Source of the DNA: Cyclobacteriaceae bacterium
GTDB lineage: Bacteria > Bacteroidota > Bacteroidia > Cytophagales > Cyclobacteriaceae
Length of the DNA: 64,000 nucleotides
Reading direction: 5' to 3'
Assembly (NCBI GenBank): GCA_013141055.1
Contig: JABFRS010000001.1
Span: forward strand, 2,228,567-2,292,566
This document shows positions 1-64,000 of this stretch, piece by piece (position 1 is the stretch's first letter; each line of letters begins with the position of its first letter). The notes under the pieces are model-generated. The model made no database searches and was not told the DNA's origin. It saw only the letters and a list, made by a program, of their open reading frames with translations. A program made the translations under genes and the position numbers.

Positions 1-1
1 T

Positions 2-298
2 GTGTCTATGCTTCATCAGCCAAAGATTGTTTTCCTGGATGAACCAACAGGCGGTGTCGATCCCGTAACGCGACGCGAATTCTGGACGATGATCTATGAA
101 GCAGCAGGCAATGGAACCACAGTTTTTGTTACGACACACTATATGGATGAAGCTGAGTATTGCGACAGAGTTTCTATCATGGTTGATGGAAGAATAGATG
201 CTCTTGATACACCAATGGAATTGAAGCGTCAATTCAATGCTCCAAGTATGGAGGAAGTTTTTGTTCACCTGGCGAGAAAAGCAAAACGAGGAGAATAA
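2..298 (+). CDS. ABC transporter ATP-binding protein, C-terminal part (5' end outside window)
   Basis: This is the last ~98 codons of an ABC ATPase; the frame is open to the left edge, so the start lies outside the window. It contains the Walker B/D-loop segment FLDEPTGGVDP and the H-loop segment TTHYMDEAEYCDR, followed by a C-terminal regulatory tail ending EEVFVHLARKAKRGE. The order in these systems is ATPase followed by two ABC-2 permeases (YbhF/YbhS/YbhR type), which matches the two genes downstream. It should energise export of an unknown hydrophobic or drug-like substrate across the inner membrane. An HlyD-type adaptor is likely upstream but cannot be seen. The GAGGAG at about 288-293 serves as ribosome-binding site for the next gene. 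Confidence 0.93.
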   Translation: MSMLHQPKIVFLDEPTGGVDPVTRREFWTMIYEAAGNGTTVFVTTHYMDEAEYCDRVSIMVDGRIDALDTPMELKRQFNAPSMEEVFVHLARKAKRGE

Positions 299-299
299 C

Positions 300-1406
300 A
301 TGAAACAGTTCTACTTTTTTGTACAAAAAGAATTTTATCACTTGTTGAGGGATCCCCGCACCATGCTGATCCTTTTCGGAATGCCTTTGATGCTCATTCT
401 GATCTTCGGTTTTGCCCTGACGAATGAAGTCAAGAATACACGCATCGCGATCCTCGACAACTCAAAGGATCCGGTAACAGCGGAGATCATTCAACAGCTT
501 GAAGCAAGCCGCTACTTTGATAACGTTCAAAATGTTAACAGCAACGATGAACTGGAGGCAGCCTTTCGACAGGGAAAGATTAAGATGGCAGTAGTATTCT
601 CTTCGCGCTTTCAATATTCACTGATGCATGAGAATCAGGCTGCGATACAATTAATAGCAGATGCTACTGATCCTAATGTTGCCAGCACATTGACGAATTA
701 CGCAACAGCCATCATTATCGACTATCAAAAAAGCATGAAAGGACAGATCGATCTTCCTTACTCCATTAACACAGAATTGAGAATGCTTTACAATCCGCAA
801 TTGAAAGGATCCTACAATTTCGTACCTGGAGTTATGGCGATGGTGCTCATGCTTGTATGTGCGATGATGACTTCCATCTCTATTGTAAAAGAGAAAGAGA
901 TTGGAACGATGGAGATCATCCTGGTATCTCCGATTGTGCCGATCCGCGTGGTGATTGCTAAAATGGTTCCCTATTTTTTACTATCAAGCGTCAATATCGC
1001 GAGTGTACTACTATTAAGTGTTTTTGTCCTTGATGTGCCAATTCAGGGAAATCTCGTTTTGCTGGTGGCAGAATGTTTATTATTCACCATCACAGTTCTC
1101 GCTCTTGGACTTTTGATTTCATCGGTTACGGATTCGCAGCAAATCGCCATGCTTCTTTCGCTTATGGGCTTATTTCTTCCAACGGTGATGTTAAGTGGAT
1201 TCATGTTTCCAATTGAGAATATGCCAGTGGCCCTGCAAGTGATTTCCAATATTGTTCCAGCCAAATGGTTTTACATCATCGTTAAGACAGTAATGATAAA
1301 AGGACTTGGGTTTGAATTCATATGGAAGGAAACGTTAATACTAATTGGAATGACTGTTTTCTTCATGGTTGTAAGTATTAAGAAATTTAAAATACGTTTG
1401 GAATGA
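300..1406 (+). CDS. ABC-2 type transporter permease
   Basis: A 368-residue inner-membrane permease. One N-terminal membrane segment (LILFGMPLMLILIFGFAL) is followed by a large extracytoplasmic domain, then five or six C-terminal membrane helices. The loop motif KEKEIGTMEIILVSPI is the hallmark of ABC-2 permeases (E-x-G-T-x-E). The frame extends further 5', but the ATG at 300 is preferred: it follows the ATPase stop by one base, has a GAGGAG site just upstream and starts MKQFYFFVQKEF, typical for the family. It probably forms a heterodimer with the next permease. The exported substrate is unknown. Confidence 0.93.
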   Translation: MKQFYFFVQKEFYHLLRDPRTMLILFGMPLMLILIFGFALTNEVKNTRIAILDNSKDPVTAEIIQQLEASRYFDNVQNVNSNDELEAAFRQGKIKMAVVFSSRFQYSLMHENQAAIQLIADATDPNVASTLTNYATAIIIDYQKSMKGQIDLPYSINTELRMLYNPQLKGSYNFVPGVMAMVLMLVCAMMTSISIVKEKEIGTMEIILVSPIVPIRVVIAKMVPYFLLSSVNIASVLLLSVFVLDVPIQGNLVLLVAECLLFTITVLALGLLISSVTDSQQIAMLLSLMGLFLPTVMLSGFMFPIENMPVALQVISNIVPAKWFYIIVKTVMIKGLGFEFIWKETLILIGMTVFFMVVSIKKFKIRLE

Positions 1407-2521
1407 GAACGCTTCGAATTTTACTGGAAAAAGAGTTTAGGCAAATATTTCGTGATCCATCGATCCTGCGCATTATTTTCCTCATGCCGATCGTTCAATT
1501 GATCGTGATGCCATTGGCTGCCGACTACGAAGTTAAAAATGTTAAACTTTGTATCGTCGACTTTGATCATTCTTCATACTCACAGAAGCTTGTAAATAAA
1601 ATTACGTCTACAGACTATTTTCAGTTGGTCGACTATACAGACTCATATGACAAAGCATTGAAGTATGTTGAGAATGATGAAGCAGATCTTGTGCTGCAAA
1701 TTCCATCTTCGTTTGAAAAGCAGATTGTGAAAGAAGATAAGTCAACCCTATTCATGTCTTTGAACGCAATCAATGGAGCGAAAGCAAATCTTGGAGGATC
1801 ATATCTGAGAAGTATCATTAGTGATTTTAACAGAGAAGTGAGATTAGAATGGCTTCAATTACCAAAGTTAAATCCTCAGCCAACGATTCAGGTAACGTCA
1901 CTCAACTGGTTTAATCCAACCATGAACTACCAGATCTTCATGGTTCCTGGAATTCTTGTGATCTTGGTTACAATGGTGGGCGCTTTCTTATCTGCCTTGA
2001 ATATCGTTAAAGAGAAAGAAGTCGGAACAATCGAACAGATAAATGTGACGCCGATCAAAAAGTATCAGTTTATTCTTGGTAAGCTTATTCCCTTTTGGGT
2101 ATTGGGACTGATGATCTTAACGGTCGGTACGATCATTTCATGGTTGATCTATGGAATTGTGCCGGTGGGAAGTTTATCAACCATCTTCATTTTTGCAGCG
2201 ATCTATCTTTTGGCGGTGCTGGGTATGGGCTTGCTGGTGTCAACATTTGCCAATACTCAACAGCAGGCAATGCTCCTCTCATTCTTTATCATGATGATCT
2301 TTATTTTGCTGGGTGGTCTTTACACATCCATTGATAGTATGCCTGAGTGGGCACAGACGTTCACAAAGTTTAATCCGGTAGCGTATTTTATTGAAGTAAT
2401 GAGAATGGTGGTATTGAAAGGCAGCAGCTTAAATGATATCAAAACTCATCTCACAGTAGTTTTTCTTATGGCGATTGTACTCAATAGTTTTGCTGTTTGG
2501 AATTACAAAAAGCGAAGTTAG
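1403..2521 (+). CDS. ABC-2 type transporter permease (second subunit)
   Basis: A 372-residue paralogue of the preceding permease, starting in a 4-base ATGA overlap with it, so the two are translationally coupled. The layout is the same: an N-terminal helix, a soluble periplasmic domain with lipid-exporter-like features, then a C-terminal helical bundle. The signature is KEKEVGTIEQINVTPI. It is the last gene of the exporter operon. Substrate is not predictable; YbhR/YbhS-type systems handle drugs or cations in enterobacteria, but that cannot be transferred here with confidence. Confidence 0.93.
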   Translation: MRTLRILLEKEFRQIFRDPSILRIIFLMPIVQLIVMPLAADYEVKNVKLCIVDFDHSSYSQKLVNKITSTDYFQLVDYTDSYDKALKYVENDEADLVLQIPSSFEKQIVKEDKSTLFMSLNAINGAKANLGGSYLRSIISDFNREVRLEWLQLPKLNPQPTIQVTSLNWFNPTMNYQIFMVPGILVILVTMVGAFLSALNIVKEKEVGTIEQINVTPIKKYQFILGKLIPFWVLGLMILTVGTIISWLIYGIVPVGSLSTIFIFAAIYLLAVLGMGLLVSTFANTQQQAMLLSFFIMMIFILLGGLYTSIDSMPEWAQTFTKFNPVAYFIEVMRMVVLKGSSLNDIKTHLTVVFLMAIVLNSFAVWNYKKRS

Positions 2522-2678
2522 AACTGTACGCTTTTGTACATTTTTACTGTTCACTTTCCAACAAAATCTGACTTTGACCGTCATGGCCGGAACCAGAAAC
2601 ACGCAAATTGGCTTCATTTATGGGAAATGAAAAAACATGAATGATTATTGATTGTAGAGATGACATAACAACACAGCT

Positions 2679-2993
2679 ATGTCAAATCGGACTCAAGCCA
2701 ATAGTACTTCACCAATATTAGTGGCGGTAATACTGATCATCACTTTTCCATTGTGGTTTGGATTACTGGCAGGACTTTTCGGAATAGTAATCGGTTTGAT
2801 GGGAGCGGCTATTGGATTGTTTGCGGGACTTTTCGGAATCGTGGCAGGAGTAATTGCAATCCCGTTTAAAATACTATTTGGATGGGGAGATTGGGGATGG
2901 CATGGGTTTCCTCATTTTCATAGCAGTGGATTGTGGATGATCATTTTTATCATCATTGCTGCCGTCATCGTTAAAAGGAAGAGGGCTAGTTGA
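2679..2993 (+). CDS. Small hydrophobic glycine-rich membrane protein, unknown function
   Basis: 104 residues with a short polar N-terminus (MSNRTQANSTSP), two or three glycine-rich membrane segments, a Trp/His-rich linker (GWGDWGWHGFPHFH) and a final helix ending VKRKRAS. The segment AGLFGIV occurs twice, about 20 residues apart, and the DNA repeats as well (ggacttttcggaat at both sites), suggesting internal duplication. The spaced glycines look like glycine-zipper helix packing. Its 3' end overlaps the convergent gene on the minus strand by 8 bases. No family was recognised. Confidence 0.6.
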   Translation: MSNRTQANSTSPILVAVILIITFPLWFGLLAGLFGIVIGLMGAAIGLFAGLFGIVAGVIAIPFKILFGWGDWGWHGFPHFHSSGLWMIIFIIIAAVIVKRKRAS

Positions 2994-4002
2994 TCTTTGC
3001 TTCAAGTTTAAAACCGAGCACGTGATTTCGTAGTGCGTCCTGCCAGGTGATATCGCTGTCCCATTTCGTTCCGAGGAAAACGTTTTTGTTATCGATGTGT
3101 CGGAAGTAGAATTTATAGATCACTGTTTCTCCTGAGATTGTTTTAAGTTGTAGCTGACCTTCAGGGAATGCAATTGATGCATACGCGGTTTCAGGCTTTG
3201 TCATATCATACCCAAGAATTTCCCGTGCAGCCTTTCCACGCGTGTGAACAAAACAAAGTACATATGCAAAACCCTGCCTCCGGAGTTCCTGCTCCTCAAC
3301 ACCCGCTTCGGTAATTTTATATTTCAACGGATAATTGGTTGCAAAAAATTGCTCCAGTTCTTTATCCATAGCTTCATTTCCAAATTTTGGAACGGCGAGG
3401 TTATCGACCTTTAAGTCAATCGCATAGAACTCCTGTCTGTTTCCTTTAATCGGATCAACCGTGATATCAGTTTCAGGATATTCATTCACGAGATAGTTCT
3501 GCTTCTTTTGACTTCGCCAGGAATCCTGAAAAACAGTACGCATCAAATCATTAAGCTTTTCTTTCTTTAGTCTCCACGCAGGAAGTGTGGCATCAAAGAG
3601 TGAAGGCTTTTGGTTAAATATCGTTCCTGTTATCTGATAGCCATTGCTGAGTTTTTCATAAAAGAGGATGTATGTGATCTGACGTTCAACAAAATAATCT
3701 GTAAAAGCTTTTGTTACATCCTTTCCTGAGAGGACAAGATCTGTTTCAAAGTACGCGACCGCATCAACACCAATCTGCTGAAAGGCTTTCTGTGTTTCTT
3801 CCAGTTCCCTTTGAGTGAATGTATGATCGTGCAGAATGACGGATTTTGCCGACAGAAGTTTTTCGGGTACCGTCTCCGAATATTTGAGATCAGAAACAGA
3901 TTGCGAAAAGCATGCAATAGGAAAACTGAAGATGAAAAGCATCAGCATTCGATAAGAAAGCTGGCTTGCGTGCATGATCTTTGAAAAGTTCTGTCTGTTC
4001 AC
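2986..4002 (-). CDS. Exported protein of unknown function
   Basis: 338 residues. The N-terminus contains a signal-peptide-like hydrophobic stretch (MLMLFIFSFPIACFSQS, residues ~19-35) that ends at a typical cleavage context. The mature part is mixed alpha/beta without transmembrane helices; no catalytic motif was recognised. An internal ATG about 18 codons in would leave a more standard signal peptide, so the true start may be nearer 3948. It sits convergent to the small membrane protein and upstream of the Rieske gene on the same strand. Probably a conserved Cytophagales periplasmic protein. Confidence 0.7.
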   Translation of the reverse strand: MNRQNFSKIMHASQLSYRMLMLFIFSFPIACFSQSVSDLKYSETVPEKLLSAKSVILHDHTFTQRELEETQKAFQQIGVDAVAYFETDLVLSGKDVTKAFTDYFVERQITYILFYEKLSNGYQITGTIFNQKPSLFDATLPAWRLKKEKLNDLMRTVFQDSWRSQKKQNYLVNEYPETDITVDPIKGNRQEFYAIDLKVDNLAVPKFGNEAMDKELEQFFATNYPLKYKITEAGVEEQELRRQGFAYVLCFVHTRGKAAREILGYDMTKPETAYASIAFPEGQLQLKTISGETVIYKFYFRHIDNKNVFLGTKWDSDITWQDALRNHVLGFKLEAKIN

Positions 4003-4064
4003 CTTATAAAATTAACTATCCAACGCAGAAATCAGGGTGCTATTTCAAATGAAGTTCAATTTGT

Positions 4065-4385
4065 TCAGATACCAATAAAAATTGCTCCATCCTCCTCTTT
4101 TAAAGGATACGTGATCAGATCTCTCGACCGCTGTTCTCCCTCACGACCGGTTTTCATGCTGAAACGGTATCCGTGCAATGGACAGATAATCTCTCCCAAA
4201 TAGTTAACAATTCCCTTGCTAAGCGACTCGCTATTATGTGAACAACGATCTTCAACAGCGCGAAGCTGCTCATCATCCCTCACCAGACAGATGCGTTTGT
4301 TTCGCACAATCAGAAGGCGTGGCTGTTTGGGAACCACTGCTTGTTGCATTTCACCAACAGAAGAAAAGATTTTGATCCAATCCAC
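4065..4385 (-). CDS. Rieske [2Fe-2S] ferredoxin (NirD-like small subunit type)
   Basis: 106 residues with the complete Rieske cluster signature: C48-x-H50 (CSHNSESL) and C68-x-x-H71 (CPLHGYRF). The spacing and overall length match stand-alone Rieske ferredoxins of the NirD/biphenyl-dioxygenase ferredoxin type. It has no signal peptide, so it is probably a cytosolic electron carrier. No oxygenase or reductase partner is adjacent. It is divergent from the M20 gene at 4443, with 57 bases between the starts. Confidence 0.88.
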   Translation of the reverse strand: MDWIKIFSSVGEMQQAVVPKQPRLLIVRNKRICLVRDDEQLRAVEDRCSHNSESLSKGIVNYLGEIICPLHGYRFSMKTGREGEQRSRDLITYPLKEEDGAIFIGI

Positions 4386-4442
4386 AGAAAAATTTTAACC
4401 AGCGAATTTTTTACCTTACTTACTATTCCTTCTCCTGCAAAT

Positions 4443-5747
4443 ATGAAAAAATTATGCGTGTGTCTCTTTCTTTCGATTGCGGGAATTGCAGTATACGGCC
4501 AACCAGGTAGTGCGTTGTTGTCAAAGCTCGATCAACAGGCAAAAGAGATTCAACCAAAGGTTATTCAATGGAGAAGAGAATTTCATGAACACCCTGAACT
4601 TTCCAATCAGGAGTTTAAAACCGGAAAACTCATCGCTGAATTTCTAAAGTCACTAGGATTGGAAGTTCAATATCCTGTTGCCAGAACGGGTGTCGTGGCA
4701 ATTCTGAAAGGTTCAAAGCCAGGACCTGTCATTGCCTTGCGTGCGGACATGGATGCCTTGCCGGTGAACGAAAGAAATTCTTTGCCATTCACATCAAAAG
4801 AAAAAGCAACACTCAATGGTGTTGAAACAGGAGTGATGCACGCGTGTGGTCATGATAGTCATATGGCAATATTGATGGGCGTTGCCGAAGTGCTGTCGAA
4901 AAACAAAAACGAATTAAAAGGAACCGTAAAATTTATTTTTCAACCAGCGGAAGAAACATACCCGATTGACCAGGATGCTGGCGCGGTGTTAATGGTCAAA
5001 GAGGGAGTTCTTGATAATCCAAAAGTTGATGTGATTTTTGGTCTGCACATTCAATCACTATTGCCTTCCGGTCAACTTGCGTATCGCGCAGAAGGATTGA
5101 TGGCTGCAGTGGATGGTTTTGATATTAAAGTATCCGGAGTTGGGGCTCATGGAGCGACACCATGGGATGCGGTGGATCCGATAGTTGTTTCAGGTCAGAT
5201 TCTGGTTGGATTGCAAACAATCGTAAGTCGTCAGATCAATCTTACCAATGCTCCTGCTGTTATAACGGTTGGAAGCATTCATGGAGGCATTCGAAGAAAT
5301 ATTATTCCGGAAGAAGTGATCATGCAGGGAACCATCCGGACTTTTGACATGAGTATGCAGAAAAGTATTCATGAAAAAATAAAACAGTTGGCAACATCCA
5401 TTGCGGCAGCTTCAGGAGCAAAGGCAGAAGTTTTAATTAATCCTGAATCTCCTTTGACATACAATGATCCAAAACTTACAGCAAAAATGACATCGAGCCT
5501 GGTGCGAACAGTTGGTGAACAGAATACAAAGATCATTGCACCCGTGACAATGGCGGAAGACTTTTCTTTTTACCAGGAGAAAATTCCAGGATTATTCTTT
5601 TTCCTTGGTGCCTATCCTGCAGACATGAGCTTAACGAAAGCACCGGTGCACCACACGGCAGATTTTATGATTGATGAAAAATCTTTTGTGACGGGAGTAA
5701 GGGCGATGCTTAATCTGACAGTTGACTATATGTTTATGAAAAATTGA
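4443..5747 (+). CDS. Exported M20 family amidohydrolase (paralogue 1 of 3)
   Basis: 434 residues. The start at 4443 is chosen because it begins a clean signal peptide (MKKLCVCLFLSIAGIAVYGQ); the open frame runs further upstream but overlaps the divergent Rieske gene. M20D (amidohydrolase/IAA-amino-acid hydrolase/hippuricase-like) motifs are intact: ALRADMDALP (residues 98-107), HACGHDSH (133-140), FQPAEE (166-171, with the Glu pair of base and metal ligand), FGLH (metal His at ~202) and a late VHHTADF. The dimerisation domain lies in the middle. It probably removes an acyl group from an N-acyl amino acid in the periplasm using two metal ions. First gene of the catabolic run; it ends 2 bases before the next ATG. 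The acyl substrate is unknown. Confidence 0.92.
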   Translation: MKKLCVCLFLSIAGIAVYGQPGSALLSKLDQQAKEIQPKVIQWRREFHEHPELSNQEFKTGKLIAEFLKSLGLEVQYPVARTGVVAILKGSKPGPVIALRADMDALPVNERNSLPFTSKEKATLNGVETGVMHACGHDSHMAILMGVAEVLSKNKNELKGTVKFIFQPAEETYPIDQDAGAVLMVKEGVLDNPKVDVIFGLHIQSLLPSGQLAYRAEGLMAAVDGFDIKVSGVGAHGATPWDAVDPIVVSGQILVGLQTIVSRQINLTNAPAVITVGSIHGGIRRNIIPEEVIMQGTIRTFDMSMQKSIHEKIKQLATSIAAASGAKAEVLINPESPLTYNDPKLTAKMTSSLVRTVGEQNTKIIAPVTMAEDFSFYQEKIPGLFFFLGAYPADMSLTKAPVHHTADFMIDEKSFVTGVRAMLNLTVDYMFMKN

Positions 5748-5749
5748 CC

Positions 5750-6703
5750 ATGGAACTGAGTGAAAGAATAATAGACGCAGAAAAAAGGATAAGACCTTAT
5801 TTGAGAGAGACTCCTCTTGAATACTCGCATGTATTGAGTAGAATGACTGGTAGTGAGGTTCATCTTAAGCTTGAGAACATTCAGATCACGGGATCATTCA
5901 AAGCACGTGGCTCATTGAACAAGATCCTTTTGCTGAAAGATTCAAAAGCAAAAATTGTAACAGCGTCAACAGGAAATCATGGCTTGGGTGTTGCCAATGC
6001 ACTATCGATTGTAAAAAAGGATGGTACAATTTATTTACCACACGGTGCCTCAGAATCAAAAGTGGAGGCGATAAAGATGCGGGGGGTGCCTGTTGAATTT
6101 CATGGCAACAATTCCGAAGAGACGGAGTTGTATGTGAGGAAACTATCTGAAACGTCAGATCAGGTGTATGTATCACCGTATAATGATGTGGATGTTGTGG
6201 CAGGACAAGGTACTATTGGAGTAGAGTTGATGCGACAACTCCCGAAGATGGATGCGGTTTTTATTTCCGTGGGTGGAGGTGGTTTGATTGCGGGGATCGC
6301 AGCATATCTGAAATCTGTGAATCCAAAGATCGAAGTCGTTGCATGCTTTCCTGAAAATTCTCCCGTCATGTATGAATGTATAAAGGCAGGAGAGATCATT
6401 GAAGTTGCGGAGAAGCCAACATTATCAGATGGAACAGCAGGAGGAATTGAAAAAGGCACCATCACTTTTGAGATATGCCAGCGATGCATTGATACCTATG
6501 TGCTGGTAACAGAAGATGAAATTGCAGAATCCATGAAGCTCGTTCTAAAGCATCATCATCAAATTATTGAAGGCTCTGCGGGTGTTGCAGTAGCATCACT
6601 CATTAAGATGAAAGACAATTATAAAAACAAGAATTCAGCAATACTTATCTGTGGAGGAAACGTAAGTGAGGCTGTTCTTAAAAAATTAATGTGTAACGGA
6701 TGA
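5750..6703 (+). CDS. PLP-dependent threonine/serine dehydratase-like enzyme (EutB/BhcB type)
   Basis: 317 residues of fold-type II PLP enzyme. The Schiff-base lysine is K51 in SFKARG; the cofactor phosphate loop is SVGGGGL (173-179); STGNHG (73-78) is the substrate loop. There is no C-terminal ACT domain, so it is the short, catabolic or racemase-like form rather than biosynthetic IlvA. An in-frame TTG lies 6 bases upstream at 5744, but the ATG at 5750 is the natural start. The next gene, an ornithine-cyclodeaminase-family enzyme, overlaps by ATGA. That pairing occurs in ectoine utilisation (EutB/EutC) and in the beta-hydroxyaspartate cycle (BhcB/BhcD), so the substrate could be threonine, serine, 3-hydroxyaspartate or a related hydroxy amino acid. 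Confidence 0.88.
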   Translation: MELSERIIDAEKRIRPYLRETPLEYSHVLSRMTGSEVHLKLENIQITGSFKARGSLNKILLLKDSKAKIVTASTGNHGLGVANALSIVKKDGTIYLPHGASESKVEAIKMRGVPVEFHGNNSEETELYVRKLSETSDQVYVSPYNDVDVVAGQGTIGVELMRQLPKMDAVFISVGGGGLIAGIAAYLKSVNPKIEVVACFPENSPVMYECIKAGEIIEVAEKPTLSDGTAGGIEKGTITFEICQRCIDTYVLVTEDEIAESMKLVLKHHHQIIEGSAGVAVASLIKMKDNYKNKNSAILICGGNVSEAVLKKLMCNG

Positions 6704-7674
6704 CGACGACCCTTTCGCTTCCTGAAATAAAAAGAATAATAGAGAGCAATTCAGCAGATGATTTGATCAGAATTATTGAAGATGGGTTTGTCCTGTATGC
6801 CAGGAAGCAGGTAACAGTTCCACCCGTTGGATACCTTCCTTTCAATAAACCTCCTGGTGATGTCCATATCAAATACGGATATATTCACAATGATGATTAT
6901 TATGTGATCAAAATTGCTTCTGGTTTTTACGATAATCCTTCTTTGGGATTAAGTTCCAGCAATGGATTGATGCTGATCTTTAGTCAGAAAACAGGAACCT
7001 TACTTTCTGTTTTACTGGATGAAGGATATTTGACGGATATAAGAACTGCAGTTGCTGGAGCCATTGCGGCCAAATATCTTGCTCCCTCCAATGTAAGCAG
7101 CATTGGGATTGTAGGAACAGGAATGCAGGCACGCTTGCAACTTCAATTTCTTAGTTCGGTAACCAAATGCCGCGATGTGATTGTGTGGGGAAGAAGTAAA
7201 GAGAAGCTTGATAAGTTTAAAAAAGATCTTTCCCTAAAAGATTTTGTCATACGAATCACGACAGACATGACGCAGTTGACAAGTCGTTGTAATCTGATTG
7301 TGACGACGACTCCTTCCAAAGAGCCTTTATTATTTGCTGACGATATTCTTCCCGGTACTCACATCACAGCAATGGGCGCTGACGCAGATGGAAAGCAGGA
7401 AATAGACGTATCGCTTATCGCAAAGTGTGATATTATTGTGGCTGACAGCATCGATCAGTGCATCGATCACGGCGACATAGGGTTTGCTGTAAGAAATAAA
7501 TCAGTGGATCCTTCTTCTATTCTTTCGCTCGGAGATGTCATTGCAAATAAAAAGTTAGGAAGAAGCAATGACGAACAGACAACGATTGCCGATCTTACGG
7601 GCGTTGCCATTCAGGATATACAGATTGCCAAATACGTATTTGAAAACACAAAACTCAGTCATAGCACTTTATGA
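6700..7674 (+). CDS. Ornithine cyclodeaminase / mu-crystallin family protein (EutC/BhcD type)
   Basis: 324 residues, NAD(P)-binding. Recognised by the TDIRTAVAGAIAAKYLAP segment, the Rossmann loop GIVGTGMQARLQ, the MGADADGKQEID active-site segment and the C-terminal TIADLTGVAIQDIQIA block. Members include ornithine cyclodeaminase (ornithine to proline plus ammonia), alanine dehydrogenase, ketimine reductase, iminosuccinate reductase (BhcD) and EutC. It overlaps both neighbours by 4 bases (ATGA), so it is tightly coupled to the dehydratase upstream and the M20 gene downstream. No signal peptide, so cytosolic. Specificity cannot be assigned from motifs. Confidence 0.9.
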   Translation: MTTTLSLPEIKRIIESNSADDLIRIIEDGFVLYARKQVTVPPVGYLPFNKPPGDVHIKYGYIHNDDYYVIKIASGFYDNPSLGLSSSNGLMLIFSQKTGTLLSVLLDEGYLTDIRTAVAGAIAAKYLAPSNVSSIGIVGTGMQARLQLQFLSSVTKCRDVIVWGRSKEKLDKFKKDLSLKDFVIRITTDMTQLTSRCNLIVTTTPSKEPLLFADDILPGTHITAMGADADGKQEIDVSLIAKCDIIVADSIDQCIDHGDIGFAVRNKSVDPSSILSLGDVIANKKLGRSNDEQTTIADLTGVAIQDIQIAKYVFENTKLSHSTL

Positions 7675-8969
7675 AAACCCTTCTCATTCTTTTCTTCAGC
7701 CTTGTATCAATCTTGTCTTTCGGACAAATGGATCCCAAACTTCAGGCAAAGATTTATCAGCAGGCAAAAGACCTGGAACCCAAGCTCATTGAGTGGAGAC
7801 GAAATTTTCATGAGCATCCTGAGCTTTCCAATCGTGAATTCAAAACGGGTAAGATCGTTGCCGATTATTTAAAATCATTAGGATTGGAGGTTCAGTACCC
7901 TGTTGCAAAAACAGGTGTCGTTGCCTTATTAAGAGGAGGGAAGCCCGGACCTGTTGTTGCCTTGCGGGCCGATATTGATGGCCTTCCAGTGAATGAAAGA
8001 AACTCATTGCCCTTTGCTTCCAAAGAAAAATCTGTGCTCGCAGGTATGGAGACAGGTGTGATGCATGCGTGCGGACATGATAGCCACATGGCAATGTTAA
8101 TGGGAGTTGCAGAAATTCTTTCAAAGAATAAAAGTGAGTTGAAGGGTTCAGTAAAATTTATTTTTCAACCCGCTGAAGAAGGAGCCCCTGCCGGTGAAGA
8201 AGGTGGTGCAGCGCTTATGATCAAAGAAGGAGTTCTTGAAAACCCTAAAGTGGATGTGATTTTTGGATTGCACATTCAATCGTTACTTCCGCTGGGTCAA
8301 CTTGCATATCGTGCAGAAGGATTGATGGCAGCAGTTGATGGTGTTAATATTAAGGTGTCAGGAATTGGAGCGCATGGTGCCACACCGTGGGACAGTGTGG
8401 ATCCGATTGTAGTATCAGGTCAGATCATTACGGGACTTCAAACCATCGTGAGCCGCCAGACAGAATTGACAAAAGCACCCGCAGTTATTACGATTGGAAG
8501 CGTGCATGGAGGCATTCGCAGGAACATTATTCCAGAGGAAGTAAACATGGAAGGAACGATCAGAACTTTCGACGCAGACATGCAGAAGAAGGTGCATGAT
8601 AAAATAAAACTAACGGCAACAAAAATTGCAGAAGCATCAGGCGCAAAAGCTGAAGTTAATATTCTGATCATGTATCCGGTGACCTACAATGATCCAAAAC
8701 TTACCGCACAGATGGCTCCCAGCTTGGCGAGAGTGAGTAATGATATAAAAATCACAAATCCAGTGACGATGGCAGAAGATTTCTCCTTCTTTCAGCAAAA
8801 AATTCCAGGCTTCTTCTTCTTTCTTGGAGCATATCCAGCTGATATGAAGCTTGCAAAAAACCCAGTCCATCATACAGCAGATTTTATGATTGATGAAAGA
8901 GCTTTTGTTACCGGCGTAAAAGCTTTGACAACATTGACGCTGGACTACATGTCTCAAACCAAAAAATAA
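7671..8969 (+). CDS. Exported M20 family amidohydrolase (paralogue 2 of 3)
   Basis: 432 residues, starting in an ATGA overlap with the cyclodeaminase gene. Signal peptide MKTLLILFFSLVSILSFGQ. It has the same motifs as paralogue 1 (ALRADIDGLP, HACGHDSH, FQPAEE, FGLH, VHHTADF) and very close similarity to it, including a long nearly identical stretch around the substrate-domain junction (LAYRAEGLMAAVDG in both). Differences such as ADIDGLP for ADMDALP and AEEGAPAGEE for AEETYPIDQD are shared with paralogue 3. It probably acts on N-acyl amino acids in the periplasm. Confidence 0.92.
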   Translation: MKTLLILFFSLVSILSFGQMDPKLQAKIYQQAKDLEPKLIEWRRNFHEHPELSNREFKTGKIVADYLKSLGLEVQYPVAKTGVVALLRGGKPGPVVALRADIDGLPVNERNSLPFASKEKSVLAGMETGVMHACGHDSHMAMLMGVAEILSKNKSELKGSVKFIFQPAEEGAPAGEEGGAALMIKEGVLENPKVDVIFGLHIQSLLPLGQLAYRAEGLMAAVDGVNIKVSGIGAHGATPWDSVDPIVVSGQIITGLQTIVSRQTELTKAPAVITIGSVHGGIRRNIIPEEVNMEGTIRTFDADMQKKVHDKIKLTATKIAEASGAKAEVNILIMYPVTYNDPKLTAQMAPSLARVSNDIKITNPVTMAEDFSFFQQKIPGFFFFLGAYPADMKLAKNPVHHTADFMIDERAFVTGVKALTTLTLDYMSQTKK

Positions 8970-8975
8970 TTCAAC

Positions 8976-10277
8976 ATGAAAAATATTTTAATTCTTTGTT
9001 TGATTCTGCCCGTTATGGTATTCGGGCAGGTAAATCCTAAACTTCAAAGCAAGCTCGAAGCTCAGGCGAAGGCGATTGAATCGAAGATGATCGAATGGCG
9101 ACGCCACTTTCATGAGTTTCCTGAATTGTCGAATCGCGAAACCAATACAGGAAAGTACATCGCAGATTATTTAAAGACATTGGGAATTGAAGTTCAGTAT
9201 CCCGTTGCGAAAAACGGAGCAGTTGGAATTTTAAAAGGCGCAAAGCCCGGTCCTGTTATAGCCTTACGTGCTGATATTGATGGACTTCCTGTAACAGAAA
9301 GAGGCAGCTTACCTTTTGCTTCCAAAGTAAAAACAATTTACAACGGACAGGAAACTGGTGTAATGCATGCATGCGGACATGATTCGCATACAGCGATCTT
9401 GATGGCTGTGGCAGACATACTTTCAAAAAACAGAAATGATCTGAAGGGTACGATCAAATTTATATTTCAACCTGCAGAAGAAGGAGTGCCAGCTGATGAA
9501 GAAGGTGGTGCAGACCTGATGGTGAAAGAAGGTGTACTCGACAATCCTAAAGTCGATGTCATTTTTGGTTTACATATTTCATCCGTCACGACATTGGGAA
9601 CATTGACCTATCGTTCCGGTGGAATAATGGCAGCGGCGGATACCTATTCTGTTAAGGTAAAAGGAGTTCAGTCACACGGTGCATTTCCATGGGCAAGTGT
9701 TGATCCTATTGTTGTTTCATCACAGATCATCATGGGATTTCAAACGATCATCAGTCGTCAGACAGAATTAACGAAAGAAGCGGCGGTGATCAGTGTTGGA
9801 AGAATTCAGGCAGGCATTCGCGAGAACATCATTCCTGAAGAAGCATTTTTCGCTGGAACAATTCGCACGCTTGATGTAGAGATGCAGGAAAAAATTCATG
9901 AAAAAATGAAACTGACGGCAACCAAGATAGCTGAAGCATCAGGAGCAACAGCAGAAGTGACAATCAGAAAATTCACTCCTGTCACCTATAATGATCCAGC
10001 ATTGACCATCAAAGCAGTTCCAAGTCTTGTCAGAGCAGCCGGATCAGATCAGGTAGCGATCGTTCATGCAGTAACGGGCGCAGAGGATTTCGCTTACTAT
10101 CAAAGGAAAGTTCCTGGATTCTTTTTCTTTGTCGGCGCTATGTCACCCGATCAGGATCCAAAAAAAGCTCCTTCACATCATACTCCGGATTTCTTTATTG
10201 ATGAAAGAGCTTTTATTACCGGCCTGAAAGCTATGCTGAATCTTACGGTAGATTACATGTATATGCCCCAGAAATAA
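8976..10277 (+). CDS. Exported M20 family amidohydrolase (paralogue 3 of 3)
   Basis: 433 residues, 6 bases after paralogue 2. Signal peptide MKNILILCLILPVMVFGQ. Motifs are ALRADIDGLP, HACGHDSH, FQPAEE, FGLH and a late SHHTPDF. It is the most divergent of the three in the substrate-facing part: FGLHISSVTTLGTL replaces FGLHIQSLLP, and KGVQSHGAFPWASVD replaces GAHGATPWD. This suggests a different acyl or amino-acid preference. It ends the run of tight overlaps; a possible promoter follows before the APC transporter. Confidence 0.92.
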   Translation: MKNILILCLILPVMVFGQVNPKLQSKLEAQAKAIESKMIEWRRHFHEFPELSNRETNTGKYIADYLKTLGIEVQYPVAKNGAVGILKGAKPGPVIALRADIDGLPVTERGSLPFASKVKTIYNGQETGVMHACGHDSHTAILMAVADILSKNRNDLKGTIKFIFQPAEEGVPADEEGGADLMVKEGVLDNPKVDVIFGLHISSVTTLGTLTYRSGGIMAAADTYSVKVKGVQSHGAFPWASVDPIVVSSQIIMGFQTIISRQTELTKEAAVISVGRIQAGIRENIIPEEAFFAGTIRTLDVEMQEKIHEKMKLTATKIAEASGATAEVTIRKFTPVTYNDPALTIKAVPSLVRAAGSDQVAIVHAVTGAEDFAYYQRKVPGFFFFVGAMSPDQDPKKAPSHHTPDFFIDERAFITGLKAMLNLTVDYMYMPQK

Positions 10278-10308
10278 TTTGATACTGTGTTAGATAGTTA
10301 TAAGTTTA
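10278..10308 (+). promoter_or_regulatory. Possible Bacteroidota-type promoter before APC transporter
   Basis: TTTG at 10278-10281 is followed after 19 bases by TAAGTTTA at 10301-10308, a 7 of 8 match to the TAnnTTTG -7 consensus. The ATG at 10318 is only 9 bases downstream, which would give an almost leaderless transcript. Read-through from the M20 genes is equally possible. Confidence 0.35.
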
Positions 10309-10317
10309 AACTACTTA

Positions 10318-11628
10318 ATGAGTAACACAGAAAACTCCGGAAAGATCGGCTTATGGACCAGCACCGCATTGGTGGTTGGAAACATGATCGGTTCAGGAGT
10401 TTTTTTACTTCCGGCGTCACTTGCTGCGTTTGGTTCTATCGGGTTATTGGGCTGGATCGGATCCTCAGCGGGCGCTATTGTTTTGGCCATTCTTTACAGT
10501 AATCTGAGTAAGATCTTTCCCAAATTGACGGGTGGGCCTTATGCATATTCAAGAGTTGGCCTTGGTGACTTTGCAGGATTTTTAGTGGCGTGGGGATATT
10601 GGGTTTCTATCTGGTGTACCAACGCAGCGATCTCGGTCGCTTTCGTAAGTTATCTCACGGTTTTTTTTCCTGTCCTCAAAACAAATTCTCTTCTCGCATT
10701 AGGTACTGGCCTTAGTGCGATATGGTTTCTAACATGGATCAACACGCGGGGGGTTAAAGAAGCGGGTGCTGTTCAGTTCATTACTACGATATTAAAAGTG
10801 ACACCGTTGATTGCGGTTTCAATCGTTGGACTTTTTTACATGAACTTCGATCACTTCAGTCAGTTTAACATCAGCGGTAAATCTGATTTTGCGGCGATCA
10901 CAGCAACAGCAACATTGACTCTTTTTGCTTTCCTTGGTTTGGAGAGTGCCACAATTCCATCCGGCAACATTGAGAATCCTGAAAAGACCATTCCGCGGGC
11001 AACGATGATCGGAACGTGGGTAACAATTTTGATTTACGTTTTAGGATCAGTAACGGTTATAGGAATGATCCCGGTAACGGAATTAAAAGATTCAAGCGCA
11101 CCTTTTGCAGATGCAGCAGCATTGATTTGGGGAGATCAGGCACGTTACTGGGTTGCTGCAGGTGCAATCATTTCAACCTTTGGAGCATTGAACGGCTGGA
11201 TATTAATACAAGGTCAGATGCCAATGGCGGCAGCCAAAGACAGATTGTTTCCTGCGATCTTCAAAAAGGAAAATGGAAAAGGAATTCCAGCTATGGGAAT
11301 AATTATTTCCAGTCTTCTTATCTCTGTTTTAATGATGACGAATTTTACTAACGGACTTACAGACACTTTTACTTTTATGGTGCTGATGACCACCGTCACG
11401 ATTTTAGTTCCATATCTTTTTTCAGCAGCTTCATATGGTGTGATTATTCTTGAGAATAAGTTCTGGAAACGCGATTCCATCAGTCAGATCATCATTGCTG
11501 TGCTGGGATTTCTGTTTTCATTGTGGGCAATTCTTGGATCAGGACAAGAGACAGTCTATTGGGGGTTCATAGCAATACTTGCAGGAATTCCTTTTTATGT
11601 TTGGATGAAGAGAGAACACCATGACTAA
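10318..11628 (+). CDS. APC superfamily amino-acid transporter (AdiC/PotE-like)
   Basis: 436 residues with about 12 membrane helices. The N-terminus GNMIGSGVFLLPASLAAFG carries the unwound helix-1 GSG substrate motif, and the next part (GPYAYSRVGLGDFAGFLVAW) resembles the arginine/agmatine and ornithine/putrescine antiporters of the basic-amino-acid subgroup. It lies 6 bases before the dimethylargininase-like gene and 40 after the last M20 gene, which supports uptake or exchange of an arginine-related or deacylated amino acid. An exact substrate is not assigned. Confidence 0.9.
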   Translation: MSNTENSGKIGLWTSTALVVGNMIGSGVFLLPASLAAFGSIGLLGWIGSSAGAIVLAILYSNLSKIFPKLTGGPYAYSRVGLGDFAGFLVAWGYWVSIWCTNAAISVAFVSYLTVFFPVLKTNSLLALGTGLSAIWFLTWINTRGVKEAGAVQFITTILKVTPLIAVSIVGLFYMNFDHFSQFNISGKSDFAAITATATLTLFAFLGLESATIPSGNIENPEKTIPRATMIGTWVTILIYVLGSVTVIGMIPVTELKDSSAPFADAAALIWGDQARYWVAAGAIISTFGALNGWILIQGQMPMAAAKDRLFPAIFKKENGKGIPAMGIIISSLLISVLMMTNFTNGLTDTFTFMVLMTTVTILVPYLFSAASYGVIILENKFWKRDSISQIIIAVLGFLFSLWAILGSGQETVYWGFIAILAGIPFYVWMKREHHD

Positions 11629-11634
11629 TTATTA

Positions 11635-12513
11635 ATGAAAGTAACGTGTCAATCGGAGTTTAAAAAGATCAAAACAGTTTTCATCAAGAATGTTGAGAAC
11701 GCATTTGTCGATGATGCGCAAATAGAAAAAGAATGGCAGGGGCTTAATTTTCTCAGTAAACCTGACCTTGGAAAAGCAATTCAGGAGTATCAGTGGTTTG
11801 AACAAATATTCCTGAATGAAGGAGTTGAACTTCAATATTTTCCAAAAGAAAAAAGCGTTTCAATGGATTCTATCTACTGCAGAGATGCAGCGATAGCAAC
11901 CGATAGTGGGATGATCATCTGTTCCATGGGTAAACCAGCGCGCAAGAATGAACCGGAAGCAGAACGAAAAGCCTTTGAGGAACATGGAATAAAGATTCTG
12001 GGAAGCATCCAGTCGCCAGGAACTGTTGAAGGTGGAGATGTTGCGTGGATTGATGAAAAAACTCTTGCTGTTGGACACACCTATCGAACAAATGAAAACG
12101 GCATTGAACAATTAAGAAAATTATTGAATCCTGTTGGAGTAAATGTGATGACCGTTCCACTGCCACACTATAAAGGACCATCAGATGTTTTTCATCTCAT
12201 GTCTATCCTGAGCCCCATTGATAAAGATCTTGCTGTGGTTTATTCTCCACTGATGCCGATTGTTTTCAGAAATGAATTGCTGGGAAGAGGGTATAAACTT
12301 GTTGAAGTTCCAGAGGAGGAATTTGAAAGCATGGGATGCAATGTATTGGCAATAAGCCCCCGAAAGTGCCTGATGGTAAAAGGCAATTCTAAAACCAAGG
12401 CGCTACTTGAAAAAGCGGGATGCACAGTATTAGAGTATGATGGGTCCGAAATAAGTGTAAAGGGTGGTGGCGGCCCGACCTGTCTGACCCGACCGATTTT
12501 AAGAGAAGGGTAA
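11635..12513 (+). CDS. Dimethylargininase / amidinotransferase-family hydrolase (DDAH-like)
   Basis: 292 residues of the guanidine-modifying (pentein) superfamily. The alignment to DDAH can be read directly: SPGTVEGGDV matches the APGTVEAGD block, RTNENG matches RTNAEG, the catalytic His is H187 in DVFHLM, and the nucleophilic Cys is C283 in GGGGPTCLTRP. DDAH hydrolyses N-methylated arginines to citrulline and methylamines; close relatives are arginine deiminases and amidinotransferases. No signal peptide. It is probably co-transcribed with the APC carrier. Residues deciding methylarginine versus arginine were not resolved. Confidence 0.85.
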   Translation: MKVTCQSEFKKIKTVFIKNVENAFVDDAQIEKEWQGLNFLSKPDLGKAIQEYQWFEQIFLNEGVELQYFPKEKSVSMDSIYCRDAAIATDSGMIICSMGKPARKNEPEAERKAFEEHGIKILGSIQSPGTVEGGDVAWIDEKTLAVGHTYRTNENGIEQLRKLLNPVGVNVMTVPLPHYKGPSDVFHLMSILSPIDKDLAVVYSPLMPIVFRNELLGRGYKLVEVPEEEFESMGCNVLAISPRKCLMVKGNSKTKALLEKAGCTVLEYDGSEISVKGGGGPTCLTRPILREG

Positions 12514-12524
12514 AGATTAAAAGT

Positions 12525-12532
12525 TAAATTTG
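12525..12532 (+). promoter_or_regulatory. Putative -7 promoter element (TAAATTTG)
   Basis: Exact match to TAnnTTTG, 16 bases before the ATG at 12549 and just after the DDAH-like gene stop. No clear TTTG is found at -33, so the assignment rests on the -7 box and its position between functionally unrelated genes. Confidence 0.4.
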
Positions 12533-12548
12533 AGCACACCAACCTGAC

Positions 12549-13511
12549 ATGACCCGAGAAACTCCGAAAGAACTTTTTGAAAAGGGACTCATCACAGAAG
12601 AACAGTTCAAAAAAATTGATCTTATCGTTTCAGGAAAGATCGTTTCTGTTTTTTATGAATTAAGATCGTTGCTGTATCTCGGCGTGATGCTTTTTACAGC
12701 CGGAGTTGGAATTCTTATCTATCAGAATATTGGCGAGCTGGGACATTTGCTGGCTATAATCACCTTATCTGTGTTGACGGTGATATGTTTTTGGTATGTT
12801 TTCCGTCATGCACTGCCCTATTCAAATGGAGAGATAAAGGCACCCACACCCTACTTTGATTATATCGTTTTACTGGGAAGTCTTTTGTTTATTTCTGTGC
12901 AAGGTTATTTGCAGTTTCAATTTGGATGGCTGGATGAAAACCTTGGGATCAGCACATTAATTACGGCAGCATTCTTTTTCTTTATTGCCTATCGCTTCGA
13001 TCATTTAGGGGTTTTATCCTTGGCGATTACTGCACTGGCATCTTTCTGGAGTATCAGCATATCTCCGCAGAAGTGGTATAGCGGCAATTTCTTTTCAGGT
13101 CCTCACATTTATACAACAGCAATCATTTTTGGCTCAACGGTAGGAGGGATTGCTGTGCTTCTGGATAAAAAAGGAATCAAGAAGCACTTTACGTTTACGT
13201 ATCTGAATTTTTGTACCCTTATCTTTTTTGTTGGTTCGATAGCGGGATTATTTTCGAGTGAGATTTATTTCTTTTATGTGATATTGATCTATGCCGGATG
13301 TGCATTTGCCTACTACATCGCACGGTGGGAAAAATCATTCCTGTTCATGCTTTACGCATTCATTGCAGCTTATATCGCCACGACTTACCTTTTGGCAGAA
13401 ACAATTTTTCGCGATGCGATTGAAATCTGGTTCCTCTATTCAATAGCCTCTTGTGGAGGATTCATTTATTTCCTGATCTCCTACAGAAAGCATTTTAATC
13501 AAAAGTCATGA
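12549..13511 (+). CDS. DUF2157-like polytopic membrane protein
   Basis: 320 residues. The first ~40 form a soluble N-terminal helix pair (ELFEKGLITEEQFKKIDLIVSG) typical of DUF2157, followed by about nine membrane helices. The function of the family is unknown. It overlaps the next membrane-protein gene by 4 bases (ATGA), so the two are likely made together and may form a complex. Confidence 0.78.
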   Translation: MTRETPKELFEKGLITEEQFKKIDLIVSGKIVSVFYELRSLLYLGVMLFTAGVGILIYQNIGELGHLLAIITLSVLTVICFWYVFRHALPYSNGEIKAPTPYFDYIVLLGSLLFISVQGYLQFQFGWLDENLGISTLITAAFFFFIAYRFDHLGVLSLAITALASFWSISISPQKWYSGNFFSGPHIYTTAIIFGSTVGGIAVLLDKKGIKKHFTFTYLNFCTLIFFVGSIAGLFSSEIYFFYVILIYAGCAFAYYIARWEKSFLFMLYAFIAAYIATTYLLAETIFRDAIEIWFLYSIASCGGFIYFLISYRKHFNQKS

Positions 13512-14668
13512 GCAGCGCATATAACGAAACAAACGTTTATAACCTGGCTGTGATCAAGGAGGCGAAGCGCTGGAATAAAAGTCAGTTCATCGATAATCAA
13601 CAACTCTCAGTAATTCGGGAGACTTACAAAGTCCCATTCTATCACCCGAATTTTACCATCAGGATCATACTTTTTGTTGCCACTATTCTGGCACTCAGTG
13701 GCGTCACCGGATTCTTCTTCTTGATCTTTGCCGATGCTGGTGAAACAGTGATGTCAATTGCGGGATTATTTTATGGAGTAGCGTCATTCGTTGTTCTTGA
13801 AAAAGCATTTATAGGAAACAATCATTATAAGTCCGGCGTCACTGAAGCATTGCTATATCATGCGGCGGGTTGCATCATTCTTGGATTGGCGGGCTTAACT
13901 GACTTTAACCCTCATGTTATCATGTGGTCGTGCCTGTTTGTAATTTCCTTTGCTGCCATTCGATACATCGATATGCTCTGCACACTCGCTGCAGTTGTAT
14001 CACTTGCTGCAGTATTGTTCTTTGAGTTTTACAATATGGGTGGAATCTTTCAGCAGATCATTCCATTCATTTTTATTTTAGGATTTACCCCGATTTACTT
14101 TCTTTCAAAAAGACTTTCAAAACGCCGGGATCTTAAACTCTGGAGAACCAACTTTCTTATAGTGGAGCATGCAAGTCTGTTGCTGATTTATCTGGGAGGA
14201 AACTATCTGGTAGTTCGCGAATTGAGTGTCGCCATGCTTGATCTGCAACTGGAACCTGGTCAGGACATACCTTTTGCAATAATTTTTTATGCATTAACGG
14301 TTATCATTCCTGTCACGTATTTGTATTTCGGGATAAAGAAAAAAGATATGGTCTTGATTCGCGTAAGCTTGATTGTGCTCGCGTTGTCAGTTTTTACATT
14401 TAAATATTATTACAATTTCGGTCATCCGGAAATTACAATCACGATCGCCGGTGTTATTTTATTATTGATATCCATTGCCCTTCTTAATTATCTGAAGATA
14501 AATCGGGATGGATTCACGCGTGAAAATCTTTTGACTGAGAAGTGGGCGGGAATGAATGTTGAGGCCTTTGTTGTCTCACAAACCATGGGAGGAAATCAGG
14601 GTGCAGCACCAAAAGTTCATGGTGGAGGTGGAAGTTTTGGTGGTGGGGGAGCCAGCGGAGATTATTAA
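13508..14668 (+). CDS. Polytopic membrane protein with glycine-rich C-terminal tail
   Basis: 386 residues with about ten membrane helices, preceded by a ~55-residue soluble N-terminus. It is probably a companion of the DUF2157-like protein (similar layout, overlapping genes). The end reads GGGGSFGGGGASGDY. Such tails (GGGxFGGGGASG plus an aromatic or acidic end) are usual on TPM/YgcG-domain membrane proteins, but no TPM domain is present here. Function unknown. Confidence 0.72.
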   Translation: MSSAYNETNVYNLAVIKEAKRWNKSQFIDNQQLSVIRETYKVPFYHPNFTIRIILFVATILALSGVTGFFFLIFADAGETVMSIAGLFYGVASFVVLEKAFIGNNHYKSGVTEALLYHAAGCIILGLAGLTDFNPHVIMWSCLFVISFAAIRYIDMLCTLAAVVSLAAVLFFEFYNMGGIFQQIIPFIFILGFTPIYFLSKRLSKRRDLKLWRTNFLIVEHASLLLIYLGGNYLVVRELSVAMLDLQLEPGQDIPFAIIFYALTVIIPVTYLYFGIKKKDMVLIRVSLIVLALSVFTFKYYYNFGHPEITITIAGVILLLISIALLNYLKINRDGFTRENLLTEKWAGMNVEAFVVSQTMGGNQGAAPKVHGGGGSFGGGGASGDY

Positions 14669-14759
14669 AAATCAATTTTTTGTGATATCTGCTTCGATAA
14701 TTTGATGTTCAGATCTCTCAGATTTCTTTCATTGAAAACACTAAGAAGAAAATAATATT

Positions 14760-16205
14760 ATGAAATCATACCTCGCCCTGGTATTAACCTGTCTGACAAC
14801 GATAACGGTTGCTCAAAAACTCAAGTCAAACCCTAACAAAGACTTCGTTATTAAATCTGTTGAAAAGCATCAGCAGGAACTGATCGGTATGAGTGACAGG
14901 ATCTGGGCTTATGCAGAGACAGCACTCAAGGAATATAAATCTGCTAAAGAACTTGCAGACTATGCAGAAGCGCAGGGTTTTACCGTGAAGCGTGGCGTTT
15001 CAGGAATGCCAACAGCTTTCACAGCTGAATATGGTTCGGGTAAACCAGTGATCGGCATCATGGGAGAGTTCGATGCTTTGCCAGGCATTTCACAAAAGGC
15101 ACAATCAACCCGTGAAGCTTTGGAACCCGGCGCACCCGGACACGGATGTGGTCACAACATGTTTGGACCGGGGAGTCTTGGTGCTGCGGTTGCAATTAAA
15201 GAGTTGATGCAGCAGGGAAAACTAAAAGGAACTATCCGGTTTTTCGGAACACCAGCAGAAGAAGCAGTGGGAGGAAAAATCTATATGGCACGCGATGGCT
15301 TGTTTAAAGATGTCGACGTGTGTCTCGACTGGCATCCCGCAGCGGAAAACAATGCTAATACACAAAGCTCACAGGCAATCATTGACTTTGTTGTTGAGTT
15401 TAAAGGTCTAGCTGCTCACGCTGCCGCCGATCCATGGAATGGTAAAAGTGCTGTTGATGGTCTGGAAGCATTCACGCATGGTGTAAATCTTTTGCGTGAA
15501 CATGTTCGCCCAAGTGTTCGCATGCACTATGCGATTGTATCAGGTGGTGATGTTCCCAACGTCGTTCCGGAGTATGCAAAGGTTTGGATGTGGGTACGTG
15601 ATTCCAAAAGAACTGGTATTGAAGAAGTGTTTGCACGTGTGAAAGAGATTGCAAAAGGTGCAGCCATCATCGCCGGTGTTGAATCTAAAGTCACAGTGCA
15701 AACAGGTGATTATGAAATTCTGGTGAATCTTAAGGGAGCACAGACATTGCAAAAAAATCTCGAAATACTGGGACCTATCGTTTATACACCTGAAGAAACT
15801 GCTTTTGCGAAAAAGATTCAGGAAGCACAAGGCGCGAAGCAAACAGGACTCGATGGTGCCATTCATCCATTGAAAGAAACCAAGGAAACTCCTGTCGGAG
15901 GGTCAACCGATGTTGGAGATATTAGTTGGATCGTTCCCGAAATAACTCTTGAAGCAACAACAGCTCCGGCAAATACGGCATGGCATGGTTGGTCCGTAGT
16001 GGCGTGCGGTGGAATGTCTATCGGACATAAAGGAATGATGCTGGCGGCAAAATCCCTTGCCATGACGATGGTTGATCTTTATGAAAACGAACAATTGCGC
16101 AAGGATATTCGTGCGGAGTTTGATAAGCGTGTGGCGGGTGAAATTTATAAGGCATACATTCCCGATGGGCCTCCACCAATACCGAAAGAAGGAGCAAAGA
16201 ACTGA
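14760..16205 (+). CDS. Exported M20 amidohydrolase, AbgB-like
   Basis: 481 residues with signal peptide MKSYLALVLTCLTTITVAQ. It belongs to the AbgB (p-aminobenzoyl-glutamate hydrolase subunit B) branch of M20, not the IAA-hydrolase branch of the three paralogues above: metal motifs are GEFDALP, GHGCGHNMFGPGS and FFGTPAEEAVGG, with a late SIGHKGM segment. AbgB normally pairs with AbgA; no AbgA is adjacent. The exported form presumably cleaves an amide-linked amino acid in the periplasm. It is followed by a strong terminator, so it ends a transcription unit. Confidence 0.88.
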   Translation: MKSYLALVLTCLTTITVAQKLKSNPNKDFVIKSVEKHQQELIGMSDRIWAYAETALKEYKSAKELADYAEAQGFTVKRGVSGMPTAFTAEYGSGKPVIGIMGEFDALPGISQKAQSTREALEPGAPGHGCGHNMFGPGSLGAAVAIKELMQQGKLKGTIRFFGTPAEEAVGGKIYMARDGLFKDVDVCLDWHPAAENNANTQSSQAIIDFVVEFKGLAAHAAADPWNGKSAVDGLEAFTHGVNLLREHVRPSVRMHYAIVSGGDVPNVVPEYAKVWMWVRDSKRTGIEEVFARVKEIAKGAAIIAGVESKVTVQTGDYEILVNLKGAQTLQKNLEILGPIVYTPEETAFAKKIQEAQGAKQTGLDGAIHPLKETKETPVGGSTDVGDISWIVPEITLEATTAPANTAWHGWSVVACGGMSIGHKGMMLAAKSLAMTMVDLYENEQLRKDIRAEFDKRVAGEIYKAYIPDGPPPIPKEGAKN

Positions 16206-16209
16206 TCAT

Positions 16210-16239
16210 AAAAAAACCCGGCGTTGTTCGGGTTTTTTT
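16210..16239 (+). terminator. Rho-independent terminator after AbgB-like gene
   Basis: Stem AAAAAAACCCG (16210-16220) pairs with CGGGTTTTTTT (16229-16239) around the 8-base loop GCGTTGTT, followed by more T residues. Confidence 0.88.
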
Positions 16240-16285
16240 ATTTTATCTTAATGTCTGTTGCGTTGTAAATCCTAAATCACCCCTT

Positions 16286-18343
16286 ATGAGAAAAATAATT
16301 TCAGTCTTTTTCCTTGCCTGTTTTTTCCAGGGCTATACTCAAACGGTTCCGACTTTTGAACAAATCATATCTCTTCGTGGTGTGGGAAATCCTGTTCTTT
16401 CACCCGATGGAAAACAAATTGCCTTTACAGTAGGAACAACAGATTGGAATGAGAATCGCTTTGATACAGAGATATGGATTTCCAATGATGGAAGGAAACC
16501 TTTTCAACTAACGAATACCAGCAAAGGAAGCAGTACGAATGTTTCCTTCTCACCCGATGGACAATGGATTGCATTTTTATCAGATCGGGGAAACAAATCA
16601 CAGATTCATGTAATGCGTGCAGATGGCGGTGAAGCGCGCGCTGTAACAAAAGAAGAAGAGTCCGTTGGAGGATTTGAATGGCTTCCATCCGGCACCGGAT
16701 TTATTTTTTCCAAGCAGGAAAAAGAAGACAAGAATAAAAAGGAAATTGAAAAACGCTATGGCGGATTTGAAACGGATGACAAAGAATTCACTCTTTCACA
16801 TTTATGGCAGGTGGACTTCAACACAGATCCCCGTGATCCATCAGAGCTACCCTGTTATCAAACTGTTGATTCATTGAAAGTAAAATCAGGATGCATTCAG
16901 TTTCCTAAAGCAAAGCGGCTAACAGAAGGAAAATTTACAGTCAGCTCTTTTTTAATTTCTCCTGATGGCAAAACCATTGCCTTCAACCATCAACCGGATC
17001 CACTGATCAATTCATTTTCAAAGTCAGACATTTCAACGATAGACATTGCTTCAAGAAAAACCACAAAACTGATTTCCAACCTCAGTTCAGACGGAGTGGA
17101 AGAATGGTCACCCGACTCCAAAGAATTGATTTACACTACGAATCTGTCGGACTCGACTTCAAACTTTTACACCAACTCTAAAGTATTTATTGTAAAGCTG
17201 GCAGATAAAACTTCACGGCAAGTGGCTATAGATTTTGATGAAGATCTTGGTGGAGGCTTTAACTGGAAATCGTCAGGCATTTATTTCACAGTCTTTAATA
17301 AAACAAAAAGACCAATCTATAAGCTTGATCCAGGAACCGGTATAGTTTCAGTTTTTATGAATACACCGGACCAGATCTATGGACTTAGCTTTGCAAAGCT
17401 TGCAGATAAATTTGCTTTCACCGGACGCAATGGCGACGAACTGAATGAAGTTTATGTTTCACCGTTTGCTTCTCCTGCACCAAAGAAGATCACTGAAATG
17501 ACTTCACAGCTTAGTTCATGGAAGCTGGGTACCAGTGAAGTGATCAGTTGGAAAAGCAAGGATGGTGCAACCATTGAAGGAGTTCTTCATAAACCTAAAA
17601 ATTATGATCCTTCAAAGAAATATCCACTGCTGGTCGTGATCCATGGTGGACCCACAGGCATCGACACACCCACACCGGTTCCATCTTACGTTTATCCAAT
17701 TGTTCAATGGCTTGAAAAAGGATGTTTGGTATTGCGTCCTAACTATCGCGGATCAGCGGGGTATGGTGAGAAGTTCAGATCGTTGAATGTTAAAAATCTT
17801 GGAGTAGGTGATTCGTGGGACATTCTTTCAGGTGTTGATTATCTTGATAAGAAGGGCATGATCGATAAAAATAAAATGGGTTGTATGGGTTGGAGTCAAG
17901 GCGGGTATATCTCTGCTTTCTTAACAACGACCAGCAATGTGTTCAAAGGAATTTCTGTGGGTGCGGGAATTTCAGATTGGATGACTTATTATGTGAGTAC
18001 TGACATTCATCCTTTCACACGTCAGTATTTGAAAGCAACACCCTGGAGCGATCAGGCGATCTACAATAAGACCTCTCCTATGTTTTACATCAATCAGGCG
18101 AAGACACCAACATTAATTCAACATGGTGAATTTGATAGAAGAGTACCGATCTCCAACGCATATCAACTGCTTCAGGGACTTCGCGATAAGGATGTCAAAG
18201 CAGAATTAATTGTTTATAAAGGGTTTGGTCATGGAATCTCAAAACCAAAAGAAAGATTAGCAGCAACATGGCACAACTGGCAATGGTTTAATAAATATGT
18301 GTGGGGAGAGAATGTAGAGTTGCCTACTGGAAATGAAAAATAA
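16286..18343 (+). CDS. Exported S9 family peptidase (prolyl-oligopeptidase type)
   Basis: 685 residues. Signal peptide (ends around GYTQ), an N-terminal beta-propeller with TolB/WD40-like repeats (repeated SPDGK/SPDGQ), and a C-terminal alpha/beta hydrolase. The catalytic triad can be read: Ser537 in GWSQGG, Asp617 in HGEFDRR and His649 in GFGHGI. HGGPTG supplies the oxyanion region. It should cleave short peptides in the periplasm (dipeptidyl or acylaminoacyl peptidase-like). Same orientation as a second S9 gene 34 bases on. Confidence 0.9.
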   Translation: MRKIISVFFLACFFQGYTQTVPTFEQIISLRGVGNPVLSPDGKQIAFTVGTTDWNENRFDTEIWISNDGRKPFQLTNTSKGSSTNVSFSPDGQWIAFLSDRGNKSQIHVMRADGGEARAVTKEEESVGGFEWLPSGTGFIFSKQEKEDKNKKEIEKRYGGFETDDKEFTLSHLWQVDFNTDPRDPSELPCYQTVDSLKVKSGCIQFPKAKRLTEGKFTVSSFLISPDGKTIAFNHQPDPLINSFSKSDISTIDIASRKTTKLISNLSSDGVEEWSPDSKELIYTTNLSDSTSNFYTNSKVFIVKLADKTSRQVAIDFDEDLGGGFNWKSSGIYFTVFNKTKRPIYKLDPGTGIVSVFMNTPDQIYGLSFAKLADKFAFTGRNGDELNEVYVSPFASPAPKKITEMTSQLSSWKLGTSEVISWKSKDGATIEGVLHKPKNYDPSKKYPLLVVIHGGPTGIDTPTPVPSYVYPIVQWLEKGCLVLRPNYRGSAGYGEKFRSLNVKNLGVGDSWDILSGVDYLDKKGMIDKNKMGCMGWSQGGYISAFLTTTSNVFKGISVGAGISDWMTYYVSTDIHPFTRQYLKATPWSDQAIYNKTSPMFYINQAKTPTLIQHGEFDRRVPISNAYQLLQGLRDKDVKAELIVYKGFGHGISKPKERLAATWHNWQWFNKYVWGENVELPTGNEK

Positions 18344-18377
18344 AGAATTAGAAAAGAAAATTTAATTGATTCAAAAA

Positions 18378-20564
18378 ATGAAAGCATACTTTAAAATTCT
18401 GATCCTTGTCTTTATAACGACGGTCACTTTCGCACAAAGCAAAAAAGCAATTGTCGCAGGAGACCTGATGAAGATCGCAACAACCCAGCAGATACAGATA
18501 TCTCCTGATGGAACGAAAGCTGTAATGGTCATCGCACGAAAAGCTGTGAAGAATGATAATGAGTATTATTACACAAGACATCTTTCGCTCATTGATCTTG
18601 CAGGAACAAAGGAACCTATACAATTGACTTTTGGAGATAAAATGGATGGTTCTCCGCAATGGTCTCCTGATGGAACACAAATCGCTTTCGTCAGAACTGA
18701 TGGAGATAAATCGCAGGTTTGGATCTTGCCCCTCAGCGGCGGTGAAGCTCATGTTGTGACGAAATCAGAACATGGTGCATCCAATCCAAAATGGTCTCCC
18801 GACGGAAAAAGAATTTTATACTCATCTTCTATTCCCATCTATTCAATTGAAGGTGGAATTCCAACTCCTTACTCTTACGAGCGTCCGGGACGAAAACCTG
18901 GAGACGAACCCAACTTTAAAGGAATGAAAGCGGATGAAAGAAAAAGGACGACAACAACGCCTGACGGAAATCTTGAAGAAGTTCGTGCATGGCTTTCAAA
19001 AAATGCCAGTGAAAGTAATCCCCGTGTTTTAACCAGGCAGAATTTTCAAGGAGAGCTGAATCTTTCACCAGATGAAGACTTTGCACATTTATTTGTGAAG
19101 ACGATTGCTCACGATGAAAAAGCAACTCAATTAACAACGGGTTATCAGGATTTTCAGAATGCGGAGTGGTCACCGGATGGTAAAAGTATTATCTGTACTT
19201 CCCGTGTTTATAAAATTCATCCTGACCGCGAGCGCGACAGTGATCTGTGGATCATCGATGTGAATTCAAAAACAGCGAAGGAATTTTTGACGTGGAAAGA
19301 TTACAGCATTTCAAATCCTGTTTATTCTCCTGATGGAACGCAGATTTTATTTTCAGCAACTTCTATTGTTGACCGCCATGCAACGCAGAATCAAATGGCT
19401 GTGATCGGAGTTAATGGAGGCGCACCTCAATTGATCACAGCATCATTGGATCGTGATGTAAGCAATCCAGCGTGGTCAGCGGATGGCAAGACAATCTATT
19501 TTACTTCTCAGACAGAAGGTGTGATTCCTGTTTTTAGTGTTCCTGCAAAAGGAGGAACAATTACGAAAGTTATATCAGGTCAGAGTGGTGTAAACGATTT
19601 TGATTTGAATGGGGATAAGATCGTGTATGCGTTGACAGAAACAAAAAACCCCTGGGAAGTCTATCTTTTTAATTTGAAGGACAAAGCAACTCGCCAGCTT
19701 ACAAAACTGAATGAAGGTTGGATAAAGGATAAGCAGGTAAGTGTTCCAAAGGAAAATTGGATTACGAGACCTGATGGAACGAAAGTTCAGTACTGGGTTA
19801 TGGATCCCATTGGAAAGAAAGACGGAACAAAGTATCCAACGATTACTAACATTCATGGTGGACCTACAGCAATGTGGGGACCAGGAATATTTTCTATGTG
19901 GCATGAATTTCAACTGGAAACCAGCTGGGGTTATGGTTTGGTCTATTGCAATCCTCGCGGAAGTGGAGGTTATGGAGACAAATTCAAGAAAGCGAATTTC
20001 AAAAACTGGGGAGCGGGTCCTGCTGGCGACATCCTAGGATCGTTGGATGATGCGATGGTAAAAAATTTATGGATTGATAAAGATCAACTCTTTGTAGAAG
20101 GCGGGAGTTATGCAGGCTATATGGTTGCCTGGCTTATCAGTCATGATAATCGTTTCAAGGCGGCTAATGCTCAGCGCGGCGTTTATGATTTAACAACTTT
20201 TATGGGTGAGGGAAATGCCTGGAGCCTTGTACCAAATGACTTCGGAGGTTATCCGTGGGAACCAGAAACAAAGAAGATCCTTGATTCAGAATCACCTTAT
20301 AGTTATGTAAAAAACATTAACACACCTCTTTTAATAATACATGGTGATCAGGATTTGCGCACGGGAACGATTCAGGGAGAGATGCTATATAAAAGTCTCA
20401 AAATTTTGGGAAAACAAGTTGAATACATCCGTTATCCGAAAGAAGGCCACGAACTCACACGAAGTGGTAATCCCGGAAGAATGATGGATCACATGTTGAG
20501 AGTGATAGAATTTTTTGAAAGATATGTGAAGCATCCTGAGCCAGCGGCAGCAACAATGAAGTAG
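18378..20564 (+). CDS. Exported S9 family peptidase (second, divergent copy)
   Basis: 728 residues from the ATG at 18378. An in-frame TTG at 18366 is less likely because MKAYFKILILVFITTVTFAQ is a normal signal peptide on its own. N-terminal beta-propeller with SPDGT repeats, C-terminal hydrolase with Ser577 in GGSYAGY, an acidic pair at ~657/659 in HGDQDLRTG and His691 in EGHELTR. The triad neighbourhood differs from the usual GGSYGG by one Ala. The two tandem S9 genes are distant in sequence and probably have different peptide preferences. Ends at a bidirectional terminator. Confidence 0.9.
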   Translation: MKAYFKILILVFITTVTFAQSKKAIVAGDLMKIATTQQIQISPDGTKAVMVIARKAVKNDNEYYYTRHLSLIDLAGTKEPIQLTFGDKMDGSPQWSPDGTQIAFVRTDGDKSQVWILPLSGGEAHVVTKSEHGASNPKWSPDGKRILYSSSIPIYSIEGGIPTPYSYERPGRKPGDEPNFKGMKADERKRTTTTPDGNLEEVRAWLSKNASESNPRVLTRQNFQGELNLSPDEDFAHLFVKTIAHDEKATQLTTGYQDFQNAEWSPDGKSIICTSRVYKIHPDRERDSDLWIIDVNSKTAKEFLTWKDYSISNPVYSPDGTQILFSATSIVDRHATQNQMAVIGVNGGAPQLITASLDRDVSNPAWSADGKTIYFTSQTEGVIPVFSVPAKGGTITKVISGQSGVNDFDLNGDKIVYALTETKNPWEVYLFNLKDKATRQLTKLNEGWIKDKQVSVPKENWITRPDGTKVQYWVMDPIGKKDGTKYPTITNIHGGPTAMWGPGIFSMWHEFQLETSWGYGLVYCNPRGSGGYGDKFKKANFKNWGAGPAGDILGSLDDAMVKNLWIDKDQLFVEGGSYAGYMVAWLISHDNRFKAANAQRGVYDLTTFMGEGNAWSLVPNDFGGYPWEPETKKILDSESPYSYVKNINTPLLIIHGDQDLRTGTIQGEMLYKSLKILGKQVEYIRYPKEGHELTRSGNPGRMMDHMLRVIEFFERYVKHPEPAAATMK

Positions 20565-20573
20565 ACATGATTC

Positions 20574-20610
20574 AAAAAAAGCCCACGACTTATAATCGTG
20601 GGCTTTTTTA
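20574..20610. terminator. Bidirectional terminator between S9 peptidase and asd
   Basis: Perfect stem GCCCACGA (20581-20588) / TCGTGGGC (20596-20603) with loop CTTATAA, flanked by A7 on the left and T6 on the right, so it works for both convergent genes. Confidence 0.9.
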
Positions 20611-20627
20611 TTTTAGAGATATTGAGA

Positions 20628-21620
20628 TTAATAAACCAGATTCTTCTCCAGCATAAACTCAGCAATCTGAACGGCATTGGTCGCAGCGCCTTTTCTAAGA
20701 TTATCAGCAACGACCCACATATTCAATGTTTTAGGTTGAGATTCATCACGACGAAGTCTGCCAACAAACACTTCGTCTTTTCCATGTGAATGGATTGGCA
20801 TAGGATATATGTTGTTCTTCACATCATCAGATACAATAACACCGGGTGTGTTTTCAAGAATAGCGCGAACTTCAGCAAGATCAAATTCTTTATGGAACTC
20901 GGCATTCACTGCCTCTGAGTGTCCACCCACTGCAGGCACACGTACAGTAGTGGCAGTAACACCAATGGAAGTGTCACCCAAAATCTTGCGGGTTTCATTT
21001 ACCATTTTCAACTCTTCTTTTGTATAACCATTATCCTGAAATACATCGATGTGAGGCAACACGTTCATGTCGATAGGATGTGGATATACTTTTCCTCCTG
21101 TAATTCCCTTGCGTTCATTCATTAACTGTTCAACAGCATTCTTACCTGTGCCTGTTACAGATTGATACGTGGAAACAACAATTCTTTTCAGTTTGTATTT
21201 AACATGTAGCGGAGCCAAGGCCATTACCATTTGAATGGTTGAGCAATTTGGATTTGCAATGATGCGATCATCGATCTTTATCACATGTCCATTAATCTCA
21301 GGCACCACCAGTTTTTTTGAAGGATCCATTCTCCATGCTGAGGAGTTATCGATTACGATCGTACCCCTGTCAGCAAACTTGGGCGCCCACTCCAGTGAAG
21401 TACTTCCGCCGGCTGAGAAAATAGCAACATCAGCCGCCAGATCAACAGCTTCTTGCATTCCAATGATTGTATACTTCTTCTTCTTAAATTCTATTTCCTT
21501 ACCAACACTCTTAGGCGACGCTACCAAATACAACTCATCAAATTGGAAGTTGCGTTCTTCCATAACTTTCAAAATCTCCTGGCCAACCAATCCGGTCGCG
21601 CCCACTACAACTGTTTTCAT
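20628..21620 (-). CDS. asd: Aspartate-semialdehyde dehydrogenase
   Basis: 330 residues. Reduces aspartyl phosphate to aspartate semialdehyde with NADPH, in the shared route to lysine/diaminopimelate, threonine and methionine. The start at 21620 gives MKTVVVGATGLVGQEIL, with the Rossmann GATGLVG loop at residues 7-13; the frame is open further upstream, but that part is not family-like and would overlap the divergent gene. The catalytic Cys is C126 in NPNCSTIQ. A -7 box lies 23 bases upstream. Monocistronic by context. Confidence 0.95.
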   Translation of the reverse strand: MKTVVVGATGLVGQEILKVMEERNFQFDELYLVASPKSVGKEIEFKKKKYTIIGMQEAVDLAADVAIFSAGGSTSLEWAPKFADRGTIVIDNSSAWRMDPSKKLVVPEINGHVIKIDDRIIANPNCSTIQMVMALAPLHVKYKLKRIVVSTYQSVTGTGKNAVEQLMNERKGITGGKVYPHPIDMNVLPHIDVFQDNGYTKEELKMVNETRKILGDTSIGVTATTVRVPAVGGHSEAVNAEFHKEFDLAEVRAILENTPGVIVSDDVKNNIYPMPIHSHGKDEVFVGRLRRDESQPKTLNMWVVADNLRKGAATNAVQIAEFMLEKNLVY

Positions 21621-21643
21621 GACTGTTTCAATTTTTAGAACCG

Positions 21644-21651
21644 CAAAAGTA
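21644..21651 (-). promoter_or_regulatory. Putative asd promoter -7 element (TACTTTTG)
   Basis: On the minus strand this reads TACTTTTG, an exact TAnnTTTG match, 23 bases before the asd ATG. It sits in the 53-base divergent gap to the lamin-tail protein gene. No clear -33 TTTG at the usual distance. Confidence 0.5.
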
Positions 21652-21673
21652 CTACAAATGGTATTTTGGTTAC

Positions 21674-24250
21674 ATGAAGCCGCCAAAAATCATTCTGTTA
21701 ATAATGCTCATCCTTATAACGGGATATAGCAAAGCACAGTTCTCAGATAGTTTTACCGATGGAGATTTTATGTTCAGTCCCTCCTGGACTGGTGATGGAT
21801 CCAAGTTTGTCATCAACTCGGGAAAATTGAAATTACAGGCCCCGGTGATAGCAGAAACAGCATTTTTATCACTTCCAAGTCAGGCAATTCATGGTGGATC
21901 ATGGGAGTTTTATCTTCAAATGGACTTTATCCCCAGCAGTACAAATTATGCAAGGATCTATCTCATTTCGGATAATCCCGATCTCAATCATCCTTTGAAA
22001 GGATACTTTATAAAAGCAGGCAACACTTCGCGTGAAGTAAGTCTTTATCGACAGAACGGCTCTACTGAAACTGAAATCATTGACGGGTTGGATGATCGCA
22101 TTAATCTTCCTACTGTCAGGATAAAGATCAAGGTGACGAGAAATGAGACGGGTGAATGGCAATTGTTTTCGGATGTTGGACCGACAGGATCATACACATC
22201 AGAGGGATTGATCACAGATAACAACTTCACCAACTCTTCCTATTTTGGAGTGAATTGTTTTTATACTTCTACCCGCTCTGATAAATTCTGGTTTGATGAC
22301 TTTATCGTGAATGGCATGCCCGTACCTGATACAACTCCTCCGGCAATTCAATCCACAACAGCGATTCATGCAAATCAAATTGATCTTCTGTTTTCAGAAC
22401 CAGTTGAATCAATATCATCAATACAGCCCGCTAACTTTTTAAGAAATAATGAAGTTCCGGTTTCAACCTTGCTTTCTGCTGACAGCAGAACAATAAGTTT
22501 AATGTATGCAATGGCGATGACCAACGGTGTGAATTATTCCATTCAGGTATCAAATGTTAAAGATCTTGCTGGAAACACCATTGCATCAACGAAAGTGAAT
22601 TGTCTTTTTTTCAATCCGGTATCAATTCATCGGAAGGATATTATTTTTACAGAACTTTTTCCGGACACATCACCTCAGATTGGTTTACCCAATGTGGAGT
22701 TCATAGAAATTTTTAATCGAACCAGTAATCCTTTTAATGTATCTGGATGGAAGTTGTCGGACGGCAGCTCAACAGGAATTTTTCCTTCACAGATCATTCT
22801 TCCGGGAGAGTATTGGATTGTGACATCATCATCTTCTGTCAATCTTTTTTCACGTTATGGACCTACTATCGGACTGGTAAATTTTCCAACTCTTAACAAT
22901 GATGCCGATGTTCTCACGCTGAGAAATGCAGATGACATTACCATTGATTCTGTAGCATACAATCTTGAATGGTATCATGATACAGATAAGCAACAGGGAG
23001 GGTGGACACTTGAGCTTATTGATTCAGAAAATCCATGCGGTGAAGAAGAAAACTGGACAGCGTCTGAAGATAAAAGTGGAGGCACTCCTGGCAGTAAAAA
23101 TGCTGTTTTTGCCAATAAACCGGACCTTTCAGCACCTTTTTTAATAACGGCCTTTCCGGAAACTTTCAATCAGATACTGATCACTTTCAATGAGAAGTTG
23201 GATAAGAGTTCGCTCTTCGCCGAGAATTTTTCTCTTACCCCTTCGGTAACAATCGGGCAATCCTCATTCACCGACACGAGCCAGAAAAAAATCAGAATAG
23301 ATCTATCACAAGGACTGATTGAAAAGCAAGTTTATACACTTGAATTAAAAAACATCAGAGATTGTAATGGTAATCCGGCTGACCCATCTGAAGTTTCTTT
23401 TGGTTTACCCGAAAACACAGAAAATCTGGATGTGCTGGTCAATGAAATTTTATTCAATCCACGCACAGGTGGAGTTGATTTTGTAGAGGCAGTAAATGTT
23501 TCCAAAAAATTTGTGAATCTAAAGGGATGGAAACTCACCAATGACATTAATGGTGAACCAAACACCATCACACTGTTTGTGAATGATGTATTGCTTTCAC
23601 CGAATGAGTTTGCCGTCTTTACTTCCGATCCCTCTATAGTAAAGTTGCAATATGTTAACAGCGCGAGTAAAAATCTTTATAAAACACCAATGCCAGGCTT
23701 TTCCGATGATGCAGGATCCGTGGTTTTGATAAATGAAAGTGGAATAGAAACAGATCGAGTATCCTATTCAAAAGATTGGCACTCAGTATTTATAAAAAGT
23801 GATGAGGGAGTTTCTCTGGAGAGAATTTCTTACAGTGCGTCGTCCAATGATCGTAACAGCTGGACATCAGCAAGTGCTTCAGAAGGATTTGCAACACCTG
23901 GATTTATTAATTCACAACTCCGCAAGAGAGAGGAAGCTGAGGAGGGAGCCGTTACGATTAATCCGGAAATATTTTCGCCGGGAAGCGGCACAAATGATTT
24001 TGTTCAGATCGAATATCATTTTAAGCAAGGTCCTGTTGCTAATGTCCGGATCTTTGACCCACAGGGACATCTTTTAAAAACCATTGCCAATAATGAGACG
24101 TTGGGTACGGAAGGATTCTTACGATGGGATGGTGATCGCGATGATGGAGTGAAAGTAAGGATGGGATATTACATGGTGTGGTTTGAAATTTTCAACTCCG
24201 ATGGAGTGGTGCAAACCTTTAGGAAAAGAGTAGTTGTCTCAGCCCGATGA
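21674..24250 (+). CDS. Large exported lamin-tail-domain (LTD) surface protein with Ig-like domains
   Basis: 858 residues. Signal peptide MKPPKIILLIMLILITGYSKAQ, then a laminin-G/jelly-roll-like region (~25-220), a bacterial Ig-like segment (DTTPPAIQSTTAIHANQIDL), a first LTD (~ residues 318-435: DIIFTELFPD, VEFIEIFNRT, GWKLSDGSS), another Ig-like segment, a second LTD (~590-690: LDVLVNEILFNPRTG, GWKLTND) and a FlgD-like Ig module at the C-terminus (RWDGDRDDGVKVRMGYYMV). LTD proteins of Bacteroidota are cell-surface or secreted, and some accompany nucleases or carbohydrate binding. No catalytic residues recognised. The final ~20 residues could serve as a sorting signal, but no typical T9SS CTD motif is evident. 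Confidence 0.8.
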   Translation: MKPPKIILLIMLILITGYSKAQFSDSFTDGDFMFSPSWTGDGSKFVINSGKLKLQAPVIAETAFLSLPSQAIHGGSWEFYLQMDFIPSSTNYARIYLISDNPDLNHPLKGYFIKAGNTSREVSLYRQNGSTETEIIDGLDDRINLPTVRIKIKVTRNETGEWQLFSDVGPTGSYTSEGLITDNNFTNSSYFGVNCFYTSTRSDKFWFDDFIVNGMPVPDTTPPAIQSTTAIHANQIDLLFSEPVESISSIQPANFLRNNEVPVSTLLSADSRTISLMYAMAMTNGVNYSIQVSNVKDLAGNTIASTKVNCLFFNPVSIHRKDIIFTELFPDTSPQIGLPNVEFIEIFNRTSNPFNVSGWKLSDGSSTGIFPSQIILPGEYWIVTSSSSVNLFSRYGPTIGLVNFPTLNNDADVLTLRNADDITIDSVAYNLEWYHDTDKQQGGWTLELIDSENPCGEEENWTASEDKSGGTPGSKNAVFANKPDLSAPFLITAFPETFNQILITFNEKLDKSSLFAENFSLTPSVTIGQSSFTDTSQKKIRIDLSQGLIEKQVYTLELKNIRDCNGNPADPSEVSFGLPENTENLDVLVNEILFNPRTGGVDFVEAVNVSKKFVNLKGWKLTNDINGEPNTITLFVNDVLLSPNEFAVFTSDPSIVKLQYVNSASKNLYKTPMPGFSDDAGSVVLINESGIETDRVSYSKDWHSVFIKSDEGVSLERISYSASSNDRNSWTSASASEGFATPGFINSQLRKREEAEEGAVTINPEIFSPGSGTNDFVQIEYHFKQGPVANVRIFDPQGHLLKTIANNETLGTEGFLRWDGDRDDGVKVRMGYYMVWFEIFNSDGVVQTFRKRVVVSAR

Positions 24251-24323
24251 CCGGGTATATACTTTATAGTAAATCATACCGACTGCGAAATTTGAGAGGC
24301 GGGGAATTAATTCAGTGAGATTT

Positions 24324-24352
24324 TTTGTTTCACCCTCAGCCGTGTATTTTTG
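24324..24352 (+). promoter_or_regulatory. Bacteroidota promoter before DksA-like gene
   Basis: TTTG at 24324-24327, a 17-base spacer, then TATTTTTG at 24345-24352 (exact TAnnTTTG). The ATG at 24394 is 41 bases downstream. Confidence 0.6.
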
Positions 24353-24393
24353 CGCATCTTTTTTAAACCCATATAGCTGGAGGACTGAGTATT

Positions 24394-25095
24394 ATGGCGA
24401 AATCAGCAAAAAAATCAACAATTAAAGCTAAGAAGGCGAAAGCATCTCCTAAGGCTAAGAAGCCGGTAAAGGTGAAGGCCGTAGTGAAGAAAGCGGTTGC
24501 AAAACCAACAAAGAAAGTTGTTGCAAAGAAAGAGGCACCGAAAGAATTAATGAAGAAAGAATCAGCCCCTAAGAAAGTTGAGAAAGCAACGCCAGTGAAG
24601 AGAGTGGAGACGAAGATTGTTGTGCCAACACCCAAGCCACAGCATGAATTGATCAACTTCCCTGCATTGACACAACGCCCGATTGCACATAAGCAATCAA
24701 AGCCAGCAGTTCAGGATGACAAGACTCGTTATAGTGATGATGAGCTGAGAGAATTCGAAGACCTCATCAAGGGAAAACTGGAGAAATCCAAAGAGGAGTT
24801 TCGCATTCTGAAGGAGACATTGAATCGTAATAATGATGCGGGCACTGACAGTACTTCCGGAGGAAATACAAAGGTGCTTGAAGACGGAGCAGAAACTGCA
24901 GAGAAGGAAAATCTTAGCCAGCTGGCAGCTCGTCAATTAAAATACATCACCAATCTTGAAAATGCTTTGGTGCGTATCAAGAACAGAACATATGGCATTT
25001 GTACTGTGACTGGCAAATTGATCCCTAAAGAGAGATTGATTGCAGTGCCACACACAACACAATCCATTGAAGCTAAAATGATGCAGCACGATTAA
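24394..25095 (+). CDS. TraR/DksA-family protein with Lys/Ala-rich histone-H1-like N-terminal tail
   Basis: 233 residues. The first ~80 are strongly basic and low-complexity (KKSTIKAKKAKASPKAKKPVK and repeats of KKAVAK type), like bacterial histone-H1 homologues. Then comes a DksA-type coiled coil (YSDDELREFEDLIKGKLEKSKEEF) and the C-terminal globular region YGICTVTGKLIPKERL...HTTQSIEAK. Only one of the four zinc-binding cysteines of classic DksA is left. DksA proteins bind in the RNA polymerase secondary channel; the basic tail suggests DNA or RNA binding as well. Own promoter upstream, scpB 34 bases downstream. Confidence 0.82.
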   Translation: MAKSAKKSTIKAKKAKASPKAKKPVKVKAVVKKAVAKPTKKVVAKKEAPKELMKKESAPKKVEKATPVKRVETKIVVPTPKPQHELINFPALTQRPIAHKQSKPAVQDDKTRYSDDELREFEDLIKGKLEKSKEEFRILKETLNRNNDAGTDSTSGGNTKVLEDGAETAEKENLSQLAARQLKYITNLENALVRIKNRTYGICTVTGKLIPKERLIAVPHTTQSIEAKMMQHD

Positions 25096-25129
25096 TATGT
25101 GCAATTAACTATCCGTAAAAAATCGAACT

Positions 25130-25699
25130 TTGGACTTCCTGCAGAATCATATTGAGGCGCTTATTTTTTGTTCGCCATCTCCTATAAAACTGGCTGAACT
25201 AAAATCGTGTCTTTCAGAAATGTTCAATGCAGATGTTCCTGAAGAAGATATCATCGGAGCCATTCAACGCGTCACAGATAAATTCGAACACGAAGACTTT
25301 TCATTTCAATTGAATAAAGCCGGTGGCGGTTATCAGTTCCTGACGAAACCAGCTTACCAGGCGAGCATCGGCATCATGCTCAAGCAACAGTCTAAAAAAA
25401 GATTGTCTACCTCAGCAATGGAAACACTTTCCATCATTGCTTACAAACAGCCTGTATCTAAAACAGAAGTAGAAACTATTCGTGGTGTAAACTGCGATTA
25501 CGCTGTTCAAAAATTACTTGAAAAAGGACTCATTGAAATTCAGGGCAAAGGTGATGGAGTTGGTCGTCCACTGATCTATGGTACCAGTCCAAAATTCATG
25601 GAATACTTCGGTATCAGCGAATTGAATGAGTTGCCAACCCCTAAAGATTTTTCTCAGGAGGTTAACACCATCGGTGACACCTCTGAATCTCAGCAGTAG
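25130..25699 (+). CDS. scpB: Segregation and condensation protein B
   Basis: 189 residues; two winged-helix domains of the SMC-ScpA-ScpB condensin complex for chromosome compaction and segregation. Recognised by FLQNHIEALIFCSPSPIKL, the SAMETLSIIAYKQPVSKTEVETIRG block and GRPLIYGTS. The start must be TTG at 25130: the frame has a stop at 25106 and no ATG or GTG between, and MDFLQNHIEALIF matches family N-termini. The downstream pseudouridine synthase is a common neighbour of scpB. Confidence 0.92.
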   Translation: MDFLQNHIEALIFCSPSPIKLAELKSCLSEMFNADVPEEDIIGAIQRVTDKFEHEDFSFQLNKAGGGYQFLTKPAYQASIGIMLKQQSKKRLSTSAMETLSIIAYKQPVSKTEVETIRGVNCDYAVQKLLEKGLIEIQGKGDGVGRPLIYGTSPKFMEYFGISELNELPTPKDFSQEVNTIGDTSESQQ

Positions 25700-25742
25700 A
25701 ATATTTCCTATCAAGGCAGATTGTGCCTAACTTGTAATAATC

Positions 25743-27125
25743 ATGGCGCAAAAAAGTCGATTCCGTACAACCTCTGGCCCTACCGCCAACAGGTCAGAAA
25801 AATTCAAAAAAAAATCTCAGCGGGATAAGGAAGCTTCGCGTGGTGGTGACTCTTCTTTCAAAAAAAGCAGCAGCTCATCGGACCGCAAACCGCCCTTCAA
25901 GAAATCATTCGGAGGAGGCAAACCATTTCAAAAGAGAGACTTCAAAGATAAAGGTGACAGCGCTCCAAGATCATTCGGAGGAGAAAGAGATTCAAAAGAT
26001 TCAGCGGAAAGAAAGCCATCGTATTCACGCGGATCAGGAGCTCAGAAAAGGAATTTTAAAGACAAGGAAAGCGGTAAAGACTCCAAAGATTTTTCAGAAA
26101 GAAAACCAAAATCATTTTCAAGAAATCCTGATCTTCAGAAAAGAGATTATAAGGATAAAGGACCATCAACACCCCGATCTTTTGATGCAGATAAGGGATC
26201 AAAGGATTTTTCAGAAAGGAAGCCAAAATCATTCTCCCGCGAAGATTCAGCACCTTTTAAGGCAAAACGACCACGTACAGATTCACCGGATTCAGTCCGA
26301 TCAAAAAGAAGTTTTGATGAAAAGGATTCAAAACCTGCAGGCAAGAAACCTTTCAATGGACCTAAAGGAAAATCTTTTGAAGAAAGATCCCCTGAATATG
26401 CTTCTGAGCAAACAGAAGATCTGATCAGATTAAATAAATTCATTTCCAACAGTGGTATTTGTTCCCGTCGTGAAGCGGATGATCTCATTACAATGGGACT
26501 GATTACAGTAAACGGAAAATCTGTTACTGAATTAGGCTATAAAGTAAAACGCACCGACGATGTTCGTCATGATGGTAAAAGATTAAAAGCTGAAAAACCA
26601 GTTTATATTTTATTGAACAAGCCCAAAGGATTCATTACAACTACTGATGATCCACAAGATCGCAACACGGTCATGAATTTGATTGAAGGAGCTTGTAAAG
26701 AACGCGTATATCCGGTAGGAAGATTAGATCGGAATACATCAGGACTTTTGCTTCTGACCAATGACGGCGACCTTACGGAAAAACTTTCCCACCCAAAGCA
26801 TAACATAAAGAAGATCTATAAGGCTGAGCTTGACAGAGCCCTCACCAAAAATGATTTTCAAAAAATCCTTGAAGGTGTTCGTCTAGAAGAAGGAAAAGCA
26901 ATGGTGGATGATCTTGCCATGGTTTCAGACGATGGTAAAACGGTTGGACTTGAAATTCATATCGGCTGGAATCGTATCGTCAGAAGAATTTTTGAAGCAC
27001 TGGGTTATGAGGTAGTAAAACTGGATCGTTCTGTTTATGCTACGCTCGATAAAAAAGATTTGCCGCGTGGCCATTGGAGATTCCTTCGCCAGGATGAAGT
27101 GATCCGGCTAAAGCATTTTCAATAA
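25743..27125 (+). CDS. RsuA/RluB-family rRNA pseudouridine synthase with long charged N-terminal extension
   Basis: 460 residues. The catalytic part begins with an S4 RNA-binding domain (RLNKFISNSGICSRREAD, from residue 229), then the synthase domain with catalytic Asp329 in GRLDRNTSG and the KIYKAELD strand; C-terminus as in RluB (modifies 23S rRNA near 2605 in E. coli). The first ~225 residues are a Lys/Ser/Arg/Asp-rich, probably disordered extension containing repeated units such as DFSERKPKSFSR. Such tails are frequent in Bacteroidota RNA-binding proteins and probably add RNA affinity. Follows scpB by 43 bases. Confidence 0.9.
   Translation: MAQKSRFRTTSGPTANRSEKFKKKSQRDKEASRGGDSSFKKSSSSSDRKPPFKKSFGGGKPFQKRDFKDKGDSAPRSFGGERDSKDSAERKPSYSRGSGAQKRNFKDKESGKDSKDFSERKPKSFSRNPDLQKRDYKDKGPSTPRSFDADKGSKDFSERKPKSFSREDSAPFKAKRPRTDSPDSVRSKRSFDEKDSKPAGKKPFNGPKGKSFEERSPEYASEQTEDLIRLNKFISNSGICSRREADDLITMGLITVNGKSVTELGYKVKRTDDVRHDGKRLKAEKPVYILLNKPKGFITTTDDPQDRNTVMNLIEGACKERVYPVGRLDRNTSGLLLLTNDGDLTEKLSHPKHNIKKIYKAELDRALTKNDFQKILEGVRLEEGKAMVDDLAMVSDDGKTVGLEIHIGWNRIVRRIFEALGYEVVKLDRSVYATLDKKDLPRGHWRFLRQDEVIRLKHFQ
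26085..26240 (+). repeat. Two direct copies of a 39-base coding repeat in the RluB-like extension
   Basis: Positions 26085-26123 and 26202-26240 both encode KDFSERKPKSFSR with only synonymous differences. Looser related units (RDFKDKG, RNFKDKE, RDYKDKG) are spread between them and upstream, so the extension grew by repeat expansion. Confidence 0.65.
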
Positions 27126-27170
27126 CGCTTCACATCTCGTTGTTTTTGTAAATCAAAATCTGATCAAGGT

Positions 27171-28040
27171 ATGCGCGTTGGAATACACGGAAAAGATTTT
27201 CAGCAAAAGTCGCCTCTCTTCATTGAGCAGATTCTTACCCGCTTGAGTCGTTACAAAGCCGACATCTTTGTTTCATCAAAATTTTACAAACAGTTCAGAT
27301 CGCATCAGGATTTTAAACTGAAAGTTTTTGAACACGGCGACAATCTTAAGAATCTGGATTTTTTTCTTTCAATAGGCGGCGATGGAACATTACTGGAATC
27401 CGTCACCTACATTGGTAAAAGCGAAATACCAATACTGGGTGTTAATACAGGAAGACTTGGATTTCTCGCTACACTTCATCGTGACGGAATAGAAGTCGCA
27501 CTCGATAATCTATTCAGTAAAAGATATTCTGTGGATGAACGTGTGATGCTTTCACTTGTATCAGATCCAAAATTATTTACAGGTCTCAATTTTGCATTGA
27601 ATGATTTTACCATCATGAAGAAAGATACATCTTCCATGATCACGGTTCATGTTTCTGTTGATGGCGAACTATTGAATTCATATTGGGCGGATGGTGTGGT
27701 AGTTTCAACACCTACAGGTTCTACTGGCTACTCGCTTAGTTGTGGAGGTCCGCTGGTATTCCCTGAATCAGAAAGCTTTGTTGTTACACCTGTTAGTCCT
27801 CATAACCTTACCGCGCGCCCAATTGTGGTGTCAGATCAATCGGAGTTGACGTTTAAAATCGAAGGACGCAGCAAGAAATTTTTGGTATCTCTTGATTCAC
27901 GATTCGAAACTGTGGATGAGAAAGTGAAGCTTAAAATAAAGAAGGAGAGATTCAAAGCACACATCATTCAACTTCCAGGTCAGCATTATTTTAAGACCCT
28001 CCGTCAAAAACTCAACTGGGGTTTAGACATTAGAAACTAG
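27171..28040 (+). CDS. nadK: NAD kinase
   Basis: 289 residues. Phosphorylates NAD to NADP with ATP or polyphosphate. The signature GGDGT is at residues 69-73 (LSIGGDGTLLESV), followed by NTGRLGFLA and the substrate loop TPTGSTGYSLSCGGP. The ATG at 27171 begins MRVGIHGKDF, a normal family start. Typically sits upstream of the uppS/bamA envelope block in Bacteroidota, as here. Confidence 0.95.
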   Translation: MRVGIHGKDFQQKSPLFIEQILTRLSRYKADIFVSSKFYKQFRSHQDFKLKVFEHGDNLKNLDFFLSIGGDGTLLESVTYIGKSEIPILGVNTGRLGFLATLHRDGIEVALDNLFSKRYSVDERVMLSLVSDPKLFTGLNFALNDFTIMKKDTSSMITVHVSVDGELLNSYWADGVVVSTPTGSTGYSLSCGGPLVFPESESFVVTPVSPHNLTARPIVVSDQSELTFKIEGRSKKFLVSLDSRFETVDEKVKLKIKKERFKAHIIQLPGQHYFKTLRQKLNWGLDIRN

Positions 28041-28090
28041 CCGAACAGTCGTTTTGGTGATTACCAAAGGCCGTTTTGAGGGATGAATCC

Positions 28091-28121
28091 TGTGGAGAGA
28101 GTATTTAATTTTATACCTTTG
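28091..28121 (+). promoter_or_regulatory. Bacteroidota promoter of the envelope block
   Basis: TGTG (28091-28094, one mismatch to TTTG), 19-base spacer, TACCTTTG (28114-28121, exact TAnnTTTG). The first ATG is 23 bases downstream at 28145. Confidence 0.55.
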
Positions 28122-28144
28122 CTATTCTTCAAAAGTCTTTCAGT

Positions 28145-29200
28145 ATGAGAAAGTTGTGGTTTGTGCTGATTTGTTTCCTGCTGATGATAGGCGTGAGCGA
28201 TTCCTATGCCCAGTTTAACAGGAAAGGCATCAAGAAGACAAATAAGAGAATAGCTTCTTATCGTGGAGCTAAAACCGGCTTTGGTGGCCAAAAGATTTAT
28301 AATTCAATTGCAATCTCTGTCAATGCCTTGAATTATTATGGAGACCTTTCTCCTTCTCCAGGAAGAATCAGCACAGATATTTCATTTACTTCTCCTGGTA
28401 TTGGTATTTCGTATACTCGTCGTTTTGGTCCAAGATGGGCGGTTCAGGCTCAATTCATGTTTGGAACTTTGAAGGGTTCTGATTCAGAATCTGCAAGCAA
28501 GGTTGATCCTACCAGCGGCGCTTACCGATACAATCGTAATCTTTCATTCCGTAATCAGATCAAGGAATTATCTGTTGTTGCAATTGTAGACTTGTTCGAC
28601 AATCAAGGTACTTATATGAGTCGTGTGAAGTGGACACCATATGTATATCTTGGATTCGCCGCCTTCCTTCACAATCCACAAGCTATTGCTCCGGCAAGAG
28701 ATCTCTATGGTGCTGCATTGCCACAAGCAGGTCAGTATGTTGACTTACGTGACCTAGGAACAGAAGGACAATATTCTACTCTGAATGCTACAGATGCCAA
28801 TTATGGCATCAAGCCATACTCACTCTTTCAAGCTGCGATTCCCTTCGGAATTGGCGCAAGATTTCGTTTAAACGAGGTTTTGGACTTGTCTGCTGACATT
28901 GGATTCCGCTACACATTTACCGATTACCTGGACGATGTAAGTGCTAATTATGTTGACCTTGGAAGACTTAATAGTCCTCTTGCTCAGGCAATGTCATACC
29001 GCACAAACGAACTTCCAGGGATGCCTCTTCATCCAACAGCTGAAGTCGGAAACAATGGAATCGTAACGGAAGCAGGCTATGGAAGCGAGTACCCAACGAA
29101 TAAAAGAGGAGGAAAGAATGAAAATGATATCTACATGGTCACAAGAATTCAGCTTTCCTACGTTATAAGTCCATCGTTTCACCGAGCAAAATTCAGATGA
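28145..29200 (+). CDS. DUF6089-type outer-membrane beta-barrel protein (copy 1)
   Basis: 351 residues with signal peptide MRKLWFVLICFLLMIGVSDSYAQ. After a basic linker (KKTNKRIASYRG), beta-strand-rich sequence begins (AISVNALNYYGDLSP, GIGISYTRRFGPRWA) and ends with strand-like IQLSYVISPSF. Size and place directly before uppS/bamA match the DUF6089 proteins common in Bacteroidota, which are predicted outer-membrane barrels of unknown role. Overlaps copy 2 by four bases. Confidence 0.8.
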   Translation: MRKLWFVLICFLLMIGVSDSYAQFNRKGIKKTNKRIASYRGAKTGFGGQKIYNSIAISVNALNYYGDLSPSPGRISTDISFTSPGIGISYTRRFGPRWAVQAQFMFGTLKGSDSESASKVDPTSGAYRYNRNLSFRNQIKELSVVAIVDLFDNQGTYMSRVKWTPYVYLGFAAFLHNPQAIAPARDLYGAALPQAGQYVDLRDLGTEGQYSTLNATDANYGIKPYSLFQAAIPFGIGARFRLNEVLDLSADIGFRYTFTDYLDDVSANYVDLGRLNSPLAQAMSYRTNELPGMPLHPTAEVGNNGIVTEAGYGSEYPTNKRGGKNENDIYMVTRIQLSYVISPSFHRAKFR

Positions 29201-29904
29201 TGCTACTGGAAAAGCCTTCCAGTCTTTTTGTTGGTCTTCTCATCATTTTCAACATCTCAACAGGTGCTGCACAGATTACTCAGCGCTCTGAAGTAGGGAT
29301 TGGTGTTGGCACCTTTAACTATACCGGCGATTTAGTACGGTCTTACAATTTTTCTTTTTCTCAACCTGCCGCAACGATCTTCTATCGATCCAACATAAGT
29401 AAAGTTGTAAGTTTTCGGGCATCACTGACAGCGGGAAATCTTAAAGCAGATGACAAAAGTGCTCCCATTGATGCTTTTGCAACAAAAAGAAATGCATCCT
29501 TCGATGTTTTCCTATCAGAACTATCAGGCGTTTATGAATATCACTTTCTTGATTGGAGAGATACCAAACGAAGATTGAGATATACACCCTACCTTTTTGC
29601 AGGCCTGGCCTTGTTCAACATTTCCGGAGTTCCATCAAAAACAGCAGAGTACAGCAATGTGCAGATGTCCATACCTTTTGGTGGAGGGATGAAATATGTC
29701 CTTAACCCAAAATACTATCTCTCCCTTGAATTTGGGGTCAGAAAGACCTTTTTTGACTATCTGGACAATGTTTCTGATGCAGATATCAGCTCTAAAAATT
29801 ATCAGTACGGAAATAAATTTGATACTGATACCTACTATTTCATTGGTTTTACCATCACCCGCACCTTTTACGACATTCCCTGCCCAACGAATCCCTACCG
29901 ATAG
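29197..29904 (+). CDS. DUF6089-type outer-membrane beta-barrel protein (copy 2)
   Basis: 235 residues. Signal peptide ending around GAAQ, then strands such as EVGIGVGTFNYTGDLVR and FGVRKTFFDYLDNVSD. FRYTFTDYLDDVSA in copy 1 is the corresponding segment, so the two tandem genes are paralogues. The ATG at 29197 overlaps the end of copy 1 (ATGA). Likely an outer-membrane protein co-produced with BamA; role unknown. Confidence 0.78.
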   Translation: MMLLEKPSSLFVGLLIIFNISTGAAQITQRSEVGIGVGTFNYTGDLVRSYNFSFSQPAATIFYRSNISKVVSFRASLTAGNLKADDKSAPIDAFATKRNASFDVFLSELSGVYEYHFLDWRDTKRRLRYTPYLFAGLALFNISGVPSKTAEYSNVQMSIPFGGGMKYVLNPKYYLSLEFGVRKTFFDYLDNVSDADISSKNYQYGNKFDTDTYYFIGFTITRTFYDIPCPTNPYR

Positions 29905-29997
29905 GGGATCATCGAGACAACTATTTTTAAGTTAATTCCATCTAGGTAAGTCACCGTTTGTCAGCTAGTTGATAGTGTTTAAATGTCGGAAATAGGC

Positions 29998-30005
29998 TAC
30001 TTTTG
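29998..30005 (+). promoter_or_regulatory. Putative -7 promoter element before uppS (TACTTTTG)
   Basis: Exact TAnnTTTG match located only 7 bases before the GTG at 30013. If used, transcription would begin at or next to the start codon. It lies inside the longer alternative reading frame that begins at ATG 29983. Confidence 0.45.
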
Positions 30006-30012
30006 CGCCCTT

Positions 30013-30756
30013 GTGGCTTCTTTAAAAGACAAAATTGATCCGGCTAACATGCCTCAGCACATTGCTATCATCATGGATGGCAACGGGCGCTGGGCTAAGA
30101 AAAAGGGTGCTGCCCGTATTTTCGGTCATAGAAATGCGATTCAGGCAGTCACAGACGTTACTGAGGGGTGCGGAGAATTAGGTGTTAAATACCTGACATT
30201 GTATGCCTTCAGCACCGAAAATTGGGGTCGGCCAAAAGAAGAGGTAGACGGATTGATGGAGCTGTTGGTAAATACCATAAAAAAAGAGATCAATAATCTG
30301 ATGGAGAACCGTGTGAGGCTTCAAACGATTGGTGACATCTCTCACTTGCCAAAGGCGTGTCAGAAAAATCTGGAGGAAGCAAAAGAGACAACGAAGAACA
30401 ATACAGGACTCACAGTTTTACTGGCCTTGAATTACAGTGGAAGATGGGAGATTTTAAAAGCAGCCAGGAAACTCGCTGCAGAAGCACAGCGTGGTCAATT
30501 GCATCCTGAAGACATTGATGAAAAAATGTTCTCCGGCCTTTTGGAAACAGCAAATGTTCCTGATCCTGAACTACTGATTCGTACCAGTGGAGAACTTAGG
30601 GTTAGTAATTTTTTACTCTGGCAGATCGCTTACACTGAATTATATATTACCGGAACGTTGTGGCCCGATTTCAGAAAGGAAGATTTATATGAGGCCATCT
30701 ATTCCTATCAACATCGTGAACGCAGATTTGGAAAAGTATTAGAACCGAATACCTGA
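30013..30756 (+). CDS. uppS: Isoprenyl transferase (undecaprenyl diphosphate synthase)
   Basis: 247 residues from GTG 30013. It condenses isopentenyl diphosphates onto farnesyl diphosphate in cis to make the lipid carrier for peptidoglycan and O-antigen. Motifs are HIAIIMDGNGRWAKK (catalytic Asp), FSTENWGRP and the C-terminal RTSGELRVSNFLLWQ block. An ATG at 29983 would add ten residues (MSEIGYFCAL), but the GTG gives the family-like start ASLKDKIDPANMPQHIA, and a promoter -7 box falls between the two, so GTG is preferred. Overlaps bamA by one base. Confidence 0.93.
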   Translation: MASLKDKIDPANMPQHIAIIMDGNGRWAKKKGAARIFGHRNAIQAVTDVTEGCGELGVKYLTLYAFSTENWGRPKEEVDGLMELLVNTIKKEINNLMENRVRLQTIGDISHLPKACQKNLEEAKETTKNNTGLTVLLALNYSGRWEILKAARKLAAEAQRGQLHPEDIDEKMFSGLLETANVPDPELLIRTSGELRVSNFLLWQIAYTELYITGTLWPDFRKEDLYEAIYSYQHRERRFGKVLEPNT

Positions 30757-33476
30757 TGAGAAGGATTTTTATTTTGTGTTTGCTGGTGGTATGCGGTTTT
30801 TCAACTGAAGCGCAGTTCCGGAGAGGTCGTGATAAAACGGATGCACCTGCTGAAGCAGCGAAACCCGATGCAGCAGCGTTTAACTATTCTAATCCATCTG
30901 AATTTATTATTGCAGGCATTGATATCACGGGACTTAATGTTCTTGATAAAAATGCAATGATCTCATTGACCGGATTGAAGATTGGTGATAAGATTAAGAT
31001 TCCTGGAGATCAGATTGCCACTGCCATTCGCAAGATGTGGAAGATGGGACTTGTTGGTGATATCTCGATCACTGTTGACAGGATCGAAGGTCAGAATGCA
31101 TACCTTCTTATAACACTTGCAGAGCGACCACGACTTACCGATTTCTATTTCACTGGGATATCAAAAGCAAAGCAGGCATCTCTGAAAGATGATCTAAAAC
31201 TTATTAAAGGAAAGATTGTCAATGACGCCGTTGTTCGCAATACGGAATTAACGGTGAAGAAATATTTCGCAAAGAAGGGCTTTCTTAACACTGAAGTAAA
31301 GATCAATCAGGAACAGGATACACTTAATCGTGGAGGAGTAAGATTAAGGATCGGAGTTGATCTTAAGACTAAAGTGAGAATCAATCAGATAATTTTTGAA
31401 GGCAATAACGAAGTCCAGGACGGAACTTTAAAAAAGAAGTTGAAAAAGACGCACGAACATGCGCGCTTCTCTCTTCATCGTGCTTTGTTGGCCGCCGTTC
31501 TCAATACACACCCACGTGAATATCGTGCGGCGCTTGACTCAAGCCGTAAAGTTGGATTCAAGGATGTAAAGGGCTTTATTCAACAGAATGTAAAACCTAA
31601 CATCTTCGCGTCATCAAAGTTTATCCGTTCTGATTTCGATGAGGATAAGAAAAAGATGATAGATTACTACAACACTCAAGGTTATCGTGATGCAGAAATC
31701 CTCTCAGATACAATCGTAAGGCATAATAAAAACAGTATTGATATAATATTTAAACTGTCAGAAGGAAGGAAATACTATTTCAGAAACATATTCTGGACAG
31801 GGAATTATCTTCACCCGGCATCTACATTAAATAAGATCCTTGATATCAAGAAGGGAGATGTTTACAACAAAGAAATGATTGACAGGAAAACCTCATTCAA
31901 TCCGAAGGGGGCTGACATCAGTGGACTTTATATGGATGATGGTTATTTGTTCTTCCGCGTAAATGCTGTTGAAGTTGCCATCGTCGGAGATTCGATTGAT
32001 CTTGAAATGAGAATCTTTGAAGGAGAGCAGGCGATCATTGATCGTGTGATCATCAGTGGAAATGAACGTACCAGTGATCACGTAATCCGTCGTGAGTTAA
32101 GCACTATCCCAGGGCAAAAATTCAGAAGATCAGACATCATAAGAACACAACAGTTGTTGTCTTCCATGGGATATTTCAATCCTCAGAAAATTGAACAGGA
32201 CATCAGACCTAATCAGGCAAATGGAACTGTTGATATTGAATGGAAAGTAGAAGAGCAATCCAATGACCAGGTACAACTTTCTGGTGGTTGGGGCGGATAC
32301 TATGGTTTTGTAGGAACGGTTGGACTTACGTTCAACAACTTCTCTATGCGCAACGTTGGACATTTTGAAAAATGGAAACCACTGCCAGTTGGAGATGGGC
32401 AGAAACTTTCACTTCAGGCACAGGCGAATGGTGCTTCGTTCCAGAGCTATTCACTCTCATTCACTGAGCCATGGTTAGGAGGTTCAAGACCTAATTCCTT
32501 TACGGTAAGTCTTTCTCATTCGATCTCAAGAAGACCGAATAGCAACTATCAATTCACAGATGACTTCTCATTGAAGCAAAGTGGAATAACACTTTCATTG
32601 GGGCGTCGTCTTGAATGGCCGGATAATTATTTCTCTCTTACAAACTCGGTTTCGTTCCTCGTTTATAACTACAACAACTATTTATACGGATCGACATCAT
32701 TGCCGGCTGTGGGGCAAACCAATAGTTTAACGTTTAATACAACACTTGCGAGAACCAGTATTGATAATCCAATGTTCCCAACATCTGGTTCAGAAATCAG
32801 ATTGAGTGTTTCGTTGACGCCACCGTATTCATTGTTCAGAAATGATAATTATGTAAAGGACATTAATGAGCGTTACAAATGGCTCGAGCTTCATAAATGG
32901 ATGTTTGACTCCAAATTTTATGTAAAGCTTCTGGGAAGTCAAAAACCTAACGGAAGAAGTCTTGTCATGGAGGCGAGGGCGCACATGGGCTTCATTGGAA
33001 GATATAATTCAAAATTGCCACAAGGACCGTTTGAAAGATTCTTCATGGGTGGTGCCGGTCTTGCCGGAGGATTCAACTCATATGTATTAGGGCAGGAAAT
33101 CGTAGGTCTGAGAGGTTATGCTGATAATCTTATCACTCCGCCATTGTATGCGTTGCGAAATGGAAATTCGGCTACTACCATTGAAGGAGGAATTGTTTAC
33201 GACAAATTCGTAATGGAATTAAGATATCCAATTTCTACCAGTCAGTCTGCCACGATATATACTTTCGTGTTTGGAGAAGCAGGAAACAACTGGGATAATT
33301 TCTATGAATTTAATCCGTTTAATTCCTATCGATCAGCAGGTTTCGGAGCACGCATCTTTATGCCAGCCTTTGGACTCATAGGACTAAACTGGGCTTACGG
33401 GTTTGACAAGATTAAAAACGCAACGGATATCAGCGGATCTCAATTCCATTTCACAATTGGTCAACAAATCCGTTAA
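30756..33476 (+). CDS. bamA: Outer-membrane protein assembly factor BamA
   Basis: 906 residues with signal peptide ending TEAQ. A run of POTRA domains (about residues 50-500, e.g. IAGIDITGLNVLDKNAM, RINQIIFEGNNEVQDG, IDRVIISGNERTSDHV) is followed by a 16-strand Omp85 barrel containing the conserved lock motif LRGY (VRGF equivalent). It inserts beta-barrel proteins into the outer membrane. A segment between POTRA repeats (~225-275, KKTHEHARFSLHRALLAAV) is an insertion usual in Bacteroidota. Followed 4 bases later by three Skp/OmpH chaperone genes, which deliver its substrates. Confidence 0.95.
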   Translation: MRRIFILCLLVVCGFSTEAQFRRGRDKTDAPAEAAKPDAAAFNYSNPSEFIIAGIDITGLNVLDKNAMISLTGLKIGDKIKIPGDQIATAIRKMWKMGLVGDISITVDRIEGQNAYLLITLAERPRLTDFYFTGISKAKQASLKDDLKLIKGKIVNDAVVRNTELTVKKYFAKKGFLNTEVKINQEQDTLNRGGVRLRIGVDLKTKVRINQIIFEGNNEVQDGTLKKKLKKTHEHARFSLHRALLAAVLNTHPREYRAALDSSRKVGFKDVKGFIQQNVKPNIFASSKFIRSDFDEDKKKMIDYYNTQGYRDAEILSDTIVRHNKNSIDIIFKLSEGRKYYFRNIFWTGNYLHPASTLNKILDIKKGDVYNKEMIDRKTSFNPKGADISGLYMDDGYLFFRVNAVEVAIVGDSIDLEMRIFEGEQAIIDRVIISGNERTSDHVIRRELSTIPGQKFRRSDIIRTQQLLSSMGYFNPQKIEQDIRPNQANGTVDIEWKVEEQSNDQVQLSGGWGGYYGFVGTVGLTFNNFSMRNVGHFEKWKPLPVGDGQKLSLQAQANGASFQSYSLSFTEPWLGGSRPNSFTVSLSHSISRRPNSNYQFTDDFSLKQSGITLSLGRRLEWPDNYFSLTNSVSFLVYNYNNYLYGSTSLPAVGQTNSLTFNTTLARTSIDNPMFPTSGSEIRLSVSLTPPYSLFRNDNYVKDINERYKWLELHKWMFDSKFYVKLLGSQKPNGRSLVMEARAHMGFIGRYNSKLPQGPFERFFMGGAGLAGGFNSYVLGQEIVGLRGYADNLITPPLYALRNGNSATTIEGGIVYDKFVMELRYPISTSQSATIYTFVFGEAGNNWDNFYEFNPFNSYRSAGFGARIFMPAFGLIGLNWAYGFDKIKNATDISGSQFHFTIGQQIR

Positions 33477-33479
33477 AAA

Positions 33480-34013
33480 ATGAAGGTTTTCGCAACAGTA
33501 GCAGTAATTCTATTATTCGGCCTGAATTTTGCCGAAGCACAGAAGTTCGGATACATCGACACAAACTTCATTCTGAGTAAAATGCCGGAGTATGCGAAAG
33601 CTCAAAGTGAGATTGATCAGCTTTCAAGCGGGTGGCAAAAGGAAGTTGAAGACATGTCGAAGAATGTGGAAGCTCTTTATTCTTCATTGAAAGCAGAGGA
33701 AGTGCTTTTGACAGACGAGATGAAGGCTGAGCGTCTTGAGGCGATTCATAAAAAAGAAGCTGATTTGAAAGAATATCAGCGTAAAGTTTTTGGGTTTGGT
33801 GGTCTATTGTTTTTGAAAAAACAGGAATTGGTTAAACCTTTGCAGGATAAAGTATTTGATGCAGTTGAGAAAGTCGCGAAACAAAATCGTTTGGCGATCA
33901 TCTTCGATAAATCAGGTGAGCTTGTAATGATCTATACTGACCCTCGTCATGATTATACAGACTTTGTTTTGGAAGAACTTGGATTAGGTGATCCGAATGA
34001 TAGAATTAAGTAA
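33480..34013 (+). CDS. OmpH/Skp-family periplasmic chaperone (copy 1)
   Basis: 177 residues with signal peptide (ends around NFAEAQ). The N-terminus of the mature chain (FGYIDTNFILSKMPEY) and the coiled-coil tentacle (DEMKAERLEAIHKKEADLKEYQRK) are typical for Skp. Binds unfolded outer-membrane proteins and hands them to BamA. Directly follows bamA by 3 bases. Confidence 0.9.
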   Translation: MKVFATVAVILLFGLNFAEAQKFGYIDTNFILSKMPEYAKAQSEIDQLSSGWQKEVEDMSKNVEALYSSLKAEEVLLTDEMKAERLEAIHKKEADLKEYQRKVFGFGGLLFLKKQELVKPLQDKVFDAVEKVAKQNRLAIIFDKSGELVMIYTDPRHDYTDFVLEELGLGDPNDRIK

Positions 34014-34023
34014 TAAACGTTAT

Positions 34024-34563
34024 ATGAGAATTTTTGCTTTTGTTTTTTTTGCGTTCATTTCTACGGTAACATTTGCTCAAACCGAAGCGAAATACGGTTT
34101 TGCTGATTGGGAAACCATTCTGTTAAAAATGCCGGAAACGAAGCAAATTGAAAATAACCTGAAGATCCACAGTGATCAACTGAAGGCGCAGCTCGATGCT
34201 AAGTACAAAGAGTATGAGGCAAAGTACAAAGCATATCAGGCTGGAGGCGCAACCATGTTAGATGCTGTTCGTCAGGACAAAGAAGCAGAACTTACTCAAA
34301 TGCAGCAGAATATTCAGAAGTTTCAACAGGATGCTCAGACCTCTATGCAAAAGAAACAAAATGATTTAATGGAGCCTGTGTTTGTTAAAATTTCTAAAGC
34401 GATAAAAGAGGTTTCAAAGGAGCATGGCTTTACGTTTGTGTTCACAGCAAAATCACTTGGTGGTGAAGACATTCTTCTCTACAGTGATGAAAAGTATGAC
34501 ATCTCACCTCTTGTCTTAAAGAAATTTGGCATTTTGCCAACCACTACCGCAGCAACTAAATAA
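34024..34563 (+). CDS. OmpH/Skp-family periplasmic chaperone (copy 2)
   Basis: 179 residues from the ATG at 34024 (MRIFAFVFFAFISTVTFAQ, signal peptide). The frame is open from 33988, but that part overlaps copy 1 and is not signal-like. KYGFADWETILLKMPE and the coiled coil rich in QLDAKYKEYEAKYKAYQ define the family. Closely related to copy 3. Confidence 0.9.
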   Translation: MRIFAFVFFAFISTVTFAQTEAKYGFADWETILLKMPETKQIENNLKIHSDQLKAQLDAKYKEYEAKYKAYQAGGATMLDAVRQDKEAELTQMQQNIQKFQQDAQTSMQKKQNDLMEPVFVKISKAIKEVSKEHGFTFVFTAKSLGGEDILLYSDEKYDISPLVLKKFGILPTTTAATK

Positions 34564-34602
34564 TTTTAAAAAACAGAATACCCAAATAAATTAAAACCGA
34601 AC

Positions 34603-35148
34603 ATGAGAACTGCATTTATTCTTTTATTGACCCTGTTCTCGTCTGTAGCATTCGCGCAGACGGCACAAAAGATAGGGTATGCCGACTGGGAATATATCTT
34701 TAGCCAGATGCCCGAGTCAAAACAAATTGACAATGAATTAAAAACTCACGGCACACAACTTGAAGCTCAGTTGAAGGCTAAGTATTCTGAGTACGAAGCA
34801 AAATTGAAAACATATCAGTCAACAGCAGCTACCATGCTTGATGCAGTCCGCAAGGATAAGGAAACAGAATTGACTCAACTCCAGGAGAACATCCAGAAGT
34901 TTCAACAGGATGCACAAACATCCTTGCAGAAGAAACAAACAACTCTGATGGCCCCGATCTATACTAAAGTAGGAAAGGCAATTGAAGATGCTGCCAAGGA
35001 AAATGGTTACTCATTTATTTTTGCACCTCAAATGCCACAAGGCGGTGATATCCTTCTTTACAGTGATGAAAAGTTTGATATCTCTTTGCTTGTATTAAAG
35101 AAATTGGGAATTACCCCTGCCCCGTCAACAGCGGTGACACCGAAGTAA
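34603..35148 (+). CDS. OmpH/Skp-family periplasmic chaperone (copy 3)
   Basis: 181 residues; signal peptide MRTAFILLLTLFSSVAFAQ. It is a recent duplicate of copy 2: IGYADWEYIFSQMPESKQI versus YGFADWETILLKMPETKQI, and both share ENIQ/QNIQKFQQDAQTS blocks and a YSDEKFDIS/YSDEKYDIS end. Last gene of the envelope operon before a terminator. Confidence 0.9.
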   Translation: MRTAFILLLTLFSSVAFAQTAQKIGYADWEYIFSQMPESKQIDNELKTHGTQLEAQLKAKYSEYEAKLKTYQSTAATMLDAVRKDKETELTQLQENIQKFQQDAQTSLQKKQTTLMAPIYTKVGKAIEDAAKENGYSFIFAPQMPQGGDILLYSDEKFDISLLVLKKLGITPAPSTAVTPK

Positions 35149-35163
35149 AAAACATTGTACATG

Positions 35164-35196
35164 AAAAACCCGATCTATATGGTCGGGTTTTTTTTT
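35164..35196 (+). terminator. Terminator of the bamA/ompH operon
   Basis: Stem AAAAACCCGA (35164-35173) / TCGGGTTTTT (35183-35192), 9-base loop, then a long T run. Confidence 0.88.
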
Positions 35197-35200
35197 GTCT

Positions 35201-35992
35201 TTACTCCTTTAATGAAGGCGCTGGCTCTTCAATAGATGGAGTTGCATGAGCCAAAAGAAGCTTCTTTCTTTTTTTATCAGTACTCCTTCCGTGTATAGAC
35301 ATCACAGGAGTGTATAAGAAGTAAGTCATCCCACCCAGAAAACCGGCCAACCAGGTACCTCTGAAAATAAAGGCAACTACAACGGAAACTAAAGGAATAA
35401 TGGCCATCAGGAAATTGGATCTCGCGCTTACTTTAGTATCAAAACGCTCAATTTCATTGAGTTCAAGTTCATCTGATTTTTTCAGAGCATATCGATACAT
35501 CATCATGAGAACAAGTGATATGCTTGCAGCACCAATTCCATAAATGATCATCAGATCGCCGATATCTTCGGATTTCATAATTCCATCGAACTCACTTTTC
35601 AGTTTTTCATTGCCGATAAGAATGGAGATTGGAATCAAAATAAGTTTTGAAAGAAACTTCAGCGGGTAAACATAGAATAACACGATGATCAGAAACAGAG
35701 TATTCAGGAAAATGATCCTGCCATTTCGCAAACCGTAGCGATAAAAGAAAGTGAAATGTTCGTGCCAGATCGATACGATCAATGCAATGCACAAAAGAAA
35801 AGGAATCAGGTCAAACGTAAACCTTTTGATCTGTTCAAAATTGGTAGGTGGAGAAGTTGAAATGAGAAGCAGGGTGATGGCAAGGGCAAAGATTGCATCA
35901 CTGAAATTTTCTAATCTTCCTGGCTCTTCACCACGAAAACGAAACTCCTGATTTAATCCGATGTAATGTTTTTTGAAGGACTCGCGGAACAT
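35201..35992 (-). CDS. TMEM175-like (DUF1211) potassium channel family protein
   Basis: 263 residues with about six membrane helices. The helix-1 signature of the TMEM175/DUF1211 family, R-x-x-x-F-S-D-A-I-F-A-x-A-I-T-L-L, is complete (RLENFSDAIFALAITLL, residues 26-42). Bacterial members are tetrameric K+ leak channels. The C-terminal ~45 residues are basic and cytosolic (GRSTDKKRKKLLLA). Function as K+ channel is inferred from family; selectivity residues were not checked beyond the motif. Confidence 0.85.
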   Translation of the reverse strand: MFRESFKKHYIGLNQEFRFRGEEPGRLENFSDAIFALAITLLLISTSPPTNFEQIKRFTFDLIPFLLCIALIVSIWHEHFTFFYRYGLRNGRIIFLNTLFLIIVLFYVYPLKFLSKLILIPISILIGNEKLKSEFDGIMKSEDIGDLMIIYGIGAASISLVLMMMYRYALKKSDELELNEIERFDTKVSARSNFLMAIIPLVSVVVAFIFRGTWLAGFLGGMTYFLYTPVMSIHGRSTDKKRKKLLLAHATPSIEEPAPSLKE

Positions 35993-36064
35993 TAGAGCTA
36001 TTTGTTTCTCTAACCTACGGATTTTTAAGTTGAATTTCTAAAATTGAAAAAGACCTCAGTGATT

Positions 36065-36607
36065 TTATTGCTCAATGGACTCTTCTACTTTATCCATCTT
36101 GTCTTCTGAAAAGGAACCAGAAGTTGCGTATACAATCTTGCCGTTAGGATCAAGAACAAAGAAGTATGGAATGTCTTTCTTTTCAAAGTCAAGCGCTTCT
36201 TTATAAGTTTTGAGTTCTCCTTTATAGAAAAGTATGTACGGTAGCAACTGAGGATCCATGTTTTTAGAAGCCTTTCGCTTTGCGGTTCCAGTGGCGGCGG
36301 CGTTTATCCCAGTGAACATGGGCACGAAGTAAACATTAACATCGTAACCCATTCCGGCCATGAGCCCGGTAGCCTTCTGCACAAATTTTGAGAAAACGGG
36401 TTCGAACCATGTGTTAAGCTCGTCTTCTGATTTCTTGGAGTACGCAAGTCCAAGCAGTGTATATTTTCCCTTCACATCAGCCGGCAACACAACCTTTTTA
36501 TCATCAACGGTTTGAGTTTCCATGAGGGGAAATGTTTTTCCAATCACCTGTGCGGTTGAACAATCTACAATCATCACGAAGAAGGCGATCAGAAATAGGG
36601 ATTTCAT
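36065..36607 (-). CDS. Exported thioredoxin-fold protein, possibly ATP10-like
   Basis: 180 residues. Signal peptide MKSLFLIAFFVMIVDCSTAQ, then IGKTFPLMETQTVDDKKVVLP and GKYTLLGLAYSKKSEDELNTWFEPVF, which resemble the ATP10/peroxiredoxin-like arrangement. The C-terminal DIPYFFVLDPNGKIVYATSG is a thioredoxin beta-strand pair with cis-Pro region. There is no CxxC, so it is not a disulfide oxidoreductase. ATP10 proteins assist ATP synthase assembly in mitochondria; that role here is only a guess. Confidence 0.65.
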   Translation of the reverse strand: MKSLFLIAFFVMIVDCSTAQVIGKTFPLMETQTVDDKKVVLPADVKGKYTLLGLAYSKKSEDELNTWFEPVFSKFVQKATGLMAGMGYDVNVYFVPMFTGINAAATGTAKRKASKNMDPQLLPYILFYKGELKTYKEALDFEKKDIPYFFVLDPNGKIVYATSGSFSEDKMDKVEESIEQ

Positions 36608-36827
36608 AAGTTAGAATTTGATAGTTCAATTTACATAAAAGCATGAACGCTGGTCGTCAGTCCGGCAGGAGATCCTGTTACTCAACGAAAAAAACCGAGG
36701 TTTAATATTCATGAAGAATCAACAATTGAGTGGGTAATTGTTAATTTAACAAGCAAAGGAAGGGCCAACCTTTCATTTAAAGCAACGTTTGATTGATATG
36801 CTCAGTCTTATCGTATAAACCAGTCTC

Positions 36828-37784
36828 ATGAAAATAGGAATCGTTATCATTTTCTGTCTGATTTGCTTTCACCTTCCAGGTCAGACCCCCAGAGTTGATC
36901 AGGCGAAAAAACTTTATGAGGCAAAGAAATTTGCAGAGGTGATTCAACTCTTAAAACCTGTCGATGATGATGAGAAAGATTACCCGGCAGCTCAGTATTA
37001 TTTAGGCCGTGTTGCTTTTGATAAGAAAGAGTACGACGATGCTGCTGATTACTTTTCAGAAGCTTCTGATGAAGATCAAACGAAGGCAGAATATTTCACC
37101 TGGCTTGGAAACGCGTATGGAAATATTGCCCGCGATGCCAATGTGATGAGGCAAGGAATCCTTGCACCGAAAATGAGAAATGCATGGGAGAAGGCCATTA
37201 CGCTCGACTCTAAAAATATTGATGCACGCAGCTCCCTGATACAATATTATACCCAGGCACCGGGGTTTATGGGCGGCAGCTTTGATAAGGCAAAAGAGAT
37301 GGCGAATCAGATTATGAAACTGAATCCTGCCCAAGGTCATCTTCAGATGGGCAATATTCTGGTTTCAGAGAAGAAGATTCCTCAAGCTGAAAAAGAATTT
37401 ATTGAAATGGTAAAGATCGATCCGCTTTATGTTACGGGACTTGCTAACTTCTACCTTAATCAAAAGCAATACGACAAAGCCTTCTCCTTGTATGAAGAAA
37501 AAATAAAGCAGAACCCGGATGATTATGCTGCCATCTATCAATATGGAAGATTGAGTGCATTATCGAATCAACGACTTGATCGTGGAGAAGAGTATTTGAA
37601 AAAATACATGACCTATACACCTAAACAAAATGAGCCATCAATAGCAGCAGCCAACATGCGCATGGGACAGATCATAGAGAAAAAAGGAAACAAAGCAGAG
37701 GCGAAGAAATATTATGAAACGGCATTAAAAGGTGATGCTACTTTAAAGGATGCTCAGGATGGCCTTCAACGAACATCGAAATAG
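36828..37784 (+). CDS. Exported tetratricopeptide-repeat protein
   Basis: 318 residues with a short signal peptide (MKIGIVIIFCLICFHLPGQ). Most of the mature chain is TPR helices: AQYYLGRVAFDKKEYDDAADYF, AEYFTWLGNAYGNIA, VTGLANFYLNQKQYDKAF, MGQIIEKKGNKAEAKKYYETAL. A periplasmic scaffold or protein-binding role is likely; no enzyme domain. Just upstream of a DUF418 membrane protein, 6 bases apart, so probably co-transcribed. Confidence 0.85.
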   Translation: MKIGIVIIFCLICFHLPGQTPRVDQAKKLYEAKKFAEVIQLLKPVDDDEKDYPAAQYYLGRVAFDKKEYDDAADYFSEASDEDQTKAEYFTWLGNAYGNIARDANVMRQGILAPKMRNAWEKAITLDSKNIDARSSLIQYYTQAPGFMGGSFDKAKEMANQIMKLNPAQGHLQMGNILVSEKKIPQAEKEFIEMVKIDPLYVTGLANFYLNQKQYDKAFSLYEEKIKQNPDDYAAIYQYGRLSALSNQRLDRGEEYLKKYMTYTPKQNEPSIAAANMRMGQIIEKKGNKAEAKKYYETALKGDATLKDAQDGLQRTSK

Positions 37785-37790
37785 AATTGA

Positions 37791-38990
37791 ATGGAAATAT
37801 CTGTAAAGAAAGCCGATCGCATTGCAGTTATTGATGTATTGCGCGGGTTTACATTGCTCGGCATTATACTCGTACACTTTACAGAACAGTATTATGCAGG
37901 CCAGGCACCCAAGTCACATGAGAACTTTACAAATCATATAGTCTCGGATCAGATTGTATCATTTATAATTGGTCTTCTGATCTCTGGAAAATTTTTTATG
38001 ATTTTCTCCTTCCTGTTTGGATTGAGCTTCTTTATTCAATTTCACAGAAGTGAACAACAAGGATCTTTTGTGATCAGATTTGCATGGAGACTTTTAGTTT
38101 TGTTTGGCATAGGTCTTATCCATTCATTGCATTACCGCGGTGACATCCTGACAATCTATGCTGTTCTTGGATTGATCTTACTGATCTGTTACAAGCTACC
38201 GGATAAGATTCTATTGATTGTAGCATTTTTATTGGTTTTCAATGTTCCCTCCATATTGGTAAGGACAGTAGCACTTATTAATCCTGAATCATCATCTTCT
38301 TCATTTTTTAATGCTGATCAGAGTACACTCGAAGCATATTACTCAACTTTGAAATCCGGATCATATCTGGAAATTCTCAAAGCAAACTTCTATGAGCTTA
38401 AGGGCAAGTATGATTTCCAGATGGAGTCAGGAAGAGCTTACATCACCCTGGGATTATTTTTATTGGGACTCTATGTTGGCAGAAAGAACATTTTTCAGGA
38501 CACATTATTCTTTAAGAAACTCATTCGCTATAGTCTTTGGGCAATGTTGGGCTGCGTCATATTCGCGCTGGCATTCTTTGGAGGAACGCAAGCCTTGGGT
38601 ATAGAGCTGAAGATGCCAGCGCAATGGCTGATAGGTGGAGCAATAGTTGATTTTTTCAATGCTGCACTCGCAGCAATCTATGTTGGACTGATTGTCACGC
38701 TCTTTCAAAAGGAAAAGTGGAACAAGAGGCTGATGAATTTTTATGCCGTTGGACGAATGGGACTTACAACTTACCTGATGCAAACTTTGATTGGAATAAT
38801 CCTCTTCTTTTCAATTGGTTTTAGTCTTTTAGGTGAAATCGGAACGACCGCCTGCGCGGGCATAGCCATCGTCGTTTTCATACTGCAAATTGCATTTAGC
38901 AATTATTGGCTGAAAAGATTTCATTACGGTCCGGTTGAGTGGCTTTGGAGAAGCCTGACATATCTGAAAATCCAGTCTTTCAGAAAATAA
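37791..38990 (+). CDS. DUF418-family membrane protein
   Basis: 399 residues with about ten membrane helices. The N-terminal DVLRGFTLLGIILVHF motif and the C-terminal GRMGLTTYLMQTLIGIILF and FHYGPVEWLWRSLTY segments are diagnostic of DUF418 (YeiB-like) proteins. These are related to membrane acyltransferases, but no activity is proven for most. Probably in one transcript with the TPR protein. Confidence 0.88.
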   Translation: MEISVKKADRIAVIDVLRGFTLLGIILVHFTEQYYAGQAPKSHENFTNHIVSDQIVSFIIGLLISGKFFMIFSFLFGLSFFIQFHRSEQQGSFVIRFAWRLLVLFGIGLIHSLHYRGDILTIYAVLGLILLICYKLPDKILLIVAFLLVFNVPSILVRTVALINPESSSSSFFNADQSTLEAYYSTLKSGSYLEILKANFYELKGKYDFQMESGRAYITLGLFLLGLYVGRKNIFQDTLFFKKLIRYSLWAMLGCVIFALAFFGGTQALGIELKMPAQWLIGGAIVDFFNAALAAIYVGLIVTLFQKEKWNKRLMNFYAVGRMGLTTYLMQTLIGIILFFSIGFSLLGEIGTTACAGIAIVVFILQIAFSNYWLKRFHYGPVEWLWRSLTYLKIQSFRK

Positions 38991-39063
38991 TCATATTCGT
39001 AATCACGGGAATTTTCATTGCATTTTGATTGGCGTCAGCGACCTTTGGATTCAGAATCGCCAT

Positions 39064-39534
39064 ATGAAATCATATTTTTTAAAGCTTTATCAGTATAACG
39101 CCTGGTCAAATCAACGAGTCCTTAATTGCATTCAGCGCCAGAATGTTAATGATGAGAAGATTTTTTCTTTAATGGGTCACATTGTCGCAGCTCAGTTTTT
39201 GTGGCTGCATCGCATTAAAGGACTTGCACCGCCTGACGTCAAGCTTTGGGGAACTTACACGCTTCCTCAACTCATCAAACTGGCAGAGGATGCAGGCAAG
39301 CAATGGCTTGAATTTGTTGAATCAACGGAAGATTTTAACAGAGAACTTACCTACACAAACTATGTAGGGGATCACTACACGAATAACGTAGAGACGATCA
39401 TGATTCATTTGGTGAATCACTCGAGCTATCACCGTGCCCAAATTGCAATGCTGTTACGTCAAAAAGGATTTGAACCTGTTAATACAGATCTGATTACTTA
39501 TGATCGTGTGATCAGGGGACAGTGGAAGGATTAG
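39064..39534 (+). CDS. DinB-family four-helix-bundle protein
   Basis: 156 residues from ATG 39064 (MKSYFLKLYQYNAWSNQRVL); the frame is open from 39025, but that would add a non-homologous leader. DinB/YfiT proteins carry three metal-ligand histidines; MGHIVAAQFLWLHRI and HLVNHSSYHRAQIAMLLRQ fit. Many are metal-dependent thiol transferases using bacillithiol or similar; the bacillithiol-reductase-like gene at 53277 makes such a cofactor likely in this organism. Exact substrate unknown. Its end is 6 bases from the convergent ligase gene. Confidence 0.85.
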   Translation: MKSYFLKLYQYNAWSNQRVLNCIQRQNVNDEKIFSLMGHIVAAQFLWLHRIKGLAPPDVKLWGTYTLPQLIKLAEDAGKQWLEFVESTEDFNRELTYTNYVGDHYTNNVETIMIHLVNHSSYHRAQIAMLLRQKGFEPVNTDLITYDRVIRGQWKD

Positions 39535-39540
39535 CGGATA

Positions 39541-41178
39541 CTATTCCCACAGAATCGTCCCATCCATTTTATACCAGGCAGGATACATGGGCAGATGAAT
39601 TTTTTCTACTTCGTTTCGCTTAACTTTTAAAGTAGGGGTGAGTAATCCGTTATCAATCGTCCACTCTTGTTTCATGATAACGGCTTTTGCCAATCGCTCG
39701 AAAGATTCAAGTACGGTATTGGTTTGCTTAAGAGTGACTTCAAGACTTTCAGTAAGCTCTTCTTTTGTTTTTATTTTTCCGATAGCGGATAGCGTGATCA
39801 AAGCGATGGGCTGCGGCACTCCACTTCCAACCACGCACACCTGCTCGACATAGGGATTTGCCAATAACTTCATTTCAATAGCAGCAGGAGCAATAAATTT
39901 TCCTTTATCTGTCTTGAACTGATCTTTCAGTCTTCCGGTAATGGTAAGAAATCCATTCTGATCAACCATTCCTTTATCTCCTGTTCTGAAAAATCCACCG
40001 GTTGTAAAAACAGATGCAGTAGTTTCGGGATCTTTATAATAGCCAGTCAATAATGCACCATGTTTCATCAGGATCTCTCCTTCATCACTGAATTTACATT
40101 CAACACCTTCCCATGCGCGGCCTACTGTGCCGTATTTTAAATGCTCACCATGATCGCCGTGTGAATAGCCACAGTTTTCAGTCATACCATATACCTCATG
40201 AATGTTAATTCCGATCGTTTGATACCACTTTAGTAACGAAATTGGTATTGGTGCCGCACCACAAACTATTTTTTTTGCACGATTCAGCCCAAGTTTTTTC
40301 TGAATGAAATTCTTCATCAGTCCATTGATGATGGGAATGGATAGAATTATATTCAGTTTCTTTTGGGGAAGTTTGCCAAGAATACCCTCCTGAAATTTTG
40401 CATAGATCCTTGGGACCCCACCAAACATAACGGGTTTCACCTCACTAAGATTTTGTGGAAACTTCTCCAATGATTCAGCGAAAGCGATATTACTTCCAGA
40501 ATATAGAACCGCTATTTCTATATACGCCCGTTCAGCAATGTGTGCCAATGGAAGATAAGAGAAGAAAGGATAGGCTTTATCAACACCAAAACTTTTGATA
40601 GCAGATTTACCGAAAAAATCCATCGCTCCAAAAGTTAACATCACTCCCTTCGGCGTTCCGGTTGTTCCGGAAGAATAAATAATCGTTGCGAGTTTATCTG
40701 AAGAAGGAAGAGTGCTTTCCGTCATAGCTGGTTGTGTTATCAACTCTTCCCAAAGCATACCTTCACCCGGCCCATAGACTGGGAATGAAATTTTCTTAAT
40801 GGATTCAGGAATTCCGGGACGCTGTTTGGGATAATCATCAAGCTTGCCAACAAAAACCACCTTGGCTTCGCTATGCTCGAGAACGTAATTCACAGCTGAA
40901 GCAGAAAGAGAGGGATAGATAGGTACAGAAATATGGCCCGCCATCCATATAGCAAGATCCGCCATTATCCAGTGGGCGCAATTTTTCGAGAGAATGGCGA
41001 CATTGCTTCCCGGAAGAAGATTCATTGCCTTTAAGCTTGCTGCGATCCTCCTGATCTCATTTCCCGCTTTCGCGAAAGAATATTCATGCCATTGACCATC
41101 GATGGGTTGCCTTAGGAAAAGATTGTCAGGCGTTGTTCTCTCCCAATGATAGAATTTCTCAAGTGGATTGGAATTCAT
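39541..41178 (-). CDS. Long-chain acyl-CoA synthetase-like AMP-dependent ligase
   Basis: 545 residues starting at ATG 41178 (MNSNPLEKFYHWERTTPDNLF); a longer open frame from 41247 would overlap the divergent polA start. ANL-superfamily motifs: YSSGTTGTPKGVML (ATP loop), VYGMTENCG (A5), GFFRTGDKG (A7) and GRLKDQFKTDKGKF (hinge and A8). Activates a fatty or other carboxylic acid to an acyl adenylate and then a thioester. It is distinct from fadD at 56436. Confidence 0.9.
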   Translation of the reverse strand: MNSNPLEKFYHWERTTPDNLFLRQPIDGQWHEYSFAKAGNEIRRIAASLKAMNLLPGSNVAILSKNCAHWIMADLAIWMAGHISVPIYPSLSASAVNYVLEHSEAKVVFVGKLDDYPKQRPGIPESIKKISFPVYGPGEGMLWEELITQPAMTESTLPSSDKLATIIYSSGTTGTPKGVMLTFGAMDFFGKSAIKSFGVDKAYPFFSYLPLAHIAERAYIEIAVLYSGSNIAFAESLEKFPQNLSEVKPVMFGGVPRIYAKFQEGILGKLPQKKLNIILSIPIINGLMKNFIQKKLGLNRAKKIVCGAAPIPISLLKWYQTIGINIHEVYGMTENCGYSHGDHGEHLKYGTVGRAWEGVECKFSDEGEILMKHGALLTGYYKDPETTASVFTTGGFFRTGDKGMVDQNGFLTITGRLKDQFKTDKGKFIAPAAIEMKLLANPYVEQVCVVGSGVPQPIALITLSAIGKIKTKEELTESLEVTLKQTNTVLESFERLAKAVIMKQEWTIDNGLLTPTLKVKRNEVEKIHLPMYPAWYKMDGTILWE

Positions 41179-41240
41179 GAATGATCTTCTGAATGTTAAT
41201 GTTAATTTTAATCGCTTGAATTTCCTAAAAGCGATTAATA

Positions 41241-43988
41241 ATGTCATCTACCCCAAAAAAGCTGTTTCTCCTGGATGCGTACGCGCTGATCTATCGTGCT
41301 CACTTCGCCTTTACCAAAAATCCACGCATTAATTCTAAAGGAATAAACACTTCGGTTCCGTTTGGATTTACCAACACATTGTTGGAAGTGCTTCAAAAAC
41401 AAAAGCCAACACATATTGGCGTTGCCTTCGATACGAAAGCCAAGACCTTTCGTGATGAGATATTTAAAGAGTACAAAGCAAACAGGCAGGAGACTCCGGA
41501 AGACATACGATCAGGAATTCCAAAGTGTAAAGAAATCATAAAGGGTTTCAATATTCCAATTCTCGAAATGGATGGGTACGAAGCAGATGATGTTATCGGA
41601 ACACTGGCTACTCAGGCTGCCACCCAAGGCTTCCAGGTATTCATGATGACGCCTGATAAAGACTTTGGACAGCTTGTGAAAGAAAATGTTTTTCTCTACA
41701 AGCCTGCTTATATGGGCAACTCAGTTGACATCATGGGGATGAAAGAAGTTTGTGAGAAGTGGGACATTGACAATGTTTCACAGGTTATAGAAATCCTCGG
41801 CCTGCAGGGAGATACTTCTGATAATATTCCTGGAATTCCTGGTGTTGGACCAAAGACTGCAGCAGATCTGATCAAGAAGTATGGAACGATTGAAAATATA
41901 ATTAAGAATGTTGGTGAGTTGAAGGGAAAATTAAAGGAGCGGGTTGAGCAATTTGGTGAACAGGCAATCCTTTCAAAAAAACTGGCAACGATTATTCTGG
42001 ATGTTCCGGTAGAGTTTCATGAGGAGAATCTTAGATACACAGGTCCAAATGCGGATATGCTTAAGCCTATTCTGGAGGATCTTGAATTTAAAACTATGAT
42101 TCCACGAGTGTTCTCAGCAAACACTCAACCCGGAGGTGTCGCATCGACTTCTGCGCCAACAGTTGCTGCAGCAGCACCATCTTCTGGCTCACAGCAACTC
42201 TCCATGTTTGGTGGAGCTCCAGCTGCCGCAGTAGAAACGGAAACAAAGAATCTCAACGCAGATAATGTCAGGTACAAACTTGCAGATACTCCGAAATTAA
42301 GAAAGGAACTGGCTGAAAAATTACTCGAGCAGACCGAGTTTGCAGTAGAAACAGTTACTGATGAAGAAACGAATTTTGATTTTATCCTGACAAATCTTGC
42401 TTTCTCATTTGTAGCGGGAGAAGCCTGGATGATTCCCGTTAGTCAATCAGGAGTTGAGATTAAAGATTTTAAAGAGGCGTTTGAAAACGAGAAAATAAAA
42501 AAATCAGGACATAATATTAAAAGCTCAGTGCTGGTATTGAAGAAGTACGGTGTTGAAATGAAAGGTGTTTTATTTGATACGATGCTTGCGCATTATCTGA
42601 TCGAACCTGAAGCATCGCATGATTTGGGTATCATCTGCAATCAATACCTCGGATATCAATTACAAACCGAAGGTTCGGAAATTAACCTGATGTGTGAACG
42701 CGCAGATCAGATACTACAACTCAAGAAAAAACTTATCAGTGAACTCGAACAAAGACGCCACTCATTATTATTAAGAGATGTTGAGATGCCATTGGTCAGC
42801 GCTTTAGCAACAATGGAAGCGGAGGGAGTAAAGGTAGATGAGGAGGCACTGAAGAAGATGTCGGATGGTCTGAAATCAGATCTTGACAAACTTCAGAAAA
42901 GCATTTTTAAACTGGCAAGATCTGAGTTTAATATTGGTTCACCCAAGCAATTGGGAGAGGTGCTGTTTGATAAAATGAAACTGATTGATAAGGCAAAGAA
43001 AACCAAGACGGGTCAGTATGCTACTGGTGAAGATGTGCTTCAGAAGCTTGCCGATGAACATGAGATCGCAAGAAAGATCCTTGAGTATCGTGAGTATGAA
43101 AAATTGAGATCTACTTACGTTGATGCGTTGCCAAAAATGGTGAGCAAGACGGATGGAAGAATACATTCTGACTTCAGACAAGCTGTCGCTGCAACAGGAA
43201 GACTAAGTTCCAACAATCCCAATCTGCAGAATATTCCGATTCGCACAGAGAAGGGAAGATTAATCCGGAGTGCATTTGTCCCCCGCGACAAGAACTTTTT
43301 ATTTATGTCTGCCGATTATTCGCAGATTGAATTACGTATTGCTGCTTCGTTTGCAAAGGACGAGATTATGATTGAAGCATTCCGCAACAAGCGGGACATT
43401 CATACCACTACGGCTGCCAAAGTATTTAAAGTTGAATTGAGTAAGGTCACACCAGATATGCGCCGTAAGGCAAAGGAGGTGAACTTTGGAATTCTATACG
43501 GAAGTACTGCTTTTGGTCTTTCGCAGAATCTGAATATTTCAAGGACGGAAGCAGCAGAAATCATTGAATCATACTTTAAGGAATTCTCCGCGATCAAACG
43601 CTATATGGATGATTCGATTAATGAAGCAAGGGAAAAAGAATACGTAGAAACTATTTTAGGCCGCCGTCGCTATTTGCGCGACATTAATTCAAGAAATATT
43701 ACCACACGCGGTTTTGCAGAACGAAATGCGATCAATGCACCTATCCAGGGAAGCGCAGCAGACATTATAAAAATAGCGATGATCAATATTCATCGGTGGT
43801 TGCAAAAGGAGAAGCTGAAGAGTAAGATGATTCTTCAGGTGCATGATGAATTGGTGTTTGATCTTCATAAGGATGAGCAGGCGATTGTGAAACCCAAAGT
43901 AATTGAGTTGATGAAGTCTGCTGTGATTCTTGATGTTCCTATGGAAGTAGAGGTAGGTGTGGGTAAGAACTGGTTGGAGGCGCATTAA
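41241..43988 (+). CDS. polA: DNA polymerase I
   Basis: 915 residues. N-terminal 5'-nuclease (FLLDAYALIYRAHFAF, GYEADDVIGTLA, GDTSDNIPGIPGVGPKTA), an Ala/Ser/Pro-rich linker (~residues 292-335), a 3'-5' exonuclease-like domain (~340-540) and a complete polymerase domain: motif A DYSQIELRIAA, motif B RRKAKEVNFGILYG, motif C QVHDELVFDL. The exonuclease metal residues are mostly gone: where E. coli has D355-T-E357, this protein has E370-T-V372, and the D424 position is Ser429. Nick translation and repair synthesis are therefore expected without PolA proofreading. Confidence 0.95.
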   Translation: MSSTPKKLFLLDAYALIYRAHFAFTKNPRINSKGINTSVPFGFTNTLLEVLQKQKPTHIGVAFDTKAKTFRDEIFKEYKANRQETPEDIRSGIPKCKEIIKGFNIPILEMDGYEADDVIGTLATQAATQGFQVFMMTPDKDFGQLVKENVFLYKPAYMGNSVDIMGMKEVCEKWDIDNVSQVIEILGLQGDTSDNIPGIPGVGPKTAADLIKKYGTIENIIKNVGELKGKLKERVEQFGEQAILSKKLATIILDVPVEFHEENLRYTGPNADMLKPILEDLEFKTMIPRVFSANTQPGGVASTSAPTVAAAAPSSGSQQLSMFGGAPAAAVETETKNLNADNVRYKLADTPKLRKELAEKLLEQTEFAVETVTDEETNFDFILTNLAFSFVAGEAWMIPVSQSGVEIKDFKEAFENEKIKKSGHNIKSSVLVLKKYGVEMKGVLFDTMLAHYLIEPEASHDLGIICNQYLGYQLQTEGSEINLMCERADQILQLKKKLISELEQRRHSLLLRDVEMPLVSALATMEAEGVKVDEEALKKMSDGLKSDLDKLQKSIFKLARSEFNIGSPKQLGEVLFDKMKLIDKAKKTKTGQYATGEDVLQKLADEHEIARKILEYREYEKLRSTYVDALPKMVSKTDGRIHSDFRQAVAATGRLSSNNPNLQNIPIRTEKGRLIRSAFVPRDKNFLFMSADYSQIELRIAASFAKDEIMIEAFRNKRDIHTTTAAKVFKVELSKVTPDMRRKAKEVNFGILYGSTAFGLSQNLNISRTEAAEIIESYFKEFSAIKRYMDDSINEAREKEYVETILGRRRYLRDINSRNITTRGFAERNAINAPIQGSAADIIKIAMINIHRWLQKEKLKSKMILQVHDELVFDLHKDEQAIVKPKVIELMKSAVILDVPMEVEVGVGKNWLEAH

Positions 43989-44028
43989 CCCCCTGAAAAA
44001 CCCCTAGCAAGTGAAATATTTTTTTTCC

Positions 44029-44036
44029 TACCTTTG
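44029..44036 (+). promoter_or_regulatory. Putative -7 promoter element of the cold-shock gene (TACCTTTG)
   Basis: Exact TAnnTTTG, 25 bases before the ATG at 44062. A T-rich run directly precedes it. No -33 TTTG at the standard distance. The short leader means there is no long cold-shock 5' UTR as in E. coli cspA. Confidence 0.55.
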
Positions 44037-44061
44037 AATTAAATTTTTAATACTTAATAAA

Positions 44062-44256
44062 ATGAAAGAAGGAACAGTAAAATTCTTCAATGACGCCAAA
44101 GGATTTGGGTTCATTAAAGAAACAGGCAGTGGTACCGAGTACTTTGTACACATCTCAGGATTGTTGGTAGACACACTAAAAGAAAATGATGCAGTAACTT
44201 TTGAACTGAAAGAAGGAAAGAAAGGACTGAATGCAGTCAACGTTCGGTTAAAGTAA
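44062..44256 (+). CDS. Cold-shock domain protein (CspA family)
   Basis: 64 residues, a single cold-shock domain. RNP1 KGFGFIK and RNP2 YFVHIS (the usual DVFVHFS slightly changed) bind single-stranded RNA or DNA, preventing mRNA structure at low temperature. Own promoter and terminator, so monocistronic. Confidence 0.94.
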   Translation: MKEGTVKFFNDAKGFGFIKETGSGTEYFVHISGLLVDTLKENDAVTFELKEGKKGLNAVNVRLK

Positions 44257-44269
44257 TATCGCTCAGTTA

Positions 44270-44306
44270 AGAAGCCCCGTTGTGAGAAATCGCAGCGGGC
44301 TTTTTA
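44270..44306 (+). terminator. Terminator of cold-shock gene
   Basis: Hairpin AAGCCCCGTTGTGA / TCGCAGCGGGCTT with a GAAA loop, two G-U pairs and one bulged C, followed by TTTTT. Confidence 0.85.
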
Positions 44307-44348
44307 TTTGGAGAAATTGATAATTACCTTCACTATAACATATTGAAT

Positions 44349-44783
44349 ATGAAAGTGATTATTCTCCTCTTATTCAATTTTCTCTGGACTCAGTCGCAAC
44401 TGTTCACCGGAACATATGAGTTTAAGTCAGAAGAACCGTCTGAAAATCATTACATCGTACTTACCAGCGGCGAAGGAAAACTCAAAGGCAAGTATTACGG
44501 AAGTGAGGATGGAAAGGGACATGGTATATTCTTTTACAAAGCTGACCTTTCCAATATCAGGCTCTTTGCGAATGGTAATATCGAATTTGAAATAGGAGAA
44601 AGGGTTTTGTTTGAGAAATCTCTCTTTACTGTAAAGAACACTTCTCCGCAATCAGCGATCGGTAACTCCAGAGATCCATTGCGATATAAAGGAACAATTG
44701 CAGGCAACAAGATCACACTTATATGCCAATCTGAAAGTGATGAGTGCTGGAAAGAAGAACTGGTGTTCCTGAAAATAAAGTAA
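44349..44783 (+). CDS. Small exported protein of unknown function
   Basis: 144 residues from ATG 44349 (MKVIILLLFNFLWTQSQ, signal-like); an in-frame TTG two codons upstream is less likely. The rest is beta-rich (TGTYEFKSEEPSENHYIVLTSGEGKLKGKYYGSEDG), similar in style to small lipocalin-like or carrier-like periplasmic proteins of Bacteroidota. No catalytic motif. Convergent with the HEAT-repeat locus. Confidence 0.6.
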   Translation: MKVIILLLFNFLWTQSQLFTGTYEFKSEEPSENHYIVLTSGEGKLKGKYYGSEDGKGHGIFFYKADLSNIRLFANGNIEFEIGERVLFEKSLFTVKNTSPQSAIGNSRDPLRYKGTIAGNKITLICQSESDECWKEELVFLKIK

Positions 44784-44800
44784 GTTCTTTTAGATTTTTA

Positions 44801-45341
44801 CTAGATTTTTCCGCGTTCAACGAGAACTTCTCTTCTGAGCTTTTTAATCCTGGCCGTGATGGACGGAATGTGCTCTTGTTCAACAGAACGGACAATATTC
44901 TTGAATTCGGAAGGCTGTGAAAGGTTTGGATACTTCTTCATCAGATCATAAATGGCTTGCAAGGAATTCACACGCACCAACTTGCTTTCATTGGGATTTA
45001 CAATCCAGTATCGGAGCTTCGCCCAGATCATTCTGAACTCACTTTCATTTAAAGAAAATCTCGTAACCAAATGAGCGAGATGCCACTTCAGCTCAGTGTT
45101 GGGATGATCCAATATAAGTTCAATGAGTTTATGCTGATGTGGAATTAGAAATTCCGGAAAGGATTGTGTGATTTTTTCGACACTATCAGCTGCCTTCATT
45201 GCAACATTTCGTTCGTGATGAAACATCAGGGGGAATCAAAACATCAAAATCTGTTTGAGTTCTGACAATGAAAGCCACTTCGTCAGGATGCATAACCACC
45301 CGTAAATCCCCTTTTTTCACTGTTTTTGCAAAGTCTTTCAT
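44801..45341 (-). pseudogene. HEAT-repeat protein gene broken by a one-base frameshift
   Basis: On the minus strand, a frame starting at ATG 45341 (MKDFAKTVKKGDLRVV, then MHPDEVAFIVRTQTDFDVLI) loses phase at a run of five C (45229-45233 on the plus strand as GGGGG). The +1-shifted frame continues MFHHERNVAMKAADSVEKIT... to a stop at 44801. Removing one C gives a smooth join FDVLIPLMFHHERNVAMKAADS, which matches the layout of small HEAT/armadillo proteins (DEV..., FDxL, then RAADAxEKI). The repaired product would be ~179 residues. The cause may be a real mutation, phase variation at the homopolymer, or a sequencing error. Read separately, the downstream part would be a 141-residue protein from 45226. 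Confidence 0.75.
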
Positions 45342-45448
45342 GCATCTAATGTGTTCTAAAATCATGCCAGTAGAGATGATTTCGTTTCTGAAATTGATTT
45401 CTTCTGAAAAATGAAACAAATAGTTCATGGTGTTCGTAAACTGCAGGT

Positions 45449-45772
45449 ATGAAGACAAATCTCGAAGGATTTGAGGAGCTAGTACTCCTTACAATCGCCA
45501 CACTGGGTGAAGAAGCTTATGGAGTTTCTATTAAGGAAGCTCTTGAATTGTATAGTAAGCGTGAAACAAGCATGGGAGCACTGCACTCAACGATGACACG
45601 ACTGGAAGAGAGTGGGTTGTTGAAATCCTGGACCGGAGGCGCTACCAACGAACGTGGAGGGAGAAGCAAAAGATACTATGAACTAACGCGAGACGGTAAA
45701 GCAGCATTAACACAGGCAAAAAATCTGAGAAATGAACTTTGGAATCTTTCAAAAGTTAAACTCTCATACTGA
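45449..45772 (+). CDS. PadR-family transcriptional regulator
   Basis: 107 residues with a winged-helix DNA-binding domain (VLLTIATLGEEAYGVSIKEAL, TSMGALHSTMTRLEESGLL). The C-terminal helix is short (group 2). The permease gene begins 2 bases after its stop. This PadR-plus-permease arrangement is repeated across Cytophagales genomes. It probably controls the permease operon by ligand-dependent repression. Confidence 0.9.
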   Translation: MKTNLEGFEELVLLTIATLGEEAYGVSIKEALELYSKRETSMGALHSTMTRLEESGLLKSWTGGATNERGGRSKRYYELTRDGKAALTQAKNLRNELWNLSKVKLSY

Positions 45773-45774
45773 TC

Positions 45775-48378
45775 GTGAACCATCCTCCTAAATTTGCCTC
45801 GTGGTTGTTTGATTGGTATTGCAGGCATGCCAATGTTGAAGATTTGCAGGGCGATCTTGAAGAGCTTTTCTATCATAACATCAAAAACAAATCACTACGA
45901 AAAGCACGACTTCTCTATTGGAAGCAAGTCATCTCACTTATTTTCTCTTATGCAATTCGTAGACGAAAGAGAAAGACTATAAAAGCACAGAATTCCCTTT
46001 CCAATCAAATGGCCATGCTGCAGAATTATTTTGTTGTAGCATTGAGAAATCTTCAGAAGCAAAAATATTTTGCCATTATAAATATTGGAGGACTCGCAAT
46101 AGGGATGTCGATCAGTCTCCTGATCATTGGATTCATAACTTATTTATCAAGCTATGATTCTTTTCATATCAACAATAAGAACATTTATCGGATTATCACC
46201 AATCGTACGGAGGGACTTGAGACATTTGAATATGCAACAGCACCAGTGGCGATTGCGGATAGGATACAGCAGGAGTATAATGCGATAGAACGAATCAGCC
46301 GAATCAATTCGTCTTTTAGTGGTGAAGTTGTAATTGATGAAAAAGCGATACCGCTCGGTGGATATTTTGCAGAGCCTGAATTTCTTAAAATCTTTACTTA
46401 TCCCCTGGCATCTGGAAATTCCGAAACTGCTTTGAACAGACCTAATCAATTGTTGCTCACGGAAGCTTCAGCTGAAAAACTGTTTGGTGATGAAAATGCT
46501 CTTGGTAAGGTTGTTCAGATAAAAGGAATTGGTGATTTAGAGGTGACGGGAATTCTACGGGAACCCCCAAAAAATTCTCACTTTGAATTTGAAGTTCTTG
46601 TTTCTTATTCCACGATCACTAATCAACAATTATTACGATCAGAAAGATGGAGCGACTATCCCCAGGAGTATGTTTACTTCTCACTGAATGAAAAACAAAC
46701 TGTTGACGATCTAAAAAAGTATCTCAGCAAAGTCTCAAAGAACATTTACCCAAGCAACGGTATTAATGTAAGCTTTGATATTCAGAAGCTGAACGACATT
46801 GCTCCTGGTCCGCAGTTACGCAGACAAATCGGTCGTGACTGGGATTATATTGGAATCACAGTGTTTGCGATTCTGGGCTTGCTGATTCTATTGCCTGCCT
46901 GTTTCAATTATGCCAATATTTCTATCGCGCGTGCGATGAGGCGGGCCAAAGAAATTGGATTGAGAAAATCCCTTGGAGGATTACGGAATCAGATTTTTCT
47001 CCAATTTATAACAGAGACAGTTGTCGTGTCCATGATTGCTTTGGCTTTGGCCTGTGTGATCTACGTTATGATCCGGAAGGAGTTTCAGTCGATGATGGTA
47101 AATGGTTCAGATCTTGATTTGAGCCTTACACCTTCGATGATTTTATACTTTTTCGGCTTTGCTCTCTTTACTGGCTTTGCAGCAGGAGGCATTCCCGCAT
47201 TTTATTTTTCCAGACTCAATCCTATTCAGGCTTTGAAAAGTCAGGCGAGCATGAAACTGCTTTCAGGGACAAAAGTCAGAAAAGGATTAACGATTATTCA
47301 GTTTGTTATTTCATTCTCATTTATCATAGGCTTAGTTGTCTTCGCTAAGCAATACCGGTACACCATGAATTTTGACATGGGATTCCAAAAGGAGAGTATC
47401 CTGGATGTAACATTGGCAGATGTCGATCCGGATATCTTTAATTCAAAGTTTGCATCGATGTCTTCCGTGAATGATATTTCTTATTCATCAAATCTTCCCG
47501 GAATTTCTTATTCTGAAATCGAAGTTCATCAGCAGGGATCAGATGATTCTACAGAAGTTGCTCAGATATTTGTGGATAGTCGATTTATTCCAAATTTTGG
47601 ACTAAAGCTGTTAGCTGGGAAAAACTTTACAGACAGTGATAAGACGTATGAAAGATACATTATAGTAAATGAAGAATTTCTTAAACACTATGCCATCAGT
47701 AATCCATCTGATGCATTGGGCAAGGTTTATAAGGTTGACAGCATCGAACTTGAAGTGATTGGTGTGGTAAAGAATTTTAATTATGCTAATCTCCGTTTAC
47801 CAATAAAGGAATTTTTCTTTCGCTGCAATGAGGATCAATTTAAATACGCTAATCTCAAGGTCTCTTCCAATGATATGTTTTCGACATTGACGAACATGGA
47901 GTCGACATGGAAGGAATTTGATACAGAAGAAAAATTTCAGGCACACTTCTTTGAAGATGAAATAGCTGAATCCTATGAAACGTATATCACTTTATTGAAG
48001 ATTATTGGCTTCTTAGGATTACTGGCAATTTCAATCTCATGTCTCGGATTGCTTGGGATGGTAGTTTATACTGCTGAGATAAAAACCAAGGAAGTTGGCA
48101 TCAGGAAAGTAATGGGAGCAAGCAGCGCAAGCATAACACTCCTTCTTTCAAAGGATTATTTGAAGCTGATGTTGATCGCATCCATGATTGCAGTACCTAT
48201 AACCTGGTTCTTGTTTGAACAAATGCTGAAAGGCATTCAGTATTATCGTGTAAGCATTGATGCTATTGATGTAGTAATCAGCCTGTTTATTATGCTTGCT
48301 CTGGGATTAGGAGCAATCGCCACTCAAACATTAAAGACAGCAGCTACAAATCCAGCAGACACTTTGAAGTATGAGTGA
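45775..48378 (+). CDS. FtsX/MacB-type ABC transporter permease with N-terminal prefix domain
   Basis: 867 residues from GTG 45775, two bases after the PadR stop. A ~75-residue soluble prefix (WLFDWYCRHANVEDLQGDLEELF) precedes helix 1. The remaining sequence is two MacB_PCD/FtsX modules: MLQNYFVVALRNLQKQKYFAIINIGGLAIGM and AKEIGLRKSLGGLRNQIF in the first, KEVGIRKVMGASSASI in the second. Such proteins do not carry an ATPase; the nucleotide-binding partner must be elsewhere. Function is likely mechanotransmission or export of an antimicrobial peptide. Confidence 0.9.
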   Translation: MNHPPKFASWLFDWYCRHANVEDLQGDLEELFYHNIKNKSLRKARLLYWKQVISLIFSYAIRRRKRKTIKAQNSLSNQMAMLQNYFVVALRNLQKQKYFAIINIGGLAIGMSISLLIIGFITYLSSYDSFHINNKNIYRIITNRTEGLETFEYATAPVAIADRIQQEYNAIERISRINSSFSGEVVIDEKAIPLGGYFAEPEFLKIFTYPLASGNSETALNRPNQLLLTEASAEKLFGDENALGKVVQIKGIGDLEVTGILREPPKNSHFEFEVLVSYSTITNQQLLRSERWSDYPQEYVYFSLNEKQTVDDLKKYLSKVSKNIYPSNGINVSFDIQKLNDIAPGPQLRRQIGRDWDYIGITVFAILGLLILLPACFNYANISIARAMRRAKEIGLRKSLGGLRNQIFLQFITETVVVSMIALALACVIYVMIRKEFQSMMVNGSDLDLSLTPSMILYFFGFALFTGFAAGGIPAFYFSRLNPIQALKSQASMKLLSGTKVRKGLTIIQFVISFSFIIGLVVFAKQYRYTMNFDMGFQKESILDVTLADVDPDIFNSKFASMSSVNDISYSSNLPGISYSEIEVHQQGSDDSTEVAQIFVDSRFIPNFGLKLLAGKNFTDSDKTYERYIIVNEEFLKHYAISNPSDALGKVYKVDSIELEVIGVVKNFNYANLRLPIKEFFFRCNEDQFKYANLKVSSNDMFSTLTNMESTWKEFDTEEKFQAHFFEDEIAESYETYITLLKIIGFLGLLAISISCLGLLGMVVYTAEIKTKEVGIRKVMGASSASITLLLSKDYLKLMLIASMIAVPITWFLFEQMLKGIQYYRVSIDAIDVVISLFIMLALGLGAIATQTLKTAATNPADTLKYE

Positions 48379-48393
48379 GAGTGATCAATGCGA

Positions 48394-48999
48394 TTAACTC
48401 TCCATTTCCCTTAACAGGAGTTTGTATTGATTGAGCGGGTCTTTAAAACGTTTCTTGTTTTCAAAGAAAAGGGAGATCACAAAGAGCAGAATCCATATGG
48501 AGAAAAGGGAACCAGCTACAATTAAATTGTCTTCCGGCCTTCCAATCATAGATAACCGGAATATTATAAAAACAATAACAAAGCAACTCACAGGAACACT
48601 TATCAATTCAAATCTTTTTTTGAATTTAAAAAATTCGGACAGGGTCATGTATTGCATCTGAAGATTACCCGACAGATCCATTGAGGAGTGATTATTCACG
48701 AAAGCCTTGAATTTCTTTAATTGAATAAAAGTGAAGGGCGAATACAGCAGGATTGTGATCAGACTTATAAGCATAGTCTCCGGATCACCCCAGAATCTTA
48801 TAAAAAGGTGTAACATGAAAGCATAGATGAGAATCTGATAAGCGAATGACGCCCAGAAATACTCCATTAGAATTTTTCTCTCTTTTTTCATTCTGGACAG
48901 AATGGTTCTTCCAAGAGAGTCTTTATCCATAATAATCTGATAGTCTTTTTTCGCTGTGTCAGTGTTCCAGATATTCTGAATGTTTTCAAATGATTCCAT
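48394..48999 (-). CDS. Membrane protein, probable partner of the ECF sigma factor
   Basis: 201 residues. A soluble N-terminus (MESFENIQNIWNTDTAKKDY) is followed by four membrane helices. The gene lies 5 bases after the ECF sigma factor on the same strand, where anti-sigma factors usually sit. No zinc-finger (ZAS, HxxxCxxC) motif is visible, so it would be an atypical anti-sigma factor or an unrelated membrane protein. Confidence 0.65.
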   Translation of the reverse strand: MESFENIQNIWNTDTAKKDYQIIMDKDSLGRTILSRMKKERKILMEYFWASFAYQILIYAFMLHLFIRFWGDPETMLISLITILLYSPFTFIQLKKFKAFVNNHSSMDLSGNLQMQYMTLSEFFKFKKRFELISVPVSCFVIVFIIFRLSMIGRPEDNLIVAGSLFSIWILLFVISLFFENKKRFKDPLNQYKLLLREMES

Positions 49000-49004
49000 A
49001 AAAT

Positions 49005-49490
49005 TTACTTAATGCGTTTTAACCTTTCCTCAAGCACTTTTTTTATCCTCACAATCTTTACGCTGACGTTTGATTTGGTAAGTCCTGTAATGGCAGCGAT
49101 CTCATCATAACTATTTTGTTCCAGGTACAGGAAAATAATTGCCTTGTCAATCGCATTTAAAGTATTGATGCTGTCATATAACAGTTCAGCCTTGTCCTCT
49201 TGCGGTATCTCGGAGATTTGATGATAAGCATCCTTTAATTTTTCTTTTTCAGGGATCTTATTGATTTTCCTGATATGAGTAAGCGCTGTATTCAGGGCAA
49301 CTTTATACATCCACGTGGAGAATTTTGACTCACCCTGAAATTTTCCATAGGATTTCCATAATTGATACATAATTTCCTGAAACACATCGTCACGTTCATC
49401 TTTGTCTCTAAAATAGATACGACAGATTTTGTGAACGACCCTGATATTCGGATTCAGCTCGCCGAGAAACTTATCTCTGGAGTCTGACAT
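49005..49490 (-). CDS. ECF-type RNA polymerase sigma factor
   Basis: 161 residues with sigma region 2 (DERDDVFQEIMYQLWKSYGKF, FSTWMYKVALNTALTHIRK) and region 4 (LNAIDKAIIFLYLEQNSYDEIAAITGLTKSNVSVKIVRIKK). Directs RNA polymerase to a small regulon, with the downstream membrane protein as probable signal-dependent partner. Confidence 0.93.
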   Translation of the reverse strand: MSDSRDKFLGELNPNIRVVHKICRIYFRDKDERDDVFQEIMYQLWKSYGKFQGESKFSTWMYKVALNTALTHIRKINKIPEKEKLKDAYHQISEIPQEDKAELLYDSINTLNAIDKAIIFLYLEQNSYDEIAAITGLTKSNVSVKIVRIKKVLEERLKRIK

Positions 49491-49664
49491 AACTGCTATT
49501 CAAATTCATAAACGATTAGTAGCAAAAGGGGATTAAAAACTACAGAAAGCAAGGTAAATATTCTGTAAATTTGGAATAGACCTCTCCCTTGAGTAAAATC
49601 TGCCCCAACAATTCATAAGACAGGAGTTTAAATCCTTTGATAATATTCTAACTAATATATACTG

Positions 49665-50507
49665 ATGGGTAAGTGCAGCTTTTTCCTGATTTTACTTATG
49701 GCAGCTACATCATGGCTACAGGCGCAGTCACTCAAGGTGATGAGCTATAATATAAGATATGATAATGGTGGCGACGGGATTAATCAGTGGTCAAACCGTA
49801 AGGAAAAAGTTGCTAAAATTATCCGAGAGAATAATCCCGATCTCATTGGACTTCAGGAGGCTCTTGATCATCAGCTGAAGGAGTTGTTGGTTTTGCTTCC
49901 GGATTACACATCTTATGGTGTAGGTCGTGATGACGGGAAAGAAAAAGGGGAGTTCTCTGCAATTCTTGTTCGCCACTCAAGATTCGGTGTGATAAAAGAC
50001 AGTACGTTTTGGCTTTCTGAAACACCAGACATCGCAGGAAGCAAAGGCTGGGATGCTCAATTGCCCCGTGTTGCGACCTGGACAGAGCTTTATGATAGGG
50101 ACAATAAGAAAGAGATTCTGTACATCAACACGCATTTTGATCATGTAGGTAAACAGGCCAGAACAAACAGTGCCATATTGATCAATGATTTTCTTGCTGA
50201 CCATTACAAAAAGAAGAACCTTGTGCTGGTCATGAGCGGAGACTTGAATGTGGAACGTGACACAGAAGCTTTCAAAGTATTGACAGAAACCAAACTGATG
50301 CTTGACTCCAAACCTGAAGATGATCATCATCCAACCTTTTGCGGATTTGAGGTAAGCAATACTAAATGTGTTGCAATCGATTATATCTTCCATAGTAAGG
50401 AAGCGTATGTGAAATCCTATTATGTACTTCGAGACAATGATGGAAAGAATTATCCATCTGACCATTTACCAGTTATAGCAGAACTCGAGTTTATTGAAAA
50501 GAATTAG
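49665..50507 (+). CDS. Exported endonuclease/exonuclease/phosphatase-family hydrolase
   Basis: 280 residues with signal peptide MGKCSFFLILLMAATSWLQAQ. DNase-I-like fold motifs: MSYNIRYDNGG, LIGLQEA (metal Glu), INTHFDH, SGDLNVERD and a terminal YPSDHLPVIAELE (catalytic Asp-His). Hydrolyses phosphodiesters or phosphomonoesters outside the cytoplasm; substrate (DNA, inositol phosphate or lipid head group) not determined. Confidence 0.88.
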   Translation: MGKCSFFLILLMAATSWLQAQSLKVMSYNIRYDNGGDGINQWSNRKEKVAKIIRENNPDLIGLQEALDHQLKELLVLLPDYTSYGVGRDDGKEKGEFSAILVRHSRFGVIKDSTFWLSETPDIAGSKGWDAQLPRVATWTELYDRDNKKEILYINTHFDHVGKQARTNSAILINDFLADHYKKKNLVLVMSGDLNVERDTEAFKVLTETKLMLDSKPEDDHHPTFCGFEVSNTKCVAIDYIFHSKEAYVKSYYVLRDNDGKNYPSDHLPVIAELEFIEKN

Positions 50508-50551
50508 AGCAATTCAATCATAACCCTTACCATCAATCAAAATCCTTCAAT

Positions 50552-52333
50552 ATGAAAAGAATCATTCTTATTGCTGTTGTTATCCCTTTGATCATGACGC
50601 GATGTACAACCAAAAAAGAAACTACAGAGAACACTCCCGTTACACTAGATAGTTTGCTGCATCAGTATTATGAAGAGAGACTAAAGTTGTTTCCGTTGGA
50701 AGCTACTATGACTGGAGATGATCGTTACAATGATTTACTTCCTAACGATATGACCTTTGAATACAGGAAGAAGGTAACGGATTTCTTTATTCACTATCGG
50801 GATACTCTTGTGAAAATTGAGAGAAGCAGGCTTTCTGAAAATGATCAGATGAGTTATGATGTTTTGTTGTGGGATTGCGACATAGCAATTGAGGGTAGTA
50901 AATTCAAAGACTACTTTTTACCACTCAATCAAATGGGCTCAATGGCTTTGTTCATCGGTCAGGATGCGGGTGGTACGAGTGTGCAGCCGTTTAAAACTGT
51001 GAAAGACTATGACAATTGGTTGTCGCGTCTGGATTCTTACACGGTGTGGTGTGACAGTGCCATTGTTAATATGAAGAATGGAATGAATCATGGGTACATT
51101 CTTCCTACGAAGCTTATTGAAAAAGTTATCCCTCAGATTTCCGCATTTGATCACGGCCCTGCAAAAGATCATTTGTTTTATTCACCCATAAAAAATATTC
51201 CATTGGACTTCTCATCAAGTGATAGAGATAGACTTGCAAAGGCGTATGAAGATATTATTCAGAGTAAGATCATTCCGGCTCATAAAAAACTGAGAGAGTT
51301 TCTGGAAACAGAATATTTGGCGGGAGGAAGAACAACATCCGGCATTGATGCTATTCCGGAAGGCAGAAAGTATTATGACTATCTGATCAAGATGCACACA
51401 ACTACAACAAAATCTGCTGATGAGATATTTTCATTAGGACAAAGTGAAGTGAATAGGATCAGTAAAGAGATGGAAGCGATAAAAGATCAGGTTGGATTTA
51501 AAGGTGATCTTAAATCTTTCTTCAATCATCTTAGAAAAAAGAAGGAATTGATGCCCTTCAAAAAGCCGGAAGAAGTCATTGCGAACTTCAACGCTATCCA
51601 TGAGAAAATGAAACCGAATCTTATCAAGCTGTTTGATAAGAAACCAAAGACTCCTTTTGAAGTCAGAAGAACAGAGGCGTTCCGTGAAGCAACGGCAAGT
51701 GCAGAGTACAGTTCCGGATCTCATGACGGAACGAGGCCTGGAGTATTTTATGTACCAATTCCGAATGTTTTGGAATATAATATGCTATCCGATGAGGACC
51801 TCTTTCTGCATGAGGCCATTCCTGGTCACCACTATCAGATATCATTACAGCAGGAGAATACCACGCTTCCTGAGTTCAGAAAAATTCCGAATTATGGATC
51901 TTATGTAGAGGGATGGGCGCTTTACACTGAATCGTTGGGTAAAGAACTCGGGCTTTATGATGATCCATATCAGTATTTTGGAATGTTGAGTGGTGAAATG
52001 CATCGGGCCATCAGATTGGTTGTGGATGCAGGTATTCATACTCAGGGATGGACGCGTGAACAGGCAATTCAGTATTCTCTGGATCATGAGGCCGAAACAG
52101 AACAAAGCATTGTTGCAGAGATAGAAAGGTATATGGCGATCCCGGGGCAGGCATTGTCTTATAAAATTGGTCAATTGAAGATCCGCGAGTTGCGAACAAA
52201 AGCAGAGAAAGAGCTGGGGGATAAATTTGACATTGCTCAATTTCACAATCAGGTTTTGGATTCTGGAAGTATTCCATTGAAAATACTGGAAGATAAGATC
52301 AATCGCTGGATTGAAACCGTAAAGAAATCTTAA
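50552..52333 (+). CDS. DUF885-family lipoprotein, putative metal-dependent hydrolase
   Basis: 593 residues. Lipoprotein-like signal (residues ~1-18, IPLIMTRC with lipobox-like Cys). The family motif HEAIPGHHYQ, with an HE...HH metal site, is complete, as are YVEGWALYTESLG and AIQYSLDHEAETEQS. The arrangement is similar to M32/M2-like peptidases. It is probably an outer- or inner-membrane-anchored peptidase of the periplasm. Confidence 0.88.
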   Translation: MKRIILIAVVIPLIMTRCTTKKETTENTPVTLDSLLHQYYEERLKLFPLEATMTGDDRYNDLLPNDMTFEYRKKVTDFFIHYRDTLVKIERSRLSENDQMSYDVLLWDCDIAIEGSKFKDYFLPLNQMGSMALFIGQDAGGTSVQPFKTVKDYDNWLSRLDSYTVWCDSAIVNMKNGMNHGYILPTKLIEKVIPQISAFDHGPAKDHLFYSPIKNIPLDFSSSDRDRLAKAYEDIIQSKIIPAHKKLREFLETEYLAGGRTTSGIDAIPEGRKYYDYLIKMHTTTTKSADEIFSLGQSEVNRISKEMEAIKDQVGFKGDLKSFFNHLRKKKELMPFKKPEEVIANFNAIHEKMKPNLIKLFDKKPKTPFEVRRTEAFREATASAEYSSGSHDGTRPGVFYVPIPNVLEYNMLSDEDLFLHEAIPGHHYQISLQQENTTLPEFRKIPNYGSYVEGWALYTESLGKELGLYDDPYQYFGMLSGEMHRAIRLVVDAGIHTQGWTREQAIQYSLDHEAETEQSIVAEIERYMAIPGQALSYKIGQLKIRELRTKAEKELGDKFDIAQFHNQVLDSGSIPLKILEDKINRWIETVKKS

Positions 52334-52357
52334 CAATTGATAACATAAACGTGTATT

Positions 52358-53269
52358 ATGATCATGGAAGAAAATGGAAGAAGAGAATTCATCACGACAG
52401 TAACAAAAGCTCTTGGTGCCTCTGCTGTAATTCTATCACCCGCAGTTGGAATGGCCAGAAGTGTTTGGGAGAATGAGAATTCTTTCACGGTACAACAGAT
52501 CATGGATCTTATAATCAAAGAGATTCCGGGTGCTCCTTTCAAGGATACCGTTGATACATTAAAGTCGGGTTCGCCTGATCAAATAGTTACCGGGATTGTA
52601 TCCACCAGTTTTGCAACAATTGAGATCATTGAAAAGACAGCGAAACTGGGCGCAAATTTTATTATTACACACGAACCAACTTTCTATACCCATAGAGACG
52701 AAACAGAATGGCTGGAAAGCAATCCGGTATATCAGTATAAACGTGATCTGTTAAAGAAGTATAACATTGCTGTGTGGCGTTTTCATGACTACTGGCATTC
52801 ATATGTTCAAGACGGAGTACAAACAGGTGTTCTGACAACACTGGGTTGGGAAAAGTTTGCTGATAAAAATGAGCTTCATACGGTGACATTGTCTCCAACC
52901 TCTATGAAGAAAATAGTTAGCCACGTAAAGGCTAAGCTTGGAATAAAGATGGTAAGAACAATTGGTGACCCTTCACAGATATGTAAACGGGTCGCGCTCT
53001 TTCCTGGTGCGGCAGGAGTGAAGCGACAAGTAACGTGGCTTGAAAAGATCAAACCTGATGTTTGCATTGTAGGTGAACTCAGTGAGTGGGAGTTAGGAGA
53101 ATACATCCGTGATGCCAGATCCAAAGGCGAAAAAATATCATTGATTGTTTTAAGTCATGCAGTAAGCGAAGAACCTGGCATGCGGAGACTGGTTACATGG
53201 CTCGAGCCAAGAATTCCCGGAATTAAAGTGACGCACGTTCCAGCGATGAATCCTTTTTCATTTATGTAA
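52358..53269 (+). CDS. Nif3/DUF34-like metal-binding protein with Tat-type signal
   Basis: 303 residues. The N-terminus RREFITTVTKALGASAVILSP is a twin-arginine signal (R-R-x-F). The mature chain has Nif3-like metal-site blocks: ITHEPTFYTHRD, WRFHDYWHSYVQDG and a late VLSHAVSEEPGM. Nif3/YbgI proteins are normally cytosolic hexamers with a dinuclear metal site; Tat export of a folded metal-loaded version is unusual. Two ATGs (52358, 52364) are possible and give nearly the same N-terminus. Ends 7 bases from the convergent YpdA gene. Confidence 0.8.
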   Translation: MIMEENGRREFITTVTKALGASAVILSPAVGMARSVWENENSFTVQQIMDLIIKEIPGAPFKDTVDTLKSGSPDQIVTGIVSTSFATIEIIEKTAKLGANFIITHEPTFYTHRDETEWLESNPVYQYKRDLLKKYNIAVWRFHDYWHSYVQDGVQTGVLTTLGWEKFADKNELHTVTLSPTSMKKIVSHVKAKLGIKMVRTIGDPSQICKRVALFPGAAGVKRQVTWLEKIKPDVCIVGELSEWELGEYIRDARSKGEKISLIVLSHAVSEEPGMRRLVTWLEPRIPGIKVTHVPAMNPFSFM

Positions 53270-53276
53270 TTTGGAT

Positions 53277-54236
53277 TCATCCGTTTATGTTCTTCACAAT
53301 GCATTCGGCATGAACTCTGGAATTTTCTATAAACCATTTCCCTGTCCTTAGTCCACCGCACACAACTCCAGCGAGGTATAGACCCGGAACGCTTGACTCC
53401 ATTGTCTTTTCATTATAGACGGGAGTGTGATCAACATCGTTCTGAAATTTAATACCGCAATCCTCCATGAATTTAAAAGGAGGCTGATATCCGGTCATTG
53501 CCAAAACAAAATCATTTTCAAGAGTTACGATGCCAGTTGGTGTTTCAATCTCAACGGTTGTAGGTGTGATTTTTTTTATTGTCGAGTTGAAATAGGATTT
53601 GATAGTCCCCTCCTTGATGCGGTTTTCCATATCAGGCTTGACCCAATATTTCACATTTTCACGAATTGCAGATTCCCTTATTACCATCGTCACTTCGGCG
53701 CCCTTTCTCCAGGTTTCCAACGCTACGTCAACAGCAGAGTTAGCAGCACCTACCACGACGATCTTCTGCCGAAAGTAAGGATGAGGTTCATCGTAATAAT
53801 GTTTCACCTTAGGAAGATCTTCCCCAGGAACATTCAGCATATAGGGCAAATCATAAAACCCAAGAGCAAGCACGACGGCCTTTGAAGTATATTCACCTTT
53901 TGAGGTTTGGATTTCAAACTTTGAATTAATCTTTTTGACTGAAATGACTTCTTCATAAAGATTGACATCCAGCTTCCAGGTCTGACATACACGTCTGTAA
54001 TACTCCAGAGCTTCTGAACGATTGGGTTTCGGACTATGCGAAATGAAAGGAACTTCACCGATCTCCAACTTATCAGAAGTGGAGAAAAACGTCATGTTTG
54101 ACGGATAATGATATAGGGAATTGACAAGACAGCCCTTTTCAATAATCCGGCAGTTTAATCCTGCTTTTTTTGCTTCAATGGCACAAGCAAGTCCAATGGG
54201 TCCGGCACCGATAATAATGAGGTCAAAATCTTTCAT
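53277..54236 (-). CDS. ypdA: YpdA-family bacillithiol disulfide reductase
   Basis: 319 residues of FAD/NADPH-dependent single-flavin oxidoreductase. FAD site DLIIIGAGPIGLACAIEA; NADPH site KIVVVGAANSAVDVAL; second FAD block SVPGLYLAGVVCGG. The active-site pair CxxC of thioredoxin reductase is absent, as in YpdA. It reduces oxidised bacillithiol (BSSB) in Firmicutes and probably here. Suggests a bacillithiol-using organism. Confidence 0.86.
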   Translation of the reverse strand: MKDFDLIIIGAGPIGLACAIEAKKAGLNCRIIEKGCLVNSLYHYPSNMTFFSTSDKLEIGEVPFISHSPKPNRSEALEYYRRVCQTWKLDVNLYEEVISVKKINSKFEIQTSKGEYTSKAVVLALGFYDLPYMLNVPGEDLPKVKHYYDEPHPYFRQKIVVVGAANSAVDVALETWRKGAEVTMVIRESAIRENVKYWVKPDMENRIKEGTIKSYFNSTIKKITPTTVEIETPTGIVTLENDFVLAMTGYQPPFKFMEDCGIKFQNDVDHTPVYNEKTMESSVPGLYLAGVVCGGLRTGKWFIENSRVHAECIVKNING

Positions 54237-54404
54237 TCTTTTAAGGAATCAATACAGGTTCTAATGGGGAGTTACGCAGATTTCCTCAAAATGCTCAAAT
54301 ATTCCACAACACTTTTTCACATCTCGGAGCTCAAATTCAACAGTTCGGTAATGTTTAATTTAGTCGGAGGAATGTCTGATTTACTTTTGATCCATCAATA
54401 AGTC
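54237..54404. other. Intergenic region upstream of the 35-residue peptide gene
   Basis: No open frame of note and no repeat. Its right end holds the promoter-like boxes listed separately; the left end is the leader of the ypdA gene on the minus strand. Confidence 0.5.
54359..54389 (+). promoter_or_regulatory. Bacteroidota promoter of the 35-residue peptide gene
   Basis: TTTA (54359-54362, one mismatch to TTTG), 19-base spacer, then TACTTTTG (54382-54389, exact TAnnTTTG). Start codon 15 bases downstream at 54405. Confidence 0.52.
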
Positions 54405-54512
54405 ATGGACACCAAAAAGAAAATATTGATCATTGTAGGCATTGCAATAGCTGTCGTCATTGGACTCCAGTCAGGTGTGATGGCCGGTGAATTCCAAAAC
54501 CTGATTCAATAA
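54405..54512 (+). CDS. 35-residue single-span membrane peptide
   Basis: MDTKKKILIIVGIAIAVVIG followed by LQSGVMAGEFQNLIQ. A basic N-terminus, a ~16-residue hydrophobic helix, then a short polar tail. It has its own promoter-like boxes (15 bases upstream) and a strong terminator directly after the stop, which together argue that it is expressed. No homology recognised. It could be a small membrane regulator or toxin-like peptide; the sequence does not tell. Confidence 0.6.
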   Translation: MDTKKKILIIVGIAIAVVIGLQSGVMAGEFQNLIQ

Positions 54513-54513
54513 G

Positions 54514-54556
54514 AATGCTCTTAACCACACCATTGGCGTAGTTAAGAGCATTTTAT
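54514..54556 (+). terminator. Terminator after the 35-residue peptide gene
   Basis: 12-base perfect stem AATGCTCTTAAC (54514-54525) / GTTAAGAGCATT (54541-54552) with a 15-base loop, followed by TTTATAATTTTT. Also usable for the convergent esterase gene, whose stop is at 54562. Confidence 0.8.
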
Positions 54557-54561
54557 AATTT

Positions 54562-56301
54562 TTAATATCTCCAACTCTTTGTATCCGCGCCTTTCGGTGC
54601 GCTCTCGGAAATTCTTTTCAATATTCTTGGAAGATACATGGTATTATACCTCAGACGTGAAACATAATTTGGATTGTCATGATCACCATTCCAGCAATGT
54701 TCTGCACGATCGCCATAATCAACTTCACCTTTATAGAATGGATTGCTTGTTTTCTTCAAAAAGGCTTCCATTTTATAGACAGCATCATTGAGATAATAAT
54801 TATCCATGTCGCCGCAATAGATGTGAATCTTTCCTTCAAGCTTTGGACCTAAAGTTTTCCAGTCACGTTCAAGAATGTACCGCAGATCATAATTTTCTTT
54901 CCAGTAGTCCGCTACACTTTTATCAATCTCTCCAGTTTCTTTATTGAACAACCTTTTTGGATAACCATCATCTCCCATGGGTGAATACACCGCTTCCCAG
55001 ATATCCCATTGTTCGCCAGAGCGTCCATGTGTACCCAACACTAATTCATAGTGATTATTCTCTTCCATAGTAGCCTGGATTTGTCCCAGATAGTTACGAT
55101 GAGAGGGTCTCGCCAGCTTCTTGAACTCACTGTCATACCAGTATGCATTCTTGTCTTTATAAATATCGACGAGACAATACGCACTGAAGTCAATCGGATC
55201 AGGACATGCGGCAAAGCATCCGTTGAATTCATCAGGATAAAACATTTGAACGGCTAACGCTTCCCAGCCTCCTGTTGATCCTCCATACGTGAAGCGGGCC
55301 CAGCCCTGACCTATGCCGCGAAATTTCTTTTCAATCTCAGGCAGGAGCTCATACATAATGGCATCTCCATAAGGTCCCTGACTTGCAGAGTTCACAGCAT
55401 ATGAATCATCATAGTAAGGAGTAGGATGTTGAATCTCCACAACCAGAAACCTCGGAAAATTCTTTCCGGTCCATTGCTTGTAGAAATTATATGCTTCCTG
55501 TTTTTCGAATTTCTTATAACCGTAGATGCTGAACCGCTCCGAGTAATCAGAAGTATCCATTTTAGGATCAGGAGGCTCTGTGCTGAATCCTCCAAAGTCA
55601 GAAGGAAAATGTCCATGATAGATCATGAGTGGAAATTTCGCATTTGGATGTTCATCAAATCCTTCCGGAATAAGTACGTGTGCACCAATGAATGTTGGTC
55701 TTCCCCAGAACTCACTAAGCATCTTGCTCTGAATTTTTATATGCTTTACATATTTGGTGTCTTTGGGCTCTTCGACCGGAGGAATTTTCTGATCCATGAC
55801 AACTTTAATGGTCTCGCTGTTAGCAGAATCAATTTTTACTTTGAATGGTCGACTATAAAAATTTCCTGGCTTACTATTCCAATGTTGTCCCTCACCCTGA
55901 TCGGGAGGAAGTTTTACCGTCTTGCCAGCTTTAAGATTGTATGTTTCGTAACGATTAATGAGTGCCTGAACGTAATACTCGCCAGCAGGAATGTTGGCCG
56001 TGCTTTTTACTGGAAAACCAAAAGCCGTCGCATCGATGATGATCTCATCTCCGGGTTTCATGCCATCAACGTCTATACCAAAAGCAAGCTGGGTTTTGAG
56101 TCCAAATGAAATCTGATTGCGGGGTTCAGATTTATCATTGGTGGCCAGAAGCAGCATTAATCTGCCGTCCTGCGCCTGATCACTCATTTCCTTGGTAAAT
56201 GAAATGGAGAAATTCGGGCCGATTTTTTTAACATCAGTCGCCTGTTTGCATTGCGAGGCAAAGAGAATGACCAGAAGAAGTAAGGGTAAGGATCGTTTCA
56301 T
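54562..56301 (-). CDS. Esterase-type alpha/beta-hydrolase lipoprotein
   Basis: 579 residues. Lipobox at SQC (residue ~18). N-terminal ~200 residues are a beta-domain (FSISFTKEMSDQAQDGRL, PAGEYYVQALINRYETY), then the hydrolase. Nucleophile Ser in GGSTGGWEAL, an oxyanion-type PLMIYHGHFPSD segment and a late His in RAEHCWNGDHD. Esterase-D-like family members cleave acyl or feruloyl esters; the anchor points to surface polysaccharide or lipid substrates. No terminator of its own besides the palindrome region listed above. Confidence 0.82.
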   Translation of the reverse strand: MKRSLPLLLLVILFASQCKQATDVKKIGPNFSISFTKEMSDQAQDGRLMLLLATNDKSEPRNQISFGLKTQLAFGIDVDGMKPGDEIIIDATAFGFPVKSTANIPAGEYYVQALINRYETYNLKAGKTVKLPPDQGEGQHWNSKPGNFYSRPFKVKIDSANSETIKVVMDQKIPPVEEPKDTKYVKHIKIQSKMLSEFWGRPTFIGAHVLIPEGFDEHPNAKFPLMIYHGHFPSDFGGFSTEPPDPKMDTSDYSERFSIYGYKKFEKQEAYNFYKQWTGKNFPRFLVVEIQHPTPYYDDSYAVNSASQGPYGDAIMYELLPEIEKKFRGIGQGWARFTYGGSTGGWEALAVQMFYPDEFNGCFAACPDPIDFSAYCLVDIYKDKNAYWYDSEFKKLARPSHRNYLGQIQATMEENNHYELVLGTHGRSGEQWDIWEAVYSPMGDDGYPKRLFNKETGEIDKSVADYWKENYDLRYILERDWKTLGPKLEGKIHIYCGDMDNYYLNDAVYKMEAFLKKTSNPFYKGEVDYGDRAEHCWNGDHDNPNYVSRLRYNTMYLPRILKRISESAPKGADTKSWRY

Positions 56302-56435
56302 GGGTTTTGGAATAAGGTTTCATAAGGTATTTCTAATTAATCTTTAACACAATCAGAGTTAAACGAAAGGCAAAAAATTGATTTAAGAAAACGTTAAAAT
56401 CGCTACATTCGTCAGATACAAACGATTGAACCGAT

Positions 56436-58100
56436 ATGAACCGTCCCTGGCTTAGTCAATACCCTTCTTACATGACTCCTGAAATAACGGAGCCGCCCTT
56501 TAATTCACTCGCAGAAATGCTAGAGGGTGCCTGTAAAAAGTATGGTTCTTTACCAGCAGTTGAGAATCTTGATAAGCAGATAAGTTTTACGGAACTAAAT
56601 GTGCTCGCAACACAGTTCGCTTCATTTCTTCAGAACGATTGCAAATTCAAACCGGGAGATCGTATTGCAATTCAAATGCCTAACCTGCTTCAGTTCCCTG
56701 TCGCCATGTTTGGCGCATTGAAGGCAGGACTAATTGTAGTGAACACCAACCCGCTCTATACGCCTCGCGAAATGGAACATCAGTTCAAGGATAGCGGCGC
56801 CATTGCTATTGTTATCGTTGCGAACTTTGCTCACAATCTTGAAAAAGTTATTAAGCAAACATCAATAAAGACTGTAATCATCACAGAGATTGGTGACCTG
56901 ATGGGCGGCTTTAAAAAATTGCTTGTGAATTTTATGGTAAAGAAGGTTAAGAAGATGGTACCCGCTTATAATTTGCCAGGTGCGATTTCATTTTCTTACG
57001 CTCTGGAAAAGGGAAAAGCATCAGCTTTTAAACCCGTTGAAGTAAAGAAGACAGACACAGCATTTTTACAGTATACTGGTGGAACAACAGGCTTATCAAA
57101 AGGAGCTGAGCTAACACATAGCAATGTAATGTCGAATGTCTGGCAGGTGGAACCGCTTTTGAAGAATACAGGCAAAGGCCCGCTGGTTCCTGGAGATACC
57201 GCTGTAATTCCATTGCCGCTATATCATATCTATGCACTTACCGGAATTTTTGTTTTCCTTAACACAGGACTTAACAATCGTCTCATAACAAATCCGCGCG
57301 ACTTTCAGGGATTTATTAAGATTCTTAAGAAACCTTTTCATACCATGATTGGTGTGAACACGCTATACAACGCATTACTCAATCAACCGAATTTTTCAGA
57401 CATCAACTTAACTGAAATAAAAGGCTGTAGTGCAGGAGGAATGGCGCTACAAGAAATTGTTTTCAAGAAGTGGTTTGACAGGACAGGTATTACGATCAGT
57501 GAAGGATATGGTTTAAGTGAAACATCACCTGTTCTTACTTATCAGATTGCAGGAAGGGAAAGAATGGGAAGCATTGGTATTCCTATTCCGAGTACTGAGA
57601 TCCAGATGATGGATGATGATGGAAAAGTGGTGCCTATGGGAGAACCCGGTGAATTGTGCGCCAGAGGCCCTCAGGTATTCAAAGGTTATTGGCAAAAAGA
57701 TAATTCAACTGTTTTTCATACTGGTGGATGGTTTAAGACCGGCGATGTGGCGGTGATGGATGAAGACGGATACATACGCATTGTTGATCGTAAGAAGGAC
57801 ATGATCCTGGTTTCCGGTTTCAATGTTTATCCTAATGAAATTGAAGGAGTAGTAGCAACTCATCCAAAAGTTCTGGAAGTAGCAGCTGTGGGTGTTGCAG
57901 ATCCATCTTGCGTGGAGGCTGTCAAGATTTTTGTGGTGAAACGTGATGAGTCTTTAACGGAAGAAGAACTGAAGCAATTCTGTAAGGAGAATTTCACTGG
58001 CTACAAACGACCGAAATTCATTCAGTTCATTAAAGAACTTCCTAAGACAAATGTTGGAAAGATATTGAGGAGGGCGTTGAGAGAAGAGGTACCAGCTTAA
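56436..58100 (+). CDS. fadD: Long-chain fatty-acid-CoA ligase
   Basis: 554 residues, colinear with E. coli FadD from the N-terminus (WLSQYPSYM; MPNLLQFPVAMFGALKAG; NTNPLYTPREMEHQFKDSGA). AMP-binding motif YTGGTTGLSKGAELTH, YGLSETSP, GWFKTGDVAVMDEDGY and hinge DRKKDMILVSGFNVYPNE, with Lys in KTNVGKILRR. Activates long-chain fatty acids for beta-oxidation. A near -7 box TACATTCG (56413-56420) lies 15 bases before the start. Convergent with uvrA. Confidence 0.93.
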   Translation: MNRPWLSQYPSYMTPEITEPPFNSLAEMLEGACKKYGSLPAVENLDKQISFTELNVLATQFASFLQNDCKFKPGDRIAIQMPNLLQFPVAMFGALKAGLIVVNTNPLYTPREMEHQFKDSGAIAIVIVANFAHNLEKVIKQTSIKTVIITEIGDLMGGFKKLLVNFMVKKVKKMVPAYNLPGAISFSYALEKGKASAFKPVEVKKTDTAFLQYTGGTTGLSKGAELTHSNVMSNVWQVEPLLKNTGKGPLVPGDTAVIPLPLYHIYALTGIFVFLNTGLNNRLITNPRDFQGFIKILKKPFHTMIGVNTLYNALLNQPNFSDINLTEIKGCSAGGMALQEIVFKKWFDRTGITISEGYGLSETSPVLTYQIAGRERMGSIGIPIPSTEIQMMDDDGKVVPMGEPGELCARGPQVFKGYWQKDNSTVFHTGGWFKTGDVAVMDEDGYIRIVDRKKDMILVSGFNVYPNEIEGVVATHPKVLEVAAVGVADPSCVEAVKIFVVKRDESLTEEELKQFCKENFTGYKRPKFIQFIKELPKTNVGKILRRALREEVPA

Positions 58101-58133
58101 TTTCTTAATTCTCCTTTCCGGAAAGGAAATTCA

Positions 58134-60971
58134 TCAGAGCTTTAGCTTGAGATATTCGGCTGTATAACCTTTTCCCTTCTTTGCCATATCTTCGGGTGTT
58201 CCTTCAAATACAACATACCCGCCTTTTTTATCACCTGCTTCAGGCCCCATATCAATGATCCAGTCTGCGCACTTGATGATCTCCATATTGTGTTCGATGA
58301 TAATAACCGAATGCCCCTGATCTACCAATGCGTTGATTGCCGTCAGGAGTTTTGAGATATCATGAAAATGTAAGCCTGTTGTCGGCTCATCAAAGATGAA
58401 AAGGATATGACCGTCAGGAGAATTTTTTCCTAAGAACGATGCAAGCTTCACGCGCTGCGCTTCACCACCACTCAATGAGTTTGAGGATTGTCCAAGCTTG
58501 ACATATCCTAATCCAACATGAAAAAGGGGCTGGATCTTTTCAAAAATTGGTTTTTTATCAGCAAAAAATCCCTGAGCTTCTTCAACGGTCATGTCCAGAA
58601 TATCCGAAATGTTCTTGCCGTTGTATTCAACTTCAAGAATTTCCTGCTTGAAACGTTTACCATTACAGACTTCACATTTAAGGAAAATGTCTGCCATGAA
58701 CTGCATCTCGACTTTGATCTCACCTTCGCCTTCACAATTCTCACAGCGACCGCCGTCAACATTGAATGAAAAATGAGACGGCTTGTAACCACGTTGTTTT
58801 GCCAAAGCCTGATCTGAATACAATTGACGGATTGTATCATAAGCTTTCACATAACTGATGGGGTTAGAGCGGGAAGATTTTCCAATTGGATTCTGATCCA
58901 CATACTCCACCTGCGTGATCTTCAATACATCCCCTTCGAGCTTATCATATTTACCCGGGCTTTCAGCAACGGAACCATTCATCCGACCCAAAGCAGGATA
59001 AAGAATTTTCTTAACGAGTGTTGACTTACCAGAACCACTGATACCAGTGATCACTGTCAAAGCACCTAATGGAAATTTTACCTTAAGATTTTTGAGATTA
59101 TTCTCGCGTGCACCACTGACAGTTACTGAGTCCTTCCACTTTCTTCTGATTTTAGGAACGGCAATCTTTTCCTTTCCACTCAGGTAATCTGCAGTGTGTG
59201 TTGCTGTCTTTGATGTGATCTCGTTGATGGTTCCCTGGAAAACAAGATGCCCACCATGAGTACCGGCATCCGGACCGATGTCAATGATCTGATCTGCGGC
59301 ACGCATGATCTCTTCTTCATGCTCCACAACGATGACCGAATTACCAAGATCCCGCAGTGATTTCAGCACTTCTACCATTCGGGCAGTGTCTTTTGGATGA
59401 AGACCGATGCTGGGTTCATCAAGGATATACATGGAGCCAACCAATGCACTTCCGAGAGAAGTCGCAAGTTTGATGCGCTGAAATTCTCCTCCTGATAATG
59501 AATTTGTAAGACGATTTAACGTGAGGTACCCCAATCCAACCTTCTCCATGTAACCAAGTCGATACTTGATCTCTGTAAGGATACGATCGGCTACTTTTTG
59601 ATCGTACGTTTCGATTTTTAAAGTCTGAAAGAATGCGAGAGCGTCTTCAATTGGCAACAAGACCAGATCAGTAATGGATGTGTCAGCGATTTTTACATAC
59701 TGAGCATCTTTACGAAGTCTTGTTCCTCTGCAGTCAGGACATGTTGTCCTTCCGCGATATCGTGAAAGTAAAACACGATATTGAATTTTATAAGTTTTGG
59801 ATTCGAGGTATTTAAAGAAAGCATGAACGCCTTCAAGATCTTTATTTCCATTCCAAAGAAGATCACGCTCTTCCTGAGATAGTTCATTGTAAGGACGATG
59901 AATTGGGAAGTCGAATTTGATTCCTGCTTTTAGCCAGGGCTTTTGAAATTCACCCATCGTTTCCGTTCTCCATGGAGCAATGGCACCTTCATACAATGAT
60001 AAACTCTTATCAGGTATTACGAGATCTTCATCAATGCCTAAGACTTTTCCAAAGCCTTCGCAAGTTTGACAGGCACCAAAAGGATTATTAAAGCTAAAGA
60101 AATTAACAGATGGTTCTGTGAAAGTCATTCCATCCAGTTCGAACCTGTCGGAAAACTTAAGCATATCTTTTCCGTCGATGTAGACATGACAATCACCATG
60201 ACCTTCAAAGAATGCAGTTTGAACGGAATCAGAAAGCCGGAAGGTAAGATCCTCGTCGCCAGCATTCACAGCAGCGCGATCGATGAGAACCTCAAGATCA
60301 CCCTCTGTTTTAGCCTTTTTCTTTTTGGGCTCACCTTTTATTGCCGGAGCTGGAGCGAGCAAGTCTTCAATGAATTGCATTTCACCATTTATTAAGACAC
60401 GAGCGAAGCCCTTGCTTAACAACAAATTCAATTCATCCTCGAGCTTGCGCCCTTTTTGAATTTTCAAAGGACAGGCAATCATGATACGCGTGCCTTCCTT
60501 TTGTTTGTTGATCACATCGATCACATCAGAAACAGTATCACGTTTTACTTCACGGCCACTAATGGGAGAATATGTTTTCCCGATACGGGCAAAAAGAAGC
60601 TTCAGATAATCATAGACCTCGGTTGTAGTTCCGACGGTAGATCTGGGATTACGGGTATTTACTTTTTGTTCAATTGCAATCGCGGGAGAAACACCTTTGA
60701 TGTAGTCCACATCTGGTTTTTCCATGCGCCCCAGAAATTGTCGCGCATAAGAGCTAAGACTCTCAACATACATACGTTGTCCTTCCGCGAAAAGAGTATC
60801 AAACGCCAGAGAGGATTTTCCAGAACCAGAAAGTCCGGTGACCACAACAAGCTTATTACGAGGTATGGCTACACTGAGGTTGTTCAGGTTGTTGACCCTT
60901 GCGCGCTTGATGATGATGAACTTCTTGGGATCGAGATCGTCTAAATATGAATCTTTTGTGGGTGTGCTCAT
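58134..60971 (-). CDS. uvrA: UvrABC excinuclease subunit A
   Basis: 945 residues. Two ABC modules: Walker A GLSGSGKSS (46-54) and GISGSGKSTL; signatures NSLSGGEFQRIKLAT and NSLSGGEAQRVKLAS; Zn-module cysteines CQTCEGFG, CPDCRGTR, CENCEGEG and CEVCNGKRF. Damage recognition in nucleotide-excision repair, with UvrB. An exact -7 box sits 10 bases upstream of the ATG, so the transcript would be almost leaderless. Confidence 0.96.
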   Translation of the reverse strand: MSTPTKDSYLDDLDPKKFIIIKRARVNNLNNLSVAIPRNKLVVVTGLSGSGKSSLAFDTLFAEGQRMYVESLSSYARQFLGRMEKPDVDYIKGVSPAIAIEQKVNTRNPRSTVGTTTEVYDYLKLLFARIGKTYSPISGREVKRDTVSDVIDVINKQKEGTRIMIACPLKIQKGRKLEDELNLLLSKGFARVLINGEMQFIEDLLAPAPAIKGEPKKKKAKTEGDLEVLIDRAAVNAGDEDLTFRLSDSVQTAFFEGHGDCHVYIDGKDMLKFSDRFELDGMTFTEPSVNFFSFNNPFGACQTCEGFGKVLGIDEDLVIPDKSLSLYEGAIAPWRTETMGEFQKPWLKAGIKFDFPIHRPYNELSQEERDLLWNGNKDLEGVHAFFKYLESKTYKIQYRVLLSRYRGRTTCPDCRGTRLRKDAQYVKIADTSITDLVLLPIEDALAFFQTLKIETYDQKVADRILTEIKYRLGYMEKVGLGYLTLNRLTNSLSGGEFQRIKLATSLGSALVGSMYILDEPSIGLHPKDTARMVEVLKSLRDLGNSVIVVEHEEEIMRAADQIIDIGPDAGTHGGHLVFQGTINEITSKTATHTADYLSGKEKIAVPKIRRKWKDSVTVSGARENNLKNLKVKFPLGALTVITGISGSGKSTLVKKILYPALGRMNGSVAESPGKYDKLEGDVLKITQVEYVDQNPIGKSSRSNPISYVKAYDTIRQLYSDQALAKQRGYKPSHFSFNVDGGRCENCEGEGEIKVEMQFMADIFLKCEVCNGKRFKQEILEVEYNGKNISDILDMTVEEAQGFFADKKPIFEKIQPLFHVGLGYVKLGQSSNSLSGGEAQRVKLASFLGKNSPDGHILFIFDEPTTGLHFHDISKLLTAINALVDQGHSVIIIEHNMEIIKCADWIIDMGPEAGDKKGGYVVFEGTPEDMAKKGKGYTAEYLKLKL

Positions 60972-60981
60972 TAATCGGGTG

Positions 60982-60989
60982 CAAAGGTA
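60982..60989 (-). promoter_or_regulatory. Putative uvrA promoter -7 element (TACCTTTG)
   Basis: On the minus strand, exact TAnnTTTG, 10 bases before the uvrA ATG. No -33 TTTG at the standard distance. No LexA-like palindrome recognised in the short leader. Confidence 0.55.
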
Positions 60990-61080
60990 AGGATTATCAG
61001 TCCGAATTGATTTGAGATATTAAGATTTGAGAAAGTGTTGCCCTCCATTAACTCAATCCATTGGTATATATTCCACTTAA

Positions 61081-61109
61081 TAAAAAACACCATCGGGAGG
61101 GATGGTGTT
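61081..61109 (-). terminator. Terminator of the acidic-tailed protein gene
   Basis: Stem AACACCATC (61086-61094) / GATGGTGTT (61101-61109) with a 6-base loop; on the minus strand the stem is followed by TTTTTTA. Confidence 0.85.
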
Positions 61110-61137
61110 CAATTTTCAGGAATTTTATTCCAGGATT

Positions 61138-61524
61138 CTAATTATCGAAATCAGGGTCATAGCCAGGCTCCTTGCTACCCCCTTCACCTTCGGCATCCGC
61201 ATCAAAGTCGTCACCGCCGGCGAAGTCATCCCCACCTCCCCCGAATTCGTCATCGTCACCCTTTTCGGCGGGAGCAAATTCTTCTTCTTTAGGTTTAGAT
61301 TCTACATCGTAGCCTCCATCACTATTTTTTGTAGCAGGAACCTTTACGAGATAGGTCGCCTCCTCTGTTTCCAGCGGAAATACAAAGATTGGCTCCTTCT
61401 TTGCATTATTGATTCTCTGAATGCTGTTCTCATACCCATCGGGGTATTGTTCCAGCATGAGTTCTTTCAGTTCCTCCGATAAATTATCGAGGCTTTTGAT
61501 TACTTTCTTCTTACTAACAGGCAT
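61138..61524 (-). CDS. Small protein with acidic glycine-rich C-terminal tail, unknown function
   Basis: 128 residues. The first ~75 fold as a basic helix plus strands (SKKKVIKSLDNLSEELKELM, EPIFVFPLETEEATYLVKVP). The last ~45 are acidic and Gly-rich (GDDDEFGGGGDDFAGG, ADAEGEGG). The layout resembles proteins that buffer a binding partner or bind basic nucleic-acid proteins. Not recognised as a named family. Divergent from the ECF sigma gene. Confidence 0.7.
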   Translation of the reverse strand: MPVSKKKVIKSLDNLSEELKELMLEQYPDGYENSIQRINNAKKEPIFVFPLETEEATYLVKVPATKNSDGGYDVESKPKEEEFAPAEKGDDDEFGGGGDDFAGGDDFDADAEGEGGSKEPGYDPDFDN

Positions 61525-61599
61525 AAATGTTGACTATACAAATAATATGGGCAAATAGGATAAGAAAATCCATAGTAGGCAAGAATTTTCTCTTAATTT

Positions 61600-61630
61600 T
61601 TTGGGTCTTTCAAGAATATTTCTACCTTTT
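61600..61630 (+). promoter_or_regulatory. Bacteroidota-type promoter before ECF sigma gene
   Basis: TTTG at 61600-61603, 19-base spacer, TACCTTTT at 61623-61630 (7 of 8 to TAnnTTTG). The ATG is 72 bases downstream at 61703. Confidence 0.55.
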
Positions 61631-61702
61631 AGGTCTAAAATAATAACAACCAACCCGTACACTATCGATATAGAGCTCTACGTTACCTAACCGTGAGACA
61701 GA

Positions 61703-62356
61703 ATGATAGACAATCGATCCAGCGACAGCCAATTGGTATCGCTTTATCAGCAAGGTAACGAAGAGGCTTTCGCAGTGCTCCTCCATCGTCACAAATCGCG
61801 CATTTATACGGCTATTTACTTTATAGTAAAAGATCGTTACAAAGCAGAAGATCTGCTTCAGGAAACCTTTATCAAAGCCGTTAACACCATCAAGGGTGGA
61901 CGCTATAATGAGGAAGGCAAATTTCTGCCGTGGCTAAGCCGCATCGCTCACAATCTTGCCATCGACGCATTCAGAAGGAACCGCCGGTATCCTGAGATCG
62001 TCCTGGAAGATGGAAGCGGTGTGTTTAATTCCATGGAGTTTGCAGAAGACTCTGCTGAAGAAAAACAAATCACTCAGGACACCCAAACACGCCTGCGTGA
62101 TTTTATTAAGGAGCTGCCCACTGAGCAGAAGCAAGTACTGATCATGCGCCATTATATGGATATGAGCTTTCAGGACATTGCTGACAAGACAGGTGTAAGT
62201 ATCAACACTGCACTGGGCCGCATGCGTTATGCACTCATCAACTTGAGGAAGAAAATGACAAAAACCCAATATGCCTATGACCAAAACGTTTACCCAAAAC
62301 GACCTGATCAGGTTTATTTACCAAGAGACCACAGAGGAGGAAGCACTGGAGATTAA
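61703..62356 (+). CDS. ECF-type RNA polymerase sigma factor
   Basis: 217 residues. Region 2 (YKAEDLLQETFIKAVNTIKGG, FLPWLSRIAHNLAIDAFRR) and region 4 (ELPTEQKQVLIMRHYMDMSFQDIADKTGVSINTALGRMRYAL) are clear. The last ~25 residues (TQYAYDQNVYPKRPDQVYLP) are an extension beyond region 4 and lie in the DNA shared with the next gene. Own promoter upstream. Confidence 0.93.
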   Translation: MIDNRSSDSQLVSLYQQGNEEAFAVLLHRHKSRIYTAIYFIVKDRYKAEDLLQETFIKAVNTIKGGRYNEEGKFLPWLSRIAHNLAIDAFRRNRRYPEIVLEDGSGVFNSMEFAEDSAEEKQITQDTQTRLRDFIKELPTEQKQVLIMRHYMDMSFQDIADKTGVSINTALGRMRYALINLRKKMTKTQYAYDQNVYPKRPDQVYLPRDHRGGSTGD

Positions 62357-62507
62357 CCGGACGCTTTCTTCAGATCCGGAATTGCAACGGCAATACCGGG
62401 AGTTGCTGCTCTCCAAAACCACCTTGGAAAAAGCACAACTTGAGCCTTCAACCGAAGTTGTAGAGAATATACTTCGCTACGCGCACGGATTGGAAGTAAA
62501 ACAGTAA
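62271..62507 (+). CDS. Small protein overlapping the sigma gene, possible sigma partner
   Basis: 78 residues (ATG 62271, or 62277) in a different frame, starting 86 bases before the sigma stop. FTQNDLIRFIYQETTEEEALEINRTLSSDPELQRQYREL is an anti-sigma-like N-terminal helical segment (compare the xxDLIRYIYxExxxxE pattern of small Bacteroidota anti-sigma partners). No zinc ligands. The long out-of-frame overlap implies translational coupling; a regulatory partner of the sigma factor is the simplest reading. Confidence 0.72.
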   Translation: MPMTKTFTQNDLIRFIYQETTEEEALEINRTLSSDPELQRQYRELLLSKTTLEKAQLEPSTEVVENILRYAHGLEVKQ

Positions 62508-62527
62508 CATTACTTATCCTGATAAAC

Positions 62528-62564
62528 AAACGGTGATCTGAAATTCAGATCATCCGTTTTTATT
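62528..62564 (+). terminator. Terminator of the sigma operon
   Basis: Hairpin AAACGG..GATCTGAA / TTCAGATC..CCGTTT with a small internal mismatch, followed by TTTTATTTATT. Confidence 0.82.
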
Positions 62565-62714
62565 TATTGACCGACCTTTGGCCGCGGGCTAATCGTATGA
62601 CTTGATCGTTAGCCCTTGACGGACGATCCACAACTTGCCACAACTGGGAAGTCTTATTCTTCAACTCAGTATCTTTTTCTTCGTTCCTCCAGGCATTTCA
62701 TGCATCTTCAACGC

Positions 62715-63386
62715 ATGAATCAGATAGAAACATTCCTGCGTATCATGTTGTGGATACATATCGCAGGGGGCACATTTGCTCTTATCACAGGTATGGGTGC
62801 AATGCTCACTAAAAAAGGAAGCTCTATTCATCGCACCTTTGGGAAAATATACTTCTGGTCAATGACGGCTGTTTTTGTGGGAGCGCTCGCTCTTGCTTTT
62901 GGACATCACCGTACTTTTTTATTGATGGTAGCTTTCTTCAGTTACTATATGACTGTAAGAGGTTATAGAATTCTATACCTGAAAAATTTAAGCTCAGGGC
63001 AGAAGCTGAATTATATCGACTGGATCATCACAACGATATCAGGAGCCTTTATACTATTTCTGATAGTATGGGGAACATATGTATTGATCAATGGCAATGG
63101 CATGGGAATCGTTGGACTTGTTTTCGGATTAATCGGATCAACGTTCTTGTTTCAGGATCTGAAAAAATTCTTTGGCAAACCTCCGGAAAAAATGCACTGG
63201 TGGTATGGGCACATTGCCAGCATGGGTGGAAGCTATATCTCTGCGGTTACTGCATTTATTGTTGTCAACATACAGCTTCAAAGCAATGGCTGGATCCTTT
63301 GGGTGTTACCAGCATTAATTGGTGGGATACTGATAGGAAGAACTATCAGAAAGTATAAAGTGCAATTTGCAGTGAAGGCAGGTTAG
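62715..63386 (+). CDS. Polytopic membrane protein (DUF2306-like)
   Basis: 223 residues from ATG 62715 (MNQIETFLRIMLWIHIAGGTF); another in-frame ATG at 62700 is possible, and the frame is open from 62616, but that section is not protein-like. About seven membrane helices. HIAGGTFALITGMGAMLTKKGSSIHRTFGKIYFW is the typical helix-loop-helix of DUF2306-type predicted membrane proteins, with conserved His residues that might bind heme or metal. Function unknown. Confidence 0.78.
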   Translation: MNQIETFLRIMLWIHIAGGTFALITGMGAMLTKKGSSIHRTFGKIYFWSMTAVFVGALALAFGHHRTFLLMVAFFSYYMTVRGYRILYLKNLSSGQKLNYIDWIITTISGAFILFLIVWGTYVLINGNGMGIVGLVFGLIGSTFLFQDLKKFFGKPPEKMHWWYGHIASMGGSYISAVTAFIVVNIQLQSNGWILWVLPALIGGILIGRTIRKYKVQFAVKAG

Positions 63387-63634
63387 TAAATCCAGTTATC
63401 AGGCAGATCCATACCATCACATAAAGGCATTTTGCATTCGAGAATTGTGGCACCAGTTTTTTTGATTTTATTAATGTGAGAATATATCCTTTCGGAATAC
63501 AGATGTTCAGTGGAAGGTATTGAATAAATTTTTTGGATCCATAGACTTGGCGATTGCATTCGACCTCTCTTGCGCTGACTGTGATTTCTTTCTAATGAAC
63601 TTAATCCTTCTTTTCGAATGATGCCTCCGTCCAC
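63383..63634 (-). other. Weak open frame, possible remnant of a decayed gene
   Basis: 83 codons from GTG 63634, overlapping the 3' end of the membrane protein by 4 bases. The end (SERIYSHINKIKKTGATILECK) is protein-like, but the start is not. Two other minus-strand frames also carry protein-like pieces, e.g. WTEASFEKKD just upstream and KFIRKKSQSAQERSNAIAKS overlapping, consistent with several frameshifts in a former gene. No family recognised. Confidence 0.22.
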
Positions 63635-63901
63635 TCAGATTTTTTTTGTGGAGTGCAATACGCTAACATTATTGAAGTGGAAAGCCATACTAACCTTTGT
63701 AAACCAAATGAAATTCAATTCTAAAAGACATCATCAGGATTCTAATGTTAGGTCTGGCCGAAGATAATTTTTGTTCTTCAATCCTGACATTGCTAAATAT
63801 AATCATTGAGGGCAACCTATTCGCAAGAGTCTTTGTTTACAATGAAATCGCATTGAGGAAACGGAAAAGCGCTATCTTTCAAATACCAATACATTATCAC
63901 C
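63387..63901. other. Gene-poor stretch of about 515 bases
   Basis: Contains the weak, possibly decayed minus-strand frames described above and, near the right end, a promoter-like signal for the last gene. No hairpin, repeat or RNA gene recognised. Confidence 0.5.
63853..63880 (+). promoter_or_regulatory. Possible promoter of the right-edge gene
   Basis: TTG at 63853-63855, 17-base spacer, TATCTTTC at 63873-63880 (7 of 8 to TAnnTTTG). ATG 21 bases downstream at 63902. Confidence 0.4.
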
Positions 63902-64000
63902 ATGGAGGCCACACACATTCTGGAAAAATTAAAAGCCGTACCTGAATTTAAAACGGTTCCCGAATCGCAACTTCAATGGCTCTCAGAAAAGGGGATACTC
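63902..64000 (+). CDS. Start of a probable cyclic-nucleotide-binding-domain protein (3' end outside window)
   Basis: 33 codons visible, beginning MEATHILEKLKAVPEFKTVP and continuing ESQLQWLSEKGIL. The pattern L-x-x-[VI]-P-x-F-x-x-[VL]-P-x-x-Q-L-x-W-L is how cNMP-binding-domain proteins of Bacteroidota usually begin, before the beta-barrel. The rest is outside the window, so effector domain and function are unknown. Confidence 0.55.
   Translation, partial: MEATHILEKLKAVPEFKTVPESQLQWLSEKGIL

Follow-up and report, generated by a model that had tools for sequence, protein, structure and literature searches.

Seven tightly spaced open reading frames (ORFs) fill positions 4443 to 12513 of the + strand in the window, by which we mean the whole 64,000-nucleotide stretch of Cyclobacteriaceae DNA that was analysed. 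The run looks like three modules: a locus of M20D hydrolases, a dehydratase-OCD gene pair and a carrier-hydrolase gene pair. In the genus, the dehydratase-OCD pair is repeatedly placed between M20D genes, and the carrier-DDAH pair is separable from them. We tentatively favor the explanation that an old M20D locus of the genus received a mobile dehydratase-reductase module and that the carrier-DDAH pair is a second, basic-substrate module that joined it here.

Layout of the run and its M20D hydrolases

As the original prediction had it, the seven genes share a strand and are tightly packed, and every ORF was found in its place in the ORF listing of the window. In order, they encode M20D-1, an M20D amidohydrolase/carboxypeptidase-like protein (4443 to 5747); a PLP-dependent, EutB-like enzyme of the threonine/serine-dehydratase type (5744 to 6703); an OCD/mu-crystallin-family protein (6700 to 7674); the M20D hydrolases M20D-2 (7671 to 8969) and M20D-3 (8976 to 10277); an AdiC-like APC amino-acid carrier (10318 to 11628); and a hydrolase of the DDAH/arginine-deiminase (ADI) superfamily that forms its own subfamily (11635 to 12513). 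Pfam and NCBIfam profile searches were consistent with these superfamily names. M20D-1 and the dehydratase gene overlap by 4 nucleotides with the TTG start at 5744, or are separated by 2 with the ATG start at 5750. The dehydratase/OCD and OCD/M20D-2 junctions are both overlaps of 4, the M20D-2/M20D-3 and carrier/hydrolase gaps are both 6, and the widest gap within the run is the 40 nucleotides between M20D-3 and the carrier (10278 to 10317).

The run probably extends past 12513 into the next three + strand genes, which follow at gaps of 35, -4 and 91 nucleotides: a DUF2157 membrane protein (12549 to 13511), a protein without a Pfam match (13508 to 14668) and M20-4, an M20 hydrolase of another branch with a putative export leader (14760 to 16205). 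Comparison of the genus loci showed that the first two are kept as the 3' flank in several relatives. A terminator-like intergenic hairpin of 14 pairs on the + strand (16208 to 16241) may end the transcription unit; terminator-like sites are not enriched region-wide (9 versus a shuffle mean of 10.2). Beyond the seven genes, the stretch up to 20564 thus holds one further M20 gene, M20-4, and two S9 peptidase genes. Upstream, a gene for a 106 aa Rieske-domain protein (4065 to 4385, - strand) borders the M20D locus divergently, as it does in many relatives.

All three M20D proteins passed the TIGR01891 cut-off of 153.75 bits (360.7 for M20D-1, then 347.2 and 337.2 bits). Read by eye, each appears to begin with a Sec-type leader (MKKLCVCLFLSIAGIAVYGQ in M20D-1), as originally described, and no leader was discerned on the enzymes encoded between them. 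Profiles, genus loci and the tree place M20D-2 and M20D-3 in two old orthologous groups of the genus, and M20D-1 is a probable duplicate of M20D-2. The locus, with its recurring flanks, is old in the genus, and its gene content differs among members. Among solved structures, M20D-2 best matched YxeP, an M20 peptidase, IAA-amino acid hydrolase homolog 2 and an N-alpha-acyl-glutamine aminoacylase. Against the CpsA carboxypeptidases, the M20D proteins fell under the equivalog cut-off (376 to 414 of 500 bits). Compared to M20D aminoacylases, CpsA and IAA-amino acid hydrolases, the proteins here differ in their putative leaders and in occurring as three copies within a single run.

The dehydratase-OCD pair

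The dehydratase exceeded the cut-off of the NCBIfam threonine/serine dehydratase model PRK06815 (NF005292; 424.2 versus 371 bits), and this score predicts an activity of the serine/threonine-dehydratase type. Its PLP lysine, K51 when counted from the ATG and K53 when counted from the TTG, is identical in 42 of 42 aligned dehydratases. It scored under both EutB cut-offs, with 246 bits for TIGR02991 (cut-off 413.35) and 275.5 bits for PRK07476 (cut-off 413), as did the OCD protein for EutC TIGR02992 (275.1 of 471.65 bits). The BhcB and BhcD cut-offs of 550 and 500 bits were also missed, at 217.1 and 165.9 bits. The OCD protein meets the gathering score of the OCD/mu-crystallin superfamily (PF02423) and has its fold, BhcD (6rqa) was the best match to its model in a structure comparison, and it has an H56-x-K58 motif in the region where alanine dehydrogenase carries arginine. 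It is a probable, EutC-like imine reductase. Ornithine cyclodeaminase was rejected as its identity, the score being far under the PRK07589 cut-off (97.5 of 350 bits).

In the beta-hydroxyaspartate cycle, BhcB and BhcD combine a dehydratase with an OCD-family imine reductase, and dehydration followed by imine reduction has been shown. The pair described here resembles BhcB-BhcD in type, with both scores under the cut-offs. EutB-EutC of hydroxyectoine catabolism is likewise a PLP enzyme of the threonine-dehydratase type with an OCD-family reductase; in a 2018 review, EutABC chemistry is termed not biochemically evaluated (PMC5924519). According to another study, the imine product of trans-3-hydroxyproline dehydratase is reduced by an OCD-family pyrroline-2-carboxylate reductase, a partner found via gene neighborhood (PMC4113996). 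That dehydratase belongs to the proline racemase superfamily and is not PLP-dependent, unlike the one here. The pair here probably acts in the manner of EutB-EutC or BhcB-BhcD, dehydrating a beta-hydroxy amino acid and reducing the imine. Our guess is that the substrate is serine or another beta-hydroxy amino acid.

The OCD gene is sporadic in the genus (7 of 62 genomes). In four of these seven it sits between M20D genes, and therefore the coupling to M20D looks real; this part of the combined pathway originally proposed stood. In the other three the pair lies away from the M20D genes. Over bacteria and Asgard archaea, a dehydratase gene adjoins the OCD gene in 37 of 82 loci, a tally that excludes 5 of 87 OCD loci without a called OCD ORF and shares two records with the genus tally (L031 is the same record as L142, and L032 lies within the L145 contig). 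Of the 533 confirmed stretches in the named-genome scan, the best 80 were kept; ORFs in the compared loci were called by a simple script as the longest frames, and BLAST with near-ORF representatives assigned the partner classes. Other partners of the pair are a VioD/GntC-like PLP enzyme, a threonine-synthase and homoserine-kinase pair, and 5-oxoprolinase-type genes, while 23 of the 82 loci, some of them clipped by contig ends, show no partner of the classes scored. In the loci surveyed beyond the genus, no M20D gene was seen to adjoin OCD, and in one Acidobacteria locus OCD occurs with an M20 gene of another type; this peptidase survey is biased because its seeds came from the OCD loci themselves. 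Since the pair keeps quite different partners, M20D enzymes are not its usual neighbors. Among the matches listed, no title or abstract opening was found to describe this gene set or the trio of VioD-like enzyme, dehydratase and OCD protein.

The carrier and the DDAH-like hydrolase

The carrier scored under the cut-offs for AdiC (PRK10644, 351.2 of 574 bits) and its subfamily (TIGR00905, 354.2 of 409.05 bits), and solved AdiC structures matched it at up to 273.6 bits. The hydrolase exceeded the Pfam cut-offs for ADI (88.8 bits) and DDAH (70.3 bits). Both are clear superfamily members alongside the AdiC antiporter, DDAH and arginine deiminase. Two specific identities were rejected for the hydrolase: dimethylargininase, where it fell under every cut-off (99.2 of 340, 72.8 of 450 and 35.1 of 300 bits), and the arginine deiminase arcA (TIGR01078, 77 of 489.1 bits; NF002381, 90.3 of 414 bits). 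E132, H187 and C283, which we take to be the catalytic Glu, His and Cys of the guanidino-modifying superfamily, are identical in 32 of 32 rows, all of them close homologues (70 to 82% identity), and E132 and H187 align with DDAH residues. The active-site residues of the dehydratase and of the hydrolase are intact, as had been claimed.

The carrier and hydrolase genes look like a conserved pair of their own, a separate unit usually apart from the M20D run. Of 12 family loci of the DDAH gene, read over stretches of 4 to 17 kb, 8 have a Rieske oxygenase gene next to the pair, and an M20D gene was seen in none.

Alternative explanations and a proposed mechanism

The original prediction joined all of these genes in one route, in which blocked arginine-family or hydroxy amino acids are stripped outside the cell, imported by the AdiC-like carrier and degraded by the OCD, dehydratase and DDAH-like enzymes. 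We consider this quite unlikely. Occurrence of the set in this genome alone had been named beforehand as counting against the route, and this is nearly what was found: all genes stand in one run here and, as inferred across three contig ends (L142, L175, L212), apparently also in one relative, G102. In G117 (L141) a carrier gene also lies downstream of the M20D pair, and in G119 (L157) the carrier-DDAH pair adjoins the M20D block on the same strand. Where M20D and DDAH genes share a contig, they are at most 16 kb apart in seven of eight genomes. There is also some co-occurrence of OCD and DDAH, in the genus (DDAH in 6 of 7 OCD genomes versus 29 of 55 others, p 0.13) and in a family sample (3 of 7 versus 9 of 90, p 0.04, uncorrected for kinship and with the genes at different places). 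On the other hand, the genes are unequally spread (DDAH in 35 of 62 genus genomes, OCD in 7), the carrier-DDAH pair seldom runs in the same direction as the M20D genes (in five of the seven linked genomes DDAH and M20D are on opposite strands), and in the family loci a Rieske oxygenase often adjoins the pair. Among 22 genomes in which both were placed, M20D and DDAH are on different contigs in 13 (14 with G102), which need not mean distance, and far apart in one. The proposed arginine-family substrates fit poorly with this spread and with the scores of the OCD protein (97.5 of 350 bits for ornithine cyclodeaminase) and the hydrolase, both under their specific family cut-offs.

Another possibility, only somewhat less probable than the explanation we favor, is ordinary scavenging, with the M20D proteins as general exported peptidases, the dehydratase as a plain serine/threonine deaminase and the rest as unrelated amino-acid genes without a shared pathway. 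The PRK06815 score, the M20 and S9 peptidases downstream and the variable gene content of the locus are consistent with this. However, plain deamination needs no OCD partner, yet the pairing with the dehydratase is close and widespread, and the pair is repeatedly placed between M20D genes. It could also be speculated that this is a (hydroxy)ectoine-type catabolic locus, with EutB-EutC and a DoeB2-like M20 deacetylase, since three gene types strongly match the EutB, EutC and DoeB2 models. Every score is nevertheless under its cut-off, including 261 to 275.5 of 550 bits for the M20D proteins against DoeB2, the M20-type deacetylase model of the ectoine field. No EutD ectoine hydrolase over the cut-off was found in this genome (98.8% complete; best 53.8 of 613 bits). 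Ectoine breakdown is cytosolic and, unlike in ectoine systems, the M20D proteins here look exported, judging from their leaders by eye. An ectoine locus is therefore highly improbable.

Under the explanation we favor, an old M20D locus joined by two modules, the M20D enzymes would be exported and would cleave N-acyl amino acids or small peptides in the periplasm, and the amino acids set free would be taken up into the cell. There, the PLP dehydratase would act on a beta-hydroxy amino acid, such as serine, threonine or a relative of these, and remove water to give an enamine/imine. As proposed for EutB-EutC, its OCD-family partner would use NAD(P)H to reduce the imine, leaving the de-hydroxylated amino acid. 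A basic, guanidino-type substrate would be handled by the AdiC-like carrier and the DDAH-type hydrolase, as a module joined to the run in this lineage.

A broader and unlikely extension is that the pair is a portable module for reductive dehydroxylation of beta-hydroxy amino acids that serves bacteria and Asgard archaea in at least four settings (with M20D hydrolases, the VioD/GntC-like PLP enzyme, the threonine-synthase/homoserine-kinase pair and 5-oxoprolinase genes). In the genus, the M20D enzymes might then feed the pair from the serine-containing lipoamino acids of the cell or its neighbors, the basic amino-acid carrier importing the rest. Bacteroidota are known to contain Gly-Ser and Gly-Ser-Orn lipids (PMC8433624).

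Annotations usually list such a dehydratase and reductase as an unrelated "threonine dehydratase" and "ornithine cyclodeaminase". Since the two adjoin over many phyla with recurring, differing partners, one set of assays could re-annotate many genomes, and such assays could reveal whether reductive removal of a beta-hydroxyl is a general trick. In the genus, the locus connects deacylases that are probably exported with a defined step in the cytosol, which makes it a candidate for the turnover of N-acyl or lipoamino acids.

The seven-gene run in the window

The seven-gene run at 4443-12513 of the window (contig C1, 2228567-2292566, from a 4.65-Mb genome) is real. As originally predicted, the ORF listing contained all seven genes, closely spaced on the forward strand: M20D-1, a PLP-dependent dehydratase, an OCD/mu-crystallin-family protein (OCD), M20D-2, M20D-3, an AdiC-like carrier and a DDAH-like hydrolase. 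The largest gap was the 40 bases between M20D-3 and the carrier. Pfam and NCBIfam confirmed the superfamily proposed for each gene, and the expected export leaders were visible by eye on the three M20D sequences. Both active sites claimed to be intact were conserved: the PLP lysine was identical in 42/42 aligned dehydratases, and E132, H187 and C283 of the DDAH-like enzyme in 32/32 chosen close homologues.

Given the intergenic hairpin at 16208-16241, the run probably reaches 16205. An additional M20 gene and two S9 peptidase genes follow the seven genes (14760-20564), and the region from 4443 to 20564 is therefore rich in peptidase-type genes with leaders.

The M20D locus and the dehydratase-OCD pair

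An M20D-2 search at E 1e-100 found matches in 41 of 58 genomes, including 35 of 36 from the same genus (own genome counted). In the 36 loci read around M20D-2 matches, two M20D genes were immediately adjacent in 11, separated by one ORF in two (L158 and L160) and joined in a single reading frame in two (L159 and L163). A Rieske and/or 2986-type gene lay near M20D in 24 of these loci, and downstream DUF2157, its neighbor, M20-4 or S9 was retained in several. The frequency of M20D-2 and the recurring flanks argue that the M20D locus in this setting is genus background.

Several of these loci had features of their own. The fused frames (L159, 8202-10847; L163, 8774-11419) span 881 codons with a second leader mid-frame. 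In L145, from relative G130, a VanA-type Rieske oxygenase (15387-16421) separates the Rieske-domain gene from the M20D block. In L158, from relative G104, an oxidoreductase-like gene (8821-9804; quinone oxidoreductase type, by eye) sits between two M20D genes with 4-base overlaps, and is another cargo at the same spot.

Seven of 62 genus genomes had OCD (6700-7674 in the window, after the dehydratase at 5744-6703). Of the family sample's 97 other genomes, 7 carried it at 52-56% identity and another 2 had weaker matches (32-34%). OCD lay between M20D genes in four of the seven from the genus, namely that of the window, G102 (L142), G130 (L145) and G167 (L209), which supports the predicted coupling of M20D with the pair. 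The OCD frame of L209, between the dehydratase and the second M20D gene, contains a stop, reflecting sequencing error or decay. In the remaining three (L204, L206 and L208) the pair adjoins a protein of ~650 residues and two carboxyltransferase-domain, 5-oxoprolinase-like proteins; L206 and L208 additionally carry proteins of 487 and 577 residues nearby. In L206, the one of the three covered by a domain scan, the ~650-residue protein joins NRAMP and LamB/YcsF domains, and the 487- and 577-residue proteins are an aminopeptidase P and a histone-deacetylase-domain protein.

A quick 55-row M20D tree showed broad groups for M20D-2 and M20D-3 and, adjoining M20D-2, a single group (SH-aLRT 96) made up of M20D-1 from the window, G102 and G167. 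This placement suggests that M20D-1 is a duplicate framing the inserted pair. In a quick OCD tree, the proteins of the window, G102 and G130 grouped together (96) inside a 17-row set (96) shared with the three remaining genus proteins, one from Pyrinomonadaceae and proteins of several phyla; the seven family-member proteins were placed elsewhere. These positions suggest that OCD was gained laterally, a reading to be taken cautiously since the tree has a very long outgroup and many open forks.

To describe OCD neighbors we assembled 87 loci of OCD relatives: the best 80 of 533 from a named-genome scan, with sources from Legionella and Acidobacteria to Heimdallarchaeota, and 7 from the family sample. 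Neighbors were tallied in the 82 with a called OCD ORF, "near" meaning within four ORFs. Dehydratases made up 37/347 near same-strand, 0/221 near opposite-strand and 0/451 farther ORFs; 35 of the 37 directly adjoined OCD, 25 with a gap of 30 bases or less. VioD/GntC-like PLP proteins accounted for 37/347, 5/221 and 1/451, respectively, and both partners occurred together in 20 of the 82 loci. Such an "aminotransferase" stands beside the pair or a lone OCD in bacteria and Asgard archaea (L038, L042, L044, L052, L058, L061, L063, L066, L073, L077, L078, L087, L098, L100, L106 and others). VioD/GntC-like protein, dehydratase and OCD are thus a candidate conserved three-gene pathway.

With one of each scanned, threonine-synthase relatives were 7/347 near and 2/451 far ORFs, and homoserine-kinase relatives 6/347 near and 0 far. 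The order OCD, threonine-synthase relative, homoserine-kinase relative was seen in L025, L064, L068, L075, L082 and L092; in L099 a ThrC-type gene follows OCD without the kinase relative. Across the 82 loci, M20D was near OCD solely in L031 and L032, which are the genus itself, and 23 had no scored partner. In L033 (Pyrinomonadaceae) the gene immediately after the pair encodes a different type of M20 protein, which begins with an export-type leader.

The carrier and the DDAH-like hydrolase

The original prediction also joined the carrier and the DDAH-like enzyme to the other genes in a single pathway for arginine-family or hydroxy amino acids. This part is weak. The co-oriented M20D/carrier/DDAH run was found in the window, G119 and, judging from contig ends, probably G102. 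In G102, L175 reads M20D, M20D, carrier, and L212 reads DDAH, DUF2157, 13508-type gene, M20-4, S9, one ORF, S9, resembling the window order.

The DDAH-like gene occurred in 35/62 genus and 13/98 family-sample genomes. We read 12 family-sample loci, leaving out the own genome and including one from the same genus. The carrier adjoined DDAH in eight, and a Rieske oxygenase adjoined one or the other in eight (L192-L199; NCBIfam scans covered two typical oxygenases and a longer one, a Pfam scan one, and the rest were called from first residues). Rieske oxygenase, carrier and DDAH may form a three-gene route for a basic amino acid that carries methyl or hydroxyl groups. The stretches read around these 12 loci showed no M20D gene, and nothing in the own genome matched the ring-hydroxylating oxygenase family. 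In a set of 16 DDAH loci the carrier adjoined DDAH in 12, with varied neighbors.

M20D and DDAH shared a contig in 8 of the 22 genus genomes with both placed, and lay within 16 kb in seven of these eight. The two are therefore linked regionally, an argument for some relation between them; DDAH was on the opposite strand to M20D in five of those seven. DDAH was somewhat commoner in genomes with OCD (genus, 6/7 versus 29/55, p 0.13; family sample, 3/7 versus 9/90, p 0.04, kinship uncorrected). The hydrolase belongs to a common subfamily, since at least 7,997 homologues (7,997 of 8,000 scored candidates) pass 1e-20. Its usual database name, N-dimethylarginine dimethylaminohydrolase or arginine deiminase family, has no backing from any cut-off that the protein of the window passes.

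Likely chemistry of the pair

Among the models listed, the dehydratase passes that of serine/threonine dehydratase alone, with EutB and TdcB next. The best models for OCD were PRK06823 (414.5 of 438), PRK08291, EutC and archaeal alanine dehydrogenase. Its predicted fold (pLDDT 90.5) is closest to iminosuccinate reductase (the name of structure 6rqa in the match), alanine dehydrogenase and pyrroline-carboxylate reductase, with ornithine cyclodeaminase slightly behind. The motif H56-x-K58 was identical in 30/30 chosen rows, whereas alanine dehydrogenase has an arginine aligned with H56.

Together, model scores, fold and motif make dehydration followed by imine reduction the likely logic of the pair: a beta-hydroxy amino acid would lose water on the dehydratase, and OCD would capture the imine through reduction. 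The beta-hydroxyaspartate cycle follows related logic. Dehydration then imine reduction has been proposed for EutB-EutC (PMC5924519), and related dehydrate-and-reduce logic comes from the hydroxyproline field (PMC4113996). Around that core, our account of the M20D reaction, of export and uptake, and of which substrate is used is inference. The strong part is that a widely conserved dehydratase-OCD pair recurs inside the M20D locus.
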